Shown here: in pieces, positions 1-64,000 of the stretch | How positions within the stretch are numbered: the first letter of the stretch is position 1 | Layout of the letters: every line of letters starts with the position of its first letter | Assembly (NCBI RefSeq): GCF_023238445.1 | Contig: NZ_CP096658.1 | Span: 3,038,001 to 3,102,000 of the forward strand | Direction of reading: 5' to 3' | Source of the DNA: Halorussus gelatinilyticus | GTDB lineage: Archaea > Halobacteriota > Halobacteria > Halobacteriales > Haladaptataceae | Length of the DNA stretch: 64,000 nt | Made by a program: the position numbers and the translations under genes | Notes under the pieces: generated by a model | Seen by the model: the letters and a program-made list of their open reading frames with translations, nothing else | Databases searched by the model: none | Told to the model about the DNA's origin: nothing

Positions 1-565
1 ACGATTGAAACAGGCTCGTCGTCTCGGGATTCCCTGGCGTAACGAGATCGAACACGACGACGGAGAGAATCGCTGCCGTCACGTCGTTGACGATCCCTTC
101 CGTTTCGAGTGCTGCCCCAACCCGGTCACGCACCGGCACGACGTCTAGGAGCGGTGTAATGACGGTGGGTCCTGTTGCGACGAGTAAAGCTCCAATGAGA
201 AGTGCCAGTCCCCATGAAGTACCGAGCGCGAGTCGGACAACGATGGCAGTTCCGACCAGCCCGATGATTGCACCGACCGTTCCGAGACGGAACGCGGCCC
301 GTGGCGTCTGGCGAAGCTTCTCCCGTTTCAGGTGGAAGGCGCCCTCGAACACGATGATTGCGACACTCAGGCCAACGATTGCCGGGAGTGACGAGCCGAA
401 GGCCGCTGGCGTGATAATGCCGAGTCCCTCTGGTCCCACCGCAATGCCGGCAAGGATGAGAAACAGGACGCTTGGAATTTCCAGCCGGTCGGCTAACACC
501 TGGGCAGCGACACCCAACCCTAAGATGGTCACCACAAGGGGAAGTAATCCAGTCCCCGCACTCAC
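1..565 (-). CDS. CPA1-family cation/proton antiporter, N-terminal part (runs off window)
   Basis: Reading leftward from a GTG at 565, the frame stays open to the window edge, giving about 188 residues of a polytopic membrane protein. Hydrophobic segments alternate with short charged loops. They include an N-terminal helix pair around LPLVVTILGLG and LFLILAGIAVG, then the stretch ETEGIVNDVTAAI with the E-x-x-x-x-N-D pattern of CPA1 (NhaP-type) exchangers. Such proteins swap Na+ or K+ for H+ across the cytoplasmic membrane. The start is chosen because a stop lies in frame at 620-622 and an AT-rich TATA-like element lies about 40 bp upstream of the GTG. The C-terminal half, including any regulatory TrkA domains, is outside the window. 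Family is well supported, ion specificity is not. Confidence 0.85.
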   Translation of the reverse strand, partial: MSAGTGLLPLVVTILGLGVAAQVLADRLEIPSVLFLILAGIAVGPEGLGIITPAAFGSSLPAIVGLSVAIIVFEGAFHLKREKLRQTPRAAFRLGTVGAIIGLVGTAIVVRLALGTSWGLALLIGALLVATGPTVITPLLDVVPVRDRVGAALETEGIVNDVTAAILSVVVFDLVTPGNPETTSLFQS

Positions 566-601
566 GATCGAGACACCTGTCTGGATGAATTCGCCCGTGA
601 T

Positions 602-609
602 ATAAAGGT
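602..609 (-). promoter_or_regulatory. TATA-like element of the antiporter gene
   Basis: On the minus strand the sequence ACCTTTATATC lies about 37-44 bp upstream of the GTG start, in the right range for an archaeal TATA box with a short leader. This is inferred from position and composition only. Confidence 0.4.
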
Positions 610-705
610 GCCGTGAAATTCAGGTACTATTGAGAATCCTCTACGCCCAGTGGAGAGGATTGACTGAACCGGAACCCCTTTTCGGGCCGTTGTAAAAGGG
701 TTTGT

Positions 706-1857
706 ATGCGAGTCACAGACGTCGAGACGTTCGTGGTTGATGCCGACTGGCGCAACTGGTTCTTCGTCCAAGTTGAAACAGATAAAGGGATTACTGGTGT
801 CGGAGAAGCACTGAGTGGTGAAGGACTCACAGCCGCGTTAGAGGCGACTGCGGAGGCCCACAAACACTACGTCATCGGGGAGGACCCCCTCAACCGAAAG
901 AAGATCAATCGCCAACTCCGCCGATATCCGTTTGCATGGCGGGCTGGGAAGCTCATTAACGCCGTCTCCGCAGCGTTCGATATCGCGCTCTGGGACATCG
1001 CCGGGAAGTATTACGATGAGCCCGTCTGGAAACTCCTCGGCGGGAAGGTGCGGGACGAGATCCCCGTCTATGCCAACGGCTGGCACATCGGCGAACGTAC
1101 CCCCGAGAACTACGCCCATCACGCCAAGAAGGCCGTCGAGGAACAGGGCTATCCCGCGTTGAAGTGCGATCCGTTCGCCCACTATGAGTACTCGCTGTCA
1201 GACGATCAGATCGAGGAGGTTGCGGAACTCCTCGAAGCGGTTCGTGACGCCGTCGGTTGGGACGTCGGTATCGCGCTCGACTGCCACGGTCGATTCACGC
1301 GGCGAGGTGCAATCGAGGTCGCAGATGCCCTCGAAGAGTACGACATCATGTTCCTCGAAGAACCCGTCGAGCTGGAGGACCGGGACGTGATGGCGGACGT
1401 CACCCAGCACGTCGACATGCCGGTGGCGACGGGTGAACGCCTATACAACAACGAAACGCTGGAAGATGTCGTCCGCAAGCAGGCCTGCGATATCGTCCAA
1501 CCGGACGTAACCAACTACGGGAGCCTTCAGGAGGTCCAGCACGCCGCAGCCATCGCGAAGTCACGCTACCTGACGGTCGCGCCGCACAATCCGAATGCAG
1601 GCATCAGTACGGCAGCGTCCGTCCATCTCTGCGCAGGGATCGAGAATCTCGAAGTGCTTGAACATATGAGCCGTGACGTCGAGTGGGGCGACGAGATCAT
1701 CTAACACGACTTCGAGGTCGAAGATGGGACGATAGCGGTTCCCGACGAACCGGGGCTCGGTGTCGAGTTCGATGCCGACGCCGCACGTGAGTATCCCGGC
1801 GAGCCCAAGGATAGTCACAGTCTCTTCGACGAGGAGGGCGCGCTAAAGCGGCCATAA
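706..1857 (+). pseudogene. Enolase-superfamily sugar-acid dehydratase, interrupted by an in-frame TAA
   Basis: The first 332 codons encode a mandelate racemase/muconate lactonizing (enolase superfamily) protein of the galactonate/xylonate/gluconate dehydratase type. Metal ligands and catalytic residues are visible: D192 and H194 in LDCHGRF, E218/E219 in FLEEP, E244 in ATGERL and H294 in APHNPNAG. A TAA at 1702-1704 stops the frame after DEII. The same frame then continues for 50 sensible codons (HDFEVEDG, then PDEPGLGVEFD) to TAA at 1855-1857, which is the normal C-terminal segment of this family. The gene is therefore a full-length dehydratase with one nonsense codon. The active-site barrel is present, but the C-terminal piece that packs back on the capping domain would be lost. 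A sequencing error or stop read-through remains possible. Substrate is not determined; haloarchaeal relatives act in oxidative sugar pathways. Confidence 0.82.
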
Positions 1858-1896
1858 CCAGTTTTAGGGGAAATTGGAAGTCATCGGACAGTACCG

Positions 1897-2151
1897 TTAC
1901 TCCTCACCCGTCGTGGCATCCGGACGGGTGAGGAGGTATCCGAAACCGTACAGCACTGCTGCAACGACGACTGCGAGGAGTGTAACGAGTCCTGCTGGGA
2001 TACCGCTTAGGAGACGTACCGTGCGGCCATAGCTGTCACGGTCGAGTTGCAATCGATTCCAGCAGCGGGAACCGACTACCTGAGGGTGAATGCGGTCGAG
2101 CCACGATGGCTCCGCAAGTGCAACATTCGTGTCATCCGAATCGGCCTCCAT
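1897..2151 (-). CDS. Small single-span membrane protein
   Basis: This 84-residue protein has a polar acidic N-terminus, a basic middle (NRLQLDRDSYGRTVR) and one hydrophobic segment near residues 52-74 (GLVTLLAVVVAAVLYGFGYLL), followed by a short acidic tail. This is the layout of a one-span membrane protein. No family was recognised. It lies alone between the broken dehydratase and the promoter region of RNase J, on the opposite strand to both. Confidence 0.55.
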   Translation of the reverse strand: MEADSDDTNVALAEPSWLDRIHPQVVGSRCWNRLQLDRDSYGRTVRLLSGIPAGLVTLLAVVVAAVLYGFGYLLTRPDATTGEE

Positions 2152-2482
2152 ATCGGGGAGAGGGTACTGCTCTCAGAAATACGTAGTGCTCCGATTGTCA
2201 TTCCACACGGTAGCGTCTTCATTGCTAGTGTAGCAGACGATTGACCGTATTCTGGATCAACGGGCACAACTTCCGGGAGTATTTATGGCTCGCCTGCGAA
2301 GAAGTACGTAACCGAAAGACGCGCAGTCCCGTGTCCGGTCACAGGGAATTTCGTCCGCGAGGTGGTTTTGGCTAGCGGTTCATCGAAGACCTTCCTCATC
2401 GGACGGGAGTCCACACGGTACTGTGGTGACGGGACTCCAAGCCGTTACCGTGCTCGTGGACTGCTATGATCGGCAGGTAACT
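2152..2482. other. Intergenic region between the membrane protein and RNase J
   Basis: About 330 bp with no convincing gene. It must hold the divergent promoters of the small membrane protein and of RNase J; GAGTATTTATGGC near 2278-2290 is TATA-like. The frame of RNase J is open from 2423, but the upstream 20 codons are unlike the family. Confidence 0.4.
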
Positions 2483-3826
2483 ATGGAAATCGAAATTGCG
2501 ACAATCGGCGGCTACGAGGAAGTTGGCCGCCAGATGACCGCGGTCCGTGCCGGAGAGGACATCGTCATCTTCGACATGGGGCTCAACCTCTCGAACGTAC
2601 TGATTCACGACAACGTCCAGACCGAACAACTGCACTCGCTCGACCTCATCGACATGGATGCGATTCCGGACGACCGCATCATGAGCGATCTCGAAGGCGA
2701 TGTGCAGGCCATTGTGCCGACCCATGGTCACCTCGACCACATCGGCGCGATTAGCAAACTCGCCCATCGCTATAATGCTCCGATCGTGGCGTCGCCGTTT
2801 ACGCTGGAACTCGTCAGAGAGGAAATCCAGGACGAGGGGAAGTTCAACGTCGAAAACGACCTGGTGGAGATGGACGCGGGCGAAACGATGGGCATCGGCG
2901 AACACTGCGAGCTTGAATTCGTCAACGTGACCCACTCCATTATCGACGCCATCAACCCGGTCCTCCACACGCCCGAGGGTGCAATCGTCTACGGCCTCGA
3001 CAAGCGGATGGACCACACGCCGGTGCTCGGTGACCCCATCGACATGAAACGGTTTCGGGAACTAGGTCGTGAGAGGAACGGCGTGTTGTGTTACATTGAA
3101 GATTGTACCAACGCAAACAAGAAGGGTCGGACCCCCAGCGAAGCCGTCGCTAGAAGTCAACTCCGAGACCTCATGATGAGCCTTGAGGACTTCGACGGCG
3201 GCATCCTTGCCACGACGTTTGCCAGTCACATCGCTCGGGTCACGAATCTCGTCGAATTCGCAAAGGAAATCGGACGCCAACCAGTCCTCCTCGGGCGGTC
3301 GATGGAGAAGTACTCCGGGGCAGCCGAACGCCTCGGGGCCACAACCTTCCCCGAGGATCTCGGCATGTACGGCCATCGCAAGTCCGTAGACCGGACATTC
3401 AAACGCATCATGAAAGAGGGCAAGGAGAACTTCCTGCCAGTCGTGACGGGCCACCAGGGCGAACCGCGGGCAATGCTCACTCGGATGGGCCGTGGGGAGA
3501 CACCGTACGATCTTGACAACGGCGACAAGGTTATCTTCTCGGCAGGGATCATTCCTGAGCCGACCAACGAGGGCCAGCGCTACCAGTCCGAGCGCCTCCT
3601 GAAGATGCAGGGCGCCCGCATCTACGACGACGTCCACGTCTCTGGCCATATCTCGCAGGAAGGGCATTACCAGATGCTCAATACGCTCCAGCCCCAGCAC
3701 GTAATTCCGGCGCACCAGAACATGCAGGGCTTTTCGGGCTATGTTGACCTCGCAGAGAGTCAAGGCTACAAGCTTGGCCGTGACCTGCACGTGACTTCCA
3801 ACGGAAATACGATTCAGTTGGTGTAA
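2483..3826 (+). CDS. Archaeal ribonuclease J (MBL fold, beta-CASP)
   Basis: A 447-residue metallo-beta-lactamase-fold RNase of the aRNase J type, a processive 5'-3' exoribonuclease involved in archaeal RNA decay. The metal-binding motif HGHLDH is at residues 81-86, preceded by the typical DMGLNLSN strand. Further conserved histidines lie in NVTHSI and in the C-terminal GHISQEGHY and VIPAHQN motifs. The start is placed at ATG 2483 because [10 protein letters not shown] matches the family start; an open frame reaches back to 2423 but its extra 20 residues look spurious. hisI follows on the same strand after 65 bp. Confidence 0.9.
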
Positions 3827-3891
3827 AGAACGTTCGTTAATCGCGCTCGAAAACGACAACTCATATCCCCGTTCTACTGTACTGTCTCTCC

Positions 3892-4269
3892 ATGCAAGAT
3901 AACTCTCTTACCGTCGATCTAGAGTTTGGTGAAACTGAACTGATACCTGCGATTGCACAGGACGTCGAGACGGACGAGATTCTGATGCTCGCGTACGTCT
4001 CACCGGACGCGCTTGCGAAAACCCAGAATACGGGTCTCGCTCACTACTACTCTCGTAGCCGCGATGAGCTGTGGCAGAAGGGCGGCTCTAGCGGACACGT
4101 CCAACGCGTCGAGGAGATCCGAGTTGATTGCGATGGGGATGCGCTGCTCTACCGTGTTGAACAGGAGGGCGGGGCCTGCCATACGGGGTACCGCTCGTGT
4201 TTCTATCGAACGCTCGACGGGGACATCGTCGGAGAGAAAGTATTCGATCCTGACGAAGTATACGAGTAG
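3892..4269 (+). CDS. hisI: Phosphoribosyl-AMP cyclohydrolase
   Basis: The 125-residue protein carries out the third step of histidine synthesis, opening the adenine ring of phosphoribosyl-AMP. Family signatures are clear: [16 protein letters not shown] and the metal site DCDGDA around residues 79-83, with further cysteines in [12 protein letters not shown] (C96 and C103). Length is normal for the monofunctional archaeal enzyme without HisE. A TATA-like ACTCATATCC lies about 30 bp upstream of the ATG, consistent with a nearly leaderless transcript. Confidence 0.95.
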
Positions 4270-4298
4270 CCCCCACCAACGAACGGCGTGGAACTGAT

Positions 4299-4372
4299 AG
4301 CGGGAGGTGGAGTTGAACCACCGATCTCCAGGTCATGAGCCTGGCGGAATCACCGGGCTATCCTATCCCGCT
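4299..4372 (-). tRNA. tRNA-Met (CAT), initiator-like
   Basis: The minus strand folds as a 74-nt tRNA with acceptor stem AGCGGGA/TCCCGCT, a T-arm with GTTCAA, and anticodon arm CCAGG-CTCATGA-CCTGG with anticodon CAT. The A1:U72 acceptor pair and AGCGGG 5' end match archaeal initiator tRNAs rather than the GCC-starting elongator tRNA-Met. The anticodon stem has AGG/CCT at positions 29-31 instead of the usual GGG/CCC, so initiator identity is likely but not certain. No intron is seen and no CCA is encoded. Confidence 0.9.
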
Positions 4373-4451
4373 GTACCGCCGTTTGGACACCGAGCAGTTA
4401 ACGGTTTGGAACACGCCGTCCCATCACCACGATGAATTCAGCGATACTCAC

Positions 4452-4613
4452 TTATCGGGTCCATCGCCAACTGATTTCGTCTACTCCAGAATGATACATT
4501 CCTTTAGAGACGTTCCCACAGTTGGGACAATTAACGGTGAAAATCGAGTACTCATCGGGCGTGACTTCCTGATCGGAGTCGCAGGCAGGACACACAACCT
4601 CAATCGGTGCCAT
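4452..4613 (-). CDS. Small zinc-ribbon protein
   Basis: A 53-residue protein starting MAPIEVVCPAC, with two CxxC knuckles (CPAC near residue 8 and CPNC near 31) about 20 residues apart, the pattern of a single zinc ribbon. The open frame extends further upstream, but ATG 4613 gives a compact domain. No specific function can be inferred. Haloarchaea encode many such short zinc proteins. Confidence 0.55.
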   Translation of the reverse strand: MAPIEVVCPACDSDQEVTPDEYSIFTVNCPNCGNVSKGMYHSGVDEISWRWTR

Positions 4614-4814
4614 CACCGATACTTTCAGTCTCCGATATCTAATGGTTGTTGCCCAATCTAAATGCACTCCTTCTGTACGAGGCGTAACGGTTCAGTGTAC
4701 CCACTGTCCATTGACGTTTGACAAAATAAGATTCTAAAAGCTCGATGTGCATATTCCGAGGGCTTTGTTGAAACCCTTGCTGAGGAGCATGACGAATGAT
4801 TACTAGGAGATAAG

Positions 4815-5120
4815 ATGGATGTCCTCCCGAAATCACGTCTTCTCCGATTCGTTGAGCGTGCTATGGTGCTGGCTCGACGTGCTGTTACACGGTTCTCAAC
4901 CCGATATTCACGGAAGCGATTTACATTTCGGCAACACGTCGTTCTGCTCTGTCTAAAGGTCAAGAAGACAACGACGTACCCGACCTTGTTGACGAACTCA
5001 TCTACCGCACCGATAATCGGAGGAATGAACATCCCAACAACGGCTCTTGTGACCGCGGTCGTTGATAGCCTCACGAACGTTGTGGGAATTGGGTTGGAGT
5101 CGATGTGTGGCCCCACTTGA
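4815..5120 (+). pseudogene. Decayed N-terminal fragment of an ISH-type (IS4/IS5-like) transposase
   Basis: The first 60 or so codons (MDVLPKSRLLRF through HVVLLCLKVKKTTTYPTLL) match the N-terminus of haloarchaeal IS4/IS5-type transposases. After TTTYPTLL the expected DEL-type continuation is only found one frame over, around 4985-5000, so a one-base deletion has broken the gene. No DDE catalytic region follows. GGGCTTTGTTGAAACCC at 4760-4775, about 40 bp upstream, resembles the left terminus of such an element. No matching right end was seen. Confidence 0.6.
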
Positions 5121-5199
5121 GACCGAGTACCCCCGGGAGTTGAGAGTCTGCTGTGGCGGTCTGTGCATATGTACGCGGCGGGGTTCGCGGGATGCGCCG

Positions 5200-5517
5200 T
5201 CAGGACTCGCGCCACTTGTGGCCGCACTCGACGCAGGTGAACAGCCGAACCTCGTAGGAGCCGCCCGGCTTCGGCATCATCTCGTAGTCGGCCCGGTCGC
5301 TGTCGCAATCGTCCGCCGGACAGGGCTCCTGCATCGTCTCGGTGGCACCCTGGGTCGCGTCGGCCACGACGGGTGCCCCGTCGTCCCGCTGTCCATCCTG
5401 GGTCGTCATCGCCGCTTCTGCGTGCGAGTCCCGCACCTCCTCGTTCTCACAGGAGCGACACACCCACGTATCGCCCTCCGTGTGCATCAGCGAACCACAC
5501 TCGTCACAGAATTGCAT
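5200..5517 (-). CDS. Transcription factor S (TFS/TFIIS-like)
   Basis: A 105-residue protein with the two zinc ribbons of archaeal TFS: the N-terminal ribbon CDEC/CRSC (residues 4-23) and a C-terminal ribbon CPADDC/CVEC followed by GHKWRES. TFS enters the RNA polymerase secondary channel and stimulates cleavage of backtracked RNA. The C-ribbon loop, which in canonical cleavage factors carries an Asp-Glu pair (RSADE type), here reads KPGGSYEVR, so the acidic pair is not intact. It may be a paralogue with altered cleavage activity. The start ATG at 5517 begins directly with the first ribbon. Confidence 0.88.
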   Translation of the reverse strand: MQFCDECGSLMHTEGDTWVCRSCENEEVRDSHAEAAMTTQDGQRDDGAPVVADATQGATETMQEPCPADDCDSDRADYEMMPKPGGSYEVRLFTCVECGHKWRES

Positions 5518-5911
5518 ACAGAGTAAGAATACACGAGTGTCGGATAAATGTGTTAACTTCTGATCCGTCGTGGATTTCGGGCAACTGCTTATGCTGACTG
5601 TACTGAGTTATCGAAGAGACAACAGGCACCGGATCCTTCTCATCGTAGCCGGGGGAAAGCGTGTTTTCGCAGACGTAGTAGAAGTTCGCCGCGGCGGTCC
5701 AGAGGTCAGACGACAGGGCATCGTCGTACATGTGGAGCGCGACGTGGATGTCAGCCTCCGCGTCCGCTTCGATCCGTTTCGAACGGCACTCTCGGACATC
5801 CCGCTAGACGGACGCGACGTCCCCGGAGATTTCGATTTCCTCGGGTATCTCGTTCATTCCGAGCAACGCGGTCGCAGAATTGCCCAGAGAGAGTTGAGAC
5901 TGATACTTCAG
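5504..5911 (-). pseudogene. Interrupted unknown gene
   Basis: In one minus-strand frame a coherent acidic protein-like sequence runs from about 5911 (LKYQSQLSLGNSATALLGMNEIPEEIEI) to a TAG at 5804-5806 and then continues as RDVRECRSKRIEADAEADIHVALHMYDD and beyond, WTAAANFYYVCEN. The second half alone could start at ATG 5731. Composition looks coding on both sides of the TAG, which suggests a broken gene. The 3' end runs into the TFS start. No family recognised. Confidence 0.3.
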
Positions 5912-6108
5912 CGCGCCCCTCCCTGATGTGTAGGCCCCAGATACTACTTCGTGGCGGACGGGTGTACAACGCGAGTACCGGCGTGTCAGCGCTGTCCCCT
6001 CGAACCTGAGTGCCAGTACGCAGACCCCGGTTCGAGGAGGTGAGAAACCAGTACGTACTTACATGGATTTGGGAGTGGATTGAAGAGCACCGCCGTTTAT
6101 GTCGACAC

Positions 6109-6453
6109 ATGCTCCGACGTACGTTCCTGCGAGCGCTTGCGGGTCTCTCGGCACTCCCGTTCGTTCCTGGCCGTCTTGACCCGACGCCGAAAAGATTCCC
6201 TGCTGACGGACATCTTATGTTCTGGTACCATTTCCGGCAAGCGGTCATCACCGACCACGGAATGAGCACGGAATGGTCCCGAGAAACCCTCGTCGAGAAT
6301 TTAGAGCTCACCCAGTGCTCCCGCAACGAGGCGAAACTAGCATTGGAACTCGCGCACAACGGGTACTACTCTCTCGACACAGTCCCCGAAGAGTGGCGAG
6401 AATACTTTGACCGGGTTGATCGAGTTGACCGGCAACACGAAGAGACGGCGTGA
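6109..6453 (+). CDS. Small protein with a Tat-like N-terminus
   Basis: Starting at ATG 6109, the 114-residue product begins MLRRTFLRALAGLSALPFVPG, a twin-arginine motif (RRTFLR) followed by a short hydrophobic stretch, as in haloarchaeal Tat signal peptides. The rest is acidic and helical (MSTEWSRETLVENLELTQCSRNE) with no recognised domain. The open frame extends upstream to 6010, but that part does not look coding. Export is inferred from the N-terminus only. Confidence 0.45.
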   Translation: MLRRTFLRALAGLSALPFVPGRLDPTPKRFPADGHLMFWYHFRQAVITDHGMSTEWSRETLVENLELTQCSRNEAKLALELAHNGYYSLDTVPEEWREYFDRVDRVDRQHEETA

Positions 6454-6551
6454 GATATGTAGGATCACGGAATTTACATTGGACATTCGGTGTGGTCACC
6501 GACTCAGTAACTATCCGAGCGTTGAAGTCGGTCAGTGGCCGTCGACAAAGC

Positions 6552-6737
6552 ATGCTCCGCGAAATCATCGCTGATACCGACAACGACGACGGAACACCTG
6601 TCGTCCGCCTCCGATGCCCCGAGTGCCGATCCCGGATCGACCGCGAGTACTCTGTCCGGTACGGCGAACGGATCAAGTGCGACCAGTGCCGAGAACCCGT
6701 GCTCGTCACGTTCCAAGTCGAGCAGGTCCCACAGTAA
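6552..6737 (+). CDS. Small zinc-ribbon protein
   Basis: A 61-residue product from ATG 6552 with two CxxC pairs (RCPECRSR and KCDQCREP) about 22 residues apart, forming one zinc ribbon after an acidic N-terminus (MLREIIADTDNDDG). The open frame continues upstream to 6450 but the ribbon starts well inside. It follows the Tat-like gene on the same strand. Function unknown. Confidence 0.5.
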   Translation: MLREIIADTDNDDGTPVVRLRCPECRSRIDREYSVRYGERIKCDQCREPVLVTFQVEQVPQ

Positions 6738-6814
6738 CGAACCCCCTATACCGGGTCAAACAAAAGCCCGATTCACCCAACTTTTTATCGTTATTTCCCC
6801 GGAGAGTTCGTTAA

Positions 6815-7006
6815 GTGTCTGACCATCGGCGTGCCGGAGTTCAGAGGTTCCGGATCATCCGCGGCCTCAACAGTGTAGACGGTCTCTTCACGAAGACGGG
6901 GAAGAACACGATTCGTCTCAGAACCAACGCCGACCAGGCGGAACTCCTTGACAACAGGGATCCGCCGGAGGTACTCATTCTAGCTCCGCGTCCGAAGGCA
7001 ATCTAA
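6815..7006 (+). CDS. Short hypothetical protein
   Basis: A 63-residue basic product from GTG 6815. The reason to keep it is a TTTTTA element at 6782-6787, about 28-33 bp upstream of the GTG, the spacing expected for a leaderless haloarchaeal gene. Its last ten codons are antisense to the end of the methylase gene. No family recognised, and it may be spurious. Confidence 0.3.
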   Translation: MSDHRRAGVQRFRIIRGLNSVDGLFTKTGKNTIRLRTNADQAELLDNRDPPEVLILAPRPKAI

Positions 7007-9278
7007 GCTGGAGCTCCTGTTCCAGTATCGTCATAATTCGTTTCTTCGCGGAGTCAGAGTTCCCACTCCGTCGCGTGGCCGTTCGGAGTTCCTCGAAAGC
7101 GTCAGCAAGTGCGGACACGACATCGTCCGGTAAAGTCTGCGGATCAATTACCGGAAGTTCTCGGAGGTCACTGATACTGAGCGACTCGTAGCCATCCTGG
7201 CGTGTGTACGTCTCCTCGGTGAGGAGTTGCGCGGTGAACTCGCTGTTGAGGTACGCGAGTAACGCCTTCATCTCGACCTCGGCGAGTCGGATACCGTGAA
7301 GTCCGTGGAAATTATGGACGTTTCGAGCCCGCACCTCGTTGAGAACGAACGGGAATCCGTCACGGCTCGTATCCGGCACCACGATCTGCGGCGGGTCGTG
7401 ACGCGGCGGGCGATACCAGTACGTCCGCCGGTCGAACGCGTCGGTCCCAACGAGATCGTGGACCGTTACCGCAGTCCGTAGATACGGCTGCAACCCGGTC
7501 TCGTCTCCGTCGTTCTGTAGCGAATCCGGGACGGACCGCACCTGCTCGGCGAAAGTGGCGATCTCGTCGGGAACGTTCGACAGTTCGTCCGGATCGAGAA
7601 GCCACACCGCCGCACCGCTCTCCCGCAACTCCGCCCAGCCTATCTCGGTGAAGTCGTAGCCATCGACGACCGACGGGCGTCGAATCAGGCGGGAGAGCTG
7701 CTCCTCGGAAATACCGTACTCGTCCACAGTCTGCTGTGACAAGCAGAAGAAGTTGACTGCCCCGGTGACGGCCCCGCGTCGACACGTTGCGAGTGTACGT
7801 AGCGGTACGAGTCCGTGCGTCTCAATGCTTTCCCGGTCGAAGAGCGACTGCCAGTTGCTAGTTGGATCGAGCTGTTCTTGTTGGCGACAGACCACCTCAC
7901 CCCACAAAGTTTCGCCGTCGACAACGCCGTCGATGGCGTCGCGGATTTCGTTCGTATCGACATCCTCGTCAACGCGCACGAACCGCGTGTCTCCAGTAGG
8001 AGCGTCTTCTGCGGGCACTTCGAGGCACACGAGAAGCGCGGTCTCGTCGGCCGTATCGAAGATTGACGTCGCTTCCGGATTGAACCGGACGAGGGACTTG
8101 ATCCGGTACTCGTCGAGGAGGAATCGCTTGAGCGTCTCGCCGAATTTGCGGCTGAGCCAACTCTGGGGCGTGATGAACGCGGCTCGATCTCCGGGACCTA
8201 AGAACTCCCGCGAATGGTACAGGAAGTACGTATACAACGGCGATTTGCCGCTGATCGTGCGCCCGGTGCTGTCCTCGAACCGCGCGTTGCAGCGTCGCTT
8301 GTAGCTCGCTGGCAGCGCTTGGGCACCGGTGAACGGTGGATTCGAGACGATGCCGTCAACCTCACCGGGAAGGTCATCCGGCGAGAGAGTGAGGAAATCC
8401 ACTGTCTGCGGCTCGTGAGACTGTCCAGACAACGTCAGCGCAGTCGTCCCCATCAGCATCGAGAGTGGGCTCTGATCGACACCGAAGACCTTCTTCGGGT
8501 CTAAGTCCGTCAGCCAGTGGGGATGGAACGGGCTGGACAGGACTCCGGACCCTATCCCCGGATCGAGTACTGTGTCGTCGCCAGTGGTAACCCACGAGCG
8601 CAGCAGTCGGCCGACGGCTGGCGGCGTGCGGAACTGCCCCAGCGATTGGCGGCTCTCACTCGTCGTGAGTCTCTCATAGACCTGCCCGATGTCTTCTGCC
8701 GGGTTCCGAGAGGTGAGGAGGCAATCGCGGGCTTCGACGACGGGCGTGACGATGTCGTCGTCGGCCCGCCAGATGATTCTGTCGACGGGCAGTTCTCGAA
8801 ACGCTGCATCCCCCGTTTCGTGGTACGCGTGCTGAAGGGCAGCGCGGATGTCTGCCGAGAGTGCTGACAGGTCGCCACGCCGCTGATACCACTCGTAGAG
8901 AGTCATCTTCAGTAGGATGCTAATCACACTATGCCTGGCCAGGACCGTCCGTCGCTCGTCTTGAGGGAGCGTATCGAGACCGTGACGTTCACTCCACGTC
9001 TGTATAGCCGTCTCTAGTGAGGCTGAGTCAACCATCGCCGCGAGGTGATCGGCCGCCGCTGAGAGGCGGTCAAGAAGGTCGTCATCGACGACGGACTCGT
9101 CCAGTCGGGGGAATGACGCTGGTGTCTCCGGTGTGACCCTTGGAGGGACAGGGGTCGTGATCGGACAGTCGTCCGGGGTACAGCTGGTATCGACATCTGT
9201 CCTTCTCGTCGTTCGATACGCCCCAGGTTGTGAACCTGAATTCGGGAGTGCCAGGTTCGTTCCGGCGAGTCTCTCCAT
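6975..9278 (-). CDS. N6-adenine DNA methyltransferase, type IIG/Eco57I-like
   Basis: A 767-residue protein with the motifs of gamma-class N6-adenine methylases: QFRTP (215-219), motif I DPGIGSG (239-245), the acidic motif II GVD (266-268) and catalytic motif IV SNPPF (312-316). The 300 or so residues after the catalytic core resemble a target-recognition region, and a conserved LNEVRARNVHNFHGLHG stretch near residue 650 is typical of Eco57I-like enzymes. No PD-(D/E)XK endonuclease motif is evident in the first 200 residues, so this may be methylation-only or the methylase of a system whose nuclease is elsewhere. A TATA-like TTTATAAAC about 30 bp upstream supports the start. Confidence 0.85.
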   Translation of the reverse strand: MERLAGTNLALPNSGSQPGAYRTTRRTDVDTSCTPDDCPITTPVPPRVTPETPASFPRLDESVVDDDLLDRLSAAADHLAAMVDSASLETAIQTWSERHGLDTLPQDERRTVLARHSVISILLKMTLYEWYQRRGDLSALSADIRAALQHAYHETGDAAFRELPVDRIIWRADDDIVTPVVEARDCLLTSRNPAEDIGQVYERLTTSESRQSLGQFRTPPAVGRLLRSWVTTGDDTVLDPGIGSGVLSSPFHPHWLTDLDPKKVFGVDQSPLSMLMGTTALTLSGQSHEPQTVDFLTLSPDDLPGEVDGIVSNPPFTGAQALPASYKRRCNARFEDSTGRTISGKSPLYTYFLYHSREFLGPGDRAAFITPQSWLSRKFGETLKRFLLDEYRIKSLVRFNPEATSIFDTADETALLVCLEVPAEDAPTGDTRFVRVDEDVDTNEIRDAIDGVVDGETLWGEVVCRQQEQLDPTSNWQSLFDRESIETHGLVPLRTLATCRRGAVTGAVNFFCLSQQTVDEYGISEEQLSRLIRRPSVVDGYDFTEIGWAELRESGAAVWLLDPDELSNVPDEIATFAEQVRSVPDSLQNDGDETGLQPYLRTAVTVHDLVGTDAFDRRTYWYRPPRHDPPQIVVPDTSRDGFPFVLNEVRARNVHNFHGLHGIRLAEVEMKALLAYLNSEFTAQLLTEETYTRQDGYESLSISDLRELPVIDPQTLPDDVVSALADAFEELRTATRRSGNSDSAKKRIMTILEQELQLRLPSDAELE

Positions 9279-9307
9279 CGTGATGGACCGGTCTCATGAA
9301 CCCCTCG

Positions 9308-9316
9308 TTTATAAAC
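9308..9316 (-). promoter_or_regulatory. TATA-like element of the adenine methylase gene
   Basis: GTTTATAAACG on the minus strand lies 30-38 bp upstream of ATG 9278, the expected spacing for a short-leader archaeal promoter. Confidence 0.5.
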
Positions 9317-10376
9317 GTTAGTCGGACGGGCGCAATCGAATCCTAACGGTACGTACCATCAGGAGGCAGATTTGCGCAAAATCGGTGCACACCACGAGAG
9401 CTCCGCTATAGAAAGTAGTAGATGAGGTCCCGGCTCGGAATGTCGATACCGACTTTAGAGGTTGAACGTCGTGAGACCCGGGTTGCTTGGCCCGGAACTG
9501 TTCAGACCGTGCAGAGTTCGCGCGGCTCAATTCCATCGCTCTCAGTTCCCCACCCATGAGGTTACCTTGGACACAAGCCGGAGCCGTCTCCGACTTCCGA
9601 AATAGTCATCGTGATTCTTAATTTGCGGAGCCGTCCTGCACTTCCGAAGGGTCCGCCGAGAAAACCAATACACGTTTTCCGCAAAGGAGTAGAGTACGAC
9701 GGCGATTTTAGGGAACTATCTATCTAGTGTTAGGTCATTCGATATCTCAGTATTCCCCTCAAAACGTCGCTGTAGGATGATTCTGCATGAATCGCAGGAG
9801 AAGTTAATGTACCTGCGCCGTGTGGTGGTTCCCAACGAACCATCGTATTCTCAATAGAAATGGTTGGGGGAAGATGACACTTTTTAGAAGCCAGAGAACC
9901 CCGGTATCTGATTACTGACATTCTGTGGGTTGATATCGCATAGAAAACGGAGTTGATCGCCGTCGCGTGATGCGGTTCCCGAAGATTCACTGTGAATGTA
10001 CATTACTCCGCGCTGTACGGCGGTTCCGAAGAGTTCGGCGCGTGAGGAATGTGAACCGGACGGCGCGAATTCACGCTTTGACAGCACGGTCGCTTGATTG
10101 AGCGCACGACCATATCGTCCGCGACCCTGGCCATGTCAGCGGATTCTCAACAATTCGTGTGTCGCTTCCATTACCGCCCGCGAAGAGCCTACAATCCGTT
10201 CTTGACAGAATTCATATATAGTTTAGCGAAGCGCACGCGTTCCGCAGTTGATTCAAGCGTTTGAACCCCTCAGACCCACCGTTATCCGCCTAATCAACCC
10301 CTTGCTCCGAGACCAGTATAACTAGGGTACTGTCCCCCATTCAGGGGCGACAGCAGGGGTACTGCGGAAGAGTGAG
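9317..10376. other. Long non-coding stretch
   Basis: About 1 kb without a gene I can support. Minus-strand frames at 9318-9557, 9730-9990 and 9884-10087 are open but have arginine- and serine-rich, non-acidic products unlike haloarchaeal proteins. The stretch contains one copy of a 21-bp repeat (10099-10119). It may be a graveyard of mobile elements, but no terminal repeats were found. Confidence 0.4.
10099..10119. repeat. 21-bp direct repeat, copy 1
   Basis: TGAGCGCACGACCATATCGTC is identical to 12522-12542, and similarity extends five bases upstream with one mismatch. The two copies flank the genes at 10377-12385. Confidence 0.6.
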
Positions 10377-11666
10377 TTACCAGTTGGTTGAGAAGAGGAC
10401 GGCCGGGTCGATTGTGGTGGTCGGGTCACCTATTGTGGAGGACCAGAGATCGGAGGTCGTTGTCCAGCTCTCGACCACCCAGCTCGTGGCTCCCTCGTAG
10501 GCCTCGCGGATTTGCTTTTGTCCCGTCGAGACGTTCGGCTCGGAACCAAACGCGCCGTTCGGAAGTTCCGCGCTGAGGGCTTCGTGGTTGTGCCAGTGGT
10601 TGAAGATTTGGTAGGCGGTTTCGCGCGTGTCGAAGACCGCGCACGGAACTATCCCCTGATTGTGGAGGTCAACGAGCTTCCGGTACGTGTTGCGGTGAAG
10701 CGTCCAGTTGTGGTGGCTCGTCAGTACTTCACCGGCGTAGAGCTGTCCGTTTGGGTTCCTGCTCACGATGTCGACGGTGTAGCCGTTCAGGTTGCAGTAC
10801 GTCTCGACGTCGCGGCCGTGGTGGCGTTCTCGGATGGTGGCCAACCCGACGGCGACGCGGTGTGGGAGACCCTCTCTGGGATCGCCTTTGAGCGGTGGGA
10901 ATGCGCTGTGTTGGTTGATGAGCGTTCGACCCTTAAGCGTCGGGCTGTACCAGACCTTTTTCCGCAAGATCGTCTTCGGAGCCAGGTAGACGGACGCCTC
11001 TTGTTCGTACCACGGGTGGTCTCCGAACGCTTCGGCGAACTCGTAGTCGTGGTCGGGGTCAATGACGAGTCGCTTGAGGTCGTCTTGGTCGAGGTCGCCG
11101 AAGAGGTCGGTCCAGCTCGGGAGTTTGTCCCGGAGGAGGTGATGACCGCGAACGCGTTCCCCGTTCCACAGCCTCCCGAGGCGCTCAAGTGCAACACGGC
11201 GGTCGTGAGTGAGCCTCATCTGTCGGCCCGCCGCACCACCAGGCACGACGTCGACGGTGCCTTCGTACTTCGCCGTGTCTGATTGTTCCCACGGGGGGAG
11301 TTCTTCGACGTCGAGTGTCTGTCGACGGGGATTGTACCCGTAGACGGACTGGAGGTACTCTTCGGTCACCCACGCAGCGTGCGGAGCCGGGAACGAGTTC
11401 CCCCAGAGGATGAGGTCGTCGACGTCGGCGGGGTGACCGGGGTCGTAGCCTTCCAGTGGCCACACGTCGGGGTCGGGATCATCGTCTGTCGGAGAGAAAT
11501 CCCCGAATAAGCGCGGTTCCATGTACGGACCGTCGAACATACTGTCGCCTCCGAGGTAGATGAGTCGAATGTCACGGTCGGGGTAGTCGAGGGACGTCGT
11601 CATCTTCTCCAAGTTTTCCGGAGGCGACGTCGCACGATCTGGTCGGAATGGAGGTCCGGTCGACAT
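10377..11666 (-). CDS. Uncharacterised protein with a possible nuclease-like segment
   Basis: A 429-residue acidic protein of no family I recognise. Near residues 295-320 the segment GYTVDIVSR, then LYAGEVLTSHHN, resembles the core of a PD-(D/E)XK fold (D299 and E313 after a hydrophobic strand), but the usual lysine is missing. Other features are a run of tryptophans and basic residues (TILRKKVWYSPTLKGR) and a C-terminal Ser/Thr-rich tail. ATG 11666 is supported by CCATTAAACG about 30 bp upstream. It stands next to two other genes of accessory type on the same strand and could be part of an integrated plasmid or virus. Confidence 0.6.
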   Translation of the reverse strand: MSTGPPFRPDRATSPPENLEKMTTSLDYPDRDIRLIYLGGDSMFDGPYMEPRLFGDFSPTDDDPDPDVWPLEGYDPGHPADVDDLILWGNSFPAPHAAWVTEEYLQSVYGYNPRRQTLDVEELPPWEQSDTAKYEGTVDVVPGGAAGRQMRLTHDRRVALERLGRLWNGERVRGHHLLRDKLPSWTDLFGDLDQDDLKRLVIDPDHDYEFAEAFGDHPWYEQEASVYLAPKTILRKKVWYSPTLKGRTLINQHSAFPPLKGDPREGLPHRVAVGLATIRERHHGRDVETYCNLNGYTVDIVSRNPNGQLYAGEVLTSHHNWTLHRNTYRKLVDLHNQGIVPCAVFDTRETAYQIFNHWHNHEALSAELPNGAFGSEPNVSTGQKQIREAYEGATSWVVESWTTTSDLWSSTIGDPTTTIDPAVLFSTNW

Positions 11667-11908
11667 ACACTTGGTATGCCCGTGCCACGTTTAATGGTCT
11701 GGACTTAGTCGTTATTGGTGGTGCAGAGACTGTCGAAACAACAGGACAGCACGCGCGGCACGAATCCAGCTGGAACTTATGCATTAGCTAGGTCTACGTG
11801 ATGAATTAGGGGGTCTGCCTCTTCGTTTAGTACTGGTTCCTCTTAGAACGGATTTGCGTTCGTTGCAGGTGGTGAGCCGTGTCGCTGTAGTCTGAAAGAT
11901 CGAGGCTG

Positions 11909-12385
11909 CTAGTCGCCGACTTCTTCGATGACCTCCGATTCCTCCAGACCGGACTCCGGCGTGTAGTAGAGCGCTGCGTCGGTCAGTTCGACGATGCGGT
12001 AGTACCGGTGCTTCTTGTTGTTGTGGCTCGCACCGCTGACTTTGACGATGTCACCGCTGGACAGCTCGCTGATGTCCATGTGGTAGTCACTGTCGATTGT
12101 CTGCTTGTCGAGCCAGTCGCCGTCGACGGCGTACGTGTCGTGGGTGCCGGTGACCTTCATGATCCATGCCTTGCCCGCTTTGCGGTTGGGGTGCGCTGAG
12201 AGGTCCGTCCACGCGACGTACCGGCCGTTGACTAAATCAACTCTCTCTGCGTCGTCCGTGTCGATGTCGTACTTACGTCGCTCCAGTTCTTCTTCGATTT
12301 CTTCGCGCTGCTCTTCTAACTCCTCGGTCGTGAACTCGTAGAGCTCACTTTGTCTGTGGTCGTGGGGGGTCGCTTGTTCTACCAT
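11909..12385 (-). CDS. Hypothetical protein with coiled-coil start and SH3-like end
   Basis: A 158-residue acidic protein from ATG 12385 (a GTG two codons upstream is the alternative). Residues 15-40 (ELYEFTTEELEEQREEIEEELERRK) form a short coiled coil. The C-terminal part has a beta-rich stretch, SSGDIVKVSGAS then HRYYRIVEL, which looks like a small SH3/KOW-type barrel. Function unknown. It is on the same strand as the genes on both sides. Confidence 0.6.
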   Translation of the reverse strand: MVEQATPHDHRQSELYEFTTEELEEQREEIEEELERRKYDIDTDDAERVDLVNGRYVAWTDLSAHPNRKAGKAWIMKVTGTHDTYAVDGDWLDKQTIDSDYHMDISELSSGDIVKVSGASHNNKKHRYYRIVELTDAALYYTPESGLEESEVIEEVGD

Positions 12386-12757
12386 CGGCACACCTCGAAA
12401 ACCGCCAGCCCCTTTTCAATGTAAGGCCTGAACGGGGGAAGGAACAGTGCTTCTCGACACAGCGGACGGCGGAAAACACGCTTCTTACCCCGGTTTGAGA
12501 CTGTCAGCGCGACCTCCTGACTGAGCGCACGACCATATCGTCGTTTGCCGGTAACAGAAGTCCTGCGCGCGTCGCTTGCGATGGATCGTTCAGAATCACA
12601 CCACGGGGCCGAGCTCAGACTGTATTGAACCGGTAGACAGCGATACTCACCACCCGCAAACTGCCAGCTACGGAACCCGTGTCGGGCTGACCGACGAAGT
12701 CTGTTCTGCGTCTTGTCATAGTCAGACTCTCGATATTCTACCGGCCTGTAAGGTCGC
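12386..12757. other. Intergenic region with repeat copy
   Basis: About 370 bp without a supported gene. It holds the second 21-bp repeat copy, about 137-157 bp upstream of the ATG at 12385. A minus-strand frame across it (12379-12774) is Arg/Ser-rich and looks spurious. Confidence 0.4.
12522..12542. repeat. 21-bp direct repeat, copy 2
   Basis: Identical to 10099-10119. It lies upstream of the gene at 11909-12385. Confidence 0.6.
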
Positions 12758-13432
12758 CTAAAAGGCCTCGTCAATTTTTAGATCGTCACCATCAGCCATC
12801 GAGTCAGGCAACGCGTCACGATACTCTTTCACTGAGAATTTTCCGAGTGTCTCTAGCGAATCAACCAACTCGGCGATGTTCTCTGCACTAAGGTCTGGGT
12901 CCTGTTCACAGACGAGAGCGAATTTCCTCGGGGAGCTAAACCACTTGTAGTCTGAAGACGTTCGCGGATCAGGGAGGAGGATCCCGCGTGATTCGAGGAG
13001 GTTCTTGTACTTCTCTACTGTCCGCGGGTCGGTACGCCCTGCCTTGTGAACCGCCTGTTCGAAGTCTGACTCACTGACGTTGTCAGGCAGATGCTCTATC
13101 GTGCTCTTCACTCCCTGTCTCACCTGCGGCTCCAAGTCATCCAGGTTCGCAAGTCGATCTGTGTGTGAGTGTGTGCGGTCAGTTTGGGCGGGGGCGGCCT
13201 CGTTCCTCAGGAGATGTAGGAGTTCGTCCTGCTGCTCTTCGATTCGTTCGAGTCGTTCGTCTAATCGTGCGAGGCGGTCCCGTTCCATGTACTCTTGCAT
13301 CGCTCTCTCGACTAAACGACCGAATTCTCCCCTGACCTGCCCTTTTACCTCGTGGGTGTACTCTCGGAACGCGTCTCGTACGTCCTCGTCTACTCGGGCA
13401 TTCAGCGGAATACGATTGCTCAACGAGAACAC
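12758..13432 (-). CDS. RHH-type DNA-binding protein with coiled coil
   Basis: A 224-residue protein starting at GTG 13432. Residues 8-50 (RIPLNARVDEDVRDAFREYTHEVKG) read as a ribbon-helix-helix-like DNA-binding start. A coiled coil follows at about 55-80 (RLARLDERLERIEEQQDELLHLL), and then a helical C-terminal domain with a winged-helix flavour (TVEKYKNLLESRGILLPDP). Proteins of this shape are common on haloarchaeal plasmids and proviruses as repressors or partition-type factors. Its presence supports a mobile origin for 10-14 kb. Exact role not determined. Confidence 0.6.
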   Translation of the reverse strand: MFSLSNRIPLNARVDEDVRDAFREYTHEVKGQVRGEFGRLVERAMQEYMERDRLARLDERLERIEEQQDELLHLLRNEAAPAQTDRTHSHTDRLANLDDLEPQVRQGVKSTIEHLPDNVSESDFEQAVHKAGRTDPRTVEKYKNLLESRGILLPDPRTSSDYKWFSSPRKFALVCEQDPDLSAENIAELVDSLETLGKFSVKEYRDALPDSMADGDDLKIDEAF

Positions 13433-13996
13433 CCCCCAGATCGGGAGACTAGTTCAGGTGCGATTACAGCACGATTACGTTCACATCTGATCAAGCGCGG
13501 ATAGAGTACAGTACGATTACGCAGTAGTGTTTGTTGTCTGCTATAGTGGTCGAGTTCTAGATGAATCTCAGCCGTCTTCAGGCCCGTACCTTGACGCCCT
13601 CTTTGGTTTTTGTCGCAACTTGTTTCTCTACACCTCCCGGCTATTGGATGGAGTCTCCCACACGCACACAGAGTGTTTTGTCCTCGTCTGAATTGAGAAC
13701 AGTACTGTGTAGGTTGTATTCTCTCCGTCGGTTCTTCGTCAGTCATCGCCTTATCCCCGGCTAACCACCACCCCTTTAATGCAGTAAGGGTTCAGCGAAG
13801 AAACCGGCAAAATATCCCTCTTTCTTTGCCAGAGTTGGGTGCTATAATGGGTTGATTCCCCGCAGATACCTACCGGGACCATCCCCAAATCACCGCGCTT
13901 GCTGTCGGTTTCAAAAGTTCCATCGAAGCGAGCAGAGATCAGAGAACGACTAAATGTAGTTTCCAAGGAATCCATCAACGAGTGAACTACCGTACC
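13433..13996. other. Non-coding stretch before the TnpB remnant
   Basis: About 560 bp with no convincing gene. The minus-strand frame 13420-13746 is Cys/Arg-rich and unlike the neighbours. The part next to 13997 is the region downstream of the TnpB remnant, where the guide RNA of an intact IS605-type element would be encoded. Confidence 0.4.
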
Positions 13997-14113
13997 CTAC
14001 TCGCTCATGGCTGACGTCGTTCGCTCCTTGAGGGTAGGGCTTCCTGCTTCCACGACGCGCTTTGCAGACACAGGTGTATCCACAGAGAGTGCAGTCTCCG
14101 TCTCTATCGCCAC
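13997..14113 (-). pseudogene. C-terminal remnant of an IS605-family TnpB
   Basis: In one minus-strand frame the last 38 codons before TAG at 13997-13999 read ETALSVDTPVSAKRVVEAG then SPTLKERTTSAMSE, the well-known C-terminal tail of haloarchaeal TnpB (IS1341/IS605) proteins. The frame is closed by a TGA just upstream, and no RuvC or zinc-finger region remains. The element is therefore a dead stub. Confidence 0.6.
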
Positions 14114-14219
14114 TCAGAAAGCCTATCACTATTGGCGATACCGGGCGACGAGACCGTTCAGTATACATCATCGGCACCAATCACTGTTATTACACAGCGG
14201 AAGCAACGACACTACGGAC

Positions 14220-15263
14220 ATGCAGCACAGGTTCCGTGTCGGCGAACAATACCGAGACACCGGCAGTTATCGGAACTCTTCTGACCAGTTCCTCAGATGG
14301 ATTCGCGGCCCGCTCGACAGCGGCATCAAAAACACCGGCGGAATCCGTGACCTCCGTGCGAATCGGTCTGAGACGCCTGCAGCGCTCGTACTCGTCTCGA
14401 ACGACAGCGGTATCTCCCAACATGACGACCCGTGGGAAGACACACTCGCCGTCAACGCCGGCTACATCAGCTACTGGGGCGACGCGAAAGCCGACAATCC
14501 ATACGACGACTCTATCAAGAACCAGAAAATCAAGACCGCGTTCGACCGAGCCGCGGCTAGACGACGCGAAGACGTTCCACCAGTCCTCGTATTCCGGAAA
14601 CCTGAATCCGGAGTCGTCGAATTCTGCGGATTGTGCGTACCAGACCACTTCGAGGTCCGCACCTACCAAGCCGACTCCGGGACACAAATCCCAAATTACC
14701 TGTTCCACTTCTCAATCCTCAACACCCAGTCCATCCCCATCTCTTGGCTACACGACCGCGCCCGGATGAACGATGACGCCCGAGCGCCGGATGTCTGGAA
14801 GCGCTGGGTCGAAACTGGCGACGTCGCCCAATGGCCGACCGGCGAGACGCTCGACCAGAGCGGGCGGGTCCGACGCTACGAAACCTCCGAAACCGCCGTG
14901 AGCGACGCCTTTCGAACAGAGACGTTCGAACGGTACGGCCACGCCTGTACCATGACCGATATTCGAGAAGACGACCTCCTCGACCTGGCACATGTCCTCC
15001 CGCGAAGCCAGCATCCCGAACTCGCCGAACATCCGGAGAACGTCCTCGTGCTGAACTCACTCCATCACCGAGCGTTCGACGCTGCATTATTTACTATCGA
15101 CAGCGATTACCGGATTCGAACTAGTCCGTCCTTCGACCCTGCTCACCCGTTCCTCCGCCGAACAATCCTCGAACGAGCGGGCGAGCAGCTTTCATTCCCG
15201 TCCACTATTCAAGTCCGGCCGTCGTTTCTTGAAGAACTCAATACCGGCCTATCTTGGTTATAG
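14220..15263 (+). CDS. HNH endonuclease with SRA/SBD-like N-terminal domain (type IV-like)
   Basis: A 347-residue protein. Residues 1-160 begin FRVGEQYRDTGSY and continue with ALVLVSNDSG, YISYWGDAKADNP and PPVLVFRKPESG, a layout seen in haloarchaeal HNH proteins whose front domain may read modified or phosphorothioate DNA. A linker leads to an HNH domain at about 235-300 with LAHVLPRS (256-263), ENVLVLNS and the LHHRAFD helix (282-288). ATG 14220 is chosen because MQHRFRVGEQ begins the domain; the open frame upstream overlaps the TnpB stub. A homologous HNH domain without the front domain occurs at 57456. Restriction of modified DNA is an inference from architecture. Confidence 0.75.
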   Translation: MQHRFRVGEQYRDTGSYRNSSDQFLRWIRGPLDSGIKNTGGIRDLRANRSETPAALVLVSNDSGISQHDDPWEDTLAVNAGYISYWGDAKADNPYDDSIKNQKIKTAFDRAAARRREDVPPVLVFRKPESGVVEFCGLCVPDHFEVRTYQADSGTQIPNYLFHFSILNTQSIPISWLHDRARMNDDARAPDVWKRWVETGDVAQWPTGETLDQSGRVRRYETSETAVSDAFRTETFERYGHACTMTDIREDDLLDLAHVLPRSQHPELAEHPENVLVLNSLHHRAFDAALFTIDSDYRIRTSPSFDPAHPFLRRTILERAGEQLSFPSTIQVRPSFLEELNTGLSWL

Positions 15264-15429
15264 CACGCCAAGCTTCTCTATTGAATCGATGACCGAAACT
15301 CAGCAGAGACGTAGGTAGCTCATCTCCTCCTGTAAATAGTGAAGTAGTCCTTAGGTAGGAATGGGGTCTAACTGAGTGACAATAACCGGAGTTCTATTTC
15401 CAACGATGAAAGACAGTGAAGCGGGCGAT

Positions 15430-16236
15430 TCAATGGACTTTGTTAAAAGTAACAGTCTCACTGTCGAGGTCTGGTTCTGCAGCCCATCCGAGTTCTGCCC
15501 AGCCTTCGGCATGAGCGTGGCCAGTAGGATTCCACCAAACGGCGTATTTACGAGCAGATGCAGGTAATGGAACACCCAGGATCTCCTCTATCTCTTCAAA
15601 TGAGAGGTGGAGAGTGTTCACATCAGCCTTCTTAAGGTGATCATAGAGCGGTGCGTACTTACTACTCGTCAATTGGTGCTGATTTGTGGATTCGTTAAAA
15701 ATAGACTCTCGGTCTTTTGCAGGGCCATCAGCTTGCGCGATTTGCTGTGGACTATCAGTCACGGTGGTTGGAGATTCGAAATTCCAGGATGGATCGCACT
15801 CTTCGATTAACGCCGCTTCCCGTTGTTTCCTGTCCTCGGCCTCCATTGCCCAGAGTGCGACCTGCCCTTCGTTGCGGATGACTTCGAGAATGGCGTTATT
15901 GATTCGACAGTTGGTCTGCTGTCCACCCTCAAAACAGTTCTTGGGAGAAATGTTGGAGTATCCGTATTGAATTCGACTATGTATATCCACAGCCTCTCCG
16001 ACATACACTATCTGATGGTTTGCGGTGAAGATATAAACACCTGATCTCTCTTGGAAGCTGGAGGTGTCAACGTGGAATTTACAAAACGGTCCCCAACCGT
16101 ACTGATGGACAGACGTTTCGTCTGATTTTTCGTAGCGTTGTTGAGGCATTTTGAGATCGATCTGCCCTGCCTCATTCCGTTCTACTGTGACGGTGTCTAC
16201 AAACTCGAACTTCTGAGTGAGATCAGAGATATCCAT
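15430..16236 (-). CDS. GIY-YIG nuclease fused to a DUF7662-like domain
   Basis: A 268-residue protein. The GIY-YIG core is at residues 62-155: SGVYIF, then VYVGEAVDIHSRI with the conserved arginine, and the late acidic residue in AALIEECDP. After a polar linker the last 80 residues (SKYAPLYDHLKKAD, FEEIEEILG, SARKYAVWW, HAHAEGWAELGW) form a separate domain like DUF7662, found with defence and mobile genes. The nuclease probably cuts DNA and the C-terminal domain may be a recognition module. It is transcribed alone, convergent with the HNH gene at 14220. Confidence 0.8.
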   Translation of the reverse strand: MDISDLTQKFEFVDTVTVERNEAGQIDLKMPQQRYEKSDETSVHQYGWGPFCKFHVDTSSFQERSGVYIFTANHQIVYVGEAVDIHSRIQYGYSNISPKNCFEGGQQTNCRINNAILEVIRNEGQVALWAMEAEDRKQREAALIEECDPSWNFESPTTVTDSPQQIAQADGPAKDRESIFNESTNQHQLTSSKYAPLYDHLKKADVNTLHLSFEEIEEILGVPLPASARKYAVWWNPTGHAHAEGWAELGWAAEPDLDSETVTFNKVH

Positions 16237-16301
16237 AATTTGGATTCAAAGCCATTTGGTATAATAATCGGGTCAGTGAGTCCATTGACAGCTGCTTCCA
16301 T

Positions 16302-17543
16302 TTACTCGCCGGCAATGACCTTGTTATGGTACGTGAGATGGTCGTCGCTGATTTGGTGTGGGTCTGCGATATTCAATACAGTTCCATCAACGGCCTCTTC
16401 GTAGGTGTGGGTGACGCGGTACGTCTCTGGGTCAACGGTGAGTCGGCCGTAGTCGAAATCGGCGTGGTGGTTCGGACAGAGAACGAGAATATTCTCCGGC
16501 TCATCGGGTCCATCGTGCGGGCGACCGAGCGGACGGATATGGTGTGCCTCAGCGTACGGATTCCCATCCGGACCACGCCGAGAGACGCTACAGACCTGGC
16601 ATGTATGATTGTACATACGCTTCATATCGTGGGCGAGGTCAGTATTGCGCACCACGCGACTACGCGTCGTCTCGACACGATCCGGGTCAGGGGCTATCAA
16701 GTCCAGTGCCGGTTCCTTACGATCCGCACGCCCGTCGCGGTCCAACTGAACTATCTCTTCCGGACTGAACTTGCTCAATCCGTCGTCGGCGTCCACTCCC
16801 GACTCCAACAGATCTTGGACTGCATCAACATCGGTTACTAAGGCATCTACAGGCGGGTGCGAGCATCTGAACGTAATATGGCGCTCAATTGTCGTCCGCG
16901 AACAGTCGTACTCCTCAGCAATGTCGCTAAAGTCGACATCAGGACTGGACCGATACGTTTCCCGGATTGCCTGACAATCTGAGTTCGAGATATCCCGACG
17001 CCGATCATTCGGCTCACGGGGAGGTTCGTCAACCTCGTGCGCACACTCACCGTTCACGTGAGCAAGAACCACTTGATACTCGTGGTCAACGGTGTCCGCA
17101 TAGGCCATCACGCTCGCTGCATCGTGAACGCCACGGCGGAGTTGGGCACATTCCTCCGCTGTAACATGGTCTCGTTGGAGAATCTCCTGCTTCGCAACTG
17201 TCGGGGACTCGACGGCAACCTCGTGCGAACAATTTCCAGTAAGATGCCGGACAAGCGTCTGCCAGCGACGACCCGTTGACGCCCGTAGGGCCTCAATCGC
17301 CTCCCCAGCGGCATATCGATCTCTAATGTCACGACATTCAGGAGCGGTCACGTTGTGAGTCCGGCCACGTGAAATCGGGGTTTCGTCACAATCGTGAGAA
17401 CACTCGCCAATCAAGTGGTCGTAGACGTCTCTCCGAGGATGATCGCTCTCGACCGCGAGTTCATACGGTGACTTGCCGTTGCGGTATGATACCCGCCACT
17501 CCTGGCACTGCCGTTCTGAAATTGTCTCGTCTTCAACTCTCAT
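16302..17543 (-). CDS. HNH endonuclease with four Cys/His helix-turn-helix-like repeats
   Basis: From ATG 17543 the product has 413 residues. The first 230 contain four repeats of about 57-62 residues, each opening with a cysteine and closing with Cys-Ser/Ala-His or Cys-Ser-His: C13 to C48-S-H50, C70 to C105-S-H107, C132 to C167-A-H169 and C190 to C227-S-H229. The spacing is 34, 34, 34 and 36 residues between the cysteines. Inside each is an HTH-like pattern such as DIAEEYDCSRTTIERHI. The C-terminal 100 residues are an HNH nuclease (CQVC, AEAHHIRPLG, ENILVLCPNHHADFD). The ATG overlaps the stop of the TFB-like gene by 11 nt, so the two are translationally coupled. The repeats probably bind DNA, perhaps with zinc. 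Confidence 0.8.
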   Translation of the reverse strand: MRVEDETISERQCQEWRVSYRNGKSPYELAVESDHPRRDVYDHLIGECSHDCDETPISRGRTHNVTAPECRDIRDRYAAGEAIEALRASTGRRWQTLVRHLTGNCSHEVAVESPTVAKQEILQRDHVTAEECAQLRRGVHDAASVMAYADTVDHEYQVVLAHVNGECAHEVDEPPREPNDRRRDISNSDCQAIRETYRSSPDVDFSDIAEEYDCSRTTIERHITFRCSHPPVDALVTDVDAVQDLLESGVDADDGLSKFSPEEIVQLDRDGRADRKEPALDLIAPDPDRVETTRSRVVRNTDLAHDMKRMYNHTCQVCSVSRRGPDGNPYAEAHHIRPLGRPHDGPDEPENILVLCPNHHADFDYGRLTVDPETYRVTHTYEEAVDGTVLNIADPHQISDDHLTYHNKVIAGE

Positions 17544-18405
17544 AGTCGAACCTCTCGTTGTACTTCGCAATTGTCTGAGTTCCAACACCGAGCGCGGAGC
17601 TAATATCGCTGGCAGTCAGGTGCACCCCGTTCGCCTGGGCGACGCTCAAGTATGCACCTCCAGTGACCCCAGCACGACTGGCACTGTCTCCGACGTCCGC
17701 ATCAGTCGCAATGTCACGGGCATCGTCAGCATACACAGCCGGATGTTCGGAGAAGGCTGTCTGGAGCGTCGCAATTGCCTCATCAATTGTCTGGGGTGGA
17801 AGTACATCTACTGGGACATCGTCCGCCAGTTTCAGGAACGTTTTGTAGTTCTTGCGGATGGAGACCGGAGTTTTGTTTACGAAGTCTGCGACATCCCGCT
17901 GGCGAATTTCGAGCCCGTGTTTCTGCGCGACGGCATAGAGGATCGCACCGGCGACCGTCGTCGGGGCAAATCCACTATGGAGATTACGTTCTTTCCCGCG
18001 TTCAAGCAGATCGAAACACTCCGCTGCCTGGTCTTCCGTGAAGCCGAACTCATCAATCCCGTCATCCAAGTAGGTGTCAGGTTCGACTGGGGTCGGCTGA
18101 ATATCCAACTCTGACATCAGCCTCGCACTCAAGTGTTGAATGTTCTTCTGGGACTTCCGAGCATGATCGGCAATGTCCGGCAGCGAAATTGGTTCCTCCT
18201 GACGGGTACACGCGAGGTAGAAACAGGCACCCGCAACGCTATCGATGGAATCATACTCGTATCCCGACCGGAGGACATCTCCACATAACCGAATTCCATC
18301 GACCATCGTGTCCTCTGCCGCGTCGAGCGTCTCACCCATCCGCTCAATCTCGGTCCCCACATAGAGCAGAACCGAGCGACGGGAGTACCGCGCTTGCATC
18401 ATCAT
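17533..18405 (-). CDS. TFB-like cyclin-repeat protein lacking the zinc ribbon
   Basis: A 290-residue protein with cyclin-type repeats like archaeal transcription factor B: one around residues 20-100 (SVAGACFYLACTRQEEPISLPDIAD), a second around 115-200 (TTVAGAILYAVAQKHGLEIRQRDVAD) and a third, shorter one around 235-285 (VTGGAYLSVAQANGVHLTASDISSALGV). The N-terminal zinc ribbon and B-finger needed to load RNA polymerase are absent; the protein begins directly at MMMQARYSRRS. Such a factor could bind TBP or DNA without recruiting polymerase, or serve as a dedicated DNA-binding partner of the downstream HNH protein. It is coupled to that gene by an 11-nt overlap. Confidence 0.75.
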   Translation of the reverse strand: MMMQARYSRRSVLLYVGTEIERMGETLDAAEDTMVDGIRLCGDVLRSGYEYDSIDSVAGACFYLACTRQEEPISLPDIADHARKSQKNIQHLSARLMSELDIQPTPVEPDTYLDDGIDEFGFTEDQAAECFDLLERGKERNLHSGFAPTTVAGAILYAVAQKHGLEIRQRDVADFVNKTPVSIRKNYKTFLKLADDVPVDVLPPQTIDEAIATLQTAFSEHPAVYADDARDIATDADVGDSASRAGVTGGAYLSVAQANGVHLTASDISSALGVGTQTIAKYNERFDYES

Positions 18406-18457
18406 TAAGATGACTTATTTCTCTTATTTACCTTTCGTTACTAGCAATTAGATTCCA

Positions 18458-18595
18458 TCATCGCCATATTTTACTGTAAATGAGGTGTGGTGGCCGAACC
18501 ACGATGTACCAGTTCGGTTTGCCTGCCCTATTAACGAGATTCTGATCCTGAATCACCCAGATCTCGTGGCGAGTCTCGTACACCCAGTACCGCAC
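18458..18595 (-). pseudogene. Short coding-like remnant
   Basis: From GTG 18595 to TGA 18458 the frame reads MRYWVYETRHEIWVIQDQ followed by NWYIVVRPPHLIYSKIWR. This looks like real protein but has no credible start, and the frame is closed just upstream at the end of the ADP-ribosylglycohydrolase gene. It may be the 3' end of a lost gene. Confidence 0.25.
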
Positions 18596-18629
18596 CTCGT
18601 CAAATTCCGGTGGAAAGCTAACACCTGCA

Positions 18630-19538
18630 TCACGCCATCTTCAAGAGACTATCCGCAAGCGATTCGAGTTCATCGGTTTCGTCGATCATGGAAAGCCATT
18701 GGCGGGGGAGCCCCGACGCACCGAATCGCGCCCCGGCAATGGCTCCCGTGATCGCGCCGATGGTATCAGTATCACCGCCACGGTTGACGGCAGTGACAAT
18801 CGCCTCCTCGGCACTCTTGGACGCTAACCCGTCGTGGAGAGCCGTTTGAATCGAATGGACAACATAGCCAGACGTCTCTAGTGTACCAGGGGAAGTAGCA
18901 CGGGTGAGAGGACTAAGCGCAGCGGTGAGCTCGTTTGGTGCACTTGCATCGACATAGTCAAGGGCGTCCTGCAGTGGTGCGTTAGCATCGTCAAGGATGC
19001 CCGCGAGTGTGAGATTTAGAATGGCGCAGCCATAGGTACACCGCGGGTCAGCGTGCGTAATCTGCGAGGACTGCCGACTCACTTCGACGAGTCGATCCCA
19101 GTCAGTGGCATACGGGATGGCGAGCGGCGGGCACCGCATCACACTCCCGTTCCCAGCATTCTGGCCTTCAGGGCTGTTCTCCCAGACCTGCTGGCCCGCC
19201 TCGTCCCACTCGTCGCCGCGCTTGAGGCGGCTGAGCGCTCGTCTCGTCATCCCTCCGATGTCGAACGGGCCGCTGTCGTACCACGCGACGAACCTATCGG
19301 CAATGTCCGCCGGGTCGAACGCTTGGTGTTCGACGAGGCTTCGAGCGATGCACAGCGCCTGCTCGGTGTCGTCTGTAATCGTTCCAGCAGGCTGGTTCCA
19401 CGTGCCGTGCCCGACCATCTCGTCAAGCCGCCCGTGCTCAGCACTGATCTCCGACGCAGACGCGAACTCGACTGGCCGGCCAAGCGCATCCCCGCACGCT
19501 AACCCAAGGAGGATCCCACGCGCTCGATCTGAACTCAT
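18630..19538 (-). CDS. ADP-ribosylglycohydrolase family protein
   Basis: A 302-residue all-helical DraG-type hydrolase that removes ADP-ribose from proteins, nucleic acids or small molecules. The signature motifs are present: GLACGDALG near residues 12-20, TDDTE near 56-60, and the late metal-binding motif NRGGDTDTIGAITGAIAGA around 250-268, giving the two-metal site. Length is typical for the family. The substrate cannot be told from sequence; relatives are found both in metabolism and in toxin-antitoxin or defence settings. Confidence 0.88.
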   Translation of the reverse strand: MSSDRARGILLGLACGDALGRPVEFASASEISAEHGRLDEMVGHGTWNQPAGTITDDTEQALCIARSLVEHQAFDPADIADRFVAWYDSGPFDIGGMTRRALSRLKRGDEWDEAGQQVWENSPEGQNAGNGSVMRCPPLAIPYATDWDRLVEVSRQSSQITHADPRCTYGCAILNLTLAGILDDANAPLQDALDYVDASAPNELTAALSPLTRATSPGTLETSGYVVHSIQTALHDGLASKSAEEAIVTAVNRGGDTDTIGAITGAIAGARFGASGLPRQWLSMIDETDELESLADSLLKMA

Positions 19539-19581
19539 ACGTGACCCAACGAAGACCCATGAGAAAAATGTAGGGTAGCAG

Positions 19582-19851
19582 TCACTCGTCAGGCTTCGTT
19601 CCCGTACGGAGATTCTCCCGATACTTCGCCCACGACTGGTACATTTCCACCCGTTCTTCTTCCGTCATCGTGTCGTGCTCGTCCTCGTCGTAGAACGGGA
19701 GTTCGTCCTTCTCGGGCATCTCTATGAGCCTTCCGAGCGGGTAGAGTTGCTCGTAATAGTGCTCCAACACCCAGTCTTCGCCATGCTCGTCAACGGCTTG
19801 CTGAATGTACGCGGCAGCCCCTGGATAGTCGTCTTCCAACATACCGGTCAT
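19582..19851 (-). CDS. Small acidic hypothetical protein
   Basis: An 89-residue product starting MTGMLEDDYPGAAAYIQQ. It is rich in Glu, Asp, Tyr and Trp (DWVLEHYYEQLYPLGRLIEMPEKDELPFY). Composition is typically haloarchaeal and argues for a real gene. The open frame continues far upstream, but that portion is Ser/Arg-rich shadow sequence. It ends 43 bp upstream of the ADP-ribosylglycohydrolase start, on the same strand. Confidence 0.6.
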   Translation of the reverse strand: MTGMLEDDYPGAAAYIQQAVDEHGEDWVLEHYYEQLYPLGRLIEMPEKDELPFYDEDEHDTMTEEERVEMYQSWAKYRENLRTGTKPDE

Positions 19852-19891
19852 TGTGTATGCTCGATGACCCTGTGTCTCTACGTACTGGCAG

Positions 19892-20260
19892 TTAGGCGTC
19901 CGTGAATTCGGTGAGCGAGTGGTTCGAGCTGTTACTGTTCCACTTTCCGATTTGGATGAATTCGAACGTATCGAGGGGAGTCTCAAGCGCGGCGTCGATC
20001 TGTGTCTGAACCCCGGTGGGGAGACTGTCGACAGGGATCGCGGTGAGTGCGTGCTGGGTGAGGAAGTAGCTGGTTGCGAGGCTCGTCGGGGCGACGACGA
20101 TGACGCTTGATCCATCGACATCGTCGAGCGCGAGTTGGGCATCTCGGTACTGGAGCACTGTCGTGTCAAGCTCGTCGACAGGGAAGAGACAGACAGCATC
20201 CCCGTAGTCGATACTGGGTCCTGCCGATTTGAAATGCCCTTTGAGCATAATTATTCTCAT
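19892..20260 (-). CDS. Hypothetical protein
   Basis: A 122-residue product from ATG 20260 (MRIIMLKGHFKSAGPSIDYGDA). It contains beta-alpha-like segments (SSVIVVAPTSLATSYFLTQHAL) and ends in an Asn/Ser-rich tail. No family recognised. It lies 40 bp upstream of the 89-residue gene on the same strand, so the two and the ADP-ribosylglycohydrolase may be cotranscribed. Confidence 0.55.
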   Translation of the reverse strand: MRIIMLKGHFKSAGPSIDYGDAVCLFPVDELDTTVLQYRDAQLALDDVDGSSVIVVAPTSLATSYFLTQHALTAIPVDSLPTGVQTQIDAALETPLDTFEFIQIGKWNSNSSNHSLTEFTDA

Positions 20261-20470
20261 ATCTATTCCCACCACTCATTAATTTTGCGGTGGATAGATA
20301 CCGCAATCCGTTTTGTTAAAAATCCCATGAGTGGTGGCTTCTGGGAGTAGTACTTAATACATCGAATATTACGCAGCAACACGTAGTTCAACCGGGCTAA
20401 TGAATGATCGATACAGGATGTCTTCATAACTCCGCTTGGGAACTTCACTAATCAGATCGGTTGATGATTC

Positions 20471-20791
20471 CTATGCGAGTGGGTTCGCATCGTCACCGAA
20501 TCCAGTCCCGTATGTCTCAACGACTTCTGTAACAGTAACCTCATACGCATCGTACCACTCCGTCCACCGCTGTTTCGCGCGTTTGTGGTCTGCATCTACT
20601 CCAAACGACTCAATCGCGTCCAACGACTCCCAGTAGTAGACGACAAGAACCTCCTCACTATTCGGTGCATGCCACGTCTGTTTGCCCAGATATCCCTCCG
20701 TGTCCTCGGCAGCCGCTTGTATCGCGTCATTCAACTCGTAAAACTCCGCATCATACTCTCCAGGAGCGAGGCGGAACGTTACCAAATACAT
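20471..20791 (-). CDS. Antibiotic biosynthesis monooxygenase-like (ABM) small protein
   Basis: A 106-residue protein from ATG 20791 with a ferredoxin-like ABM pattern: MYLVTFRLAPGEYDAEFYELNDAIQAAA, then GYLGKQTWHAPNSEEVLVVYYWESLDAIESF. Such dimeric proteins act as heme-degrading or quinone monooxygenases or as small stress proteins. The upstream extension in the open frame (to 20920) is not credible. Confidence 0.65.
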   Translation of the reverse strand: MYLVTFRLAPGEYDAEFYELNDAIQAAAEDTEGYLGKQTWHAPNSEEVLVVYYWESLDAIESFGVDADHKRAKQRWTEWYDAYEVTVTEVVETYGTGFGDDANPLA

Positions 20792-20999
20792 CGTGATAGT
20801 CCCTCGTCCATACGAACAAAATGCTTCCCCTCGGAGCATCAAACGGATAGCAACCAACGCCTTGCTCATCCACGCCCAAGTCGGGGTTGGGATTCCTGCC
20901 ACCTTCGCCGGGAACTCCACACCTATCCTCCGCCACTGAGAACAGGCCTACAAACACTCCGCCAAATCGGGTCCGAGTGAGTCTTGTGGTGAGTATCCG

Positions 21000-22184
21000 A
21001 TGACACGACACAATAACCGATCCGACAATGACCGATTCGCAACCATCGCAGTCGGTGCAGCTGAAACTGAAATACATCCGCACAGAGAGGGAACGAACGA
21101 CGTCGTCCCGCCGATTCACCTTTCGACTACGTTCGAGTGGGCTAACGGAGAGGACGCCAACGAACACGACTATTCGCGCGAGAGCAATCCGACGCGGGCA
21201 GCCCTCGAAGAGCAGTTAGCCCGCCTCGAAGGTGGCGAGCATGCGTTGGCGTTCGCCTCCGGAATGGCCGCCACATCAACGACGATGCTAGCGCTGGTCC
21301 CTCCGGGCGGCCACGTCGTCTCCTCGGACACCATCTATAGCGGGACCGAAAAACTGCTCACGGAACACATGGCCGGGCATCTCGGTGTTGACATCGACTT
21401 CGTTGACGCTCGTGACCCCGGCAACGTTGCCGATGCAGTCAACGCAGACACTGACTTGATCTGGGCAGAAACCCCGTCGAACCCCTTGATCCGGTTATGC
21501 GATATCCAGACGATAGCCGACATCGCCGATGACCACGATGTCCTGTTCGGCGTGGACAGTACGTTTGCGAGTCCGTACTATCAAGCCCCACTCAACCTGG
21601 GTGCCGACATCGTCGTTCACAGCACCACTAAGTATCTCAACGGACACTCCGACTCGATTGGTGGTGCTGTCATCACCGACAACGATGGGGTTTTCGAGCG
21701 ATTAGCGTTCGCGCAGCGGGTTGGACTCGGGAATATGCTTTCGCCGTTCGACTGCTACCTCGTTGCGCGAGGCATCAAGACGCTGCCCGCACGGATGGAA
21801 CATCACGAGAGGAACGCGATGGCAGTTGCCCGGTTCCTCGAAGGCCATGATCGGATCGCTCGGGTCCACTATCCTGGTCTTGAAAGCCACCCGCAACACG
21901 ACCTTGCGACCGAGCAGATGTCGGGGTACAGCGGGATGCTATCCTTCGAGTTCGATGGGACGCTCATCGAACTTGAAGCGTTTGTCGAGGGACTTGAGGT
22001 ATTCACGCCGGGGGCCAGTCTCGGCGGGGTCGAAAGCCTTGTTGAGGTACCGTCACTCATGATCCCCGACGAGTTCAGTCGTAGTGAGGAGTCAGCGGAG
22101 ATTCCCGAAACGTTAGTCCGGGTGTCCGTTGGCCTCGAAGATGCCGATGACCTCTGCGAGGACCTCCGGACGGCGCTACCGTGA
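21000..22184 (+). CDS. PLP-dependent trans-sulfuration enzyme (cystathionine gamma-synthase/lyase type)
   Basis: A 394-residue Cys/Met-metabolism PLP enzyme. The PLP lysine is in VVHSTTKYLNGHSD at about residue 211. Other family motifs are YSRESNPTRAALEEQLARLEGG near 60-80, ASGMAA, the SDTIYSGT loop, and the C-terminal PGASLGGVESLVEVPS. It acts on cystathionine, O-acylhomoserine or a related sulfur amino acid; the exact reaction cannot be assigned. No riboswitch is apparent upstream. It is divergent from the ABM-like gene. Confidence 0.9.
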   Translation: MTRHNNRSDNDRFATIAVGAAETEIHPHREGTNDVVPPIHLSTTFEWANGEDANEHDYSRESNPTRAALEEQLARLEGGEHALAFASGMAATSTTMLALVPPGGHVVSSDTIYSGTEKLLTEHMAGHLGVDIDFVDARDPGNVADAVNADTDLIWAETPSNPLIRLCDIQTIADIADDHDVLFGVDSTFASPYYQAPLNLGADIVVHSTTKYLNGHSDSIGGAVITDNDGVFERLAFAQRVGLGNMLSPFDCYLVARGIKTLPARMEHHERNAMAVARFLEGHDRIARVHYPGLESHPQHDLATEQMSGYSGMLSFEFDGTLIELEAFVEGLEVFTPGASLGGVESLVEVPSLMIPDEFSRSEESAEIPETLVRVSVGLEDADDLCEDLRTALP

Positions 22185-22374
22185 ACTCCCCCTTTGCCTC
22201 ATTCCCTATTCTTTGACCTGATGAGCGCGGAAACGCACGCTGTGCTGCTGAATACAACCTCCGCTTCTCACACACAGTACGGTCAACTATTGAGAACTTC
22301 AACAGGGTCTTCGATCTGTTATTTATGTGAGTTGAATCCCCAGTTTGACTATCCCTGCCTTCCCAGCTGACGTT

Positions 22375-23196
22375 ATGCCTCGTGATCTCTATGACTGTAC
22401 TGCGGCCGAACTCGCCACGTACTCCGTCGAACACCTCGACCACGGCACGCCACCTGGCGACGCCGCCGCGTGGCTTGATGAGAACGGGTACGATGCTGCC
22501 CCGGTCTACGCTGACGACGACCCAATCGGGTTCATCCACACGGACGATGTCACGACTGACGACGACGGCGACACTCTCGACGACCATCTCACCCCGCTCA
22601 CCATCGACTACATGATCAGCGGCGACACCTCGTTCACAGACGTCCTCTCCGCACTCATTGAGAAACCCGTTTATTTCCTCGGCGGGCACAATCACGTCAC
22701 CGGTATCCTCACTCGCGCCGATCTCAACACCGCCCCAGCGCGCATCTACTTGTTCGACCGGATCACGTACCTCGAAGAACATCTCCGCGAACTCATCCTC
22801 GAAAATGCACCGAACTGGAAGCAAACCTCCGTCACGAGGGACGAACTCGACGATATCGAAGACCGGTACGAAGACGCACAAGCCGCCAACGTCGCCCTAG
22901 AGGAGATCCACTACGCACAATTCTCGACGCTCAAAACTATCGTCAAAAGCGTCGAACCCTGCTGGGAGGCCTGCGGCTTCTCGACGAAAGGAGAAGCCGA
23001 CTCTCGACTCCACGAAATCAAAGAACTCCGCAACGACGTCGCCCACGCCAACCTCCTCGTCGAAAACACCGACAGCAACGACTTCCTCAGTAGCGGTCGC
23101 ACCACAGAAAATCTCCACAACGCCCTCGAAACTATCGAGCAAGTCCTCATACATCTCCAAAACGCAGGGTACGACCCAGGGTCGTCAGAGACATAA
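22375..23196 (+). CDS. CBS-pair protein with C-terminal HEPN-like domain
   Basis: A 273-residue protein. Residues 1-125 look like a CBS-domain pair: a first half with DAAAWLDENGYDAAPVYADDDPIGFIHTDDV and a second with DVLSALIEKPVYFLGGHNHVTGILTRADL. The C-terminal half is helical and ends in KELRNDVAHANLL, where R219 and H224 form the R-x4-H motif of HEPN ribonucleases. CBS pairs bind adenine nucleotides, so an energy- or alarmone-gated RNase is a natural reading. ATG 22375 is chosen because it begins the domain; an open frame starts ten codons earlier. It stands alone, with no obvious antitoxin partner. Confidence 0.65.
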   Translation: MPRDLYDCTAAELATYSVEHLDHGTPPGDAAAWLDENGYDAAPVYADDDPIGFIHTDDVTTDDDGDTLDDHLTPLTIDYMISGDTSFTDVLSALIEKPVYFLGGHNHVTGILTRADLNTAPARIYLFDRITYLEEHLRELILENAPNWKQTSVTRDELDDIEDRYEDAQAANVALEEIHYAQFSTLKTIVKSVEPCWEACGFSTKGEADSRLHEIKELRNDVAHANLLVENTDSNDFLSSGRTTENLHNALETIEQVLIHLQNAGYDPGSSET

Positions 23197-23356
23197 GCGC
23201 CAGGGTACGCTTCGATCTTGACCCTCTCTTGAACTACCGTGTCTGGTAGCATCGCTACTTCTCAGTACTAGAGTCGAAATCTGGATCTTCGTAGCAAGTG
23301 GTTTGCTGCACCTCCTGAACTCTGCAGCGCCGCCTGTGATCTCCTGTTCTACGCGG

Positions 23357-24475
23357 TTATTCCGTTGCTTGTCGCTTGATGAACATGTCGAATAGCGGCG
23401 TCTGTTTGACCACCCCGTTGCGCAGTCGCCGAAGATATTTCGATTCGAGGAATGTAACCGTGGCCTCGACGCGTGCCATGCGTTTCACGCGTGCTGCGTC
23501 GGGTCGACGCCGGGACTCGAACCTGGTAAGTGCCTTGGACAGATGGTCGGAGCGGGACGTGGCGAGTTCCTGTGCGAGAACACGCGCGTCTTGGAGTGCG
23601 AGCGACGCGCCCATCCCTGAAATTGGATGCACTGCATGGGCGGCATCACCGAGTAACGCAATTCGGTCAGTATGCCAGGTGTCACAGGTCACGTCGCGGA
23701 CGCGGTCAAAGAAGGGCTCGTCGTCGGTCCCGTCAAGAAGAGCGGGTAGCTGCCAGCCGATTGTTTCGGCTTGCGCCCGCAGTTCCTCACGCCCCGGTGG
23801 GTTTGGAGGACTGTCGAGTCGTGCAGCGAGATTGAATCCGACGCGGTCACCGACACGAGCGACGAATCCCTCACTTCCGGGGCCCCAGACACTGACCATA
23901 TCCTGCCCGACGTCCACATCCTGTTGGGCCCATAGCGACCACACGTAGGTATCGTATTCCCGTTTCGACCAGTCATCGAAGCACTGACTGCGAACGACGG
24001 AATGGATACCGTCAGCACCGATTACGAGGTCAAATACTTCAGTCGTCCCGTCATCAAAGGTGACGGTCACACCGTCGGCGTGCTCGTTGATGTGCTCAGG
24101 AGATGTTCCCATTCGAATCCAGTCTGACGGGACGTTTTCTCGTAGTGCCGCGTGGAGGTCAGCACGGTGGATGACCAGTAGGAGTGTCTGTTCGGGGGAA
24201 AGAGATGTGCGTGTGAGAACCTCACCGCCGCTCGCGCGAATCTCAAATCCATTAGGATCGGCTGCTCGCTTATGGGCGGCATCGAGGAGTCCGAGTTCGT
24301 CGAGGACGGCGAGTCCGTCTTCCCAAAGCCCAATCCCGTACCCAGAACCTCGCCACTCGGTTGCTTGTTCGATGATCGTCGGCTCATACTCCTGGCGTTG
24401 AAGGTACCCTGCCAAGCTTAGCCCGGCAAGACCCCCGCCGACAATCAGTACGTCAGTCTTCGAGTGGTGGGTCAT
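23357..24475 (-). CDS. FAD-dependent monooxygenase
   Basis: A 372-residue aromatic-hydroxylase-type flavoprotein. The N-terminal dinucleotide-binding motif is VLIVGGGLAGLSLAG (residues 9-23), the DG motif is LVIGADGIHSVVR near 150-162, and the second FAD contact is LLGDAAHAVHPISGMG near 275-290. Such enzymes insert one oxygen atom into an aromatic or other substrate using NAD(P)H. The start overlaps the stop of the nuclease-like gene at 24472 (ATGA), implying cotranscription, which is an unusual pairing. Confidence 0.88.
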   Translation of the reverse strand: MTHHSKTDVLIVGGGLAGLSLAGYLQRQEYEPTIIEQATEWRGSGYGIGLWEDGLAVLDELGLLDAAHKRAADPNGFEIRASGGEVLTRTSLSPEQTLLLVIHRADLHAALRENVPSDWIRMGTSPEHINEHADGVTVTFDDGTTEVFDLVIGADGIHSVVRSQCFDDWSKREYDTYVWSLWAQQDVDVGQDMVSVWGPGSEGFVARVGDRVGFNLAARLDSPPNPPGREELRAQAETIGWQLPALLDGTDDEPFFDRVRDVTCDTWHTDRIALLGDAAHAVHPISGMGASLALQDARVLAQELATSRSDHLSKALTRFESRRRPDAARVKRMARVEATVTFLESKYLRRLRNGVVKQTPLFDMFIKRQATE

Positions 24476-25818
24476 ACTGACACGTCGTCCGTTATCGTCG
24501 TCTCGTAGAGCCGGTCAATCGTCTCGATCAGTTCGGGGTTCGAGAGAACGCCCTCCTTGACGGCCCGGGAGAGTGCGTCGAGATACGCTTCGAAGAAATC
24601 ATCGTGACGGTCAACGTCGATCTCGTACTCTGCTCGGAGAACGTTTGATTTGTTCCCCGTGATTGTGAGTTTCGTCCCGTTGATGGCGTCGCTAATCTCG
24701 GACTGTGTATTCGAGAACCGGTCGGCGAACCCGTTGTAGAAGTCCTCGTGCCCAGACGGAGCGTTCCTGACGTAGACGACGAGCGTGTGATCCCGGACAG
24801 CGTCTTCTCGATTACGCTCAAGTCGATGCAGGAAACCAACCCGCGCATTCGGTTTAATCGCATCCGAAACTGGACGGTCCTCATCGACCTTCCGCCACCA
24901 CTCTCGCGGGAACAGCCACGCCCAATCAGACGTCCCTTGTCGGAACGTCCACTGTCGCCGCTCACCGGTCGCCATCTCCAGCTCTACTGCCGCGTACTCA
25001 TCAGGCACGTCCGGATCATCGAGAAGCTCAGCCGCATCCAGCGTTTGCGCCAGCCGTGTCCCCCAGATCTCCTCGAATTCCGACCACTCCTCCTCGAACG
25101 CCGCCTCCAAGTCCGAGATTACACCGTAGTTCTCAACGTACAGTTCCACCATTTCGTGCTGATTCTCCTGATACTCGGTCATCGTGAGTTCACTCCGAAT
25201 CGTGTCGACAAAGTCTTTCAACTGCGCTGTGGTCCGCGCCGGGTACTCGTCGTAGCTTTCCACCAAGAATGACTGTAGCTCTGCAGCCAGCCACTCCCAC
25301 GAGACATGCACAAATTCCTCAGCGTCCGGTGACGACGCAGATTCCGGGGCCAAGAAAACGTAGTGCTGGCCATCAACTGGTACCTCGGACTTGTCAAGCC
25401 CGATTCCATCGAACGAATCCACACCGACGTACCGTGGTGTCTGGTCGTCGCCTTCTGACGCATGGACTTTCAATTCCCAGCAGATGAACCACTCGTCGGA
25501 CGCCCACAACACGACATCGGGAATCCCGTCCGACGTCGCCACCTCCTGTGCGATCTGGATATCGTCAATGTCGAACCGCGAAAACTCGTACTCCAAGTCA
25601 TCTCGATCAGACAACGCCGCCAACACGTGTTCTAACAACGCATGGTTCAGCCCGTGCGGCGCGTCCGGCGTCAAGAAATGAACGAGGAACTGCTGCCAGT
25701 CACGCTCCTGCGTACTCCGGCCAAGCACCTGCAGCGTTGTCGGCGGCGGCTCCTCCGCCTCCGGAAGCGCAGCGAGCCGCTGCCGGACCGCCGCTAATTC
25801 CGCCTCAATACTTCGAGT
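24472..25818 (-). CDS. PD-(D/E)XK nuclease superfamily protein
   Basis: A 448-residue protein from ATG 25818. Near the N-terminus GIPDVVLWASDEWFICWELKVH places D102, E116 and K118 in the PD-(D/E)XK arrangement, as in the PDDEXK families that begin with a small helical domain (DWQQFLVHFLTPDAPHGLNHALLEHVL). The C-terminal half is a helical region ending in a DUF-like domain with WTFRQGTSDWAWLFP. It probably acts on DNA as a restriction-type nuclease. The flavoprotein gene overlaps its stop. Confidence 0.75.
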   Translation of the reverse strand, partial: TRSIEAELAAVRQRLAALPEAEEPPPTTLQVLGRSTQERDWQQFLVHFLTPDAPHGLNHALLEHVLAALSDRDDLEYEFSRFDIDDIQIAQEVATSDGIPDVVLWASDEWFICWELKVHASEGDDQTPRYVGVDSFDGIGLDKSEVPVDGQHYVFLAPESASSPDAEEFVHVSWEWLAAELQSFLVESYDEYPARTTAQLKDFVDTIRSELTMTEYQENQHEMVELYVENYGVISDLEAAFEEEWSEFEEIWGTRLAQTLDAAELLDDPDVPDEYAAVELEMATGERRQWTFRQGTSDWAWLFPREWWRKVDEDRPVSDAIKPNARVGFLHRLERNREDAVRDHTLVVYVRNAPSGHEDFYNGFADRFSNTQSEISDAINGTKLTITGNKSNVLRAEYEIDVDRHDDFFEAYLDALSRAVKEGVLSNPELIETIDRLYETTITDDVSV

Positions 25819-26384
25819 CATACCGCTACAATCACACACGGTGAAAATCAAAGTGACGCCACCCTCACTGCGTAGAGCAACCCACCAAGAGACCAGGACT
25901 ACAGGGCAAATGCCGACCGTACGTGAGCGAAGGTGTCATCTCAGGGTAGACGAGGACAGTATTCGATTGGCTCCACTCTCCCGGTTTTGCAACAATCATC
26001 GCGGACACCAAGCGCCTCTCGTGGAATCGGAAGTCAGATCTCTTACTCCCGTTGTACCCCTCGCTCTCAGGCATTGACGAAGTCTGCCCAAACGTCCGCG
26101 ATGGAATTTTCGTAACCGCGTCACCGCGAGCAGCTCGTTAGCCAAGACACGCCCTTAGATAGACTGTTAGGACTGATAAACGGCTATAAGGGATTATTTT
26201 GAGGGCGAGGGTTTATAACTAACTGCGAGATAAACGGTTTGCCGTTCCAACACGACGGGAGCGCAGAACAACGTGACGCACCCATCGACCAAACCCGGGC
26301 CTACCCCTGCGAAGATGGGAGCAGAGCCCACGGTATGATCGAAATAGTCGCTCGAACGGCACACCGAACCCGAGAAAAAGAAAC
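25819..26384. other. Intergenic region between divergent genes
   Basis: About 560 bp with no supported gene. It carries the divergent promoters of the nuclease at 25818 and the gene at 26385. A TATA-like TTTATAACTAAC at 26211-26222 lies 170 bp upstream of the latter and may mean a long leader. Open frames here are Arg/Ser-rich and look spurious. Confidence 0.4.
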
Positions 26385-27326
26385 ATGACGCACGATACGG
26401 ACTCAGAACAGACCGTCCGAGCACAGCTCAACGAAATAGCAGACCATTGTGAGACTCACGACGAGTACCCAGAGGACGTCTCCAAGACCGACGTGCAGGA
26501 ACTCGGCCAAACCCTGCACGACCAACTCGCAGACCGCATCGAAACGTACGTCGCTGAGACGAACTTCACGCGCCGCGAAGCCGAAGTCTGGGCACTCTAC
26601 AAGTACGTTGACGAGTACAACAACTTCGTGACCTACGACGGAGCAACGCTCCTCCTCTCCACACCCGGCACGGGATTCAGCGAGACGACCGAAGCGGACG
26701 AGGGAGCGGCGGTGAGCCAGTCGGTCACAAGCGAGGACGCCGAGCAGTTGTTCAGAGCTGCAGAGGAGAAGGTCGAAGACGCACGGCAGACCGTCGGCGC
26801 AGTCACTTTCCCCGACCGAGATGAAGTCCTCACCAGCCCAAACCTGGTGTGGCTCAATCATCACACGGTGCAACGCTTACGCAGCCAACAACAGTCCGGC
26901 GAAACCACCCTCGACGACGTCGCCACACGCATCCTGGATGAAACAGAAACGCAGCGCTCGCTCGAAGAGTTCGTCCACGGATACCTGGGCACCCGCGGCG
27001 AGGACAACGTAACTCAACTCGCCGTTGAGCGGGAGAGCTTCAAAACGGGTGCTCTTCAAATCACCTCGCACACGCTCACCCAAGAAGAACTGCCAGACAT
27101 CGTCACGGAAACCGACGCCATCATCCACCACGGCCACCGGTACGACCTCCACTTCCACGAAGACCCATTCGGACCGCGGGACCTCAATCGACTCACGCTG
27201 TATGCCGGAAACAACATCATCGGGATGGACGCAGTCTCGCTGAAGGAAGGGCTCGCCGCCGCAAACGAGCACATGAAGGACCTGCTCGAAAGCGACGAAC
27301 CACTCGCCAGTCGAACCGTAGAGTAA
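26385..27326 (+). CDS. Uncharacterised haloarchaeal protein
   Basis: A 313-residue acidic protein without a recognised family. It starts MTHDTDSEQTVRAQLNEIADHCETHDEYPEDV. The middle (TNFTRREAEVWALYKYVDEYNNF) looks like a helix-turn-helix recognition segment, and the C-terminal part contains LNRLTLYAGNNIIGMDAVSLKEGL. The ATG is followed by strongly coding-like composition. It is convergent with the HNH gene of the HRAMP locus. Confidence 0.6.
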   Translation: MTHDTDSEQTVRAQLNEIADHCETHDEYPEDVSKTDVQELGQTLHDQLADRIETYVAETNFTRREAEVWALYKYVDEYNNFVTYDGATLLLSTPGTGFSETTEADEGAAVSQSVTSEDAEQLFRAAEEKVEDARQTVGAVTFPDRDEVLTSPNLVWLNHHTVQRLRSQQQSGETTLDDVATRILDETETQRSLEEFVHGYLGTRGEDNVTQLAVERESFKTGALQITSHTLTQEELPDIVTETDAIIHHGHRYDLHFHEDPFGPRDLNRLTLYAGNNIIGMDAVSLKEGLAAANEHMKDLLESDEPLASRTVE

Positions 27327-27439
27327 ACACGACGTCGACGCCTCACCAACGCTCATTTTTCACGGAGAGACCCATCTATCGCATCTCCAATGGACTACTG
27401 CCGCAACCGATACTGACTCATCCGCGTCCAACTCGTCAG

Positions 27440-28495
27440 TCAGAGCGCCGAATTCGCCTCTTGTAACGAATCGATTGCTTGCTGCAGATGCGTCCGCAGC
27501 TCATCACTGAGGTCATCGTCATCTGCTGATCGGTCGTTCCGTCGGTCACCATCACGCGCTGCCTGTCCATCCGTGTTCGACTCGCGCGTCCCCCAGGTTT
27601 CAGTCCGCCCTAACGCTGCATCCTCTTGCTCGGCGACATCATCGAGCCGTTGCTGCTGGTCCGACTCGCTCTTCGTGGCCTGCGTGTTCCGTTCCCGTCT
27701 GGACTCATCAGTCGGGCGTCCACCCCGCCCGAACGCATCCAACGGGAAATCATAGGCGTACGCTCTCTTCACCTTGTTGAACGTTGTGCGGCGGGAGATA
27801 CCCAGCACCTCAGTAACGTCACTTCGGTCACACCCGCGTTCCAGCGCTTGCCGGACTTGTTCATCTTCCATGCGCTGCAACAGCAACTGCCGGTCGTCTG
27901 GGATGTGCCCGCGAGCAGAGTTCTCAATCTGATCGACGAGCCCCCACTCGCCGGTCTCGACATCCTTATCCACGATCTGCCGATCACGCGACTCGACACG
28001 GTTGTCAAGTCCCATGAGCACCCAGAGTCGCTCCCGGACCGCAGACACCGACAGGTCCGCGGTCATCCCGGACGCGATATCCCCAGTCCGGCTTGGCCCG
28101 TGTGCCGCGAGGAACTGCAGCACCTCAACGTCCTGCGGGAGCAACACGCTGCGATCCGCGTCCGTAATCGTCACCGGCGAGTCACCCGGCGTCGCCTGCT
28201 GATGTAGCCAACTGTGACACGGCCGGCACAGCAACGTCAAGTTCTCCATATCGTGCTCGCCCATCTCGTCCGGGTTACGTTCGATGTGGTGGACATGCAG
28301 CGTCGCCAACCCGCCTTTTTCGGGACCACGCCGCCCGCACGATTGACATCGATGCTTGTACTCCTCCAAGACATCCTGACGCGTGTCCGGGTCAACCGTC
28401 TCGTGACACTCACAGTGCCCCGGCCGATCAGCCCCGCTACTACCCGTTCGTTCGCCGCTCGATTCACCATGCCGTCGTGGTTCAGTCTCTGCCAT
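27440..28495 (-). CDS. HNH endonuclease, putative nuclease of the HRAMP locus
   Basis: A 351-residue protein. An N-terminal HNH domain at about residues 40-100 has CQSCGRRGP, LHVHHIERNPDE and ENLTLLCRPCHSWLH, with both CxxC pairs and the catalytic His-His. The middle, about 125-230, is helical and resembles winged-helix or HTH segments (SRTGDIASGMTADLSVSAVRERL and SDVTEVLGISRRTTFNKVKRAY). The rest is a charged, disordered tail. It lies 185 bp downstream of the DEDD exonuclease gene on the same strand. HRAMP loci are known to carry various nucleases, and HNH is a reasonable member, but cotranscription is unproven. Confidence 0.75.
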   Translation of the reverse strand: MAETEPRRHGESSGERTGSSGADRPGHCECHETVDPDTRQDVLEEYKHRCQSCGRRGPEKGGLATLHVHHIERNPDEMGEHDMENLTLLCRPCHSWLHQQATPGDSPVTITDADRSVLLPQDVEVLQFLAAHGPSRTGDIASGMTADLSVSAVRERLWVLMGLDNRVESRDRQIVDKDVETGEWGLVDQIENSARGHIPDDRQLLLQRMEDEQVRQALERGCDRSDVTEVLGISRRTTFNKVKRAYAYDFPLDAFGRGGRPTDESRRERNTQATKSESDQQQRLDDVAEQEDAALGRTETWGTRESNTDGQAARDGDRRNDRSADDDDLSDELRTHLQQAIDSLQEANSAL

Positions 28496-28680
28496 GCTTC
28501 GTCCTCGCGTTGATCGGTCACTCGTCGACGCTCCGAGTGCTGAGTGATGTATCGCTTCAAACCGCAGGTACTCAGACGGCTCTCCATTGAATCAAGATCG
28601 GCAGTCACCCCGGATCCCACGGGGCACTGTAGCTCCTCTGCCGACCTACAGATCCCGGGGATAGGTGAGTTCGAATCACG

Positions 28681-29343
28681 TCACACCTCTCTGGTCGGGG
28701 TAAGCGACTTCACTTTGAACTCCGATTTCGAGCAGTACCGCTCAGCGACACGGCCAAGCGCCCGCGTCCGCAACACGTCCGCGACATTATGCTGCACTAA
28801 CTCTGCGAACCACCCGTTCTCAAACGCCGGAACGGCCGCGTCACTCCCATCAAACGGATCGAGGTCGCCGTACTCGCCATCACACAACAGGTCGTACACG
28901 CTGCCCAGATCGTGCTGGTCATCGCCGTTGACGGTCGTGTTGAACCGGTCAGTGACGAGCGGCATCACATCCGCGTACGGCACGTCCACGAACGGCCACT
29001 GCATGTCGAGCTGCGCATACCGCGTCCGGAGGAACGGCACGTCGAACCCGCCGTTCCACCGCTCACCATTGTACGCGACCAACAACACGTCCGAGCCGCT
29101 GAGTCGCTCCGCAACAAACTCCGTCACGGCCGCGAGCACACTTTCCTCGCACTCGTGTGTCGAGACGTCTACGTGCACCGGCACCTGCTCTTGCACTGTC
29201 GCCTGCAGCTCTCGCGCCGGACGATTCCCCGTCTGAACGAACACCTGCACACCCATCGACACCGCGAACCCGACCACCGTCACTTCGTCATCAACGCCGA
29301 ACCCAGTCGTCTCAATATCGAACGCCACCTGCTCCAACACCAC
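28681..29343 (-). CDS. DEDD-type 3'-5' exonuclease (DnaQ/RNase H-like) in the HRAMP operon
   Basis: A 220-residue exonuclease. The four acidic positions are visible: D9 and E11 in AFDIETTGF, D101 in GERWNGGFDVPFL, and D189 in the final QHNVADVLRTRAL, where H185-x3-D189 resembles the last motif of DEDD enzymes. It should degrade single-stranded DNA or RNA from the 3' end. GTG 29343 overlaps the TAG of the Cas5-like gene by one base, so it is translated as the last gene of the tight operon. It would serve as a trimming or effector nuclease in a complex that lacks Cas3 or Cas10. Confidence 0.8.
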   Translation of the reverse strand: MVLEQVAFDIETTGFGVDDEVTVVGFAVSMGVQVFVQTGNRPARELQATVQEQVPVHVDVSTHECEESVLAAVTEFVAERLSGSDVLLVAYNGERWNGGFDVPFLRTRYAQLDMQWPFVDVPYADVMPLVTDRFNTTVNGDDQHDLGSVYDLLCDGEYGDLDPFDGSDAAVPAFENGWFAELVQHNVADVLRTRALGRVAERYCSKSEFKVKSLTPTREV

Positions 29344-30314
29344 TACACCTCACCTCCAGCCCCGGCAGCCCTACGCTCCGAGACGCGATCCTCACTCGCC
29401 GGGCGGACACAGAACTCACCGAACCCGAACCGCGAATGCGTCCCAACACGCAACACACCATTCCGCGCCGTCTCGACCGGCTCATCACCAGCATACTGCA
29501 CGACTTGCCCGTGATCCACCGTCGTCACTGCGTACGTCTCGTCACCGTCCACGAGCCGTGTCGCCCGGCGACGCAACCCGCCCTGTGACACGGGACTCAG
29601 TTCGTCCGTGTCGACACGCCACCACCACGGCACGTCCTGCGCATCGCCACTCGGATGCTCCGACTCCAACACGAACGGCGACACCAACTCAATCCGGCAC
29701 GACTCGCCACTCGCCTGCGCTGCCTTCAGCCGCGAGAAGTCGAGTGCGTCCAGATCCACGATCTGCGTGTCAACGACTGAGACCTCGCCGAACCCGTAGT
29801 TCCGCGCACCACCGACCTGCAGGCCGTCAAGCACATCCTCATCAACCGGGACAACACTGCCGTCACCCTGCCTACTGTGGAGGTAGCAGTGCAGGTACCA
29901 CGACACCGACCGCCGCCGATTCCGCTGCCCCGCTGGCCGCCCAAACCAGCACGTATCGTCGAACGCTACCCGACCACCGTGCAGTTGCAAGTCGTGGACG
30001 TTATGCGCGTCCCGCGGCCGCGAATCCAGCAACCACCGCTGCGCCGCATCACGAAACACGAACAAATCCTCGTACACCTCAACGTCCGGCAGCGACTGCC
30101 CGAGCTTCCCAGCATACCCATCCTGCGACGCCCCAGCCGGGTACTCACCGTACTCCCCCGGCACGAACACCCCATGACTTACGCGCAGCGACCGGCGCGT
30201 CTCCGCATCAACACGCCGTGCGACCGCATTGAACAACGCGTTCCCCGTCACGAAGTACGGATGCCCGAGGTACTGCCCGTCGAACTCAAACAGCACCTGC
30301 TGGATCCGCGTCAC
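29343..30314 (-). CDS. HRAMP Cas5-like RAMP protein
   Basis: A 323-residue RAMP-type protein. It has two glycine-rich loop motifs: GGARNYGFGEVSV at residues 168-180 and SRFGFGEF at 294-301. The first is shared in form with the Cas7-like neighbour (GGARNFGAG). This is the ferredoxin-like fold signature of Cas5, Cas6 and Cas7 proteins. I call it Cas5-like because HRAMP loci pair diverged Cas5 and Cas7 homologues; a Cas6-like role in RNA processing is the alternative. It overlaps both neighbours (4 nt and 1 nt). Confidence 0.65.
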   Translation of the reverse strand: MTRIQQVLFEFDGQYLGHPYFVTGNALFNAVARRVDAETRRSLRVSHGVFVPGEYGEYPAGASQDGYAGKLGQSLPDVEVYEDLFVFRDAAQRWLLDSRPRDAHNVHDLQLHGGRVAFDDTCWFGRPAGQRNRRRSVSWYLHCYLHSRQGDGSVVPVDEDVLDGLQVGGARNYGFGEVSVVDTQIVDLDALDFSRLKAAQASGESCRIELVSPFVLESEHPSGDAQDVPWWWRVDTDELSPVSQGGLRRRATRLVDGDETYAVTTVDHGQVVQYAGDEPVETARNGVLRVGTHSRFGFGEFCVRPASEDRVSERRAAGAGGEV

Positions 30315-31210
30315 ACCCCATCACCCCCAGGCCCAGCACCATCAAGCGGCGATGGGGCGAGCGCCGCACTGTATTCCTCAATGAACTGGAGCGCCACCGA
30401 CCACGACCGAACCCGGCGCAACTGCGCGTCAAGCACACGCCACCGACGCTCCCCATCCACATCGAACGGGACCTCCGGCAGGCGCGCCCACACGTCCGCA
30501 AACAACCGCGCCGGCCCCGACCCGAGCCGCGCCGCCGGCCGATCACCCGGCTCACTCGTCACGTGCAGCGCGAACCCGCTCGTCGACACGACCGTCCGAT
30601 GTGGTACCACCGCCGGGTCGCCGTCACTCGGCGTCACCGCGAGGAACAACTCATCGAACGACACCCCCGCCCGGTAATTATCCAGCAACGCCGCCACGAG
30701 CAACGTATGATACTTCAAAGACGTGTACGGGTAGTACGGCGACTCACTGAACAACGACGGCACCGTCGCATGCAACCACGCCGCATGCAACGCCGCCGGA
30801 TCCTTGATGCGAACCACCTTGAACAGCGACCCGCCAATATCACTAACTGGCTCCACCGACGACGCAACCTGCCCAGTCAACAGCGAGACGCGAAACCACG
30901 ACTCGTGCGCATCCACCGTCTGCTCCGGCTCCCCGCGCGGCCGACTCAACAACGCCGCATCCCGATCCGCACCAAACGGCACGGACTCGTTCACACGCAC
31001 GCCACGGAACGTTTCCTCAGCATGCTCATGACCACGCATCCGCGCCTTGTGGACGTCATGGCGATACACCGCAACCATTGGATTCACACATGACCCGTCG
31101 TCCTCCGATTCACCGGCCGCTTGTTTCGAGTCAATCTTCGACACCGAGGGGCGAATCGACTCCGTCGGCGGCTGCAACGACTCCCCGGACGACTCGTTAG
31201 GATCCGTCAC
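30311..31210 (-). CDS. Uncharacterised conserved HRAMP-operon protein
   Basis: A 299-residue protein with an acidic, probably disordered first 40 residues. The core (ESWFRVSLLTGQVASSVEPV, then HAAWLHATVPSLFSESPYYPYTSLKYHTLLVAALLDNYRAGVSFDELFLAV) is beta- and helix-rich. It is not recognisable as any Cas protein. The published description of HRAMP mentions one uncharacterised conserved protein besides the Cas5 and Cas7 homologues, and this gene sits in that place. It overlaps both RAMP genes by 4 nt, so a stoichiometric complex is likely. Confidence 0.6.
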   Translation of the reverse strand: MTDPNESSGESLQPPTESIRPSVSKIDSKQAAGESEDDGSCVNPMVAVYRHDVHKARMRGHEHAEETFRGVRVNESVPFGADRDAALLSRPRGEPEQTVDAHESWFRVSLLTGQVASSVEPVSDIGGSLFKVVRIKDPAALHAAWLHATVPSLFSESPYYPYTSLKYHTLLVAALLDNYRAGVSFDELFLAVTPSDGDPAVVPHRTVVSTSGFALHVTSEPGDRPAARLGSGPARLFADVWARLPEVPFDVDGERRWRVLDAQLRRVRSWSVALQFIEEYSAALAPSPLDGAGPGGDGV

Positions 31211-32175
31211 GCCGAACCACCTCCCGACACACCGTCCGGCATCGGCACATCACCATCACGCGCCGCCACGCGCGCCTGCAACGCCCGGACGAACTCCGGC
31301 CGGCATTCCGACCGCCACACTTCGTCCTTCTCCTCCATCGCCGACGTCGTCGCCTTCGCACGGTCGAACACGCGGCGCACCTCTCGGTCGCTGTACAGCG
31401 GATTGATCACCCACACATTAGCGATGCCTGCACCGAAATTCCGTGCGCCGCCGAGCTGGAACTCGAACTCATCACTATGCGCGTCAAGGAACGACACAGC
31501 TTCCAAGAGCAACCCCACGAACTCCGGCTTCAGTTCCCGGAGCGTCAACTTCCATGTCCCCTCGACGTTCCCGAGCACGTCACGATCCGCCTGCCGAAGC
31601 GGCTCGCCACCGTCCTCCTCGTTCCGCGACCGAACTTGATTCGACACCTGCCGGTAGTGCGCTTCCGCCTCACCCTTCAAGACATCCACATTCCGCCGGA
31701 TCGGCGAGAACGACACCGGACGACGCAGCAACTTCCCCGGCTGATCGCCGAACCCACCGAACAAGTCATAGACAACACACCCATCACCGTGCTCATTGAG
31801 GCACGCTCCCTTCTCGTGGTACCCCGACTCTAAATCGCGCTCGTACGTCTCCGCCCGCATATAATCCGCATCCGGCTCACCCGGATGACACGCCGTCGCC
31901 CCAGCAACCTGGACAACTTGCTCACACCCATGACGCAGCCACCCGCTCAGAGTGAACGGCGAAATCTGTCCCTCAATCTGATTCATCGGATCATCCGCCT
32001 CATACCGATCCGCCGACGCATGATGCCGATCCGTAACGATACCATCACCAGGCGACAGCAGATCGATTTCGAGCCCGACGTACACATTTGGCAACAACAT
32101 CTCCTCCACCGACCGCGGTACGTCCAGCTCGACATCGAGATGCGAATCTCTGAGTATTGAACCGCTCAACGTCAT
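31207..32175 (-). CDS. HRAMP Cas7-like RAMP protein
   Basis: A 322-residue RAMP. Features matching the Cas7/Csf2 group are an early LSGWLRHGCEQV helix (76-87), DLFGGFGDQPGKL (137-149) followed by VSFSPIRRNVDVLKG, and the glycine loop LGGARNFGAGIANVWV (241-256). Cas7 proteins form the backbone that coats guide RNA in class 1 effectors. Overlaps of 4 nt at both ends tie it into the operon. A type IV Csf2 assignment is the main alternative, but no DinG helicase or CRISPR array is seen. Confidence 0.7.
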   Translation of the reverse strand: MTLSGSILRDSHLDVELDVPRSVEEMLLPNVYVGLEIDLLSPGDGIVTDRHHASADRYEADDPMNQIEGQISPFTLSGWLRHGCEQVVQVAGATACHPGEPDADYMRAETYERDLESGYHEKGACLNEHGDGCVVYDLFGGFGDQPGKLLRRPVSFSPIRRNVDVLKGEAEAHYRQVSNQVRSRNEEDGGEPLRQADRDVLGNVEGTWKLTLRELKPEFVGLLLEAVSFLDAHSDEFEFQLGGARNFGAGIANVWVINPLYSDREVRRVFDRAKATTSAMEEKDEVWRSECRPEFVRALQARVAARDGDVPMPDGVSGGGSA

Positions 32176-32693
32176 CGCTGATCACTCCAGAACAACCTGC
32201 GAACCTCGTCGACGTCAGGCCGGTCCGCTCGCCGTCGTGCCTCGCCAAAGGACATCTTTTCCGACGGTTCACGATTTTCGAAACTAGTCGTAGCGTTCAC
32301 AGCCGTACCGCCATCCGGAATCCTCCGCACCGACTTCGTCGCCGCCGCACTCACCAACAAAACCTCCGGATCCAACAACACTGGCCACGACGACTGCGTC
32401 GCCCCGTCTGAACACCAGCCAACATGACCCGACACAACAAGTTCACGCACACCCAGCGTGAACTCCTTCGGCAACTCGTGCCTCCCGTCACCACAAATCA
32501 CGTGTCCAACCTGAAACATCACCTCACTAGCCGGCCGAAACACGTACACAACGACAGACTCACCTTCACGAAGAAAGGAACCGCACACTTGACACGTCGC
32601 GGCCCCTTCCCCGAGCGAAATTTGTTTTAATTGGGATATATCTTCAGTTAGTCTATCAGCAGCTTCTTCATCCTCTGCGGTTAATTCTTTCAT
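32172..32693 (-). CDS. Zinc-finger protein at the head of the HRAMP operon
   Basis: From ATG 32693 the product has 173 residues with a zinc site C34-x2-C37 ... H64-x2-C67 (CQVCGSFLREG and GHVICGDGRHEL), a haloarchaeal zinc-finger domain of the DUF8112 kind. The rest is acidic. A GTG at 32771 in the same frame would add 26 arginine-rich residues and is also at a good distance from the AT-rich repeats upstream, so a leaderless longer form is possible. In that case the inverted repeat 32714-32770 would be coding. It could be a Csf1-like subunit or an RNA- or DNA-binding partner of the RAMPs. Confidence 0.6.
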   Translation of the reverse strand: MKELTAEDEEAADRLTEDISQLKQISLGEGAATCQVCGSFLREGESVVVYVFRPASEVMFQVGHVICGDGRHELPKEFTLGVRELVVSGHVGWCSDGATQSSWPVLLDPEVLLVSAAATKSVRRIPDGGTAVNATTSFENREPSEKMSFGEARRRADRPDVDEVRRLFWSDQR

Positions 32694-32713
32694 GGGTTCT
32701 TTGGCGTTGGTGC

Positions 32714-32770
32714 TGAGAACCCGCCTCGGCGGCCCTACCCGCCGGGATTTCTCCGGGACACGGGTTCTCA
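32714..32770 (-). repeat. 57-nt inverted repeat at the head of the HRAMP operon
   Basis: TGAGAACCCG at 32714-32723 and CGGGTTCTCA at 32761-32770 are perfect complements. Inside, CGGCGG (32727-32732) pairs with CCGCCG (32739-32744) around a 6-nt loop. The RNA transcribed leftward would form a two-level hairpin just upstream of the first HRAMP gene. It could be a leader structure, a protein-binding site or a small stable RNA. It is not a CRISPR repeat, as it occurs once. Confidence 0.55.
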
Positions 32771-32801
32771 CTTAGTTCTCGAATTCCCACTGACTTAGTA
32801 G

Positions 32802-32870
32802 TTTGCATATTTGCATATGTTTGCCCATTAGCAAAGTTTGTGTATTTGCAAATGGTGGGTATATTTGCAA
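32802..32870. promoter_or_regulatory. Operator-like array of TTTGCA repeats between divergent genes
   Basis: Within 70 bp there are TTTGCATAT at 32802-32810 and again at 32810-32818, the palindrome ATTTGCAAAT at 32844-32853 and ATTTGCAATGG at 32863-32873, plus GCAAAG at 32831-32836. The array lies between the HRAMP operon and the small gene at 32894, covers the likely TATA elements of both, and is strikingly A+T-rich. It looks like binding sites for the divergent small protein. Confidence 0.55.
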
Positions 32871-32893
32871 TGGGCGGCGGAAGCAAGGGCAAG

Positions 32894-33106
32894 ATGGCGC
32901 GGACCCGAGCATTACTGACAAAGACTGACAGAAAGCAAATCTCGAATACAGAGGAGGCCGATGAAAATAAGCGGTATCAAGCGATTTCACGTGTTAGGAG
33001 CCGTATCCAAGATGAACTTCCTAAAGACGTAGAAGTACTACGGGAACACCATCCAGAACTCTATGAAGAACTACAGGATGTAGTCTGCCAGAGAGACTCT
33101 AAATGA
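32894..33106 (+). CDS. Small haloarchaeal protein divergent from HRAMP, likely regulator
   Basis: From ATG 32894 the product has 70 residues, starting MARTRALLTKTDRKQISN and ending with a helical LPKDVEVLREHHPELYEELQDVV. Short proteins of this MARTRALLT type are widespread in haloarchaeal accessory and proviral regions. TATATTT at 32860-32866 is about 30 bp upstream, favouring this leaderless start over ATG 32870. Its divergence from the HRAMP operon over a repeat array suggests a local DNA-binding regulator. Confidence 0.6.
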   Translation: MARTRALLTKTDRKQISNTEEADENKRYQAISRVRSRIQDELPKDVEVLREHHPELYEELQDVVCQRDSK

Positions 33107-33185
33107 CAGTGTGAGGAAACACTTTAGCCGTACAACCCAACAACTTCCATGACTGCGTCCGTCAAAGGGACATTCCAAGACATTG

Positions 33186-33329
33186 AAAACATCGCTCGCC
33201 ATTAATGCCCGGAACTGGCTCAGGAATCGGACCCTTCCGGGCCGGCCGTATACCGCCGACGATCTGACGGCCATCCTCTATGATCGCGTCAAAGATGCGT
33301 TCAACCAGATTTCGTCTCCTCGGAAGTGA
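33186..33329 (+). pseudogene. Coding-like C-terminal remnant
   Basis: One frame reads LAINARNWLRNRTLPGRPYT then ADDLTAILYDRVKDAF and ends NQISSPRK at TGA 33327-33329. It looks like the basic C-terminus of a transposase-type protein but has no start and no remaining catalytic region. Family not identified. Confidence 0.3.
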
Positions 33330-33629
33330 TGGATCGGATTGTGGCTACCGTGGCTGATAACTGGTATGACTGCCTACATACATTCACCATCCGTCTATTG
33401 GTTAAGTCCACTGATAACCGTCTGTGCCGAATTTATCTCGCCCCATGTCTTCCTCGACATAGTGACTCCTTAAGAGGGCAATTCGGGCTCCTCGTAAGAC
33501 ATATTGAACTACCCGTTCCTTAACAAGAATTAGTATCTCTAGAACACTCAATATCTTCATCCAACAGGTACAGTTGAATTGCGTGACCTTTAGTAAATTA
33601 TTTCCAGCCCTGCTCGCTTTGTCAGAGTT
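33330..33629. other. Gap before DISARM
   Basis: 300 bp without a supported gene. AGTAAATTATTTCC at 33592-33605 is a plausible TATA region about 30 bp upstream of the DrmE-like GTG. The rest looks like eroded sequence. Confidence 0.4.
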
Positions 33630-36095
33630 GTGCCGCTCAGCGAACTCTTCAACACGCCAGCGGTTAAGTCACCGTTCATCTCCTCCGGCAATCTCGCTGA
33701 CGAAGAGCGACTAGCCCACTTCCCTGTCACGGCGAGAGTACACGCAGGCCTCCTCAACGCGATGGTAGAGCGTGGCCAGGACCTCGTCATTGTGACGCCG
33801 TCCGACAGAGCCGAATTTCTGCACCTACACGCCCTTGAAGCACTCTTCGGACCCAAGGTAGATGGCCGTAACGCAGTCTTCCTGCTCAGCTCCAACACGG
33901 AATTCCGCGAGCGATTCCGGCAGCTCGCCCCGACGTCGATACGGCCACCACACGACAAGTCTCGCTACGCGCGTGAGGAGACCCCGATAGCTAACGTGAC
34001 GAAAGACGGATCCCTAGCGACGGTAACGAAGAACCTGAACCATCCCGATAAGCCTGCGCGGTTTCTCTTCTCGTACACAAGCACACGTATTCCTTCGGAC
34101 GATGTCGGAGATCGGGTTCGGTGTGTAATATACGACGACTCTGTGAAGTACGACGAAGAACGCCTCCTCCGACTATTGAAATGGAAACAGCGAAACGACG
34201 TGCCCGCGATAGTCTACTTCACGAGCAATCCGACGTCAGACCTTGTAGAGAAACTACGTGGGCGAGCATTCCTGTGGACGTGGCCACCTAGACTGCTATC
34301 TGCCGTAGTCGAGAGTGACCGAGATAGTGGGCACGAGTGGAGACGTGCCAACGAGGAAGTGAGTCCGACAACCCGTCGGGCCCAAGTCGTCACTAAACGC
34401 GAACAGAACCGCGTTTCGGGCCTCTCTATCGACGTCCATACGTGCGGCGACGGGGATCTCCTCCCGGCCCTGAAACGGGCGAACGACCGTCGAGCGAGGT
34501 TCGAGTACTTGGCGCGTGAGTTGGACGCCGACATCCTTAAGCGAGGACAGCAGCTCGTGCGGTACGCTCTAGGGAGTTTCCGCGAACTCTTGACCCCTCT
34601 CGACGTGGCCGACTTTCATACCCGGCGGACGACGATATCAAGCCGGCTCGCACAACTTGATCGGTTCGCGGGCCGCATCGCGTCCGATCCCGAAGCTAAT
34701 CCCGCTACCGGCACGTTCCGGGACGTAGTCTCGGCTCTCGAGGAATTGGAAGAACTTTGGGACGATGTGCCTGCGAGCGACAAGAAACAGGGCGTGCTGG
34801 TTGACAACCTGCTCTACGGTGCACTTGACAGGGGGGACTCGATTTCCGTCGTCACTGCGACAGAGAGTCAACAGCAGGCACTCACGACGTTCCTCCAGTC
34901 TGAGCACGCTGCTCTCTACCGTGATCTGGGTGACGACCTCACGATACACGACACTCACAGTGTTCGCTCGGCCGACCCGACGGACCACGTCGTCCTCTAC
35001 GGCGCACTCCGGTGGGGTGACCGTGATCTCCTCCGCACTGACGTCGCAACAGACGCTATCGTCCTGGCGTATCCCATCGAAATGGGTCTCCTCCACTCAC
35101 AAGTTGACGCCTTGGATGATTCCTTCGAGTCGATTGCGGACACAACGTTTTGGAACGTGATCGACAAGCTGACCCGTATCGCTAAGGACGAACCCGCGGA
35201 CGTCGAACGTGTGAACATCGACCTCCCCGAGTACGAGGAACCCAGTACGAGCGATCTCGGTGAGGACATCTCCGTAGACGAGGCCGAAGGAGAAGACCTG
35301 GGTGAAATCGTTCGAGGGTACGAGACAGATTACGAGGACAGCGAAGACTTCGACCCTACCGAGTACGAGACATCCGCCACGCAACAGACGACCACCTCTG
35401 GTGGACGGACCGAGACCGACTGTCTTGACGTCCACTTCGAAGACGGCCTGTCCATGTACCTCCGTAAGGACACTGAAGTGTACACCGTGCGCGAAGGCCA
35501 CGACAAACTATTCAAGAAGAACGCTTCACGCCTGAAGGAACACGACGTCGTCGTCCATCTGGAGGACACCGATGAGATGCGTGACCAACTCTACGCGTTG
35601 ATTCGTGAACGCGGAGATGTCGGACTGTACTACTACGCGAACCTGTGGAAAGTCAACCTTGAAGCCGCCTTGGAGGAGACCGGTGACGACCTTGACGACT
35701 TCGTGGAGAAGATGGAGCAACAGGGTATCGACAAAGGCCGCGGCACCTACGAGCGGTGGTACGAGATGGAAGTCCACCGGACGCGGTCGAAAAAGAGTTT
35801 CTGGGCCATCGCCGAGGCGTATGATCTTGAAGGCGTGAAAGAAAACTTCAATCAGGTGTGGAACGCCGTTCAGGAGATGGAGACGATATACAGTCGTCTG
35901 AAGAAAGCACTCCGGCAGACAGCACTTCGATCCGCTGCCGACGGAACATTAGATGACGTGATGCTGTCGGAGAGTCCGGACATCCGTCTCAGCGACTTCG
36001 AGATCGGGAAGTACCTCTTCCGACTCGACGTCAAATCGATAGAGGAGGGTGTCGAGGCCAAGAGTTCACAGATAGGACGATTACGTGGGTTCTGA
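33630..36095 (+). CDS. drmE: DrmE-like protein of a class 2 DISARM system
   Basis: An 821-residue protein directly upstream of DrmA on the same strand, the position of drmE in class 2 DISARM. The front half has alternating strands and helices as in a helicase or nucleotide-binding fold (RGQDLVIVTPSD, RVRCVIYDDSVKY, VPAIVYFTSNPTSDLVEKLRG) but no intact Walker A is visible. An acidic linker at about 530-610 separates it from a C-terminal helical domain (LKEHDVVVHLEDTDEMRDQLY, ERWYEMEVHRTRSKKSFWAIAE). It starts with GTG 33630; all upstream codons run into TAA. The call rests mainly on synteny. Confidence 0.6.
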   Translation: MPLSELFNTPAVKSPFISSGNLADEERLAHFPVTARVHAGLLNAMVERGQDLVIVTPSDRAEFLHLHALEALFGPKVDGRNAVFLLSSNTEFRERFRQLAPTSIRPPHDKSRYAREETPIANVTKDGSLATVTKNLNHPDKPARFLFSYTSTRIPSDDVGDRVRCVIYDDSVKYDEERLLRLLKWKQRNDVPAIVYFTSNPTSDLVEKLRGRAFLWTWPPRLLSAVVESDRDSGHEWRRANEEVSPTTRRAQVVTKREQNRVSGLSIDVHTCGDGDLLPALKRANDRRARFEYLARELDADILKRGQQLVRYALGSFRELLTPLDVADFHTRRTTISSRLAQLDRFAGRIASDPEANPATGTFRDVVSALEELEELWDDVPASDKKQGVLVDNLLYGALDRGDSISVVTATESQQQALTTFLQSEHAALYRDLGDDLTIHDTHSVRSADPTDHVVLYGALRWGDRDLLRTDVATDAIVLAYPIEMGLLHSQVDALDDSFESIADTTFWNVIDKLTRIAKDEPADVERVNIDLPEYEEPSTSDLGEDISVDEAEGEDLGEIVRGYETDYEDSEDFDPTEYETSATQQTTTSGGRTETDCLDVHFEDGLSMYLRKDTEVYTVREGHDKLFKKNASRLKEHDVVVHLEDTDEMRDQLYALIRERGDVGLYYYANLWKVNLEAALEETGDDLDDFVEKMEQQGIDKGRGTYERWYEMEVHRTRSKKSFWAIAEAYDLEGVKENFNQVWNAVQEMETIYSRLKKALRQTALRSAADGTLDDVMLSESPDIRLSDFEIGKYLFRLDVKSIEEGVEAKSSQIGRLRGF

Positions 36096-36299
36096 CCACT
36101 TCATCTAGTTCTGGTTAGTCAAGGCCTTGTCTGAATGAACTGTGTCATCCTGGTTCTTGCTGCACTCCTCTAGTCCGAAGCCGTCAGACGGCGACTGGAA
36201 GGTGTGGACATAGTAACCTACTCTGTTTCGCGTCTAGATTTGCCATTCCGAATCGGTCTGCTTCCCTAAACTTATGACACTCTGCTACGACGAGAGCGT

Positions 36300-39200
36300 A
36301 TGGGCCTTGGGCCGCGTGAAATCCCACCACAATCTGACTCTCGTGGGTACGTTCGACCACCGGACGACGCGTACGAGATAGACGAAGACGACAAGGAGTA
36401 TCAACAGCACCAGGCCGTCAACAACGTTCTACTGGAACGACTCGTTGAACGAATCACAGGGCGAGGCGACTATGGTCAGACCGTCTACGACGTTAACCCG
36501 AAGGACCAGTTCTTCGCGGGCGCACTAGCGAGCCAGTACCAGTACCGCGAAGCCCAAGAGTCCGACGACGCGTTCGGGAATATCGCCACGCGAGTCGCGC
36601 CCTTCACCATGGGACTCCAGTTCAAACTCCCAGCGTCAGTTCCGGACGACGAGACGGTAACGATCAATCCTATGGCGAAGGTCTACTATCGCCGCCTACC
36701 AACCTACGAGGAGCAACAGGAGTTCGGTGGACCTGTCGGGTTCGATCCAGAGATTGCTGAAGACGACGCGCTTACACCGCCGGAGGAGGACGAAGAGTCC
36801 GAGGAAGGAGACGCCGAGGACGAAGAGTCCGGTGGGTATTCCGGAGACGACGCGTCGCTAGAGGAGCTCCGGCCAGTGTACGAACGAGTTCAGATCGAAG
36901 CTGGCCCTCTCACAGTTACTGCGGGCGATCTAAAGCAAGCCGCAAAGTCCGACGGTGAGTTGCCCCCGCTCACGGACGACGATGCGCTGATGGATGCGAT
37001 GGAGACCTACCGGCAAGACGAGCGCCGGTACCGGGAGCCGAACCCGCCGGAAGAGGTCGATAGTCGTAACGCGGACAAGATTCCGGAAGCCGCTCTCGAA
37101 GACGAGGAGACTTTCGAGACGTTCTTAGAACAACGATTCAGTGGAGACACGCCGACGCCGGTGTGGGATTTCGAGATATCACTTACAGCCCAATACGACG
37201 AGGACGATATAATCGTCTCCGTCTCCTTCGTGAACAAACACGGTGTCGAGTACCCCGACGCGCTCGACCCGAAAGGCGAGGAGTGGCGGGCGTTCTTCTT
37301 CGACGTCAACTCCGACGTTTCCGTCGAGGAGACCCCGATTGAGCCGTTCGTCTCCGACGAGATCAGGAACGAGTACCACTACGACCCCGAGATGGACGGT
37401 CTCGGACGCAACTGTAGCGTCGAACGAACCGATCCCACCACGATAGAGACGGTGACCGTTCCGATTCACGAGCAGCGGAAGTATCGTAGTCGAGAGACAC
37501 TTTCAGCTCCTTTCAGCGACTTCGCATGGGGGACTATCGAGACGCACTTGGACCGCATCTCTCGGGAGATGGAAGAAGCCCGGGAACAGTACGAGTCGAT
37601 ACGCTCCGAAGTCCTCACCGACCGGAGCGACGAAGCACGCGAGAAGTTTGACGAGAACTTAGAGGCGTTTGAGAAGGAACGACGGCGCTTTGACCAGGGC
37701 CGGAAGCTCATCCAGGACGACGTAGGCCACAGTCGAGCGGCGTTCAAGTTCATGAACCAGACGTTCGACCAGATGGGGGAGAAGTACGAGGAGTGGTACC
37801 TCTTCCAGATTACCTACATAGTCATGGCCATCCCGGACGTTGTGGCTCAAACCGAAGACATTGACGCAGAGGACCACTGCTTGGACGAGGTTGACGTGAT
37901 CTACTTCCCCACCGGTGGTGGGAAGACCGAAGCGTACCTCGGCCTCGTCGTCTTCACCGCGTTCCGAGATAGACTCCGGGGGAAGGCTCACGGGACGACG
38001 GCGCTCACGAAGTTCCCCCTTCGACTCCTCTCCCTACAGCAACTCCAGCGTATCGCGGACGTCTTCGCACAAGCGGAACTGATTCGCCGTCGTGAGTGCC
38101 CCGACACGGACGAATTCAGCCTCGGGTACTTCGTCGGGAGCGGGAACACTCCGAACCAACTGATGGAGACGGATGAGGACGGCAACCTCACCGACAACAT
38201 CAGTCTGGTGAAAGAGGAGGACAGTCGATACGCCGAGAAGTGGAAGATCGTGACGACGTGTCCGTTCTGTGGTGAGGACGCCGTCAAGCTGGACGGCGAC
38301 TACGACCGGATGCGCCTCCTCCACATCTGTACGAACGACGACTGCGACGAAGAGGAACTCCCCATCTACGTGACGGACCGAGAGGTATATCGATACGCTC
38401 CGACCTTCGTGGTGAGCACTATCGACAAAATCGCTGTCGTCGGGATGCAACGTCGTTTCCGTACCCTCTTTGGGCGGTTGAAGAAACGCTGCCCGAAGCA
38501 TGGGTTCTCGGGGGAGAGTAAGTGCCTCGTTAATGATAGCGACTATTCTCGATATCGATGTGACGAGACTGTTGAAGAAGTTGACCCAGTAGACCCACCG
38601 TCGATCTTGATCCAGGACGAACTCCACTTGCTCCGTGAGGAGTTCGGCGCGTTCGATTCCCACTACGAGACGTTCCTCCAGGAGTGGGCCAATCGTGTCG
38701 GTGACGGCTGGGACATCAAGAACGTCACCGCGACGGCGACTATCAAGGGTGCCGAGAACCAGGTTCACGCCCTCTATTGGAAGGACGTGAACACCTACCC
38801 CTCTCCGGGCCCGCTCCTCAAACAGTCGTTCTACGCGTACGAAGATCCCCACCGACTCGGTCGTCGCATCGTCGGCTCGGTCCCGCACAACGTATCGCGG
38901 ACGTACGCGTTGGTCGAGGTTCTTCGTGAGTACGCTGACGTCGTCCAGCACTACCAGCGGAACCCGGACGAACTCTCGGCGGCGTTAGAACGGGAATACC
39001 ACCGCACGACACCGTATGGGGAGGTCGTTGACCTCGGTCTTCCCGACGACGATTCGGAGAGACGGAACGCTGTCCTGGATATCTTGGAATACTACGATAC
39101 GCAGATCGCGTACAACATCCAGAAGGTAGACAGCGACCGTCTCCAGCGTGCCGTCCCCTCCATGATCAACCCGTGGTTGGAGACGCGAGACGAAGAGCGC

Positions 39201-40007
39201 GACGCACTGAACTCCGTAGTGATGAGCGGTGAAACGGGTTTCGACGTCGTTCGTGATGTGTTGGAGCGTCTCGAATCGGAGAATCCCGACGATCCCGTGG
39301 ACATCGTCAACGCGACGAGCATGATCTCCCACGGCGTTGACGTGGACACGCTGAACTTCATCTCGTTCTTCGGGATGCCACGACAGACGGCGGAGTACAT
39401 CCAGGCGTACTCTCGTGTCGGTCGCCACGTCACGGGTACCGTCTTCGACCTGTTCAACCCGGTCCACGTCCGCGACCGCTCTCACTACACGCGGTTCGAC
39501 CGGTACCACGACTTCCAGGACCTCCTCGTCGAAGCGACCCCGCTGGAACGCTGGGCCGAGTTCGCGGTGAACTGCACGATGCCGGGTATCTTCGCTGCGA
39601 CGCTCCTCCAGTACTACGACGAGCAACTCGAATCCTCTGCGGGGCGCGTGTACCTCTACGACTCGTTCCGTGAGGCGCAGCGTGCAGGCGATCTCGACAA
39701 GGACGAACTCCTCGAATTCGTGAAGCGGTCCTACTGTGTCACATCCGATCAGCGCACCGAGTGGGCGGAGGACCGGACGGTCGATCTCTACGAGAGGAAA
39801 GTCGAGCAAGAGTTCGACGACATCTGGGAGCGGTGCATGTCCGGCCACCCGAAGGATGGTTACCAGGGATGGATCGGGAACATGATCGAGCGTAGTGAGG
39901 ACGACCGAGGACCGATGCGGAGTCTACGGGACATCGACGAGCAACTCCCGATTGACGTCGATACGGGTACCGCACAGGTGCTAAATATGTTCGACAGGAG
40001 GCAGTGA
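36300..40007 (+). CDS. drmA: DrmA, DISARM helicase
   Basis: A 1235-residue SF2-type helicase. Walker A is YFPTGGGKTEAYLGL near residue 536, the DExH box is IQDELHLL near 770, and the late motif is EYIQAYSRVGRHVTG near 1034. Four cysteines (CPFCGEDAV and CTNDDCDEEEL) form a zinc knuckle between the lobes. The first 450 residues, with a very acidic stretch around 155-185, precede the helicase core. DrmA and DrmB form the core complex of DISARM, which restricts unmodified incoming phage DNA. The stop (40005-40007) lies just before the DrmB ATG at 40010. Confidence 0.88.
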   Translation: MGLGPREIPPQSDSRGYVRPPDDAYEIDEDDKEYQQHQAVNNVLLERLVERITGRGDYGQTVYDVNPKDQFFAGALASQYQYREAQESDDAFGNIATRVAPFTMGLQFKLPASVPDDETVTINPMAKVYYRRLPTYEEQQEFGGPVGFDPEIAEDDALTPPEEDEESEEGDAEDEESGGYSGDDASLEELRPVYERVQIEAGPLTVTAGDLKQAAKSDGELPPLTDDDALMDAMETYRQDERRYREPNPPEEVDSRNADKIPEAALEDEETFETFLEQRFSGDTPTPVWDFEISLTAQYDEDDIIVSVSFVNKHGVEYPDALDPKGEEWRAFFFDVNSDVSVEETPIEPFVSDEIRNEYHYDPEMDGLGRNCSVERTDPTTIETVTVPIHEQRKYRSRETLSAPFSDFAWGTIETHLDRISREMEEAREQYESIRSEVLTDRSDEAREKFDENLEAFEKERRRFDQGRKLIQDDVGHSRAAFKFMNQTFDQMGEKYEEWYLFQITYIVMAIPDVVAQTEDIDAEDHCLDEVDVIYFPTGGGKTEAYLGLVVFTAFRDRLRGKAHGTTALTKFPLRLLSLQQLQRIADVFAQAELIRRRECPDTDEFSLGYFVGSGNTPNQLMETDEDGNLTDNISLVKEEDSRYAEKWKIVTTCPFCGEDAVKLDGDYDRMRLLHICTNDDCDEEELPIYVTDREVYRYAPTFVVSTIDKIAVVGMQRRFRTLFGRLKKRCPKHGFSGESKCLVNDSDYSRYRCDETVEEVDPVDPPSILIQDELHLLREEFGAFDSHYETFLQEWANRVGDGWDIKNVTATATIKGAENQVHALYWKDVNTYPSPGPLLKQSFYAYEDPHRLGRRIVGSVPHNVSRTYALVEVLREYADVVQHYQRNPDELSAALEREYHRTTPYGEVVDLGLPDDDSERRNAVLDILEYYDTQIAYNIQKVDSDRLQRAVPSMINPWLETRDEERDALNSVVMSGETGFDVVRDVLERLESENPDDPVDIVNATSMISHGVDVDTLNFISFFGMPRQTAEYIQAYSRVGRHVTGTVFDLFNPVHVRDRSHYTRFDRYHDFQDLLVEATPLERWAEFAVNCTMPGIFAATLLQYYDEQLESSAGRVYLYDSFREAQRAGDLDKDELLEFVKRSYCVTSDQRTEWAEDRTVDLYERKVEQEFDDIWERCMSGHPKDGYQGWIGNMIERSEDDRGPMRSLRDIDEQLPIDVDTGTAQVLNMFDRRQ

Positions 40008-40009
40008 CC

Positions 40010-41959
40010 ATGGCAGATTCAGAGATGAAACGCGGTCTGGCGCAGGTGATGTATCGATTCGGTCCCAAGTCGCTGTTCGACTACGGGCGACGGGGACTGT
40101 CGATGAAAGTATCCCGTTGGGAGACCGACAAGGTCAGCTCGCTCGACGCGAACTACGTCGCGGAACAGATCGCCACTCACGCATCCAGCTTCCGGAACGA
40201 CGATGAGGACCCCTGGGTAGACCTCACGGTGGAGGACGTAGATTTCCGCCGACCGAACCGCGTCGTCGGATCGCTCTACCCCCTGACCATGTACTGTCAG
40301 AACCGGAGTTGCCACCGGGTCGTGAGTAAGAAAGAGCCCAGTCACTTCGTCTACACCAACGGGGAGTGTCCCGAGTGTGGTGGTGAACTCCGTCAACTGG
40401 CCTTCGTCCTTGTGCACGACTGCGGGAACATGATGTCGATCAATCCGCAACCCTGCAGTAACCCGGACCACGGATACGACCACATCTACCTCAACAAGCA
40501 GAACATCAACGACCCCCTCTCGTGGTACTTCTACTGTGGTGAGTGTGGCGACTTCTGTGGAAACATGTCGAAGCGGTGTACCAAGTGCCACAAGGAACGC
40601 GTGTACTTCCGTCCGATAGCGAGCAACTCCGTCTACTACTCCCAAGGCGACGTCCTCGTCAACCTTCCAATCGACCAACGATACAGCGACGACATTGAAT
40701 ACGGGGAGAGCTGGGCCCGCATACTGATGGCCGCCCACCTCGGTGACCTTGATGACGTCGTCGAAGAGGGGGGGAAGACCTACGAAGAACTCGGCCGGAT
40801 GACGACGGACGAACGCGACGCGAAACGCCGGGAGAAGCAGATAGAGGATCTGAAGGAGAAAGTGGGCGCAGAACAGGTTGAAAAGATGATCGAGAGTGGT
40901 GTGGATCTCGGAGACGTCTTCGACGTCGCGGAGGACACGATAAAGGGTTCGACGCGAGGAGAGGTCGTCGAAGAGAACCGCGAACGTGTCGAGCTCCCCT
41001 CTCAGCGAGGTGGCGATAGCGACGTAGATCAGGCGTACTCGACGCTCTCTCACGAACTCTTCACATACCTTCGCTCGACCCAGGGATACGAAGGGAACCT
41101 AGACGCTACGGATGGAATGGAACGGCAACCCACTCCTCTGTCCCTAGACGGTCTCTTGGAGCAGGAAGATTTCCTCGAATCGAACCCGGAGGCAGAGGTA
41201 TATCCGGAGAAACTCCAGAAAGTGAATATCGCGTCAGCGTGGGTCGTGGACAATCTCCCCCTGCTGAACTACACGTTCGGGTTCACACGCGACCGCCCCG
41301 AACGGTCGCGGACGGACCTACAGCCGTTCCCACATCCCCGGGGTGAGGACAGCACCCCCGTGTACGTTGACCAAACGCCATCAGAGGCCATCGTCCTCCA
41401 AGTGGACCGATCCGCCATTATTGAGTGGTTGGACGGGAAGGGCTCACTTCGCGGCGTCGAACGTCCCGACACAGACGATGAGAGTGACCTCAAAGAGTGG
41501 TTCTTGGAGAACGTGGACACCAACGAACTCCGTGACCACTACTCGCCCATCGAAGACGACCTCACACGGGAAGTGTACACGCTCCTCCACTCAATGAGCC
41601 ACGCGCTGATGCGGACGGCGAGCGGACAGTGTGGTCTCGACAGCAACAGCATCTCGGAGTACGTGATGCCGAGCATCCCGGCGATTTTCCTCTACGCGAG
41701 CAGCACCGAACATTTCTCCTTAGGAGGAATGCACACACTGTTCAAGACGAGGATTCATCCATGGGTAGACGAGACTATCGCGGACGTCCAGCAGTGCGTG
41801 TACGACCCCGTGTGTGAACACGAGGACGGTGCCTGCCACGCGTGCCTCCACATGAGTGAAGTCGCTTGCGAGAGTGCCAACGGGAACCTCGACCGCCGAT
41901 ATCTAGTCGGCGACGACAGAGGTCGAATACCCGCGTTCTGGGAGGCAGAATACGTGTGA
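40010..41959 (+). CDS. drmB: DrmB, DISARM DUF1998 protein
   Basis: A 649-residue partner of DrmA. Zinc-binding pairs are abundant in the first third (CQNRSC, CPECGGEL, CGECGDFCGN, CTKCHK). The DUF1998 region lies at about 525-640: LLHSMSHALMRTASGQCGLD, the FLYASSTEHFSLGGMHTLF stretch and the final cysteine cluster DPVCEHEDGACHACLH. AGGAGG at 39996-40001 is a good ribosome-binding site eight bases before ATG 40010, which is preferred to GTG 40004. The DrmC GTG overlaps its end. Confidence 0.88.
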   Translation: MADSEMKRGLAQVMYRFGPKSLFDYGRRGLSMKVSRWETDKVSSLDANYVAEQIATHASSFRNDDEDPWVDLTVEDVDFRRPNRVVGSLYPLTMYCQNRSCHRVVSKKEPSHFVYTNGECPECGGELRQLAFVLVHDCGNMMSINPQPCSNPDHGYDHIYLNKQNINDPLSWYFYCGECGDFCGNMSKRCTKCHKERVYFRPIASNSVYYSQGDVLVNLPIDQRYSDDIEYGESWARILMAAHLGDLDDVVEEGGKTYEELGRMTTDERDAKRREKQIEDLKEKVGAEQVEKMIESGVDLGDVFDVAEDTIKGSTRGEVVEENRERVELPSQRGGDSDVDQAYSTLSHELFTYLRSTQGYEGNLDATDGMERQPTPLSLDGLLEQEDFLESNPEAEVYPEKLQKVNIASAWVVDNLPLLNYTFGFTRDRPERSRTDLQPFPHPRGEDSTPVYVDQTPSEAIVLQVDRSAIIEWLDGKGSLRGVERPDTDDESDLKEWFLENVDTNELRDHYSPIEDDLTREVYTLLHSMSHALMRTASGQCGLDSNSISEYVMPSIPAIFLYASSTEHFSLGGMHTLFKTRIHPWVDETIADVQQCVYDPVCEHEDGACHACLHMSEVACESANGNLDRRYLVGDDRGRIPAFWEAEYV

Positions 41960-42843
41960 CCGACGACCACGACGCGATTTGTACGAACTTCGCGGTAGTC
42001 CGCCAGTTCGACGACTTGGACCGTGTCGTCGCTATCCGAGACACCATCTTGGCTCTTGATCACAGCGACGTAACTCGGGCCGACGTAGATCAAGGGTTAG
42101 AAACACCGTTAACCACCCGAGAAGCGTCTGCCCTTTTCACCTGTCTTCAGAAGAACGGAGCAGCAACTCAATCGGCGACCGACGAGCGGGGTTTTGCGGC
42201 CTACACTTTCGAGGTTGATCCCTTTGAAGCAGACCGAGTACTAACCCAGCAAGCCGCAGTGATTGCAGCAGACGGTCGTTCCCCCCAGACCGACCAGGAC
42301 GACGACGTCGAATTTGTGGCCACACTTCCGGGAGGATTCGAACCAACCTCCGCACAAGTCCGTTCCATTCCCGACATCGCCTCTACGATTCGCAACCAGG
42401 TGTTTGACGCCGATTCGTCGGTCCGGATCGCCAACCCGTACTTCGACCCATCACTTGAACTCGTGTCCGACCTTGCGAGTCTTCCTCAACGGGGTGTCGA
42501 GACACAACTACTGACCCGAGAAACCGCGGACGAGGAAGGCGATACACGAACGACGCTCAACAAGATGTGGGACTTGATCGACGAGGAACACCGTGACAAC
42601 TTTGAGGTGCGAGATCTCTACCGATGGGACGAGAAACAGGGATCCCAGGCGTTTGCGACTCACGCGAAGATCGTAATCGTTGACGAGAGGGTTTGCTACG
42701 TTGGAAGCGCAAACTTGACCGATACGAGTCTCTCGACTAACTTTGAATTCGGCGTCGTCGTCGAAGGTGACATCGTTGAGGAAGCCACGATGGTGTTCGA
42801 CGAAGTGTTCGAGTACTCATACCCAGTTGATTTGCCGATATAG
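41956..42843 (+). CDS. drmC: DrmC, phospholipase D-like DISARM protein
   Basis: A 295-residue protein with a single PLD HKD motif: HAKIVIVDERVCYVGSANLTD starting near residue 235. The N-terminal 100 residues are a helical wing typical of DrmC. In published DISARM systems DrmC is dispensable for defence in some cases. GTG 41956 overlaps the DrmB stop, so it is translationally coupled. The DISARM gene run on this strand breaks here; the methylase comes 6.3 kb later. Confidence 0.82.
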   Translation: MTDDHDAICTNFAVVRQFDDLDRVVAIRDTILALDHSDVTRADVDQGLETPLTTREASALFTCLQKNGAATQSATDERGFAAYTFEVDPFEADRVLTQQAAVIAADGRSPQTDQDDDVEFVATLPGGFEPTSAQVRSIPDIASTIRNQVFDADSSVRIANPYFDPSLELVSDLASLPQRGVETQLLTRETADEEGDTRTTLNKMWDLIDEEHRDNFEVRDLYRWDEKQGSQAFATHAKIVIVDERVCYVGSANLTDTSLSTNFEFGVVVEGDIVEEATMVFDEVFEYSYPVDLPI

Positions 42844-42993
42844 TCGATATACTGCTTGCTTTGCGGGTTTACCGGCTATCCGTCTTCGATTTCGTCTGCC
42901 TTGTTGAAAACCTCAGGAGGTAGTAGGTTCCAGTAGTCGTGCTGTATACACAGCGCGTAATCTGACAGAACAGGTTTTCAGGAGAGTGAATTA

Positions 42994-43323
42994 TTATTGA
43001 GGATGATCTCCGTTTTTAAACTCCAGATCTGCCTCACACTCAGGACACTGTAACGTATCTTTTGTATCGCCCATTACGTAGACCCCTGTAGCTCCTGCTA
43101 ATGCACCAACAGCTGCGAAGGGAATAGTTCCAGAGAAGGCTGTTCCAAAAACTGCTATTCCAGAACCTATTGAGCCGAGACCTGCACCTGATAGGGCGGG
43201 AACAGCCATGCTCTTAACCGTCATATATTTTCCTTTAAGTTGAAGCAGCGTTATTTCTTCTCCACAGTCGTTACAGTCAAAATTGTTCACAAATGTTATT
43301 TCGTCCTCGTTAATCCCTTCCAT
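42994..43323 (-). CDS. Split zinc-ribbon protein with glycine-rich membrane segment
   Basis: From ATG 43323 the product has 109 residues. Two halves of a zinc ribbon (CNDCGEE near residue 17 and CPECEAD near 93) bracket a Gly/Ala-rich hydrophobic stretch of about 50 residues (AVPALSGAGLGSIGSGIAVFG then IPFAAVGALAGATGVYVMG) that could form a membrane hairpin. The DNA here and to 43590 is visibly A+T-richer than its neighbours, suggesting separate transfer. It is opposite in strand to DISARM. Function unknown. Confidence 0.55.
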   Translation of the reverse strand: MEGINEDEITFVNNFDCNDCGEEITLLQLKGKYMTVKSMAVPALSGAGLGSIGSGIAVFGTAFSGTIPFAAVGALAGATGVYVMGDTKDTLQCPECEADLEFKNGDHPQ

Positions 43324-43592
43324 ATCACGGAGTGATTCCCCTAACAATAAGTATCTAGTGGAGAACTATACATTGCCCTTATAAATAAAATGAGTTAAAC
43401 TCCAAGTACAAATCCTGTCTGATTTGATTGGTGACTTCATCCTCTGTGTTTAGCACACGCTTTATATCAGAACCTTTAGCATTCAACAGAGCCAGAAAGA
43501 TACTTATGTGAGTAGCAAAATGGTGTTAGTACACTTACTCTCACGTACTTCGTGTCGAACACTCAAACACCGATTCCCGAGGTAACACGGTA

Positions 43593-44600
43593 ATGCATCC
43601 GGACGCCCCACCGGACGAGTCTGACGTCCTCGAAAAAGTCGAGACTGCCCTGAAACAGGCAGTGAGAGATAACTCCGACCTAAACTGGGAGTACGGGACC
43701 CGGATCAAGCGACAGAAGTACACGTACCTTGCGGTTGAGCACTTCACCGATAGCGATGAGGCGTTCCCGGTCACGTATAGCTGGTACAAGTTCGGGGCCG
43801 TGATGCCAGCAGCTCCGAAATCGGGAACAGTCGGTCCGGCGAGCACGCAGATGCCAACACCGGATGCACGCGAGTCGGGCATATTCACGGTGGCTTTCGA
43901 CGACATCGTCGATTTCTTCCGACGGAGTGACTTCACACCCGGGTTAGACGAGGACTCGTGGTACGCGAGCGACCTCGACTTCCTGGAGGCATTCTACGAA
44001 TCGCACGCGCCAGAGGAGTATCGGGACTTGTACCTGGGGAACGTGGCTTTCCGACAGCACCTTGATTCTGCCTTGGAAGAGGTTCGGACGGCCCGGCGGG
44101 GATCCTCGGCAGATCGGTCTTCTCCGGTGTTCGGGACAGAGCGGTACGAGGATGTCGGGCGTGCTGCAGCTCGAATGCACCTCGGCTTGGTAGGTATCGA
44201 CTTCCTGAGTCAGACTCTCGACGAGGTCCGAGAGTTTACGAATCTAGTAGAGGACGCGTTTCTCGTCCTCAGTCAGACGTGTGCTTCAGAAGTCACGGAG
44301 TCACAGGTGGCCGCGCTGGAAGAACTGAAGCAGGTCTACAACGAGTGGATCTGGGAGTATCCCGCCCTTTTGATGTCGAAAGAGACCGCGAAGGGCCCGA
44401 ACGCCCCGACCTTGCGGAAGTGGTCTGCCCAGAAGCACTTCTCTGTGGAGGACAACCTACAGAAACACATCGACAGTGTTAGTCAATCGTGTGTGGATGT
44501 AGGTCTAGTTCCGAGCTCAGATCAGTACCCAGAACACGACGACGATGTGGAAACTATCGGTCGAGCAGTCGCGCTCCAGGCGATGCGTCGAGATGAGTGA
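43593..44600 (+). CDS. Unknown partner of a PIN protein inside the DISARM island
   Basis: A 335-residue acidic protein, no family recognised. The first 110 residues are beta-rich (WEYGTRIKRQKYTYLAVEHF) and the rest mainly helical (GRAAARMHLGLVGIDFLSQTLDEVREFTNLVEDAFLVL). Its stop overlaps the start of the PIN-domain gene by 8 nt, so the two form a coupled pair. By architecture it could be an antitoxin-like or targeting partner, but nothing in the sequence proves this. Confidence 0.55.
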   Translation: MHPDAPPDESDVLEKVETALKQAVRDNSDLNWEYGTRIKRQKYTYLAVEHFTDSDEAFPVTYSWYKFGAVMPAAPKSGTVGPASTQMPTPDARESGIFTVAFDDIVDFFRRSDFTPGLDEDSWYASDLDFLEAFYESHAPEEYRDLYLGNVAFRQHLDSALEEVRTARRGSSADRSSPVFGTERYEDVGRAAARMHLGLVGIDFLSQTLDEVREFTNLVEDAFLVLSQTCASEVTESQVAALEELKQVYNEWIWEYPALLMSKETAKGPNAPTLRKWSAQKHFSVEDNLQKHIDSVSQSCVDVGLVPSSDQYPEHDDDVETIGRAVALQAMRRDE

Positions 44601-45357
44601 AATTGTACCCGCAGCGGACGTAGAGGACGTATTCACCGATACCTGCGTGTTGTTCGCTTACGCTGTCGAAGGGGAGGCAGATGCAAGAAAGCTCTTCGAA
44701 GACTCCACCCTCGACAAAGTAGCCAGCGAGCGCATCAAACGTGAATTCGTCTCGGTAGCTGATCGGCACCAAGACATCCACCGCGAGCTTCTAGAGTTTG
44801 CTGCGACGGACGATCTGGACGAGTACGAGCCCACTGACCTGCACCAGAAGAACGACGTTCGGTACGTCATTGATCTATACTCCGACCTCACCGATATGGA
44901 CGATGTCGAAGTGGTTCGTCGATTGAACGAACTCATCAACCGGCTGGAGAAGGCGAGAGACGAACTCTTCGAAACCGATGGAGTTCTCACTATCCTGCCC
45001 CTTGATGGAGTTGACGCTCAGCTGGTTGGCCTGCTACGTGGTGTCGTCGAGAACGAAGACGATATCCGAGTTCTCTGTGATGCAGCCGCGTGGAGCCGGA
45101 ACGGCGGCTCGGGTACATTCCTCACCGAAGACACTGAAGACCTCTTGGGAAGCGACGAGGATGGAGGAAATGCTGTAGAAGGTGATGAAACGGGTGAGAG
45201 CGGTGATAGTCTCCCCGACTCCTTCGCGGATTTCTTGGGCTCAGAAAACAAGTCCGTACCGGAGCGAATCAACGACCAGATAGTAAGTCGCTACGACACG
45301 GACTCAGCGTTACAGATTCTCTCGATAGAGGATTTTCTCACTATCGAGGCTAAGTGA
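44593..45357 (+). CDS. PIN-domain-like nuclease protein
   Basis: A 254-residue protein from ATG 44593. The opening VFTDTCVLFAYAVEGEADARKLFED places D16 where the first PIN aspartate belongs; SERIKREF supplies a Glu, and IRVLCDAAAWSRNGG followed by TFLTEDTEDL the later acidic residues. A long acidic insertion lies near 200-220. PIN proteins are single-strand-specific RNases, often toxins or RNA-processing enzymes. The ATG overlaps the preceding gene by 8 nt; the next gene (module A) is convergent, 7 bp away. Confidence 0.6.
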   Translation: MSEIVPAADVEDVFTDTCVLFAYAVEGEADARKLFEDSTLDKVASERIKREFVSVADRHQDIHRELLEFAATDDLDEYEPTDLHQKNDVRYVIDLYSDLTDMDDVEVVRRLNELINRLEKARDELFETDGVLTILPLDGVDAQLVGLLRGVVENEDDIRVLCDAAAWSRNGGSGTFLTEDTEDLLGSDEDGGNAVEGDETGESGDSLPDSFADFLGSENKSVPERINDQIVSRYDTDSALQILSIEDFLTIEAK

Positions 45358-45364
45358 GAGGCCC

Positions 45365-46054
45365 TTACCGAGACTCAGCAACAATCTGTCTAATCATCTC
45401 TCGTGCCTCGTTCTCTGACAGTCCTTCGAGCTGCACGTTCGTCAGTGCGTGATTGAACCGCCGTGTCGTCTCGTCTATGACACGCGACGGTTCGTCTGCG
45501 AGTTCGTCACACATGGCTCGTACAGCGGGCTGGTAGCGCGCGAACCAGCGGTCGAACACCTTGTTGACCATCGTCTGGTTGGCAAAGACCGCGTCAGTCG
45601 TCGAATAATCGTCGCCACGCGAAGTGAGCTCCGCGATCCACCAGAGCCGGTGGATGGCGTTTGAGTACAAGTCGGAGCCCGCACCGAGGAACTTCTCTCT
45701 CATCGCCTCCTCGGAGCGATACTCCCAACGGTGCCGGACGAGATCGGGATACCGCACTACTGCCAGCCAGTGCCAGAGGCCTGGATCGCCGGCGGTTCGT
45801 CTTGTGACGTCGAGACCGCGGTGGATCTCTTCAGCGAGTGCGCCGTCTATAGCTGTGTCGTACTCGGGGTACTCCTCTAGCACCTGCTCTACCGCCGAGT
45901 CGATCCTGTCGAGATCGGCTGTCGGACGACCCGGCATGGGCTCAACGTACTCTGTCAGTTGTTCGTCGGTGATCGCCGCCTCGCCCTGCATGAACGATTC
46001 ACCAACGAGGCGACGTCCATCTTCGGTCAGTCGATGTAATTCTGTTTCGGTCAC
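45365..46054 (-). CDS. Module A gene 3: DUF6339-like protein
   Basis: A 229-residue protein with the signature GLWHWLAVVRYPDLVRHRW, then EKFLGAGSDLYSNAIHRLWW, of DUF6339-type proteins. It is clearly homologous to the product of 56612-57397 (GLWHYLCVVRFPEFVHYRW and EKFLKAGTDAYSNALHRIWW). GTG 46054 is one base after the stop of gene 2. No catalytic motif is evident. It is the last gene of a three-gene minus-strand operon with the GHKL ATPase, so it probably forms part of one complex. Confidence 0.72.
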   Translation of the reverse strand: MTETELHRLTEDGRRLVGESFMQGEAAITDEQLTEYVEPMPGRPTADLDRIDSAVEQVLEEYPEYDTAIDGALAEEIHRGLDVTRRTAGDPGLWHWLAVVRYPDLVRHRWEYRSEEAMREKFLGAGSDLYSNAIHRLWWIAELTSRGDDYSTTDAVFANQTMVNKVFDRWFARYQPAVRAMCDELADEPSRVIDETTRRFNHALTNVQLEGLSENEAREMIRQIVAESR

Positions 46055-46055
46055 G

Positions 46056-47093
46056 TTAGATCTGGAGGCCTTCCTCCATGAGATGGATCAGCTGCTCTCG
46101 GGGATCTATGTACTCCTGAAGTTCGCTATCGATTCGCTGCAATACGTGGGGAAGGGTTTGCGGGTCAGAGAGGTCGTCCTTGAGACGGTGCGTCGCTTCT
46201 GAAACGTCACTAGTTTTGTAGAGGTTACTAGCAAACGTCTGGAGCACCATCTCCTGCCACTCGTGTTCAACCTCGCCCTCTACGTCTACAGCACTCCCAG
46301 CACGAACAAGGAGTTGTACCCACACACCGTAGCTCACCTGGTCGAGTATCACGTCACGCATCCGCGCCTCGGCCCCGACAGATCCTCTACTCTGTAGTAC
46401 CTCGGCAATACGGGGATGATCGGAGTTGATCCACAACTTAGGACGACTCTCGTTCCGGAAGTCAAGGTAGTAGAGTTTGTTCCCATCCGGGAGGTGAGCG
46501 TTTTGTGAGAAACGCACTTGCTCACCGTCAATTGCGGCTCGCTCGTCGTCTTTGGGTCCATCAACGACGACGTAGTACAGCGTCCCACTGGCGACGCGGA
46601 AGTTCTTCTGGTTGGCGTACTCGTTCGAACCATCTCTCGGACGAGATTCGGTACGAACGAGATACGGACGAAGTTCGACCGTACCCCGGACAGTACTCTT
46701 CGGGACTTCTAGCGTTACGTCGTATTCCCCTGGAGTCGTAGGTGCCTCGGAGATGACGCCCCGATCACGGTAGATCGTCTCGTGGCAGCGAATAGTGACG
46801 TAGAGTTTGGCAGGGGGGCGTTCCCGTTCATCTTGTGGAAAGACCGCCTGAACCGTCTCCTCGGGTAGTCGAAGTTTACCGTTGAGAGTGATGGTCTCCC
46901 AGTCCGGATCGCCACTGCTGTCAGAAGACGACACTGCCGATGCGAGGTCTATCTCAGTCTGCCCTGGCTTCAGGTCAAGCGCTTTTCGATTCCCCTGGTC
47001 AACAGCGAAGGAGTCAAGTTCAAAGTCTACTCCTTCGTCTCGGTAACTGAACGGAAGTACCGTACTACGGTGTCGCTGGGAACGTCGGCTCAC
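46056..47093 (-). CDS. Module A gene 2: beta-rich protein with conserved C-terminal helices
   Basis: A 345-residue protein without a known family. The N-terminal half is rich in strands (FELDSFAVDQGN, WETITLNGKLRLPEETVQAVFP, GEYDVTLEVPKSTVRGTVEL). The C-terminal half has the conserved KLWINSDHPRIAEVLQSRG followed by VWVQLLVRAG. Both halves match the product of 55552-56622 (QLYLNREHPQVVEVLKNSG and VWTQLLMQTA). GTG 47093 follows the ATPase stop by two bases. It is found only between the ATPase and the DUF6339-like gene in both copies, so it is a core part of the module. Confidence 0.7.
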   Translation of the reverse strand: MSRRSQRHRSTVLPFSYRDEGVDFELDSFAVDQGNRKALDLKPGQTEIDLASAVSSSDSSGDPDWETITLNGKLRLPEETVQAVFPQDERERPPAKLYVTIRCHETIYRDRGVISEAPTTPGEYDVTLEVPKSTVRGTVELRPYLVRTESRPRDGSNEYANQKNFRVASGTLYYVVVDGPKDDERAAIDGEQVRFSQNAHLPDGNKLYYLDFRNESRPKLWINSDHPRIAEVLQSRGSVGAEARMRDVILDQVSYGVWVQLLVRAGSAVDVEGEVEHEWQEMVLQTFASNLYKTSDVSEATHRLKDDLSDPQTLPHVLQRIDSELQEYIDPREQLIHLMEEGLQI

Positions 47094-47095
47094 AC

Positions 47096-48994
47096 TTAGT
47101 CCTCCTCCGGTGTCTCCAACTCCGCGAGTATCTCTAGTTGCGTCGCGCCCACGTCACCGTGCACTAAGTCAGCGGCACCGTCTGAATGAGAACGACCAGT
47201 GAACGAGATGTCTCGAACGTTTTCGTCGGCGACCAGGTGAGCCCGTCCCTCGTCGTACGACACGGTTACGTCCGCTTGTTCGATCTCAAGGTGGTGGATA
47301 GGGATGTCGTCGTAACGGGATCCGTCCTCACCGACACCAGTGAGGGAGATGTCTGCACTCCACCCCTCGAACTCCTCTGGGAGCACTTCAATTCGACCCG
47401 AGATCGTCCACGCGTCGCCATCGTAGTGGGACGAGCTATCGATCTCGAAAACAGGGTCAGCAGGTGATGTCGTGGACCGTGGATTTCCGCTCCCGTGAAT
47501 CGGGAATCTGTTCAGAACGTTATCGGAGAGGGTGTCGCCGTTGCTTCCCTTCGAAATCAGGTGCCGAAGACCGTCACGCAGCGTTCCGAACATGTCGTCA
47601 AGTGCCGTCCGGAATCCACGCTGGTACTGCTCGCGGAGGTTCTCGGTGGATTCCCACTCGTCGTGCTCAGGCGGTTCGGCGAACCGCAGGAACCGGTCGA
47701 TCTCTCGGTCACTATCTGATGGGGACCCTTCCGACCGTGCTTCGCCGGCTGCTAGTACGCCGAAGAAGTTCCGATCACCGTAGGCGACACGACTCTGGTC
47801 GTAGTACTTGACCACCATCCCCGCACCCCGGAACAGCGCGACGTTATTCATGTACGTATCGTCGTCTGCAGGAGATGCGAGGCGAGCCGATAACCGTACC
47901 GAGCCGTCGGGTGTCTCGGTCCCATCGGCACGAGGCGGCAGATCGACCGGGATGCCGAGTCCGGCAACGTCTCTGGGGTCAACCAACGTCTGAGCGTCTG
48001 TAGTCCTCTCGTCGTAAGCCTCGACGAACGGTCGAATCGCCGGGACACTCTCGACGTCGGCCGTCATTGTCTCGTCGGGCGTTTCGACCGTGATTTCGAG
48101 GTCACCCCGATAGATCGCTGGCCAGAAGTACTTGACAGAGGCCTCAACGAACTCCTGTGCGAGGTCTTCGACGTCTGGTCGCTCGTCTCGCGTCGGGTCC
48201 TGAAACTCGACGACCATAGCGCTCGTCCCGCTAACAGCGGGCCGTTCCACGTGAAGTCGTTCTGCCAGCCTTGACGCCCTCTCACCCCAGAAGGACTCCG
48301 GGCGGGGGCCATCGTCCGTCTCGATAGGCTGGCAGAGCCACCCCGCACCTTGGTACGTCGTTTCGTCCTCCGGTAATTGGTGTGTGGGGAACTTAGAGCG
48401 GGCGATGAGTCGCGGGGAATCGTCTTCGCACTCTCTGTGTGCCAGATGTGAGTTAAAGACGACTGTCGAAGCGCCCGAGAACGTCCAGAGCACGGACTTA
48501 CCGAGGCCGTACGAGCCGCCGGCGGTGTCGTCTTGCTTGCTGCTGTAGAGTTCGTCTCGGACTAGCGCGGCGTAATTCGAGTCTTCGTCCCAACTTCCGG
48601 TCAAGCCGGTCGTGTTTCTGTCTTCGACGACGAGGAGGCGGAGTTCGGCATCGGGGTCGTTGACTCGTTCGACGACCCGTTCGTAGCGATGGCCATTATG
48701 TGTGTCTGCGACTGCTCGCATTCGTTCACCGAGTCCATCGTCCCAGCCGAGTCCGTCAAGGAAATCCTCTTTTTCGTCACCTGTGAGAGTTACGAAACGG
48801 AACGTCACTTCGACTGGATCGCCGTTTGGGAGGCCCTGATCGTTCGCGTTTTGGAGGACCTCACGGACGAACGCCTCGGAGTCGTGGTCAACGGCGTGTT
48901 TAGTGGGATCGTCGCCGTAACGTGGCGCTCCTGGCCCACCACTGAAGAAGAACCACTTGGCCGCTTCGTTGATTTGAACCTGCTCCTGATTCAT
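47096..48994 (-). CDS. Module A gene 1: GHKL (HSP90-like) ATPase
   Basis: From ATG 48994, a 632-residue protein with a GHKL ATP-binding fold. The N-box is FVREVLQNANDQG with E45, N49 and D52; the G1-type motif is LLVVEDRNTTGL; the G2 lid is DTAGGSYGLGKSVLW. After the ATPase domain come a transducer-like region and a beta-rich C-terminus. It is homologous along its length to the product of 53663-55552. GHKL ATPases act as ATP-driven clamps on DNA (MutL, MORC, gyrase B). It heads the module A operon, divergent from the cytosine methylase. Confidence 0.8.
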   Translation of the reverse strand: MNQEQVQINEAAKWFFFSGGPGAPRYGDDPTKHAVDHDSEAFVREVLQNANDQGLPNGDPVEVTFRFVTLTGDEKEDFLDGLGWDDGLGERMRAVADTHNGHRYERVVERVNDPDAELRLLVVEDRNTTGLTGSWDEDSNYAALVRDELYSSKQDDTAGGSYGLGKSVLWTFSGASTVVFNSHLAHRECEDDSPRLIARSKFPTHQLPEDETTYQGAGWLCQPIETDDGPRPESFWGERASRLAERLHVERPAVSGTSAMVVEFQDPTRDERPDVEDLAQEFVEASVKYFWPAIYRGDLEITVETPDETMTADVESVPAIRPFVEAYDERTTDAQTLVDPRDVAGLGIPVDLPPRADGTETPDGSVRLSARLASPADDDTYMNNVALFRGAGMVVKYYDQSRVAYGDRNFFGVLAAGEARSEGSPSDSDREIDRFLRFAEPPEHDEWESTENLREQYQRGFRTALDDMFGTLRDGLRHLISKGSNGDTLSDNVLNRFPIHGSGNPRSTTSPADPVFEIDSSSHYDGDAWTISGRIEVLPEEFEGWSADISLTGVGEDGSRYDDIPIHHLEIEQADVTVSYDEGRAHLVADENVRDISFTGRSHSDGAADLVHGDVGATQLEILAELETPEED

Positions 48995-49185
48995 GTGATA
49001 AACCGTTTGTTTGTACGGAACTGCGACCACATAGTTAGTATTACTGTTACGCGTCGATGAGCCCCGTTAGTCGGAACCGGCAGAGGTTCTAGTCAGGGAC
49101 ATCGCCGTACTTGTCGCGCGGTACGAGGTAGTCGGGACGATGTCGTTGCCGAACGTTTATGTGACGATACGCAGGAAAGGAGGTT

Positions 49186-50301
49186 ATGAAGGTAGCCGCA
49201 GTGGATCTGTTCTGCGGGGCCGGCGGACTCAGTTATGGCCTCCAGCAAGCCGGCGTCTCGGTCGTCGCAGGGATTGACCAAGATCCAGACTGTAAGTACC
49301 CGTACGAACAGAACATAGACGCCGAATACGTACGAGCAGACGTCCACGCGTTGGCACAGAACCCCGAACCAATCGCACAGATGTATCCATGGGATGCGGA
49401 TCTAAAGGTCCTCGCAGCATGCGCGCCTTGTCAACCGTACTCCACGATGGGACACTCAAAGGGAGATGGCCACGAGGACCATCAAAAATGGGGGCTGCTA
49501 AACGAGGTATCACGGATCGTAAAATACGTCGAACCGGACGTGGTCGTCACCGAAAACGTACTCCAAGTGAAACAGGAGGATGGCGTCTACGACGCGTTCG
49601 TCGAGAGCCTCGAATCCCAAGGTTACCACGTCAACAGCGACGATAACAAGAACGTCTACTGCCCCGAATACGGGATACCACAGAAGCGGAAGCGGTGGGT
49701 GGTCATGGCGTCCAAGCAGGGACCCCTCTCTTTGCCCGACCCTCCGATTCAGAACGAGAACGACTACCCGACGGTTGAAGACACGATTGATCACCTGCCA
49801 CCAATCGAAGCAGGAGAAGTTAGTGACGTGAACGACGTGCATAGAGCACGTTCTCTCTCGGAAAAGAACCTGGAGCGTATCGACAACATGGAACCCGGTG
49901 GAGACTGGACGCTCTGGGAAGAGCCAGACCTCAACCACCTCCTCGCAGACTGTCACCGGAAGGCGAGTGGACAGTCGTACAAGGCACCCTACAGCAGGAT
50001 GAGGCCCGACGAACCCTCTCCGACGATCACGACGCAGTTCTACAATTACGGGAGTGGTCGCTTTGGCCACTACGATACAGACCAAAATCGGGCACTCTCG
50101 ATCCTTGAGGGAGCACTGCTCCAGACGTTCCCGGAAGACTACGACTTCTACGACGAGTGGGAGGACGTCGGCGTGTCAAATCTGGGCCGGATGATCGGTA
50201 ACGCAGTCCCTCCGAAGCTCGGTGAGTACATGGGGAAGGCAATCCTCTCGCACGTCGGTGCGGCAGCGCCGTCTGTTGAGTCCACTGTCGCCGACGACTA
50301 A
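49186..50301 (+). CDS. drmMII: C5-cytosine DNA methyltransferase, probable DISARM methylase (DrmMII)
   Basis: A 371-residue C5 methylase. Motif I is VDLFCGAGGLSYGL (residues 6-19), catalytic motif IV APCQPYS with Cys82, ENV (123-125), QKRKR (166-170) and the late GNAVPPKLG near 338. The target-recognition region lies between about 185 and 310. In class 2 DISARM the methylase marks host DNA as self. It is separated from DrmC by the PIN pair and module A, so membership is inferred from its presence in the island. GTTTATG about 27-31 bp upstream supports ATG 49186. Confidence 0.85.
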   Translation: MKVAAVDLFCGAGGLSYGLQQAGVSVVAGIDQDPDCKYPYEQNIDAEYVRADVHALAQNPEPIAQMYPWDADLKVLAACAPCQPYSTMGHSKGDGHEDHQKWGLLNEVSRIVKYVEPDVVVTENVLQVKQEDGVYDAFVESLESQGYHVNSDDNKNVYCPEYGIPQKRKRWVVMASKQGPLSLPDPPIQNENDYPTVEDTIDHLPPIEAGEVSDVNDVHRARSLSEKNLERIDNMEPGGDWTLWEEPDLNHLLADCHRKASGQSYKAPYSRMRPDEPSPTITTQFYNYGSGRFGHYDTDQNRALSILEGALLQTFPEDYDFYDEWEDVGVSNLGRMIGNAVPPKLGEYMGKAILSHVGAAAPSVESTVADD

Positions 50302-50311
50302 GAGAGGACCT

Positions 50312-50938
50312 ATGTTGTCTAAAGCGGAGCGCCGATTTCAAGCAGACCTGCTAGAATGGGGGGAAGAGAACCGCCGCGAGTACCCTTGGCGAGAATCTGA
50401 CCGAACACTGTACGAGGTGTTTATAGCGGAGTTCTTCCTGACTCAGACGCCGGCTGACAACGTCGCAGCGGTCTATCCGAAGTTCCTGGAACGGTTCCCC
50501 ACGCTGGATGAGATATCGAAGGCCAGCGAGGACGAACTCATCGAAGCTATCGAGCCTCTCGGATTCCAAAACATGCGCGCAGGGGCGCTGAAGCAAATTT
50601 CCTCTGCACGTGACCACCTACCCACCGAGCCAGAATCGCTGATGGAGCTTCCGCGAGTGGGCCAGTACGTGGCGAACGCCACGTTGTGCTTTACCGGTGA
50701 TGACCGGTTGCCGGTACTTGATAGGAACGTGGAGAGGGTCTATAGTCGGGTATTTCGAGACACGTGGCCCGAGACAGAAGCGGATCAGCTGACGTTCACG
50801 CAGAGACTGGTACCTGACGAGGCCCGTGCATACAATCTCGCTCTGCTTGATTTCGGTGCTCTAGTCTGTCAGACTGAACCGCTATGTGAGCGATGTTTCG
50901 CCAACGAGTATTGTGTCTACTTCCAAGAATCAGCATAA
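50312..50938 (+). CDS. HhH-GPD DNA glycosylase, likely T:G mismatch repair partner of the methylase
   Basis: A 208-residue glycosylase of the Endo III/MutY family. The helix-hairpin-helix is LPRVGQYVANATL (113-125), the catalytic aspartate D137 is in PVLDRNVERVYSR, and the iron-sulfur cluster cysteines are C186, C192, C195 and C201 (one residue shorter than usual in the first spacing). The start is 10 bp after the methylase stop. The M.MthTI methylase is known to be accompanied by the Mig.Mth glycosylase, which repairs T:G mismatches made by deamination of 5-methylcytosine. The same logic applies here and makes this gene a functional analogue of Vsr. Confidence 0.82.
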   Translation: MLSKAERRFQADLLEWGEENRREYPWRESDRTLYEVFIAEFFLTQTPADNVAAVYPKFLERFPTLDEISKASEDELIEAIEPLGFQNMRAGALKQISSARDHLPTEPESLMELPRVGQYVANATLCFTGDDRLPVLDRNVERVYSRVFRDTWPETEADQLTFTQRLVPDEARAYNLALLDFGALVCQTEPLCERCFANEYCVYFQESA

Positions 50939-51157
50939 TATCGGCCTCTAACCATTGAATCCGTGCTCTATTCAAATATTCGCTGCAGTCACTGCGTAAG
51001 CCGGATCATGCTTGAGTACCGTTTTCAGATAGAAGTTTTAAACCGAGTCACTGTCTAAGCGCGTAACAGTGGCACTCTACGGGGACTCTACACAAGAATG
51101 CTCTAGGGGTTCTCTTAGTGGCCCTTGGAGCGCTGAACATGTATCAGGTGATCTCGA

Positions 51158-51931
51158 ATGACTTCGGATGAAGACACGACACGCGAAGAGCCGCTTATCC
51201 TCCACTGTTTCGCGGATTATGGGACGGAATCAGAGGTACTCAGCGACTTCGGGAACGTAATCCGTGTTGGAATCGGCCCTAAGGACACGAACCAAAGTAC
51301 GCCGGTTAAGGCAGACGCCCACATTAAGGACAAAGAGTGGGACCTCCCGATAAAGGACGGCGTCACGTTTGATCTCGGGGTGTTCCACCCGGTCTGTTCA
51401 CGGTGGGCCGCGACAACGAGCATCTCGGGAGATCCCGACGAGCACGAGAACATGATCCCGAGTGCACGGATACTCGCGGAGAAGTACTGCGACCACCACA
51501 TCATCGAAAACGTTCCGCGCGCACCGCTCAATGAGCCCGTCGTGTTGAACGGACGGATGTTCGGTATGCCAATTGAGTACGAGCGTGCGTTCGAGACTTC
51601 GTTCAATGTTCCGCAACCACCTCGTGAGAAACGACTCTTGACGACAGATGGACCGTCTGAGAAAGCCGAGACTTCGTCGTTCTTCTTCTCCGAACGGTCC
51701 AGAGAGTGGTGGGCGGCGGTCAAAAACTACTCACCGAGGCCGTATCCAAAGAGTCACATAGCGAAGAACGCAATTCCCGCGCCATTCATCTACTATCTGG
51801 TTCGGATGTGGTTGATGGTGTACGAGGACGAACACGGAATCTCGGAGGGGCGAGTGGACTACTCCGACTACGACGAGCGGATGGACACCAAGCGCAAAAG
51901 TGAGGACAATCGCCAGTTGGACGAATTCTGA
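51158..51931 (+). CDS. Reduced C5-methylase-like protein
   Basis: A 257-residue protein resembling the catalytic half of C5-cytosine methylases. The motif I region is degenerate (LILHCFADYGTESEVLSDFG), but a PVC catalytic-loop equivalent (FHPVCSRWA, C80) and an ENV motif (IIENVPRAPL, 117-119) followed by GRMFGMPIEYERAFE are clear. There is no room for a full target-recognition domain. Similar short proteins occur in phages. It may be a stand-alone methylase with relaxed specificity or an inactive regulator. It is 220 bp downstream of the glycosylase. Confidence 0.68.
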   Translation: MTSDEDTTREEPLILHCFADYGTESEVLSDFGNVIRVGIGPKDTNQSTPVKADAHIKDKEWDLPIKDGVTFDLGVFHPVCSRWAATTSISGDPDEHENMIPSARILAEKYCDHHIIENVPRAPLNEPVVLNGRMFGMPIEYERAFETSFNVPQPPREKRLLTTDGPSEKAETSSFFFSERSREWWAAVKNYSPRPYPKSHIAKNAIPAPFIYYLVRMWLMVYEDEHGISEGRVDYSDYDERMDTKRKSEDNRQLDEF

Positions 51932-51997
51932 TGTGCGACAAAACAGATATTTGATACGGACAAGTGGGTTCCAAGTTTCGGTAGGAGGTACAGTCTG

Positions 51998-53524
51998 ATG
52001 AGCGAGAACGAGTGTCACGTGTATCGGGATCGAGAGTCGAACTCGACGTACGTCGGGGATCCGTTCGTCGGTGTGCCCGTCTCCCGCGACATCGTTGAAG
52101 CCGTCGCCACTCAGTTCCACATAAAGGCTGATTCACTCGCTAGAGCTCTACGAGAAGTGCAAAATACGTCTGTGATTAACGTCGAAACCCTCTTTACGGG
52201 CTTTGACCCCCTCCCCGTCGGTCGAAGTGACGAGGGGCTGTTGTACGTGCTAGCCGAGGCAGACGGGTGTTGGGACACTGTAGCTGATCAAATCGGACTC
52301 ACAGAAGACGGCCGTGACGCCGTAGCGACCGCTCACGACCGTCAGGTCAGAGAGATGGTGGGAGACAGAGAAGTAAGAGGCGGTAGTGGGTTCGTCGTCT
52401 CGTGTTCGGAGTTCCCCGCAGACGCTATCGACGACATTGTAGCGGTGGTAGAAAAGACCAGACTGACGAATCGACAGGCGACGACGTGGATCCTCTCACA
52501 GTACGTCCCAGGCAGTGACGCAATCGCCCGAATACTCTCGATCCCCGAGTCAGTCGTGCAGTCGGAACTCGCCACAGTTGACCGGACTACGCGGCGGAGC
52601 GCAGCAGAGACACGAACTCTCGACGTCCCTGGACCACTCACTCGCCTTGAACCGGAACCTCAGTCCCCGACGTGGATGGGACTCGATTGGTCGAGGTGGT
52701 TCGACCTTCGAGACGGGAAAACGCTCCGTGAAGAACTGCCACGCCGTCCAGGTCTCTACAGAGTTCGACATACGGAACTCCCGGGTTTGATGTATGTAGG
52801 GGAATCGGGGTCGGAGGGAGGCGTTCGACAGCGAGTAGGGCTTGGCCTGTCAGCGGGATTAAGCGGATCGGATCGACAGACGGGAGATCCACATGGCGCG
52901 GCGCGTCCACTTCAGCAAATTACCGAGATAGCTGGGGGGAATATGGAAGTCTCTGTCACGACACCCCCGATATCGTCGAATCGGAGACACCGCCGCGCAA
53001 TTGAGGCGACTCTGGTGGCGGTTTGTCGTCGAGAGATTGGCTGGACTCCTATGGTCCAACTGAACCGAGAGCCTGCTGAGCACGTGAGCAGCCCTCACAG
53101 CGAGTTGCATCGGGAGCTAAGGAACATCGCAGAACGGTCCTCGTATTCCGTACCATCGTGGCAGCCATGGCGTGACGTGACTGCTCCACACTGGCTGGGA
53201 CTCAGCTGGACCGAGAGCCGTCCACTCTCTGAGCGAGACAAGATCGACAGTACTGGAGTATACGCGTTTCGACTGTGGCGGGAAGATCAAACGGGAGAAC
53301 GGTGGGGTCAAACAGTCCAAGAAATGGGGACGACTGGATCGATATCGAGTCGCCTGTTTAAATTGCAGAACGGGTATGGAGACGATATGCGTTTCTCCGT
53401 CGTCGCCCTTGATGGGCTGAGTACTGACACACAACGTCGGTCGCGTGAACTCCGTGAAGTCCGTCACGACATCATCGGCGCACACTACTTGGCCACTGGT
53501 ACCCTTCCAGAGGCACAGTTCTGA
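51998..53524 (+). CDS. Double GIY-YIG protein
   Basis: A 508-residue protein. After a helical N-terminal region, residues 225-357 form a GIY-YIG nuclease: PTWMGLDW, then PGLYRVRH, MYVGES (266-268 is YVG), conserved basic residues in VRQRVGLGL, E336 in RRAIEATL and QLNR. Residues 397-490 repeat the same layout (PHWLGLSW then STGVYAFRL, later GSISSRLFKL and SRELREVRHDI), but the YVG strand is replaced by WGQTVQEMG, so the second copy looks catalytically dead. It may be a DNA-binding or dimerisation half. Same strand as the methylase-like gene before and module B after it. Confidence 0.72.
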   Translation: MSENECHVYRDRESNSTYVGDPFVGVPVSRDIVEAVATQFHIKADSLARALREVQNTSVINVETLFTGFDPLPVGRSDEGLLYVLAEADGCWDTVADQIGLTEDGRDAVATAHDRQVREMVGDREVRGGSGFVVSCSEFPADAIDDIVAVVEKTRLTNRQATTWILSQYVPGSDAIARILSIPESVVQSELATVDRTTRRSAAETRTLDVPGPLTRLEPEPQSPTWMGLDWSRWFDLRDGKTLREELPRRPGLYRVRHTELPGLMYVGESGSEGGVRQRVGLGLSAGLSGSDRQTGDPHGAARPLQQITEIAGGNMEVSVTTPPISSNRRHRRAIEATLVAVCRREIGWTPMVQLNREPAEHVSSPHSELHRELRNIAERSSYSVPSWQPWRDVTAPHWLGLSWTESRPLSERDKIDSTGVYAFRLWREDQTGERWGQTVQEMGTTGSISSRLFKLQNGYGDDMRFSVVALDGLSTDTQRRSRELREVRHDIIGAHYLATGTLPEAQF

Positions 53525-53662
53525 CCTTGATCAAGGGACTACGCCAGCGACGTACCGCCCATATTTATGTCGACGGGGGAGCGTTGTGCCAATTATGAAT
53601 CGTAGCACACACTTCTACGACACGTCTGCAGCTATACCGGCTAGTGCCTGTGGGGGGTCGTG

Positions 53663-55552
53663 ATGAGCGGTCAGTGGGGATTCACCACGTCTCGACCGAC
53701 TGATGCTCGATACGGTGACGACGTCGCAAAGTACGCGATGTCGCACGGTGAACCCGGGTTGAAGACGTTCGTTCGGGAGGTACTGCAGAACTCGAACGAC
53801 GCACGGTTGGACAACGACCAACCGGCACGGGTCACGTTCAAACTGGAATCCTTACAGGGCGACGAGGCAATAGAGTACCTCAGAGCACTCGATATCGAGA
53901 CCTGGGCCGAGCACGCTAATTTAGCGTCAGACACGGAGAGCGGCAAGCACATCGCTGAGGCGATCAAACGCATAAAAGACGACGAGAAGATCCGTATTCT
54001 GACTATCGAGGACGAGAACACGGAAGGTCTCCTCGGTGAGGAGAACGCCGACGAATCAAATTTCACTGCGCTGGTCCGAGACGTTCTGTTCAGCAGCAAG
54101 TCGGGAGATACCGCCGGTGGGAGTTACGGTCTGGGGAAGGCCGTTCTCTGGCTGTACTCGGGCCTGTCACTCGTCATGTTCAACTCGACGCTGAGCGAGC
54201 CCAATCCAAAAGATCAATCCCCTCGATTGATCGGTCGAACGCGCTTGCCGACGCACAAGTCGGAGGACGGCGATACGGTGTACCAAGGACACGGTTGGTA
54301 CGGTGGTCTGAACGGCGACGAAGAGGGCGCGAGACCCGAGTCCATCTGGGGGGAAGAAGCCGAATCGATAGCGGAGGACCTCCAATTGAGCCGTCCAGAC
54401 GGTCCAGGAACGAGCATCCAAGTTGTGGACTTCCGTGTACCTACAGCGGAAGAGCGACTGGACGACGAGGAGTTAGCGGACCAGATTACGGAGATGGCAA
54501 TCGAGTGGTTCTGGCCCGCGATTTATCGTGGTGATCTGGAGGTAGCAGTCGAAGTGGAAGGTGAGTCAAAGCAAGCAAGTATCGACGAGTATCCGCAGTA
54601 CGAACCCTTCACGAACTGTCTAGACGACCGTGATGACTCGGTCAGTGAGCTGGATGAATCCGGAGATGTCGCGCAGGCCGCCATATCACTCGACGTACCC
54701 GAGAAGAGCGACGGCAGTGGCGGTGCGGATGGCCAACTCGGTTTGCTAGTTCGCCGTGCAAATACGGGTGAGTATCAGCATCGGAACGAGGTGGCGTTCG
54801 TCCGTGGTGCAGGAATGGTTGTTGAGTACTACGACCGAGACCGAGTCGTCGTCGGGAACCAGGACTTCCACGCCGTCCTCCTCGGTGGGCGCGCGAGACC
54901 TTGGGGAACCGATGAAAGTCCACAAGACGCAGATACTATCGTAGAGGAATTCTTGACCGCTGCGGAGCCACCCCAGCACGACGAGTGGGTGCGAACGGAG
55001 ACACTGGCGAACACCTACTCTCGGGGATTCCGGACCGCAGTAGAGGGCATCAAGTCTGACGTGACCGAGACATTACGGGGATTCGTCGCGCCCGACGTTG
55101 ACCGTGGCACGACTGGGCCTCAGCGTCTAGGAAACCGGTTCAAGATCGGAAACGAATCACGAGGTGGTCGCTCTGATCGTGAGTCACCCAGTAGTCAGCG
55201 TGTCACCGGAGACACGAACATCTCGTTCGACGATGTGTACACACACTGGTCGTTTAACGGCGAGGTGGAGCCCTTAAGCGACCGTAACGAGATACGAGCA
55301 GTCACCGTCTCCCTGATCCGGATGGCAGAGGAGAGAGCGACGTCGGATCGCCTTCCCGTACAGAACATCTCGTCGGATACGGCTGGAGTTTCGATATCAC
55401 TCCCGGAACAAAACGACGTCCAAGTGGGACGGCTAGAGCCGGCTCCTGGCACGTCAAAGATCTCCTTTGAGGGTGTCTCAATAGAGGATCACAGACAAGT
55501 CGAGACCAGATTGAAGGTGTCGGTTGACGTGGCAGAACGGAGGGACGAGTGA
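53663..55552 (+). CDS. Module B gene 1: GHKL (HSP90-like) ATPase
   Basis: A 629-residue ATPase homologous to module A gene 1. The N-box is FVREVLQNSNDAR (E39, N43, D46), G1 is ILTIEDENTEGL and the lid is DTAGGSYGLGKAVLW. The downstream WFWPAIYRGDLEVAVEV matches YFWPAIYRGDLEITVET in module A, and the middle region has the same FRGAGMVV/VRGAGMVVEYYD strand. A GTG at 53660 is the alternative start. The stop overlaps the gene 2 ATG by one base (TGATG). The two copies share motifs throughout but differ at many positions, so they are not recent duplicates. Confidence 0.8.
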   Translation: MSGQWGFTTSRPTDARYGDDVAKYAMSHGEPGLKTFVREVLQNSNDARLDNDQPARVTFKLESLQGDEAIEYLRALDIETWAEHANLASDTESGKHIAEAIKRIKDDEKIRILTIEDENTEGLLGEENADESNFTALVRDVLFSSKSGDTAGGSYGLGKAVLWLYSGLSLVMFNSTLSEPNPKDQSPRLIGRTRLPTHKSEDGDTVYQGHGWYGGLNGDEEGARPESIWGEEAESIAEDLQLSRPDGPGTSIQVVDFRVPTAEERLDDEELADQITEMAIEWFWPAIYRGDLEVAVEVEGESKQASIDEYPQYEPFTNCLDDRDDSVSELDESGDVAQAAISLDVPEKSDGSGGADGQLGLLVRRANTGEYQHRNEVAFVRGAGMVVEYYDRDRVVVGNQDFHAVLLGGRARPWGTDESPQDADTIVEEFLTAAEPPQHDEWVRTETLANTYSRGFRTAVEGIKSDVTETLRGFVAPDVDRGTTGPQRLGNRFKIGNESRGGRSDRESPSSQRVTGDTNISFDDVYTHWSFNGEVEPLSDRNEIRAVTVSLIRMAEERATSDRLPVQNISSDTAGVSISLPEQNDVQVGRLEPAPGTSKISFEGVSIEDHRQVETRLKVSVDVAERRDE

Positions 55553-56622
55553 TGGCGACTGTCAACGAGGAAGTTGAAGGAGCAGAGCCGGACGAAGAAG
55601 GAGAAGACGACGTCCAGACAGGTAGCTTAGTCAGCCAGTCCCTCCCGCATGAGTATCAAGAAGAAACGCTTGAATTCGACGTGGAATCATTCCGTCTAGA
55701 CGGAGCTCCGCTTGGTGATCGAGGAGACCTTGACGAGGACGACCAGTTTTTGTCGCTGGTGGACGAGGGTGACTGGGAGACTCTGGAGTTAGAAGGTACG
55801 GTTACCGTCGATCAGGATACTATTGAGGAAGTCTTCCCGTTTGATGAGTGGGAAGAGACGCCAGGTCGTCTCGCACTGGTGAAAGAGAATCCCCTCGCAA
55901 TGAGTCGAGACCGGCAGATACTCGCCGACTCTCCCTTGGATGGAGGGACCTACGAATTCACTCTGTGCATCAATCGAGACGACCACCGTGGACGAGTGAA
56001 GATCAAGCCGTTCCTCACTAGAACCGAGGAAGGCGAGTCTGGAGGATCGAAACACGCGTCCAAGGTTGGTGCACGAGTCGCTGACGGACTCTCGTGGGTC
56101 ATTCGACTTGACGAGAGTAAAGACGGTGGAAGTCTTCTCATGCCGATTATTGAGGACTTCAGCGACTACGACAGCTTCCCCGACGAGAGCCACATCCACT
56201 ATCTCAGCTTAGAGGCACCTCGGAACCCACAACTCTACTTGAACAGGGAACACCCACAGGTGGTCGAAGTGCTGAAGAACTCGGGAGCCACGGGTGGGCC
56301 ACCCCGATTGCGTGACGTACTCTACGACTACATTGAACACTCCGTCTGGACGCAGTTGCTGATGCAGACAGCACGCGACACAAGTCCCGACACCGGCGAA
56401 CCAGAGTACAGCTGGGAGGAAGACGTATTAGATATCTTCTTGGATGATTTGTATCCAGATCTCGGGGACGACGAGGCAGCGATCCAACTTGCCGAGGACG
56501 TTCGGAGCCACGTCGATATCCCAGATCTCGTCCAGCGGATCGAACGTACGGTACATCAGCAGTACGACATCCCATCCGACACGACGAATCTAATTGAGGA
56601 GGCGATCCAGAGTGACGACTGA
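55552..56622 (+). CDS. Module B gene 2: beta-rich protein
   Basis: A 356-residue homologue of module A gene 2. It keeps the strand-rich first half (WETLELEGTVTVDQDTIEEVFP, GTYEFTLCINRDDHRGRVKIKPFLTRTEE) and the C-terminal signature QLYLNREHPQVVEVLKNSG, VWTQLLMQTA. The N-terminus has a longer, very acidic leader. GTG 55549 is an alternative start; ATG 55552 overlaps the gene 1 stop. The last 11 nt overlap the gene 3 start. Confidence 0.7.
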   Translation: MATVNEEVEGAEPDEEGEDDVQTGSLVSQSLPHEYQEETLEFDVESFRLDGAPLGDRGDLDEDDQFLSLVDEGDWETLELEGTVTVDQDTIEEVFPFDEWEETPGRLALVKENPLAMSRDRQILADSPLDGGTYEFTLCINRDDHRGRVKIKPFLTRTEEGESGGSKHASKVGARVADGLSWVIRLDESKDGGSLLMPIIEDFSDYDSFPDESHIHYLSLEAPRNPQLYLNREHPQVVEVLKNSGATGGPPRLRDVLYDYIEHSVWTQLLMQTARDTSPDTGEPEYSWEEDVLDIFLDDLYPDLGDDEAAIQLAEDVRSHVDIPDLVQRIERTVHQQYDIPSDTTNLIEEAIQSDD

Positions 56623-57397
56623 GCTTCACCACCTGCAGAGTGCAGCCCACCCGATGATTGACACTCAATTCCTCGCGGGCGAGCGCGAGCTCACGGAGAA
56701 AGACCTTCGCCCGTACTTACAGCCGCTAGGTCGTTCCATAGATCTAAGTCCGGTAGACGAGCGGATTGAGGAAATCCGTGCGGACGACGACATTGACGCT
56801 TCGCTTATTGACGCCGAACTAGCGCCGACACTCCATCGCACCCTTGATTTGACACGTAACGAGGCAGCAGACGCTGGGCTGTGGCACTACCTTTGTGTCG
56901 TTCGGTTCCCTGAGTTCGTTCACTACCGGTGGGACCACGTCTTCAATCCGGAGAGTCCGGGTAACATGGAGGAGAAGTTCTTGAAGGCCGGAACGGACGC
57001 TTACTCCAACGCACTGCACCGGATCTGGTGGGGTGCCGAGCTCACCTACGAGGAAGGTGAATCGGGAGAAGTTGAGGATCGGGACTACAGTAGAACGAAG
57101 CGAGTCCTCGGTTTCCAAGAACTCGCCAATGACATCCTTGACCACGACTTTGCACGGTACATCCCAGTTACGCACGCCTGCGGTGATCTCCTCGGTCACG
57201 ACACATTAAACGAAATCAAGGACGAGGGTACGTACGACGACCCACCGTCAAACAGTAACATCGCAAGTCGAACGACGACGCTGCTCCGGGAGGAGCTGAC
57301 GGTTCGACGTGTGGAGATGATGGAGGAAGACGACATTGTGGAGACGATAAAGGAACTCCGTGACGACGTGATGCGTCGGGAGGCCGGCTGGTCGTAG
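56612..57397 (+). CDS. Module B gene 3: DUF6339-like protein
   Basis: A 261-residue homologue of module A gene 3, starting at GTG 56612 (MTTELHHLQSAAHPM, like MTETELHRLTEDGRR in module A). The shared core is GLWHYLCVVRFPEFVHYRW then EKFLKAGTDAYSNALHRIWWGAELT. An acidic insertion (EEGESGEVEDRDY) makes it longer than copy A. It ends the module B operon. A truncated HNH gene follows after 58 bp. Confidence 0.72.
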   Translation: MTTELHHLQSAAHPMIDTQFLAGERELTEKDLRPYLQPLGRSIDLSPVDERIEEIRADDDIDASLIDAELAPTLHRTLDLTRNEAADAGLWHYLCVVRFPEFVHYRWDHVFNPESPGNMEEKFLKAGTDAYSNALHRIWWGAELTYEEGESGEVEDRDYSRTKRVLGFQELANDILDHDFARYIPVTHACGDLLGHDTLNEIKDEGTYDDPPSNSNIASRTTTLLREELTVRRVEMMEEDDIVETIKELRDDVMRREAGWS

Positions 57398-57455
57398 CGC
57401 ATGAGTTGTGTAAAGTGTAGTAGAGGAGTGGGCTGACTCGGACTGGACACCGTCG

Positions 57456-57875
57456 GTGAGCGATGCTGGGATGCGTGCTGGGACGTACGAAGCGACTGTC
57501 CACGCTCGCTCGGTTGATCCGGAGTTCCGTGCGACGGTGCTGTCCCGTCATGACCGAACGTGCCCGGTTTCTGGGGTGGATCATCCCGGACTATTGGACG
57601 TGGCGCATGTCCTGTCATGGAGTGACTATCCAGAACACAGGGCCGATCTCTCGAACGTGCTGGCGCTCAGTAAGACGCATCACGCGGCATTCGACCGAGA
57701 ACTGTTCACGATTGACCAAGATTACCGGCTGTGCGTGAATCCGAGCTTCGAGACTCAGAGTGATGTGCTCCAACGGACGATTATCGACCGTGAGGGAGAA
57801 CGTATCTCGATTCCAGATGATAGCTTGAAGCCACAGTACGTTGCGCAGCACAACGCGGCGCTTGAGTGGGTGTGA
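57456..57875 (+). pseudogene. 5'-truncated HNH endonuclease at the island edge
   Basis: The 139-residue product from GTG 57456 is the C-terminal HNH domain of the same family as the protein at 14220: LLDVAHVLSWSDYPEHRADLSNV, then ALSKTHHAAFDRELF and DYRLCVNPSFE. Upstream the frame reads EEWADSDWTPSV in the style of the family linker, back to a TAG at 57420-57422, and no front domain is left. The gene therefore seems to have lost its 5' part, probably when module B arrived. It could still make a bare HNH domain. Confidence 0.6.
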
Positions 57876-57976
57876 ACGGCGTGATTCGGAAAACTACGAG
57901 CGAAATCGAAGAAGAACTGGAGGAGATTGAAAGCGAGGTGAAATCGGAGTTGGCGTTTATTCGTGCAGAAATTTAG
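57872..57976 (+). CDS. Short coiled-coil peptide ORF
   Basis: A 34-codon ORF whose GTG overlaps the HNH stop (GTGTGAAC). It encodes a charged helix, KTTSEIEEELEEIESEVKSE, that could pair as a coiled coil. The overlap and composition make it worth listing, but it is not proven to be a gene. Confidence 0.3.
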   Translation: MNGVIRKTTSEIEEELEEIESEVKSELAFIRAEI

Positions 57977-58050
57977 ACTGCAGAGTAATCGCTGTAGGCT
58001 CCGTCTATTCCTATGATTTTTTGACCGGGTGGTTATTCACTTACTTACGA

Positions 58051-59397
58051 ATGACAGGAATTGCTATTATTACAGCGGGACGTGAGGATGCGTATCAGGA
58101 CTATGTGCAGTCGGTGAGGGAGGGACATGACCCAGCGGAGTTTGAGGGGTATCTTTCTGATACCGAAATTGATGCTGTGACTGATTCAGAGACGGGGAAG
58201 GTGCATCTCTGGGGGACGACGGTTGATTCTAAATGGCAATTCGTGGAGGGTGGGGACATCGCGTTGATCTATCGGGGTGGACGGTATATCGCGCAGGCGA
58301 CGGTTGTCCGGACACGTGATGATCTTGACTTGGCGGAGCATCTCTGGCGTATTGAGGGGAATCCGTGGGATCCTGAGAGTCCATGGCGGTATTTAGTTTT
58401 CTTGGCTGGTGTGGAGGAGATTGATGTTGACGTTGAGTTGTTCAACGAACTCACGGGGTACCAGGATAATTATATCCCGCAGGGGTTCAGTCGGGTCTCA
58501 GATGCTCGGATTCGTGAAATAGAGGATTCGTATGAGTCCGTTGAAACTGCGATTAACGAGTTGACTGGGAGTGGCGTCCGTGTGCACGAGTTTGATGAGG
58601 AGCCTTTACAGGAGGAGCCTGAAGAGGAAGGAGAACCGGATCTCGGGGAGCGTATTGTTACTGCGAGTCGGGACGGTAATCAATATGAGGTGTTGGAGGA
58701 ACTGGCCGCTAAGGCGTTCTCTCGGTTGGGGTTTGAAGCGCGGTGGATCGAAGGCGGAGATGATACGGATGTTGAGATTACGGCTCCGATTCACGCAGTT
58801 GTTGAGGTGAAGGCGCGAAGCAGTGGGACGTTGGCCTCGCCGGATGCAACGCGAATTCAGGGGCATAAAGAGCGACATTCGGCCGACCATGCGATTGTGG
58901 TTGCGCCTGGCTTCACCCCGGCAGCAATTGAAGATGCGGACCGACAAGGAATCGTCCTCCTTGCGACCGATCACCTTCAAGCGCTCTTAGAACGGCGTGA
59001 GGCCTATGGGATCCCGCCTGAAGAGCTCTCGAAGTACCTCACTGAACCGGGTGCATTCCAAGATGACCGGCTTGATCAAATTGATGATGACCTACGAACT
59101 CGTCTCGGTGGCACAGAGGACTTGCTAGCCGTGATGGAAGCGCTTCAACGAGCAGATCCAGAAGAAGGAACCGCTGACCGGCTTCGCTTGATTTTGAAAG
59201 GTATGTACGACGAGGAGCGTGTTCCGGACCAGCACGTTATTGAACGGTCACTCAACCTATTGGCTCACCCAAGTATACAACTGGCAGAGTACAAGGAGGG
59301 GCAGTATCAGCCAACAACAACCAAAGAGAATGCGGAAGTCTTGCTCCGACGGGTCGGGAATCTCATTACTGAGGTAAGTAAGTTAGGCGAAGAGTGA
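58051..59397 (+). CDS. PUA/EVE-like domain fused to a PD-(D/E)XK restriction nuclease
   Basis: A 448-residue protein. Residues 1-165 resemble an EVE/PUA-like modified-base-reading domain (GGDIALIYRGGRYIAQATVV, then PWRYLVFLAGVEEI). After an acidic linker, residues 205-300 form a restriction-type fold with D240 and E252-x-K254 (GGDDTDVEITAPIHAVVEVKARSSG) and HAIVVAPGFTPAAIEDA. The C-terminus is helical. ATG 58051 is preferred since the ten residues before it are not family-like. The architecture suggests a modification-dependent (type IV-like) nuclease. Convergent with the next gene, 5 bp away. Confidence 0.72.
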   Translation: MTGIAIITAGREDAYQDYVQSVREGHDPAEFEGYLSDTEIDAVTDSETGKVHLWGTTVDSKWQFVEGGDIALIYRGGRYIAQATVVRTRDDLDLAEHLWRIEGNPWDPESPWRYLVFLAGVEEIDVDVELFNELTGYQDNYIPQGFSRVSDARIREIEDSYESVETAINELTGSGVRVHEFDEEPLQEEPEEEGEPDLGERIVTASRDGNQYEVLEELAAKAFSRLGFEARWIEGGDDTDVEITAPIHAVVEVKARSSGTLASPDATRIQGHKERHSADHAIVVAPGFTPAAIEDADRQGIVLLATDHLQALLERREAYGIPPEELSKYLTEPGAFQDDRLDQIDDDLRTRLGGTEDLLAVMEALQRADPEEGTADRLRLILKGMYDEERVPDQHVIERSLNLLAHPSIQLAEYKEGQYQPTTTKENAEVLLRRVGNLITEVSKLGEE

Positions 59398-59402
59398 GAC
59401 AA

Positions 59403-60635
59403 TCAGAGTCCGACCGTTTGATTTAGCGCCCACTCGTTCGATAGGACCTCGTCCTTATCATCTGTCCCACCTTCCGTGAGTAGTCCAATGTGACGGAGGT
59501 GGTATTTGAATTGGAAGTGGATGCCTGATTTGTATACCCTCGGGTCAGAGAGCATGGGTTCGTCAATGTCGCCGTCGGCGGTGAGGACGTCTTCGCGTCG
59601 GGCTTGGGTGAAGAAGACTTCGACGGTGAGTGGTTGATTGATGCGGCAGGCTTCTCGGACGACGGCGTCGATAGTTGCGGGTTTGATGCCGCGTTGGTGG
59701 AGGCGTTCGAGTGCTTCGATGATGAGTCGGGTTGGGTCGTATTGGATGGCGACTGACCGGGCGAGTTGTGCCCAGCGAGGGGCGAGGTCGGTGAACGGTG
59801 TTGACCGGCCTTTCCACGAGGCGAATTCTTCGAGTGCGGCAGCGACACTCCCGTGTTGGTTGCGGGCGAAGCGAACGACTTCTGCGCCGAGATGCGTGAG
59901 TGTCTCTCCAGCAGGTCGATTGTCGACGAGACCGAGGAGGATTGCCCCGCGGCGGCCGCCCGATACACTATTGATCACGTGCTCGGAGTAGACATCAGGA
60001 GTGTCACCATCTGCAGCGAGGGCGAGTGCGTAGCCGAGGTAGTTCTTTGGATGGTTCACCGGGAAGCTGCCTTCGGTCAGTCGATGCGTTGTGGCTTGGA
60101 ATCGGATTGCGTCGATAGTGGTGGAGAAGTCACCGATGCCGGTGACGCGAGCGGGTTCGACGAGCGTTGCATCGTGCGGACTTTCGACGCCGATAACGCC
60201 GATGTTAAGGTCGCGTGCGAGGGCGCGTGCCTGGTCGGAGATGCTTTGGATTGGAGCAGCGACGTACCCGATGTTGACTTCGGACAGATGGCCGTGAGCT
60301 TGATTGATGCCTTGCCTGACGTCCGCAGCGCCTGGGTCGCTGTTGTGGCCTTTGGCTTCGATTATAGTGACCGGGGTTGTTGCGGCGTCGGCGTTCAGGA
60401 CTTCGAGAGCGGGCATCCCGACGCCGAGGAGGTCAGGCTCACCATCTGTAAGGCGAATCGTATTGTAAGGTGCGAGACGCCGACGTAGATCTTCAGGGAT
60501 CTCCCACCCTCCCCACGTCGGTTTGGTGAACTGGGTTTCCGTGACGGCGTAATGGTCTGTGCTCGTGTCGAGATCAGGGTAGAGGGTGTCCTTCGCGGCA
60601 GCAAGAACAGTGGGTTCGGTGAGTGTAGCTGCCAT
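59403..60635 (-). CDS. PD-(D/E)XK nuclease-like protein
   Basis: A 410-residue protein from ATG 60635. D68 in DGEPDLLGVG and E93-A-K95 in VTIIEAKGHNSD form a PD-(D/E)XK core, followed by the helix DVRQGINQAHGHLSEVNIGYVAAP typical of restriction-type nucleases. The C-terminal half has a winged-helix flavour (FKYHLRHIGLLTEGG). It lies 122 bp downstream of the PLD gene on the same strand, so it may belong to the same locus. Confidence 0.68.
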   Translation of the reverse strand: MAATLTEPTVLAAAKDTLYPDLDTSTDHYAVTETQFTKPTWGGWEIPEDLRRRLAPYNTIRLTDGEPDLLGVGMPALEVLNADAATTPVTIIEAKGHNSDPGAADVRQGINQAHGHLSEVNIGYVAAPIQSISDQARALARDLNIGVIGVESPHDATLVEPARVTGIGDFSTTIDAIRFQATTHRLTEGSFPVNHPKNYLGYALALAADGDTPDVYSEHVINSVSGGRRGAILLGLVDNRPAGETLTHLGAEVVRFARNQHGSVAAALEEFASWKGRSTPFTDLAPRWAQLARSVAIQYDPTRLIIEALERLHQRGIKPATIDAVVREACRINQPLTVEVFFTQARREDVLTADGDIDEPMLSDPRVYKSGIHFQFKYHLRHIGLLTEGGTDDKDEVLSNEWALNQTVGL

Positions 60636-60757
60636 TGCTACAACCCTTCTCAACCAGTAATCATTAAACTAACTTATACGAGAATCACTATCTATCCAGC
60701 CATAGATGACGATTCACGTGCAGAGTGTGGGGATAAGCACGGAGCAGAAGATTCAAG

Positions 60758-63238
60758 CTAATGTCTTTGTGTCGCGTCGACTTTGGTTATGATTGCTTCT
60801 AACTGTGGTGTTGGATCGTTCGCCCCCTCTGTGAGTCGGACAATCGGGTCGAACGTTCCTTTTCGTAGAGCTTCGTATTCGCGGTTGTCTTCGACTCGTT
60901 GTTTTCCTCGGAGCGTGATTTGTGCTGTTTCAGCCAAGCCGGCGGGGTCGTAATGGTCAAAAATAGCGGAATTGTCGAACAGGTCGTTATCGCGCTGCTG
61001 TGCGAGTTCTCTGTACCAGAACCCGTAGAACAGCAGTTCGAGTCCGGTGTCGAAATCACCGGGTAAGGTGAGGTCGCGGTCAAGTCGGTCGCTAAATGCA
61101 GAGAGTTGTTCTCGGAGTGTCCGCTCAAATTCGGACAACCGGTGTGAGATATGCTCACCGTCGATGAGTAATTCTCCGATGAGTGGGTCTGCTGTTGTCA
61201 GGGCTTGGTGGTACTGTCGAAGGAATCCAAATCGCTCAACGAAGGCTTCATCGTGCCAGTCCATGAGCGATAGTAGGGTCGCTGGGTGGACGATGAACAC
61301 ATCCGTCAACTGGTCGCTGTCAAGCACATCAGCGGTCGTGTCCGGTTCGATCTGACGGACTTGGTTGAGATGTCTCCTACTGTGTAGCAGGAATTTGGAG
61401 GAGATGATCGTCTCAATGCGATTTACGCAGATTGAGTGAAGCCGCTCGACATTGAGTTCCGTTTCGTAGGGATCGTCACCCTCCTGGAGCTGTGGAGAGA
61501 GCGCAGAGCGGATTAATCCCTTCGTGATGTAGTACCAGAGGTTGTCGAAGTGATCAATGAGTTCTTCGACTGAGCGGACTGTCGGTGGTTCTTCGAGAAG
61601 CGTTTCGATGCGCTTCTGAGCGTAGTCCATTCCGTCTTTGAGTTCCAGATGTGGCTTCCGGCGCTTTGTGGTGATTCGAGTGCCGCCAGTCGCCCAGCTT
61701 CCCTCGTCGCTATCATCATTTGTGGAATCATCTGGGTCGTCCTGTCGCTGTTGGTATTTTTCGGTGAGTTTCGATGTTGCTTGGGAGATCGCTGCTGTTG
61801 CGACACCGACGTCAAAGAACAGTGCCTCATCGACGAGTGATTGGACCCCTTCCCGACCATCGCTCCGAAGTAACCCAGTTACTTCTCGGGTTCCTTCAGT
61901 TGGTTCTGTCGTGATTTGACGGAAATTCGAGTACTCCTCTTCAGAGAGACGGAGGCGAACGATTGTTTGGGCCCATGCTTCCGGAAGCGTTGCAGTGACA
62001 CCTTCTTGCTCATCATCAGTGTCCTGTTGCCAGTCAATCTGAACAGCGTCTCCGGCGCTTGATTCGACCGTGACGGATTTTCCGTCGTCGATATGTGGTG
62101 CGACGAACCGAACTGTGATTGTCTCACCTTGGACGCGCTCAACGCGTGCATCGTCAAGAACAAAGGTAGTCGTTGCAGTCTCTTGGCTGACTGGAGTGTA
62201 CTCAGCAAAGTCGAACGATCCAGGGTCACGTTGCTCGCCCGGGTGGACGGGGAAGCTAGACTGTCTCCATAAGGGCGATTCGTCGCTGTCTTCGGTGGTA
62301 ACAGAGAGTATGGCGGCTTCGATGTTCCCGGATGATGCTGTATCAAGGAGTGCTCGACCGGTGATGTTGGGGCTTCCGTAGAGGATTGCTGTGCCCCATG
62401 GACCTTTAAGTAGTAGTCCTTTGGCGTGAATCCAGCGGGAGGTGTCGTGTACAAGAGGGCGAAATGTAACGTCGTCGCCAAACGCGCTGACTGCGTCTTC
62501 GGGAGTGAGGTGTGTGTTTCCGTCGGAGACGAGTACTTCATACTGATCGGCTCCGATTGTAGTCCCGATTCTTGAGAGCGTCTCTTCGCTGCCAAAGAAT
62601 GGCGCGAAGAGCACCGCAGTTGTCACATCACCGAGTTCCTCGGTGACTTGCTGGAGGATTGGTTCGTCGAGGTTGTGGAAGAAACCACCTGAAATATCGG
62701 TCTGATGGTCGAGATCTTCAAGCCACTCGGTCGTGTTCACTGCCCGATCAATTTGAGTTTGAACATCGTGTCCGGAGATGTGGTCTGCGGCAAGGTGTTG
62801 TGTAAAGCGCCGCACCTCCTTTGCAACATGGATTACTTCTGGGGCAAGTGACTCTTCGCCCTGGTCAACGTCCCTAGGAACCGTAACCGTTTGGCCCAGT
62901 TGTGCAGCAGTCGAATACTCACCGAGGGTGAGATTGGCGGAGGAGACTCCGACATGACATGCATCCTCCCCAGCGAGAAAGTTAACTTTCGGATGGAATG
63001 CGCCGCTAACGCTGATTGGCTCTAAGTAGTAGTGGTTACCGATTGCGCGACTAGATAATTGGTTTCGGCGAGCCAATTGCTCGTATTTTTGCCCATCCAT
63101 GAGAACAACCGGTGCGACAACACCTGCGTCTTGGAGCGGGTCAATTGCATAGTTCCCGAAAAACAGCGGCTCAAACGGGAACGTAGTGCAGACTGCGTAT
63201 TCAACGTCTGCCCCGCCTAGTGCGTCGATAAGGTTCAC
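60758..63238 (-). CDS. Phospholipase D-like nuclease with two HKD motifs
   Basis: An 826-residue protein with two PLD catalytic motifs: HPK at 82-84 followed by GVSSANLT (97-104), and HAK at 271-273 followed by GSPNIT (288-293). Two motifs in one chain make a complete active site. A beta-rich middle (about 330-450) and a long helical C-terminus with a charged linker follow. Such proteins act as nucleases in helicase-based defence systems. The start overlaps the stop of the upstream gene (63235) by 4 nt. Confidence 0.78.
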   Translation of the reverse strand: MNLIDALGGADVEYAVCTTFPFEPLFFGNYAIDPLQDAGVVAPVVLMDGQKYEQLARRNQLSSRAIGNHYYLEPISVSGAFHPKVNFLAGEDACHVGVSSANLTLGEYSTAAQLGQTVTVPRDVDQGEESLAPEVIHVAKEVRRFTQHLAADHISGHDVQTQIDRAVNTTEWLEDLDHQTDISGGFFHNLDEPILQQVTEELGDVTTAVLFAPFFGSEETLSRIGTTIGADQYEVLVSDGNTHLTPEDAVSAFGDDVTFRPLVHDTSRWIHAKGLLLKGPWGTAILYGSPNITGRALLDTASSGNIEAAILSVTTEDSDESPLWRQSSFPVHPGEQRDPGSFDFAEYTPVSQETATTTFVLDDARVERVQGETITVRFVAPHIDDGKSVTVESSAGDAVQIDWQQDTDDEQEGVTATLPEAWAQTIVRLRLSEEEYSNFRQITTEPTEGTREVTGLLRSDGREGVQSLVDEALFFDVGVATAAISQATSKLTEKYQQRQDDPDDSTNDDSDEGSWATGGTRITTKRRKPHLELKDGMDYAQKRIETLLEEPPTVRSVEELIDHFDNLWYYITKGLIRSALSPQLQEGDDPYETELNVERLHSICVNRIETIISSKFLLHSRRHLNQVRQIEPDTTADVLDSDQLTDVFIVHPATLLSLMDWHDEAFVERFGFLRQYHQALTTADPLIGELLIDGEHISHRLSEFERTLREQLSAFSDRLDRDLTLPGDFDTGLELLFYGFWYRELAQQRDNDLFDNSAIFDHYDPAGLAETAQITLRGKQRVEDNREYEALRKGTFDPIVRLTEGANDPTPQLEAIITKVDATQRH

Positions 63239-63999
63239 TCGTATTCACCTCGGAAACGGGCGAGAATGACCTCTCCATCCTCTGTCGGGATCCAGAGATC
63301 CTGATCAGCGTTGTACGTCAGCAACCCGGCGTCCCGCATGAGCCGTCGAAGGTCATTATACCGGAGAGTTTGGGTCCCTGGCTGTTTCGTTCCCCCTGCA
63401 GCGTATAGTGTATCGTCACCGTACCTCTCTGTTTCACCTCCAGAATCTGCCCCGACTCCAAACACGAGCGAAATTGGGCCACTTCCAAGACGGTCTTGGA
63501 CGACCTGGTTATGAACATCGATGACTCGATCCTCAAACAACTGGCGTGCAACTGTGGAGAGTGATGTCTCTGGAGGGATGGTATCCACGTATTGAGCAGT
63601 CTGGACGAGCGAGGATGGTCTACGTCCGTATTGGGCCTGCATATATCGATTGAAAAGGTCATTGTGGGTTGTCAAGTGGTTATACTGCCTGACGACGGCG
63701 AGGAGTTGTACTGTACTTCGAGCCACGAGTTTACTCAATGCGTTGAACGCTTCGGACGGTGTCGAAGCCGCTTCAACTGACTCAAAACTAAGCTCAGTCG
63801 CGTGTAGTAGCGTCCAACAGTTCACCGAATCGTCTGTCGTCGGTCGCCATTCCCCGGTCAGATTTGAGTCTAACCAGTCTTGAACGTCCCCGAGAGTCGT
63901 ATATCTCGTTGATGTCGTTCCGGGAACGGTAGTCTCATACGTAGTCGGAGTTACGCGGCCTGCGAGGAGCAATTCCTTAGCAACGGAGGACTGGCTCAT
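63235..63999 (-). CDS. Uncharacterised protein coupled to the PLD nuclease, at the window edge
   Basis: A 254-residue protein whose possible start, ATG 63999 (MSQSSVAKELLLAG), is at the very end of the window, so it may be longer. It has a helical middle (NALSKLVARSTVQLLAVVRQYNHLTTHNDLFNRYM) and a winged-helix-like end (LRRLMRDAGLLTYNADQDLWIPTEDG). The ATGA overlap with the PLD gene shows they are an operon. No family recognised. Confidence 0.6.
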   Translation of the reverse strand: MSQSSVAKELLLAGRVTPTTYETTVPGTTSTRYTTLGDVQDWLDSNLTGEWRPTTDDSVNCWTLLHATELSFESVEAASTPSEAFNALSKLVARSTVQLLAVVRQYNHLTTHNDLFNRYMQAQYGRRPSSLVQTAQYVDTIPPETSLSTVARQLFEDRVIDVHNQVVQDRLGSGPISLVFGVGADSGGETERYGDDTLYAAGGTKQPGTQTLRYNDLRRLMRDAGLLTYNADQDLWIPTEDGEVILARFRGEYE

Positions 64000-64000
64000 C

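Follow-up and report, generated by a model that had tools for sequence, protein, structure and literature searches.

Two diverged copies of a three-gene module, each consisting of a GHKL ATPase, a beta protein and a DUF6339 protein, flank a C5 cytosine methylase next to a class 2 DISARM operon in the 64,000-nucleotide stretch of Halorussus gelatinilyticus DNA analyzed here (the window), and this methylase, although called DrmMII by PADLOC, is inherited with the module cassette. We consider it an even call that the A and B modules, together with the C5 methylase, the glycosylase, the second methylase-like gene and the GIY-YIG gene, make up one mobile restriction-modification cassette with hetero-paired MutL-like clamps.

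Anatomy of the island and its modules

The operon recognized by PADLOC beside module A is a plus-strand drmE-A-B-C operon with drmE (33630..36095; DrmE, 1620 bits), the drmA helicase gene (36300..40007; DrmA, 2874 bits), drmB (DUF1998; 40004..41959; DrmB, 1555 bits) and drmC for a PLD-type nuclease (41956..42843; DrmC, 627 bits; the frame is open from 41866 and the profile begins at residue 31). Two plus-strand genes for proteins of unknown function separate this operon from module A, one of 335 aa (43593..44600), which lies in this interval, from drmC to module A, in 6 DISARM loci, and its 270-aa companion (44545..45357); neither has a Pfam or NCBIfam match. Module A is located on the minus strand with the clade A ATPase as gene 1 (47096..48994; PADLOC PDC-M33A, 5e-22), the beta protein as gene 2 (46056..47093) and the DUF6339 protein as gene 3 (45365..46054; Pfam PF19866, 2.9e-20; PADLOC PDC-M33C, 1e-13). 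The ATPase frame is open to 49030, but the start at 48994 given in the first-pass annotation is correct, since relatives begin with a homologous Met in the alignment. Between this start and the methylase gene lies a putative divergent promoter region (48995..49185), where the block TTAGTATTAcTGTTacG is kept in 11 loci by alignment.

The plus-strand genes that follow encode the C5 methylase (49186..50301; Pfam PF00145, 2.4e-49; PADLOC DrmMII, 846 bits), an HhH-GPD mismatch glycosylase of the MutY or G-T mismatch type (50312..50938; Pfam PF00730), a C5-methylase-like protein (51158..51931) without a Pfam match but with HP.C..W and EN.P motifs kept in 19 homologues, and a GIY-YIG nuclease-like protein (51998..53524), also without a Pfam match, in which G252, Y254, Y266, G268, R277, R279 and E336, including the catalytic Arg and Glu, are kept across 10 homologues. 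Module B comes directly after, on the plus strand, with its ATPase (53663..55552, starting at 53660 or 53663; PDC-M33A, 2e-35), its beta protein (55549..56622) and its DUF6339 protein (about 56612..57397, in a frame open from 56594; PF19866, 1.7e-17; PDC-M33C, 8e-14). All six genes are thus found in the same order and on the same strands around the methylase as the first-pass annotation of this DNA had described.

The two modules are old paralogues, as the copies in A and B are 40% identical for the ATPases (584 columns, E 3e-138), 31% for the beta proteins (339 columns, E 6e-53) and 37% for the DUF6339 proteins (249 columns, E 1e-46; all BLASTP, each alignment covering almost the whole protein). 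Together with the separate clades in the ATPase tree, these identities rule out a recent duplication, in agreement with the earlier reading. The overlapping or nearly touching stops and starts noted in that reading recur across 56 modules, where the spacing is -17 to +5 bases between genes 1 and 2 and mostly -134 to +3 bases between genes 2 and 3.

Pfam DUF6339 scored above cut-off in the third gene of both modules, while the ATPases and beta proteins had no significant Pfam family match; NCBIfam gave nothing, and no sequence relatives in the PDB were found for any of the three module proteins. The GHKL label therefore rests on the PADLOC PDC-M33A match of both ATPases, on a predicted structure and on invariant residues (E40, N44, D47; G154, G157, G159; G250, T251). 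A second invariant motif, EPPxHDxW, contains E436 and H440 (ExxxH). Since both motif sets are intact in the A and B ATPases, neither looks like a dead copy. The model of the module B ATPase (mean pLDDT 81) predicts GHKL and transducer domains and an extra beta domain at the C-terminus, and topoisomerase VI-B takes all six top places among its PDB matches (E 2e-8 to 5e-7). The AlphaFold model of the module A beta protein (mean pLDDT 85) has a predicted N-terminal beta-sandwich followed by a C-terminal helical domain; a fold search returned weak UNC119/PDE6D-like sandwiches and mostly unnamed viral proteins, with no clear structural relative.

Distribution and pairing of the modules

For the census, 392 genomes of the order to which the window belongs were searched independently with DUF6339 and ATPase profiles. 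DUF6339 was found in 27 genomes, and the ATPase profile retrieved the same 27. It is clear from the fetched regions of these genomes that the ATPase always belongs to a complete three-gene module with the same gene order (56/56). An ATPase occurring mostly alone with unrelated neighbours, the objection foreseen in the first-pass annotation, is ruled out, as no ATPase was found outside a module among the 392 genomes. Two to four modules are carried by 23 of the 27 genomes; the remaining four have a single module (G057, G151, G175 and G268), G175 being a fragmented draft and G057 holding a clade A module alone. No module was found in the other listed genomes of the window's own genus, and the nearest copies are located on plasmids of Halomicrobium urmianum (95%) and Halobacterium sp. 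DL1 (93%), from which we conclude that the island is mobile. The viral contigs searched gave no match, and the phage records gave one, to a 6-kb unannotated contig.

The ATPase tree separates clades A (22 members), B (11), C (6), D (8) and E (4) and five others. Not one genome carries two modules of the same clade, compared to 6.8 such pairs expected by shuffling and with none of 20000 shuffles as low, and clade A is present in 21 of the 23 multi-module genomes, which shuffles match in 5e-5 of cases; these pairing counts are not independent, however, because many of the A+B loci are almost identical, having been spread by transfer, which also weighs against our preferred explanation. The partners of clade A include B, C, D, D+E and others across several distinct lineages. 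In 10 other sampled genomes the A and B types both flank the same methylase and GIY-YIG genes, showing that this arrangement is not due to chance. The one-per-clade pattern shows that the modules within one genome are non-redundant and supports that they are complementary, and it suggests a heteromeric clamp with one constant and one variable half.

The first-pass annotation had offered a heteromeric or a dual-specificity machine. The former agrees with complementary modules; the latter is weaker, since a single full-length methylase is often all that a locus with two or three modules contains. An alternative explanation would place two independent restriction-modification specificities in one island, each module having its own methylase and target without cooperation. 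Three observations would be consistent with it: module B is preceded by the GIY-YIG gene whereas module A is turned towards the methylase; in eight loci a C, D or B module has nearby another full methylase belonging to a distinct clade; and the modules of bacteria are single-copy (12/12 Myxococcota genomes by DUF6339 and 7/7 Planctomycetota genomes by ATPase). We nevertheless regard it as unlikely, as a single full-length C5 methylase accompanies two or three modules in most A+B loci and A recurs in nearly all multi-module genomes. Furthermore, the second methylase-like gene is not the partner of B, since it is also found beside A+C, A+D or A alone.

The methylase, DISARM and exchangeable partners

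Every A module stands head-to-head with a C5 methylase (22/22), mostly with a gap of about 190 bp. Across the 22 loci the distances of the methylase and the module A ATPase (A1) correlate with r=0.98, and those of A1 correlate with A2 (0.98), A3 (0.93), the glycosylase (0.92) and the second methylase-like gene (0.86). When the comparison is restricted to the 12 loci that combine DrmA with an A module, r is 0.992 for A1 and methylase and 0.997 for DrmA and DrmB, but 0.442 for methylase and DrmA; the methylase thus evolves with A1 (r=0.99) and not with the DrmAB core (r=0.44 with DrmA). Two genomes illustrate swaps in opposite directions: compared with the window, G098 has a DrmA that is 96% identical together with a methylase of 72% and an A1 of 68%, whereas G169 has a DrmA of 49% with a methylase of 89% and an A1 of 87%. 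The module-adjacent methylases form one clade (SH-aLRT 99) in which DISARM-positive and DISARM-negative loci are intermixed. Module-free DISARM loci (G040, G119 and G218) have a methylase of their own clade right after drmC, and this post-drmC methylase is absent from DISARM loci with modules. As the methylase tracks A1 and not DrmA, we assign the gene called DrmMII here to the module cassette and not to the DISARM core; it is plausible that DISARM uses the methylase as well.

The description of the island as a DISARM island, given in the first-pass annotation, has to be corrected with respect to the methylase and also because DISARM is not always present. Searching genomes for the module with and without DISARM, a check suggested along with that annotation, identified DrmA in 14 of the 27 module genomes and no DrmA match at all in the other 13, showing that DISARM is an optional neighbour; Halobacterium sp. 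DL1 is an example of a DISARM-free strain with the cassette. A role of the modules as accessory DISARM subunits, feeding or regulating DrmAB, might be read from the strong association, since 14 of the 19 genomes with a close DrmA (DrmA-type helicases scoring at least 1500 bits to that of the window) carry modules (Fisher p 1e-14), and from a Myxococcota locus (L182) that joins Z1 to the module, DrmA and DrmB, the latter three in one apparent operon. This role appears improbable given five DISARM genomes without a module, the module genomes without DrmA and the discordant histories of cassette and DrmA; the last two observations rule out that the modules are DISARM subunits only.

The remaining genes around the modules differ from locus to locus. 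The cassette usually has an HhH-GPD glycosylase, which matches MutY and 1kea (“G-T mismatches repair enzyme”) in the PDB and is likely to repair deaminated 5mC; Vsr is found with the same role in bacterial module loci. B modules come after a GIY-YIG gene, and bacterial modules are found next to a Z1 helicase with a DUF4420 PD-(D/E)XK protein and a methylase, AlwI with Vsr and a methylase, MutH/Sau3AI with Dcm, or a helicase with GIY-YIG. In a Synechococcus module operon the methylase is the sole companion, and some haloarchaeal module loci have no obvious nuclease. The constant part is therefore the module plus, usually, a methylase, and the nuclease or helicase is exchangeable.

That no nuclease is universal (the Synechococcus operon, some haloarchaeal loci) argues against the restriction cassette proposed above, and so does the lone A module of G057. 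The lack of a universal nuclease would agree with modules that act without cutting DNA and instead trap, condense or silence unmethylated foreign DNA, like Wadjet or eukaryotic MORCs, for which DNA compaction is reported (PMC8277788); the topoisomerase VI-B type of fold points the same way. The frequent linkage to GIY-YIG, AlwI, MutH/Sau3AI, DUF4420 or PLD nucleases makes this the least probable of the alternatives, and we regard it as quite doubtful.

Proposed mechanism and comparison with known systems

In the restriction-modification cassette that we prefer, each module would be an ATP-driven clamp of the MutL or topoisomerase VI-B kind, made of the GHKL ATPase and two dedicated subunits. 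The methylase would mark the host DNA, and clamp complexes would close on unmarked DNA, loop it, and then recruit or activate a partner nuclease or helicase in the way MutL does for MutH or Vsr; the partner here could be the GIY-YIG protein, DISARM DrmAB(C), or both. The haloarchaeal clamp would be a pair, with the invariant A module and its methylase joined by a variable partner (B, C, D or E), or by several, setting the target or the effector. In the window genome the cassette would dock on the drmE-A-B-C core and supply its methylase.

Such looping, from the recognition site to the cleavage site and similar to MutL, was proposed for MORC and paraMORC ATPases in restriction-modification operons by Iyer et al. 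(PMC2292703), and the proposal fits the linkage of module relatives to MutH/Sau3AI and Vsr. DrmAB shows higher activity when DNA is unmethylated (PMC9142583), which makes it coherent that a cassette giving 5mC would share it with DISARM. Somewhat more tentatively than the cassette itself, we suggest that the constant A module with its exchangeable partners forms a MutL-alpha-like restriction clamp and that an independent cassette has lent its methylase to DISARM, with part of archaeal class 2 DISARM then being made up of two systems.

Within the literature searched, the link between PDC-M33 and paraMORC2, the strict haloarchaeal hetero-pairing, the independence from DISARM and the assignment of the methylase to the cassette appear to be new. 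The catalogue entry PDC-M33 thereby acquires a defined anatomy, with partners in bacteria as well as archaea, a gene defining archaeal DISARM belongs to another system, and an 18-year-old prediction, that GHKL ATPases are MutL-like looping engines in restriction, becomes testable in genetically tractable haloarchaea.

The first-pass annotation had known of no named defence system with this composition. This is partly wrong, since the module has an entry in PADLOC 2.0.0, PDC-M33, an unvalidated candidate which no paper in the literature searched mentions by name (nor DUF6339), and since the module ATPase fits a published group. PDC-M33 has the same gene order, and its A and C models match our ATPase and DUF6339 proteins. 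In the Ligilactobacillus salivarius version the A, B and C models all match, and the ATPase profile hits its ATPase with 99% probability (E 3e-18). The PDC-M33B model has no PADLOC match to our middle protein, which aligns weakly with the L. salivarius B protein in hhalign (14% probability, E 0.002, 74 columns), and the haloarchaeal modules differ in being doubled and hetero-paired.

The published group is paraMORC2, GHKL ATPases of restriction-modification systems described by Iyer, Abhiman and Aravind in 2008 (PMC2292703). By its GHKL motifs, its S5-type architecture and its ExxxH the module ATPase would fit this group, which shares the GHKL and S5 architecture with ExxxH in the C-terminal part of S5 and also occurs in linkage with C5 methylases, Vsr and superfamily II helicases. 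The fixed pair of beta and DUF6339 proteins, the DISARM linkage and the paired paralogues are absent from the part of that description covered here (PMC2292703).

All five PADLOC components of class 2 DISARM (drmE, drmA, drmB, drmC and drmMII) are present in the window, but the window methylase tracks the module cassette, unlike the separate-clade methylases located directly after drmC. Compared to MZA (mzaABCDE), bacterial module loci hold MzaC-like Z1 helicases and MzaD-like DUF4420 proteins near the ATPase. Among the 20 window proteins scanned, from 33.6 to 63.2 kb, no Mza, Z1 or DUF4420 match was found, and the window ATPase matches PDC-M33A and not the Mza models. With MutL, MutL-alpha and topoisomerase VI-B the module ATPase is predicted to share the GHKL and transducer fold, with no sequence-level match to the MutL/HATPase families, and this indicates a likeness of mechanism rather than membership. 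MLH1 pairs with alternative partners, one constant and many variable, and the haloarchaeal A module with its partners resembles that arrangement.

Sequences flanking module A

In the divergent promoter between module A (the GHKL ATPase, beta protein and DUF6339 genes) and the C5 methylase gene (48995-49185), 11 loci keep the block TTAGTATTAcTGTTacG, whereas the central part of the spacer drifts; the block is a possible operator common to module A and the methylase. On the other side, between drmC and module A, lies a pair of genes encoding proteins of 335 and 270 aa (43593-45357), which is retained in 6 loci bearing DISARM and was found in none of the cassettes without DISARM.

Methylase-like and other defence-like genes

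The short C5-methylase-like protein encoded at 51158-51931 keeps the HP.C..W and EN.P motifs among 19 homologues; it matches no Pfam family and has no evident target-recognition domain.

Further defence-like genes of the window, at 6975-9278, 24472-25851, 27440-28495, 57456-57875 and 60758-63238, encode an Eco57I-type N6 methylase, HNH proteins, a protein of the PD-(D/E)XK type and a large one with weak likeness to ZacB.

Related genes in other loci

Within or adjoining the cassette in four haloarchaeal genomes (G310 and G378, with clade D and E modules, and G268 and G175) sits a protein of at most 678 aa (L081:16176-18212) whose N-terminal half, judged by eye, is GHKL-like. This protein has matches to type II restriction enzymes in PADLOC and is possibly a MORC-nuclease partner.

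The Myxococcota locus L182 (L182:1751-18437) carries UvrD, a Z1 (MzaC-like) helicase, ATPase, beta, DUF6339, DrmA and DrmB in a row, together with a divergent methylase and a glycosylase, and is a bacterial link joining MZA-like with DISARM-like parts.
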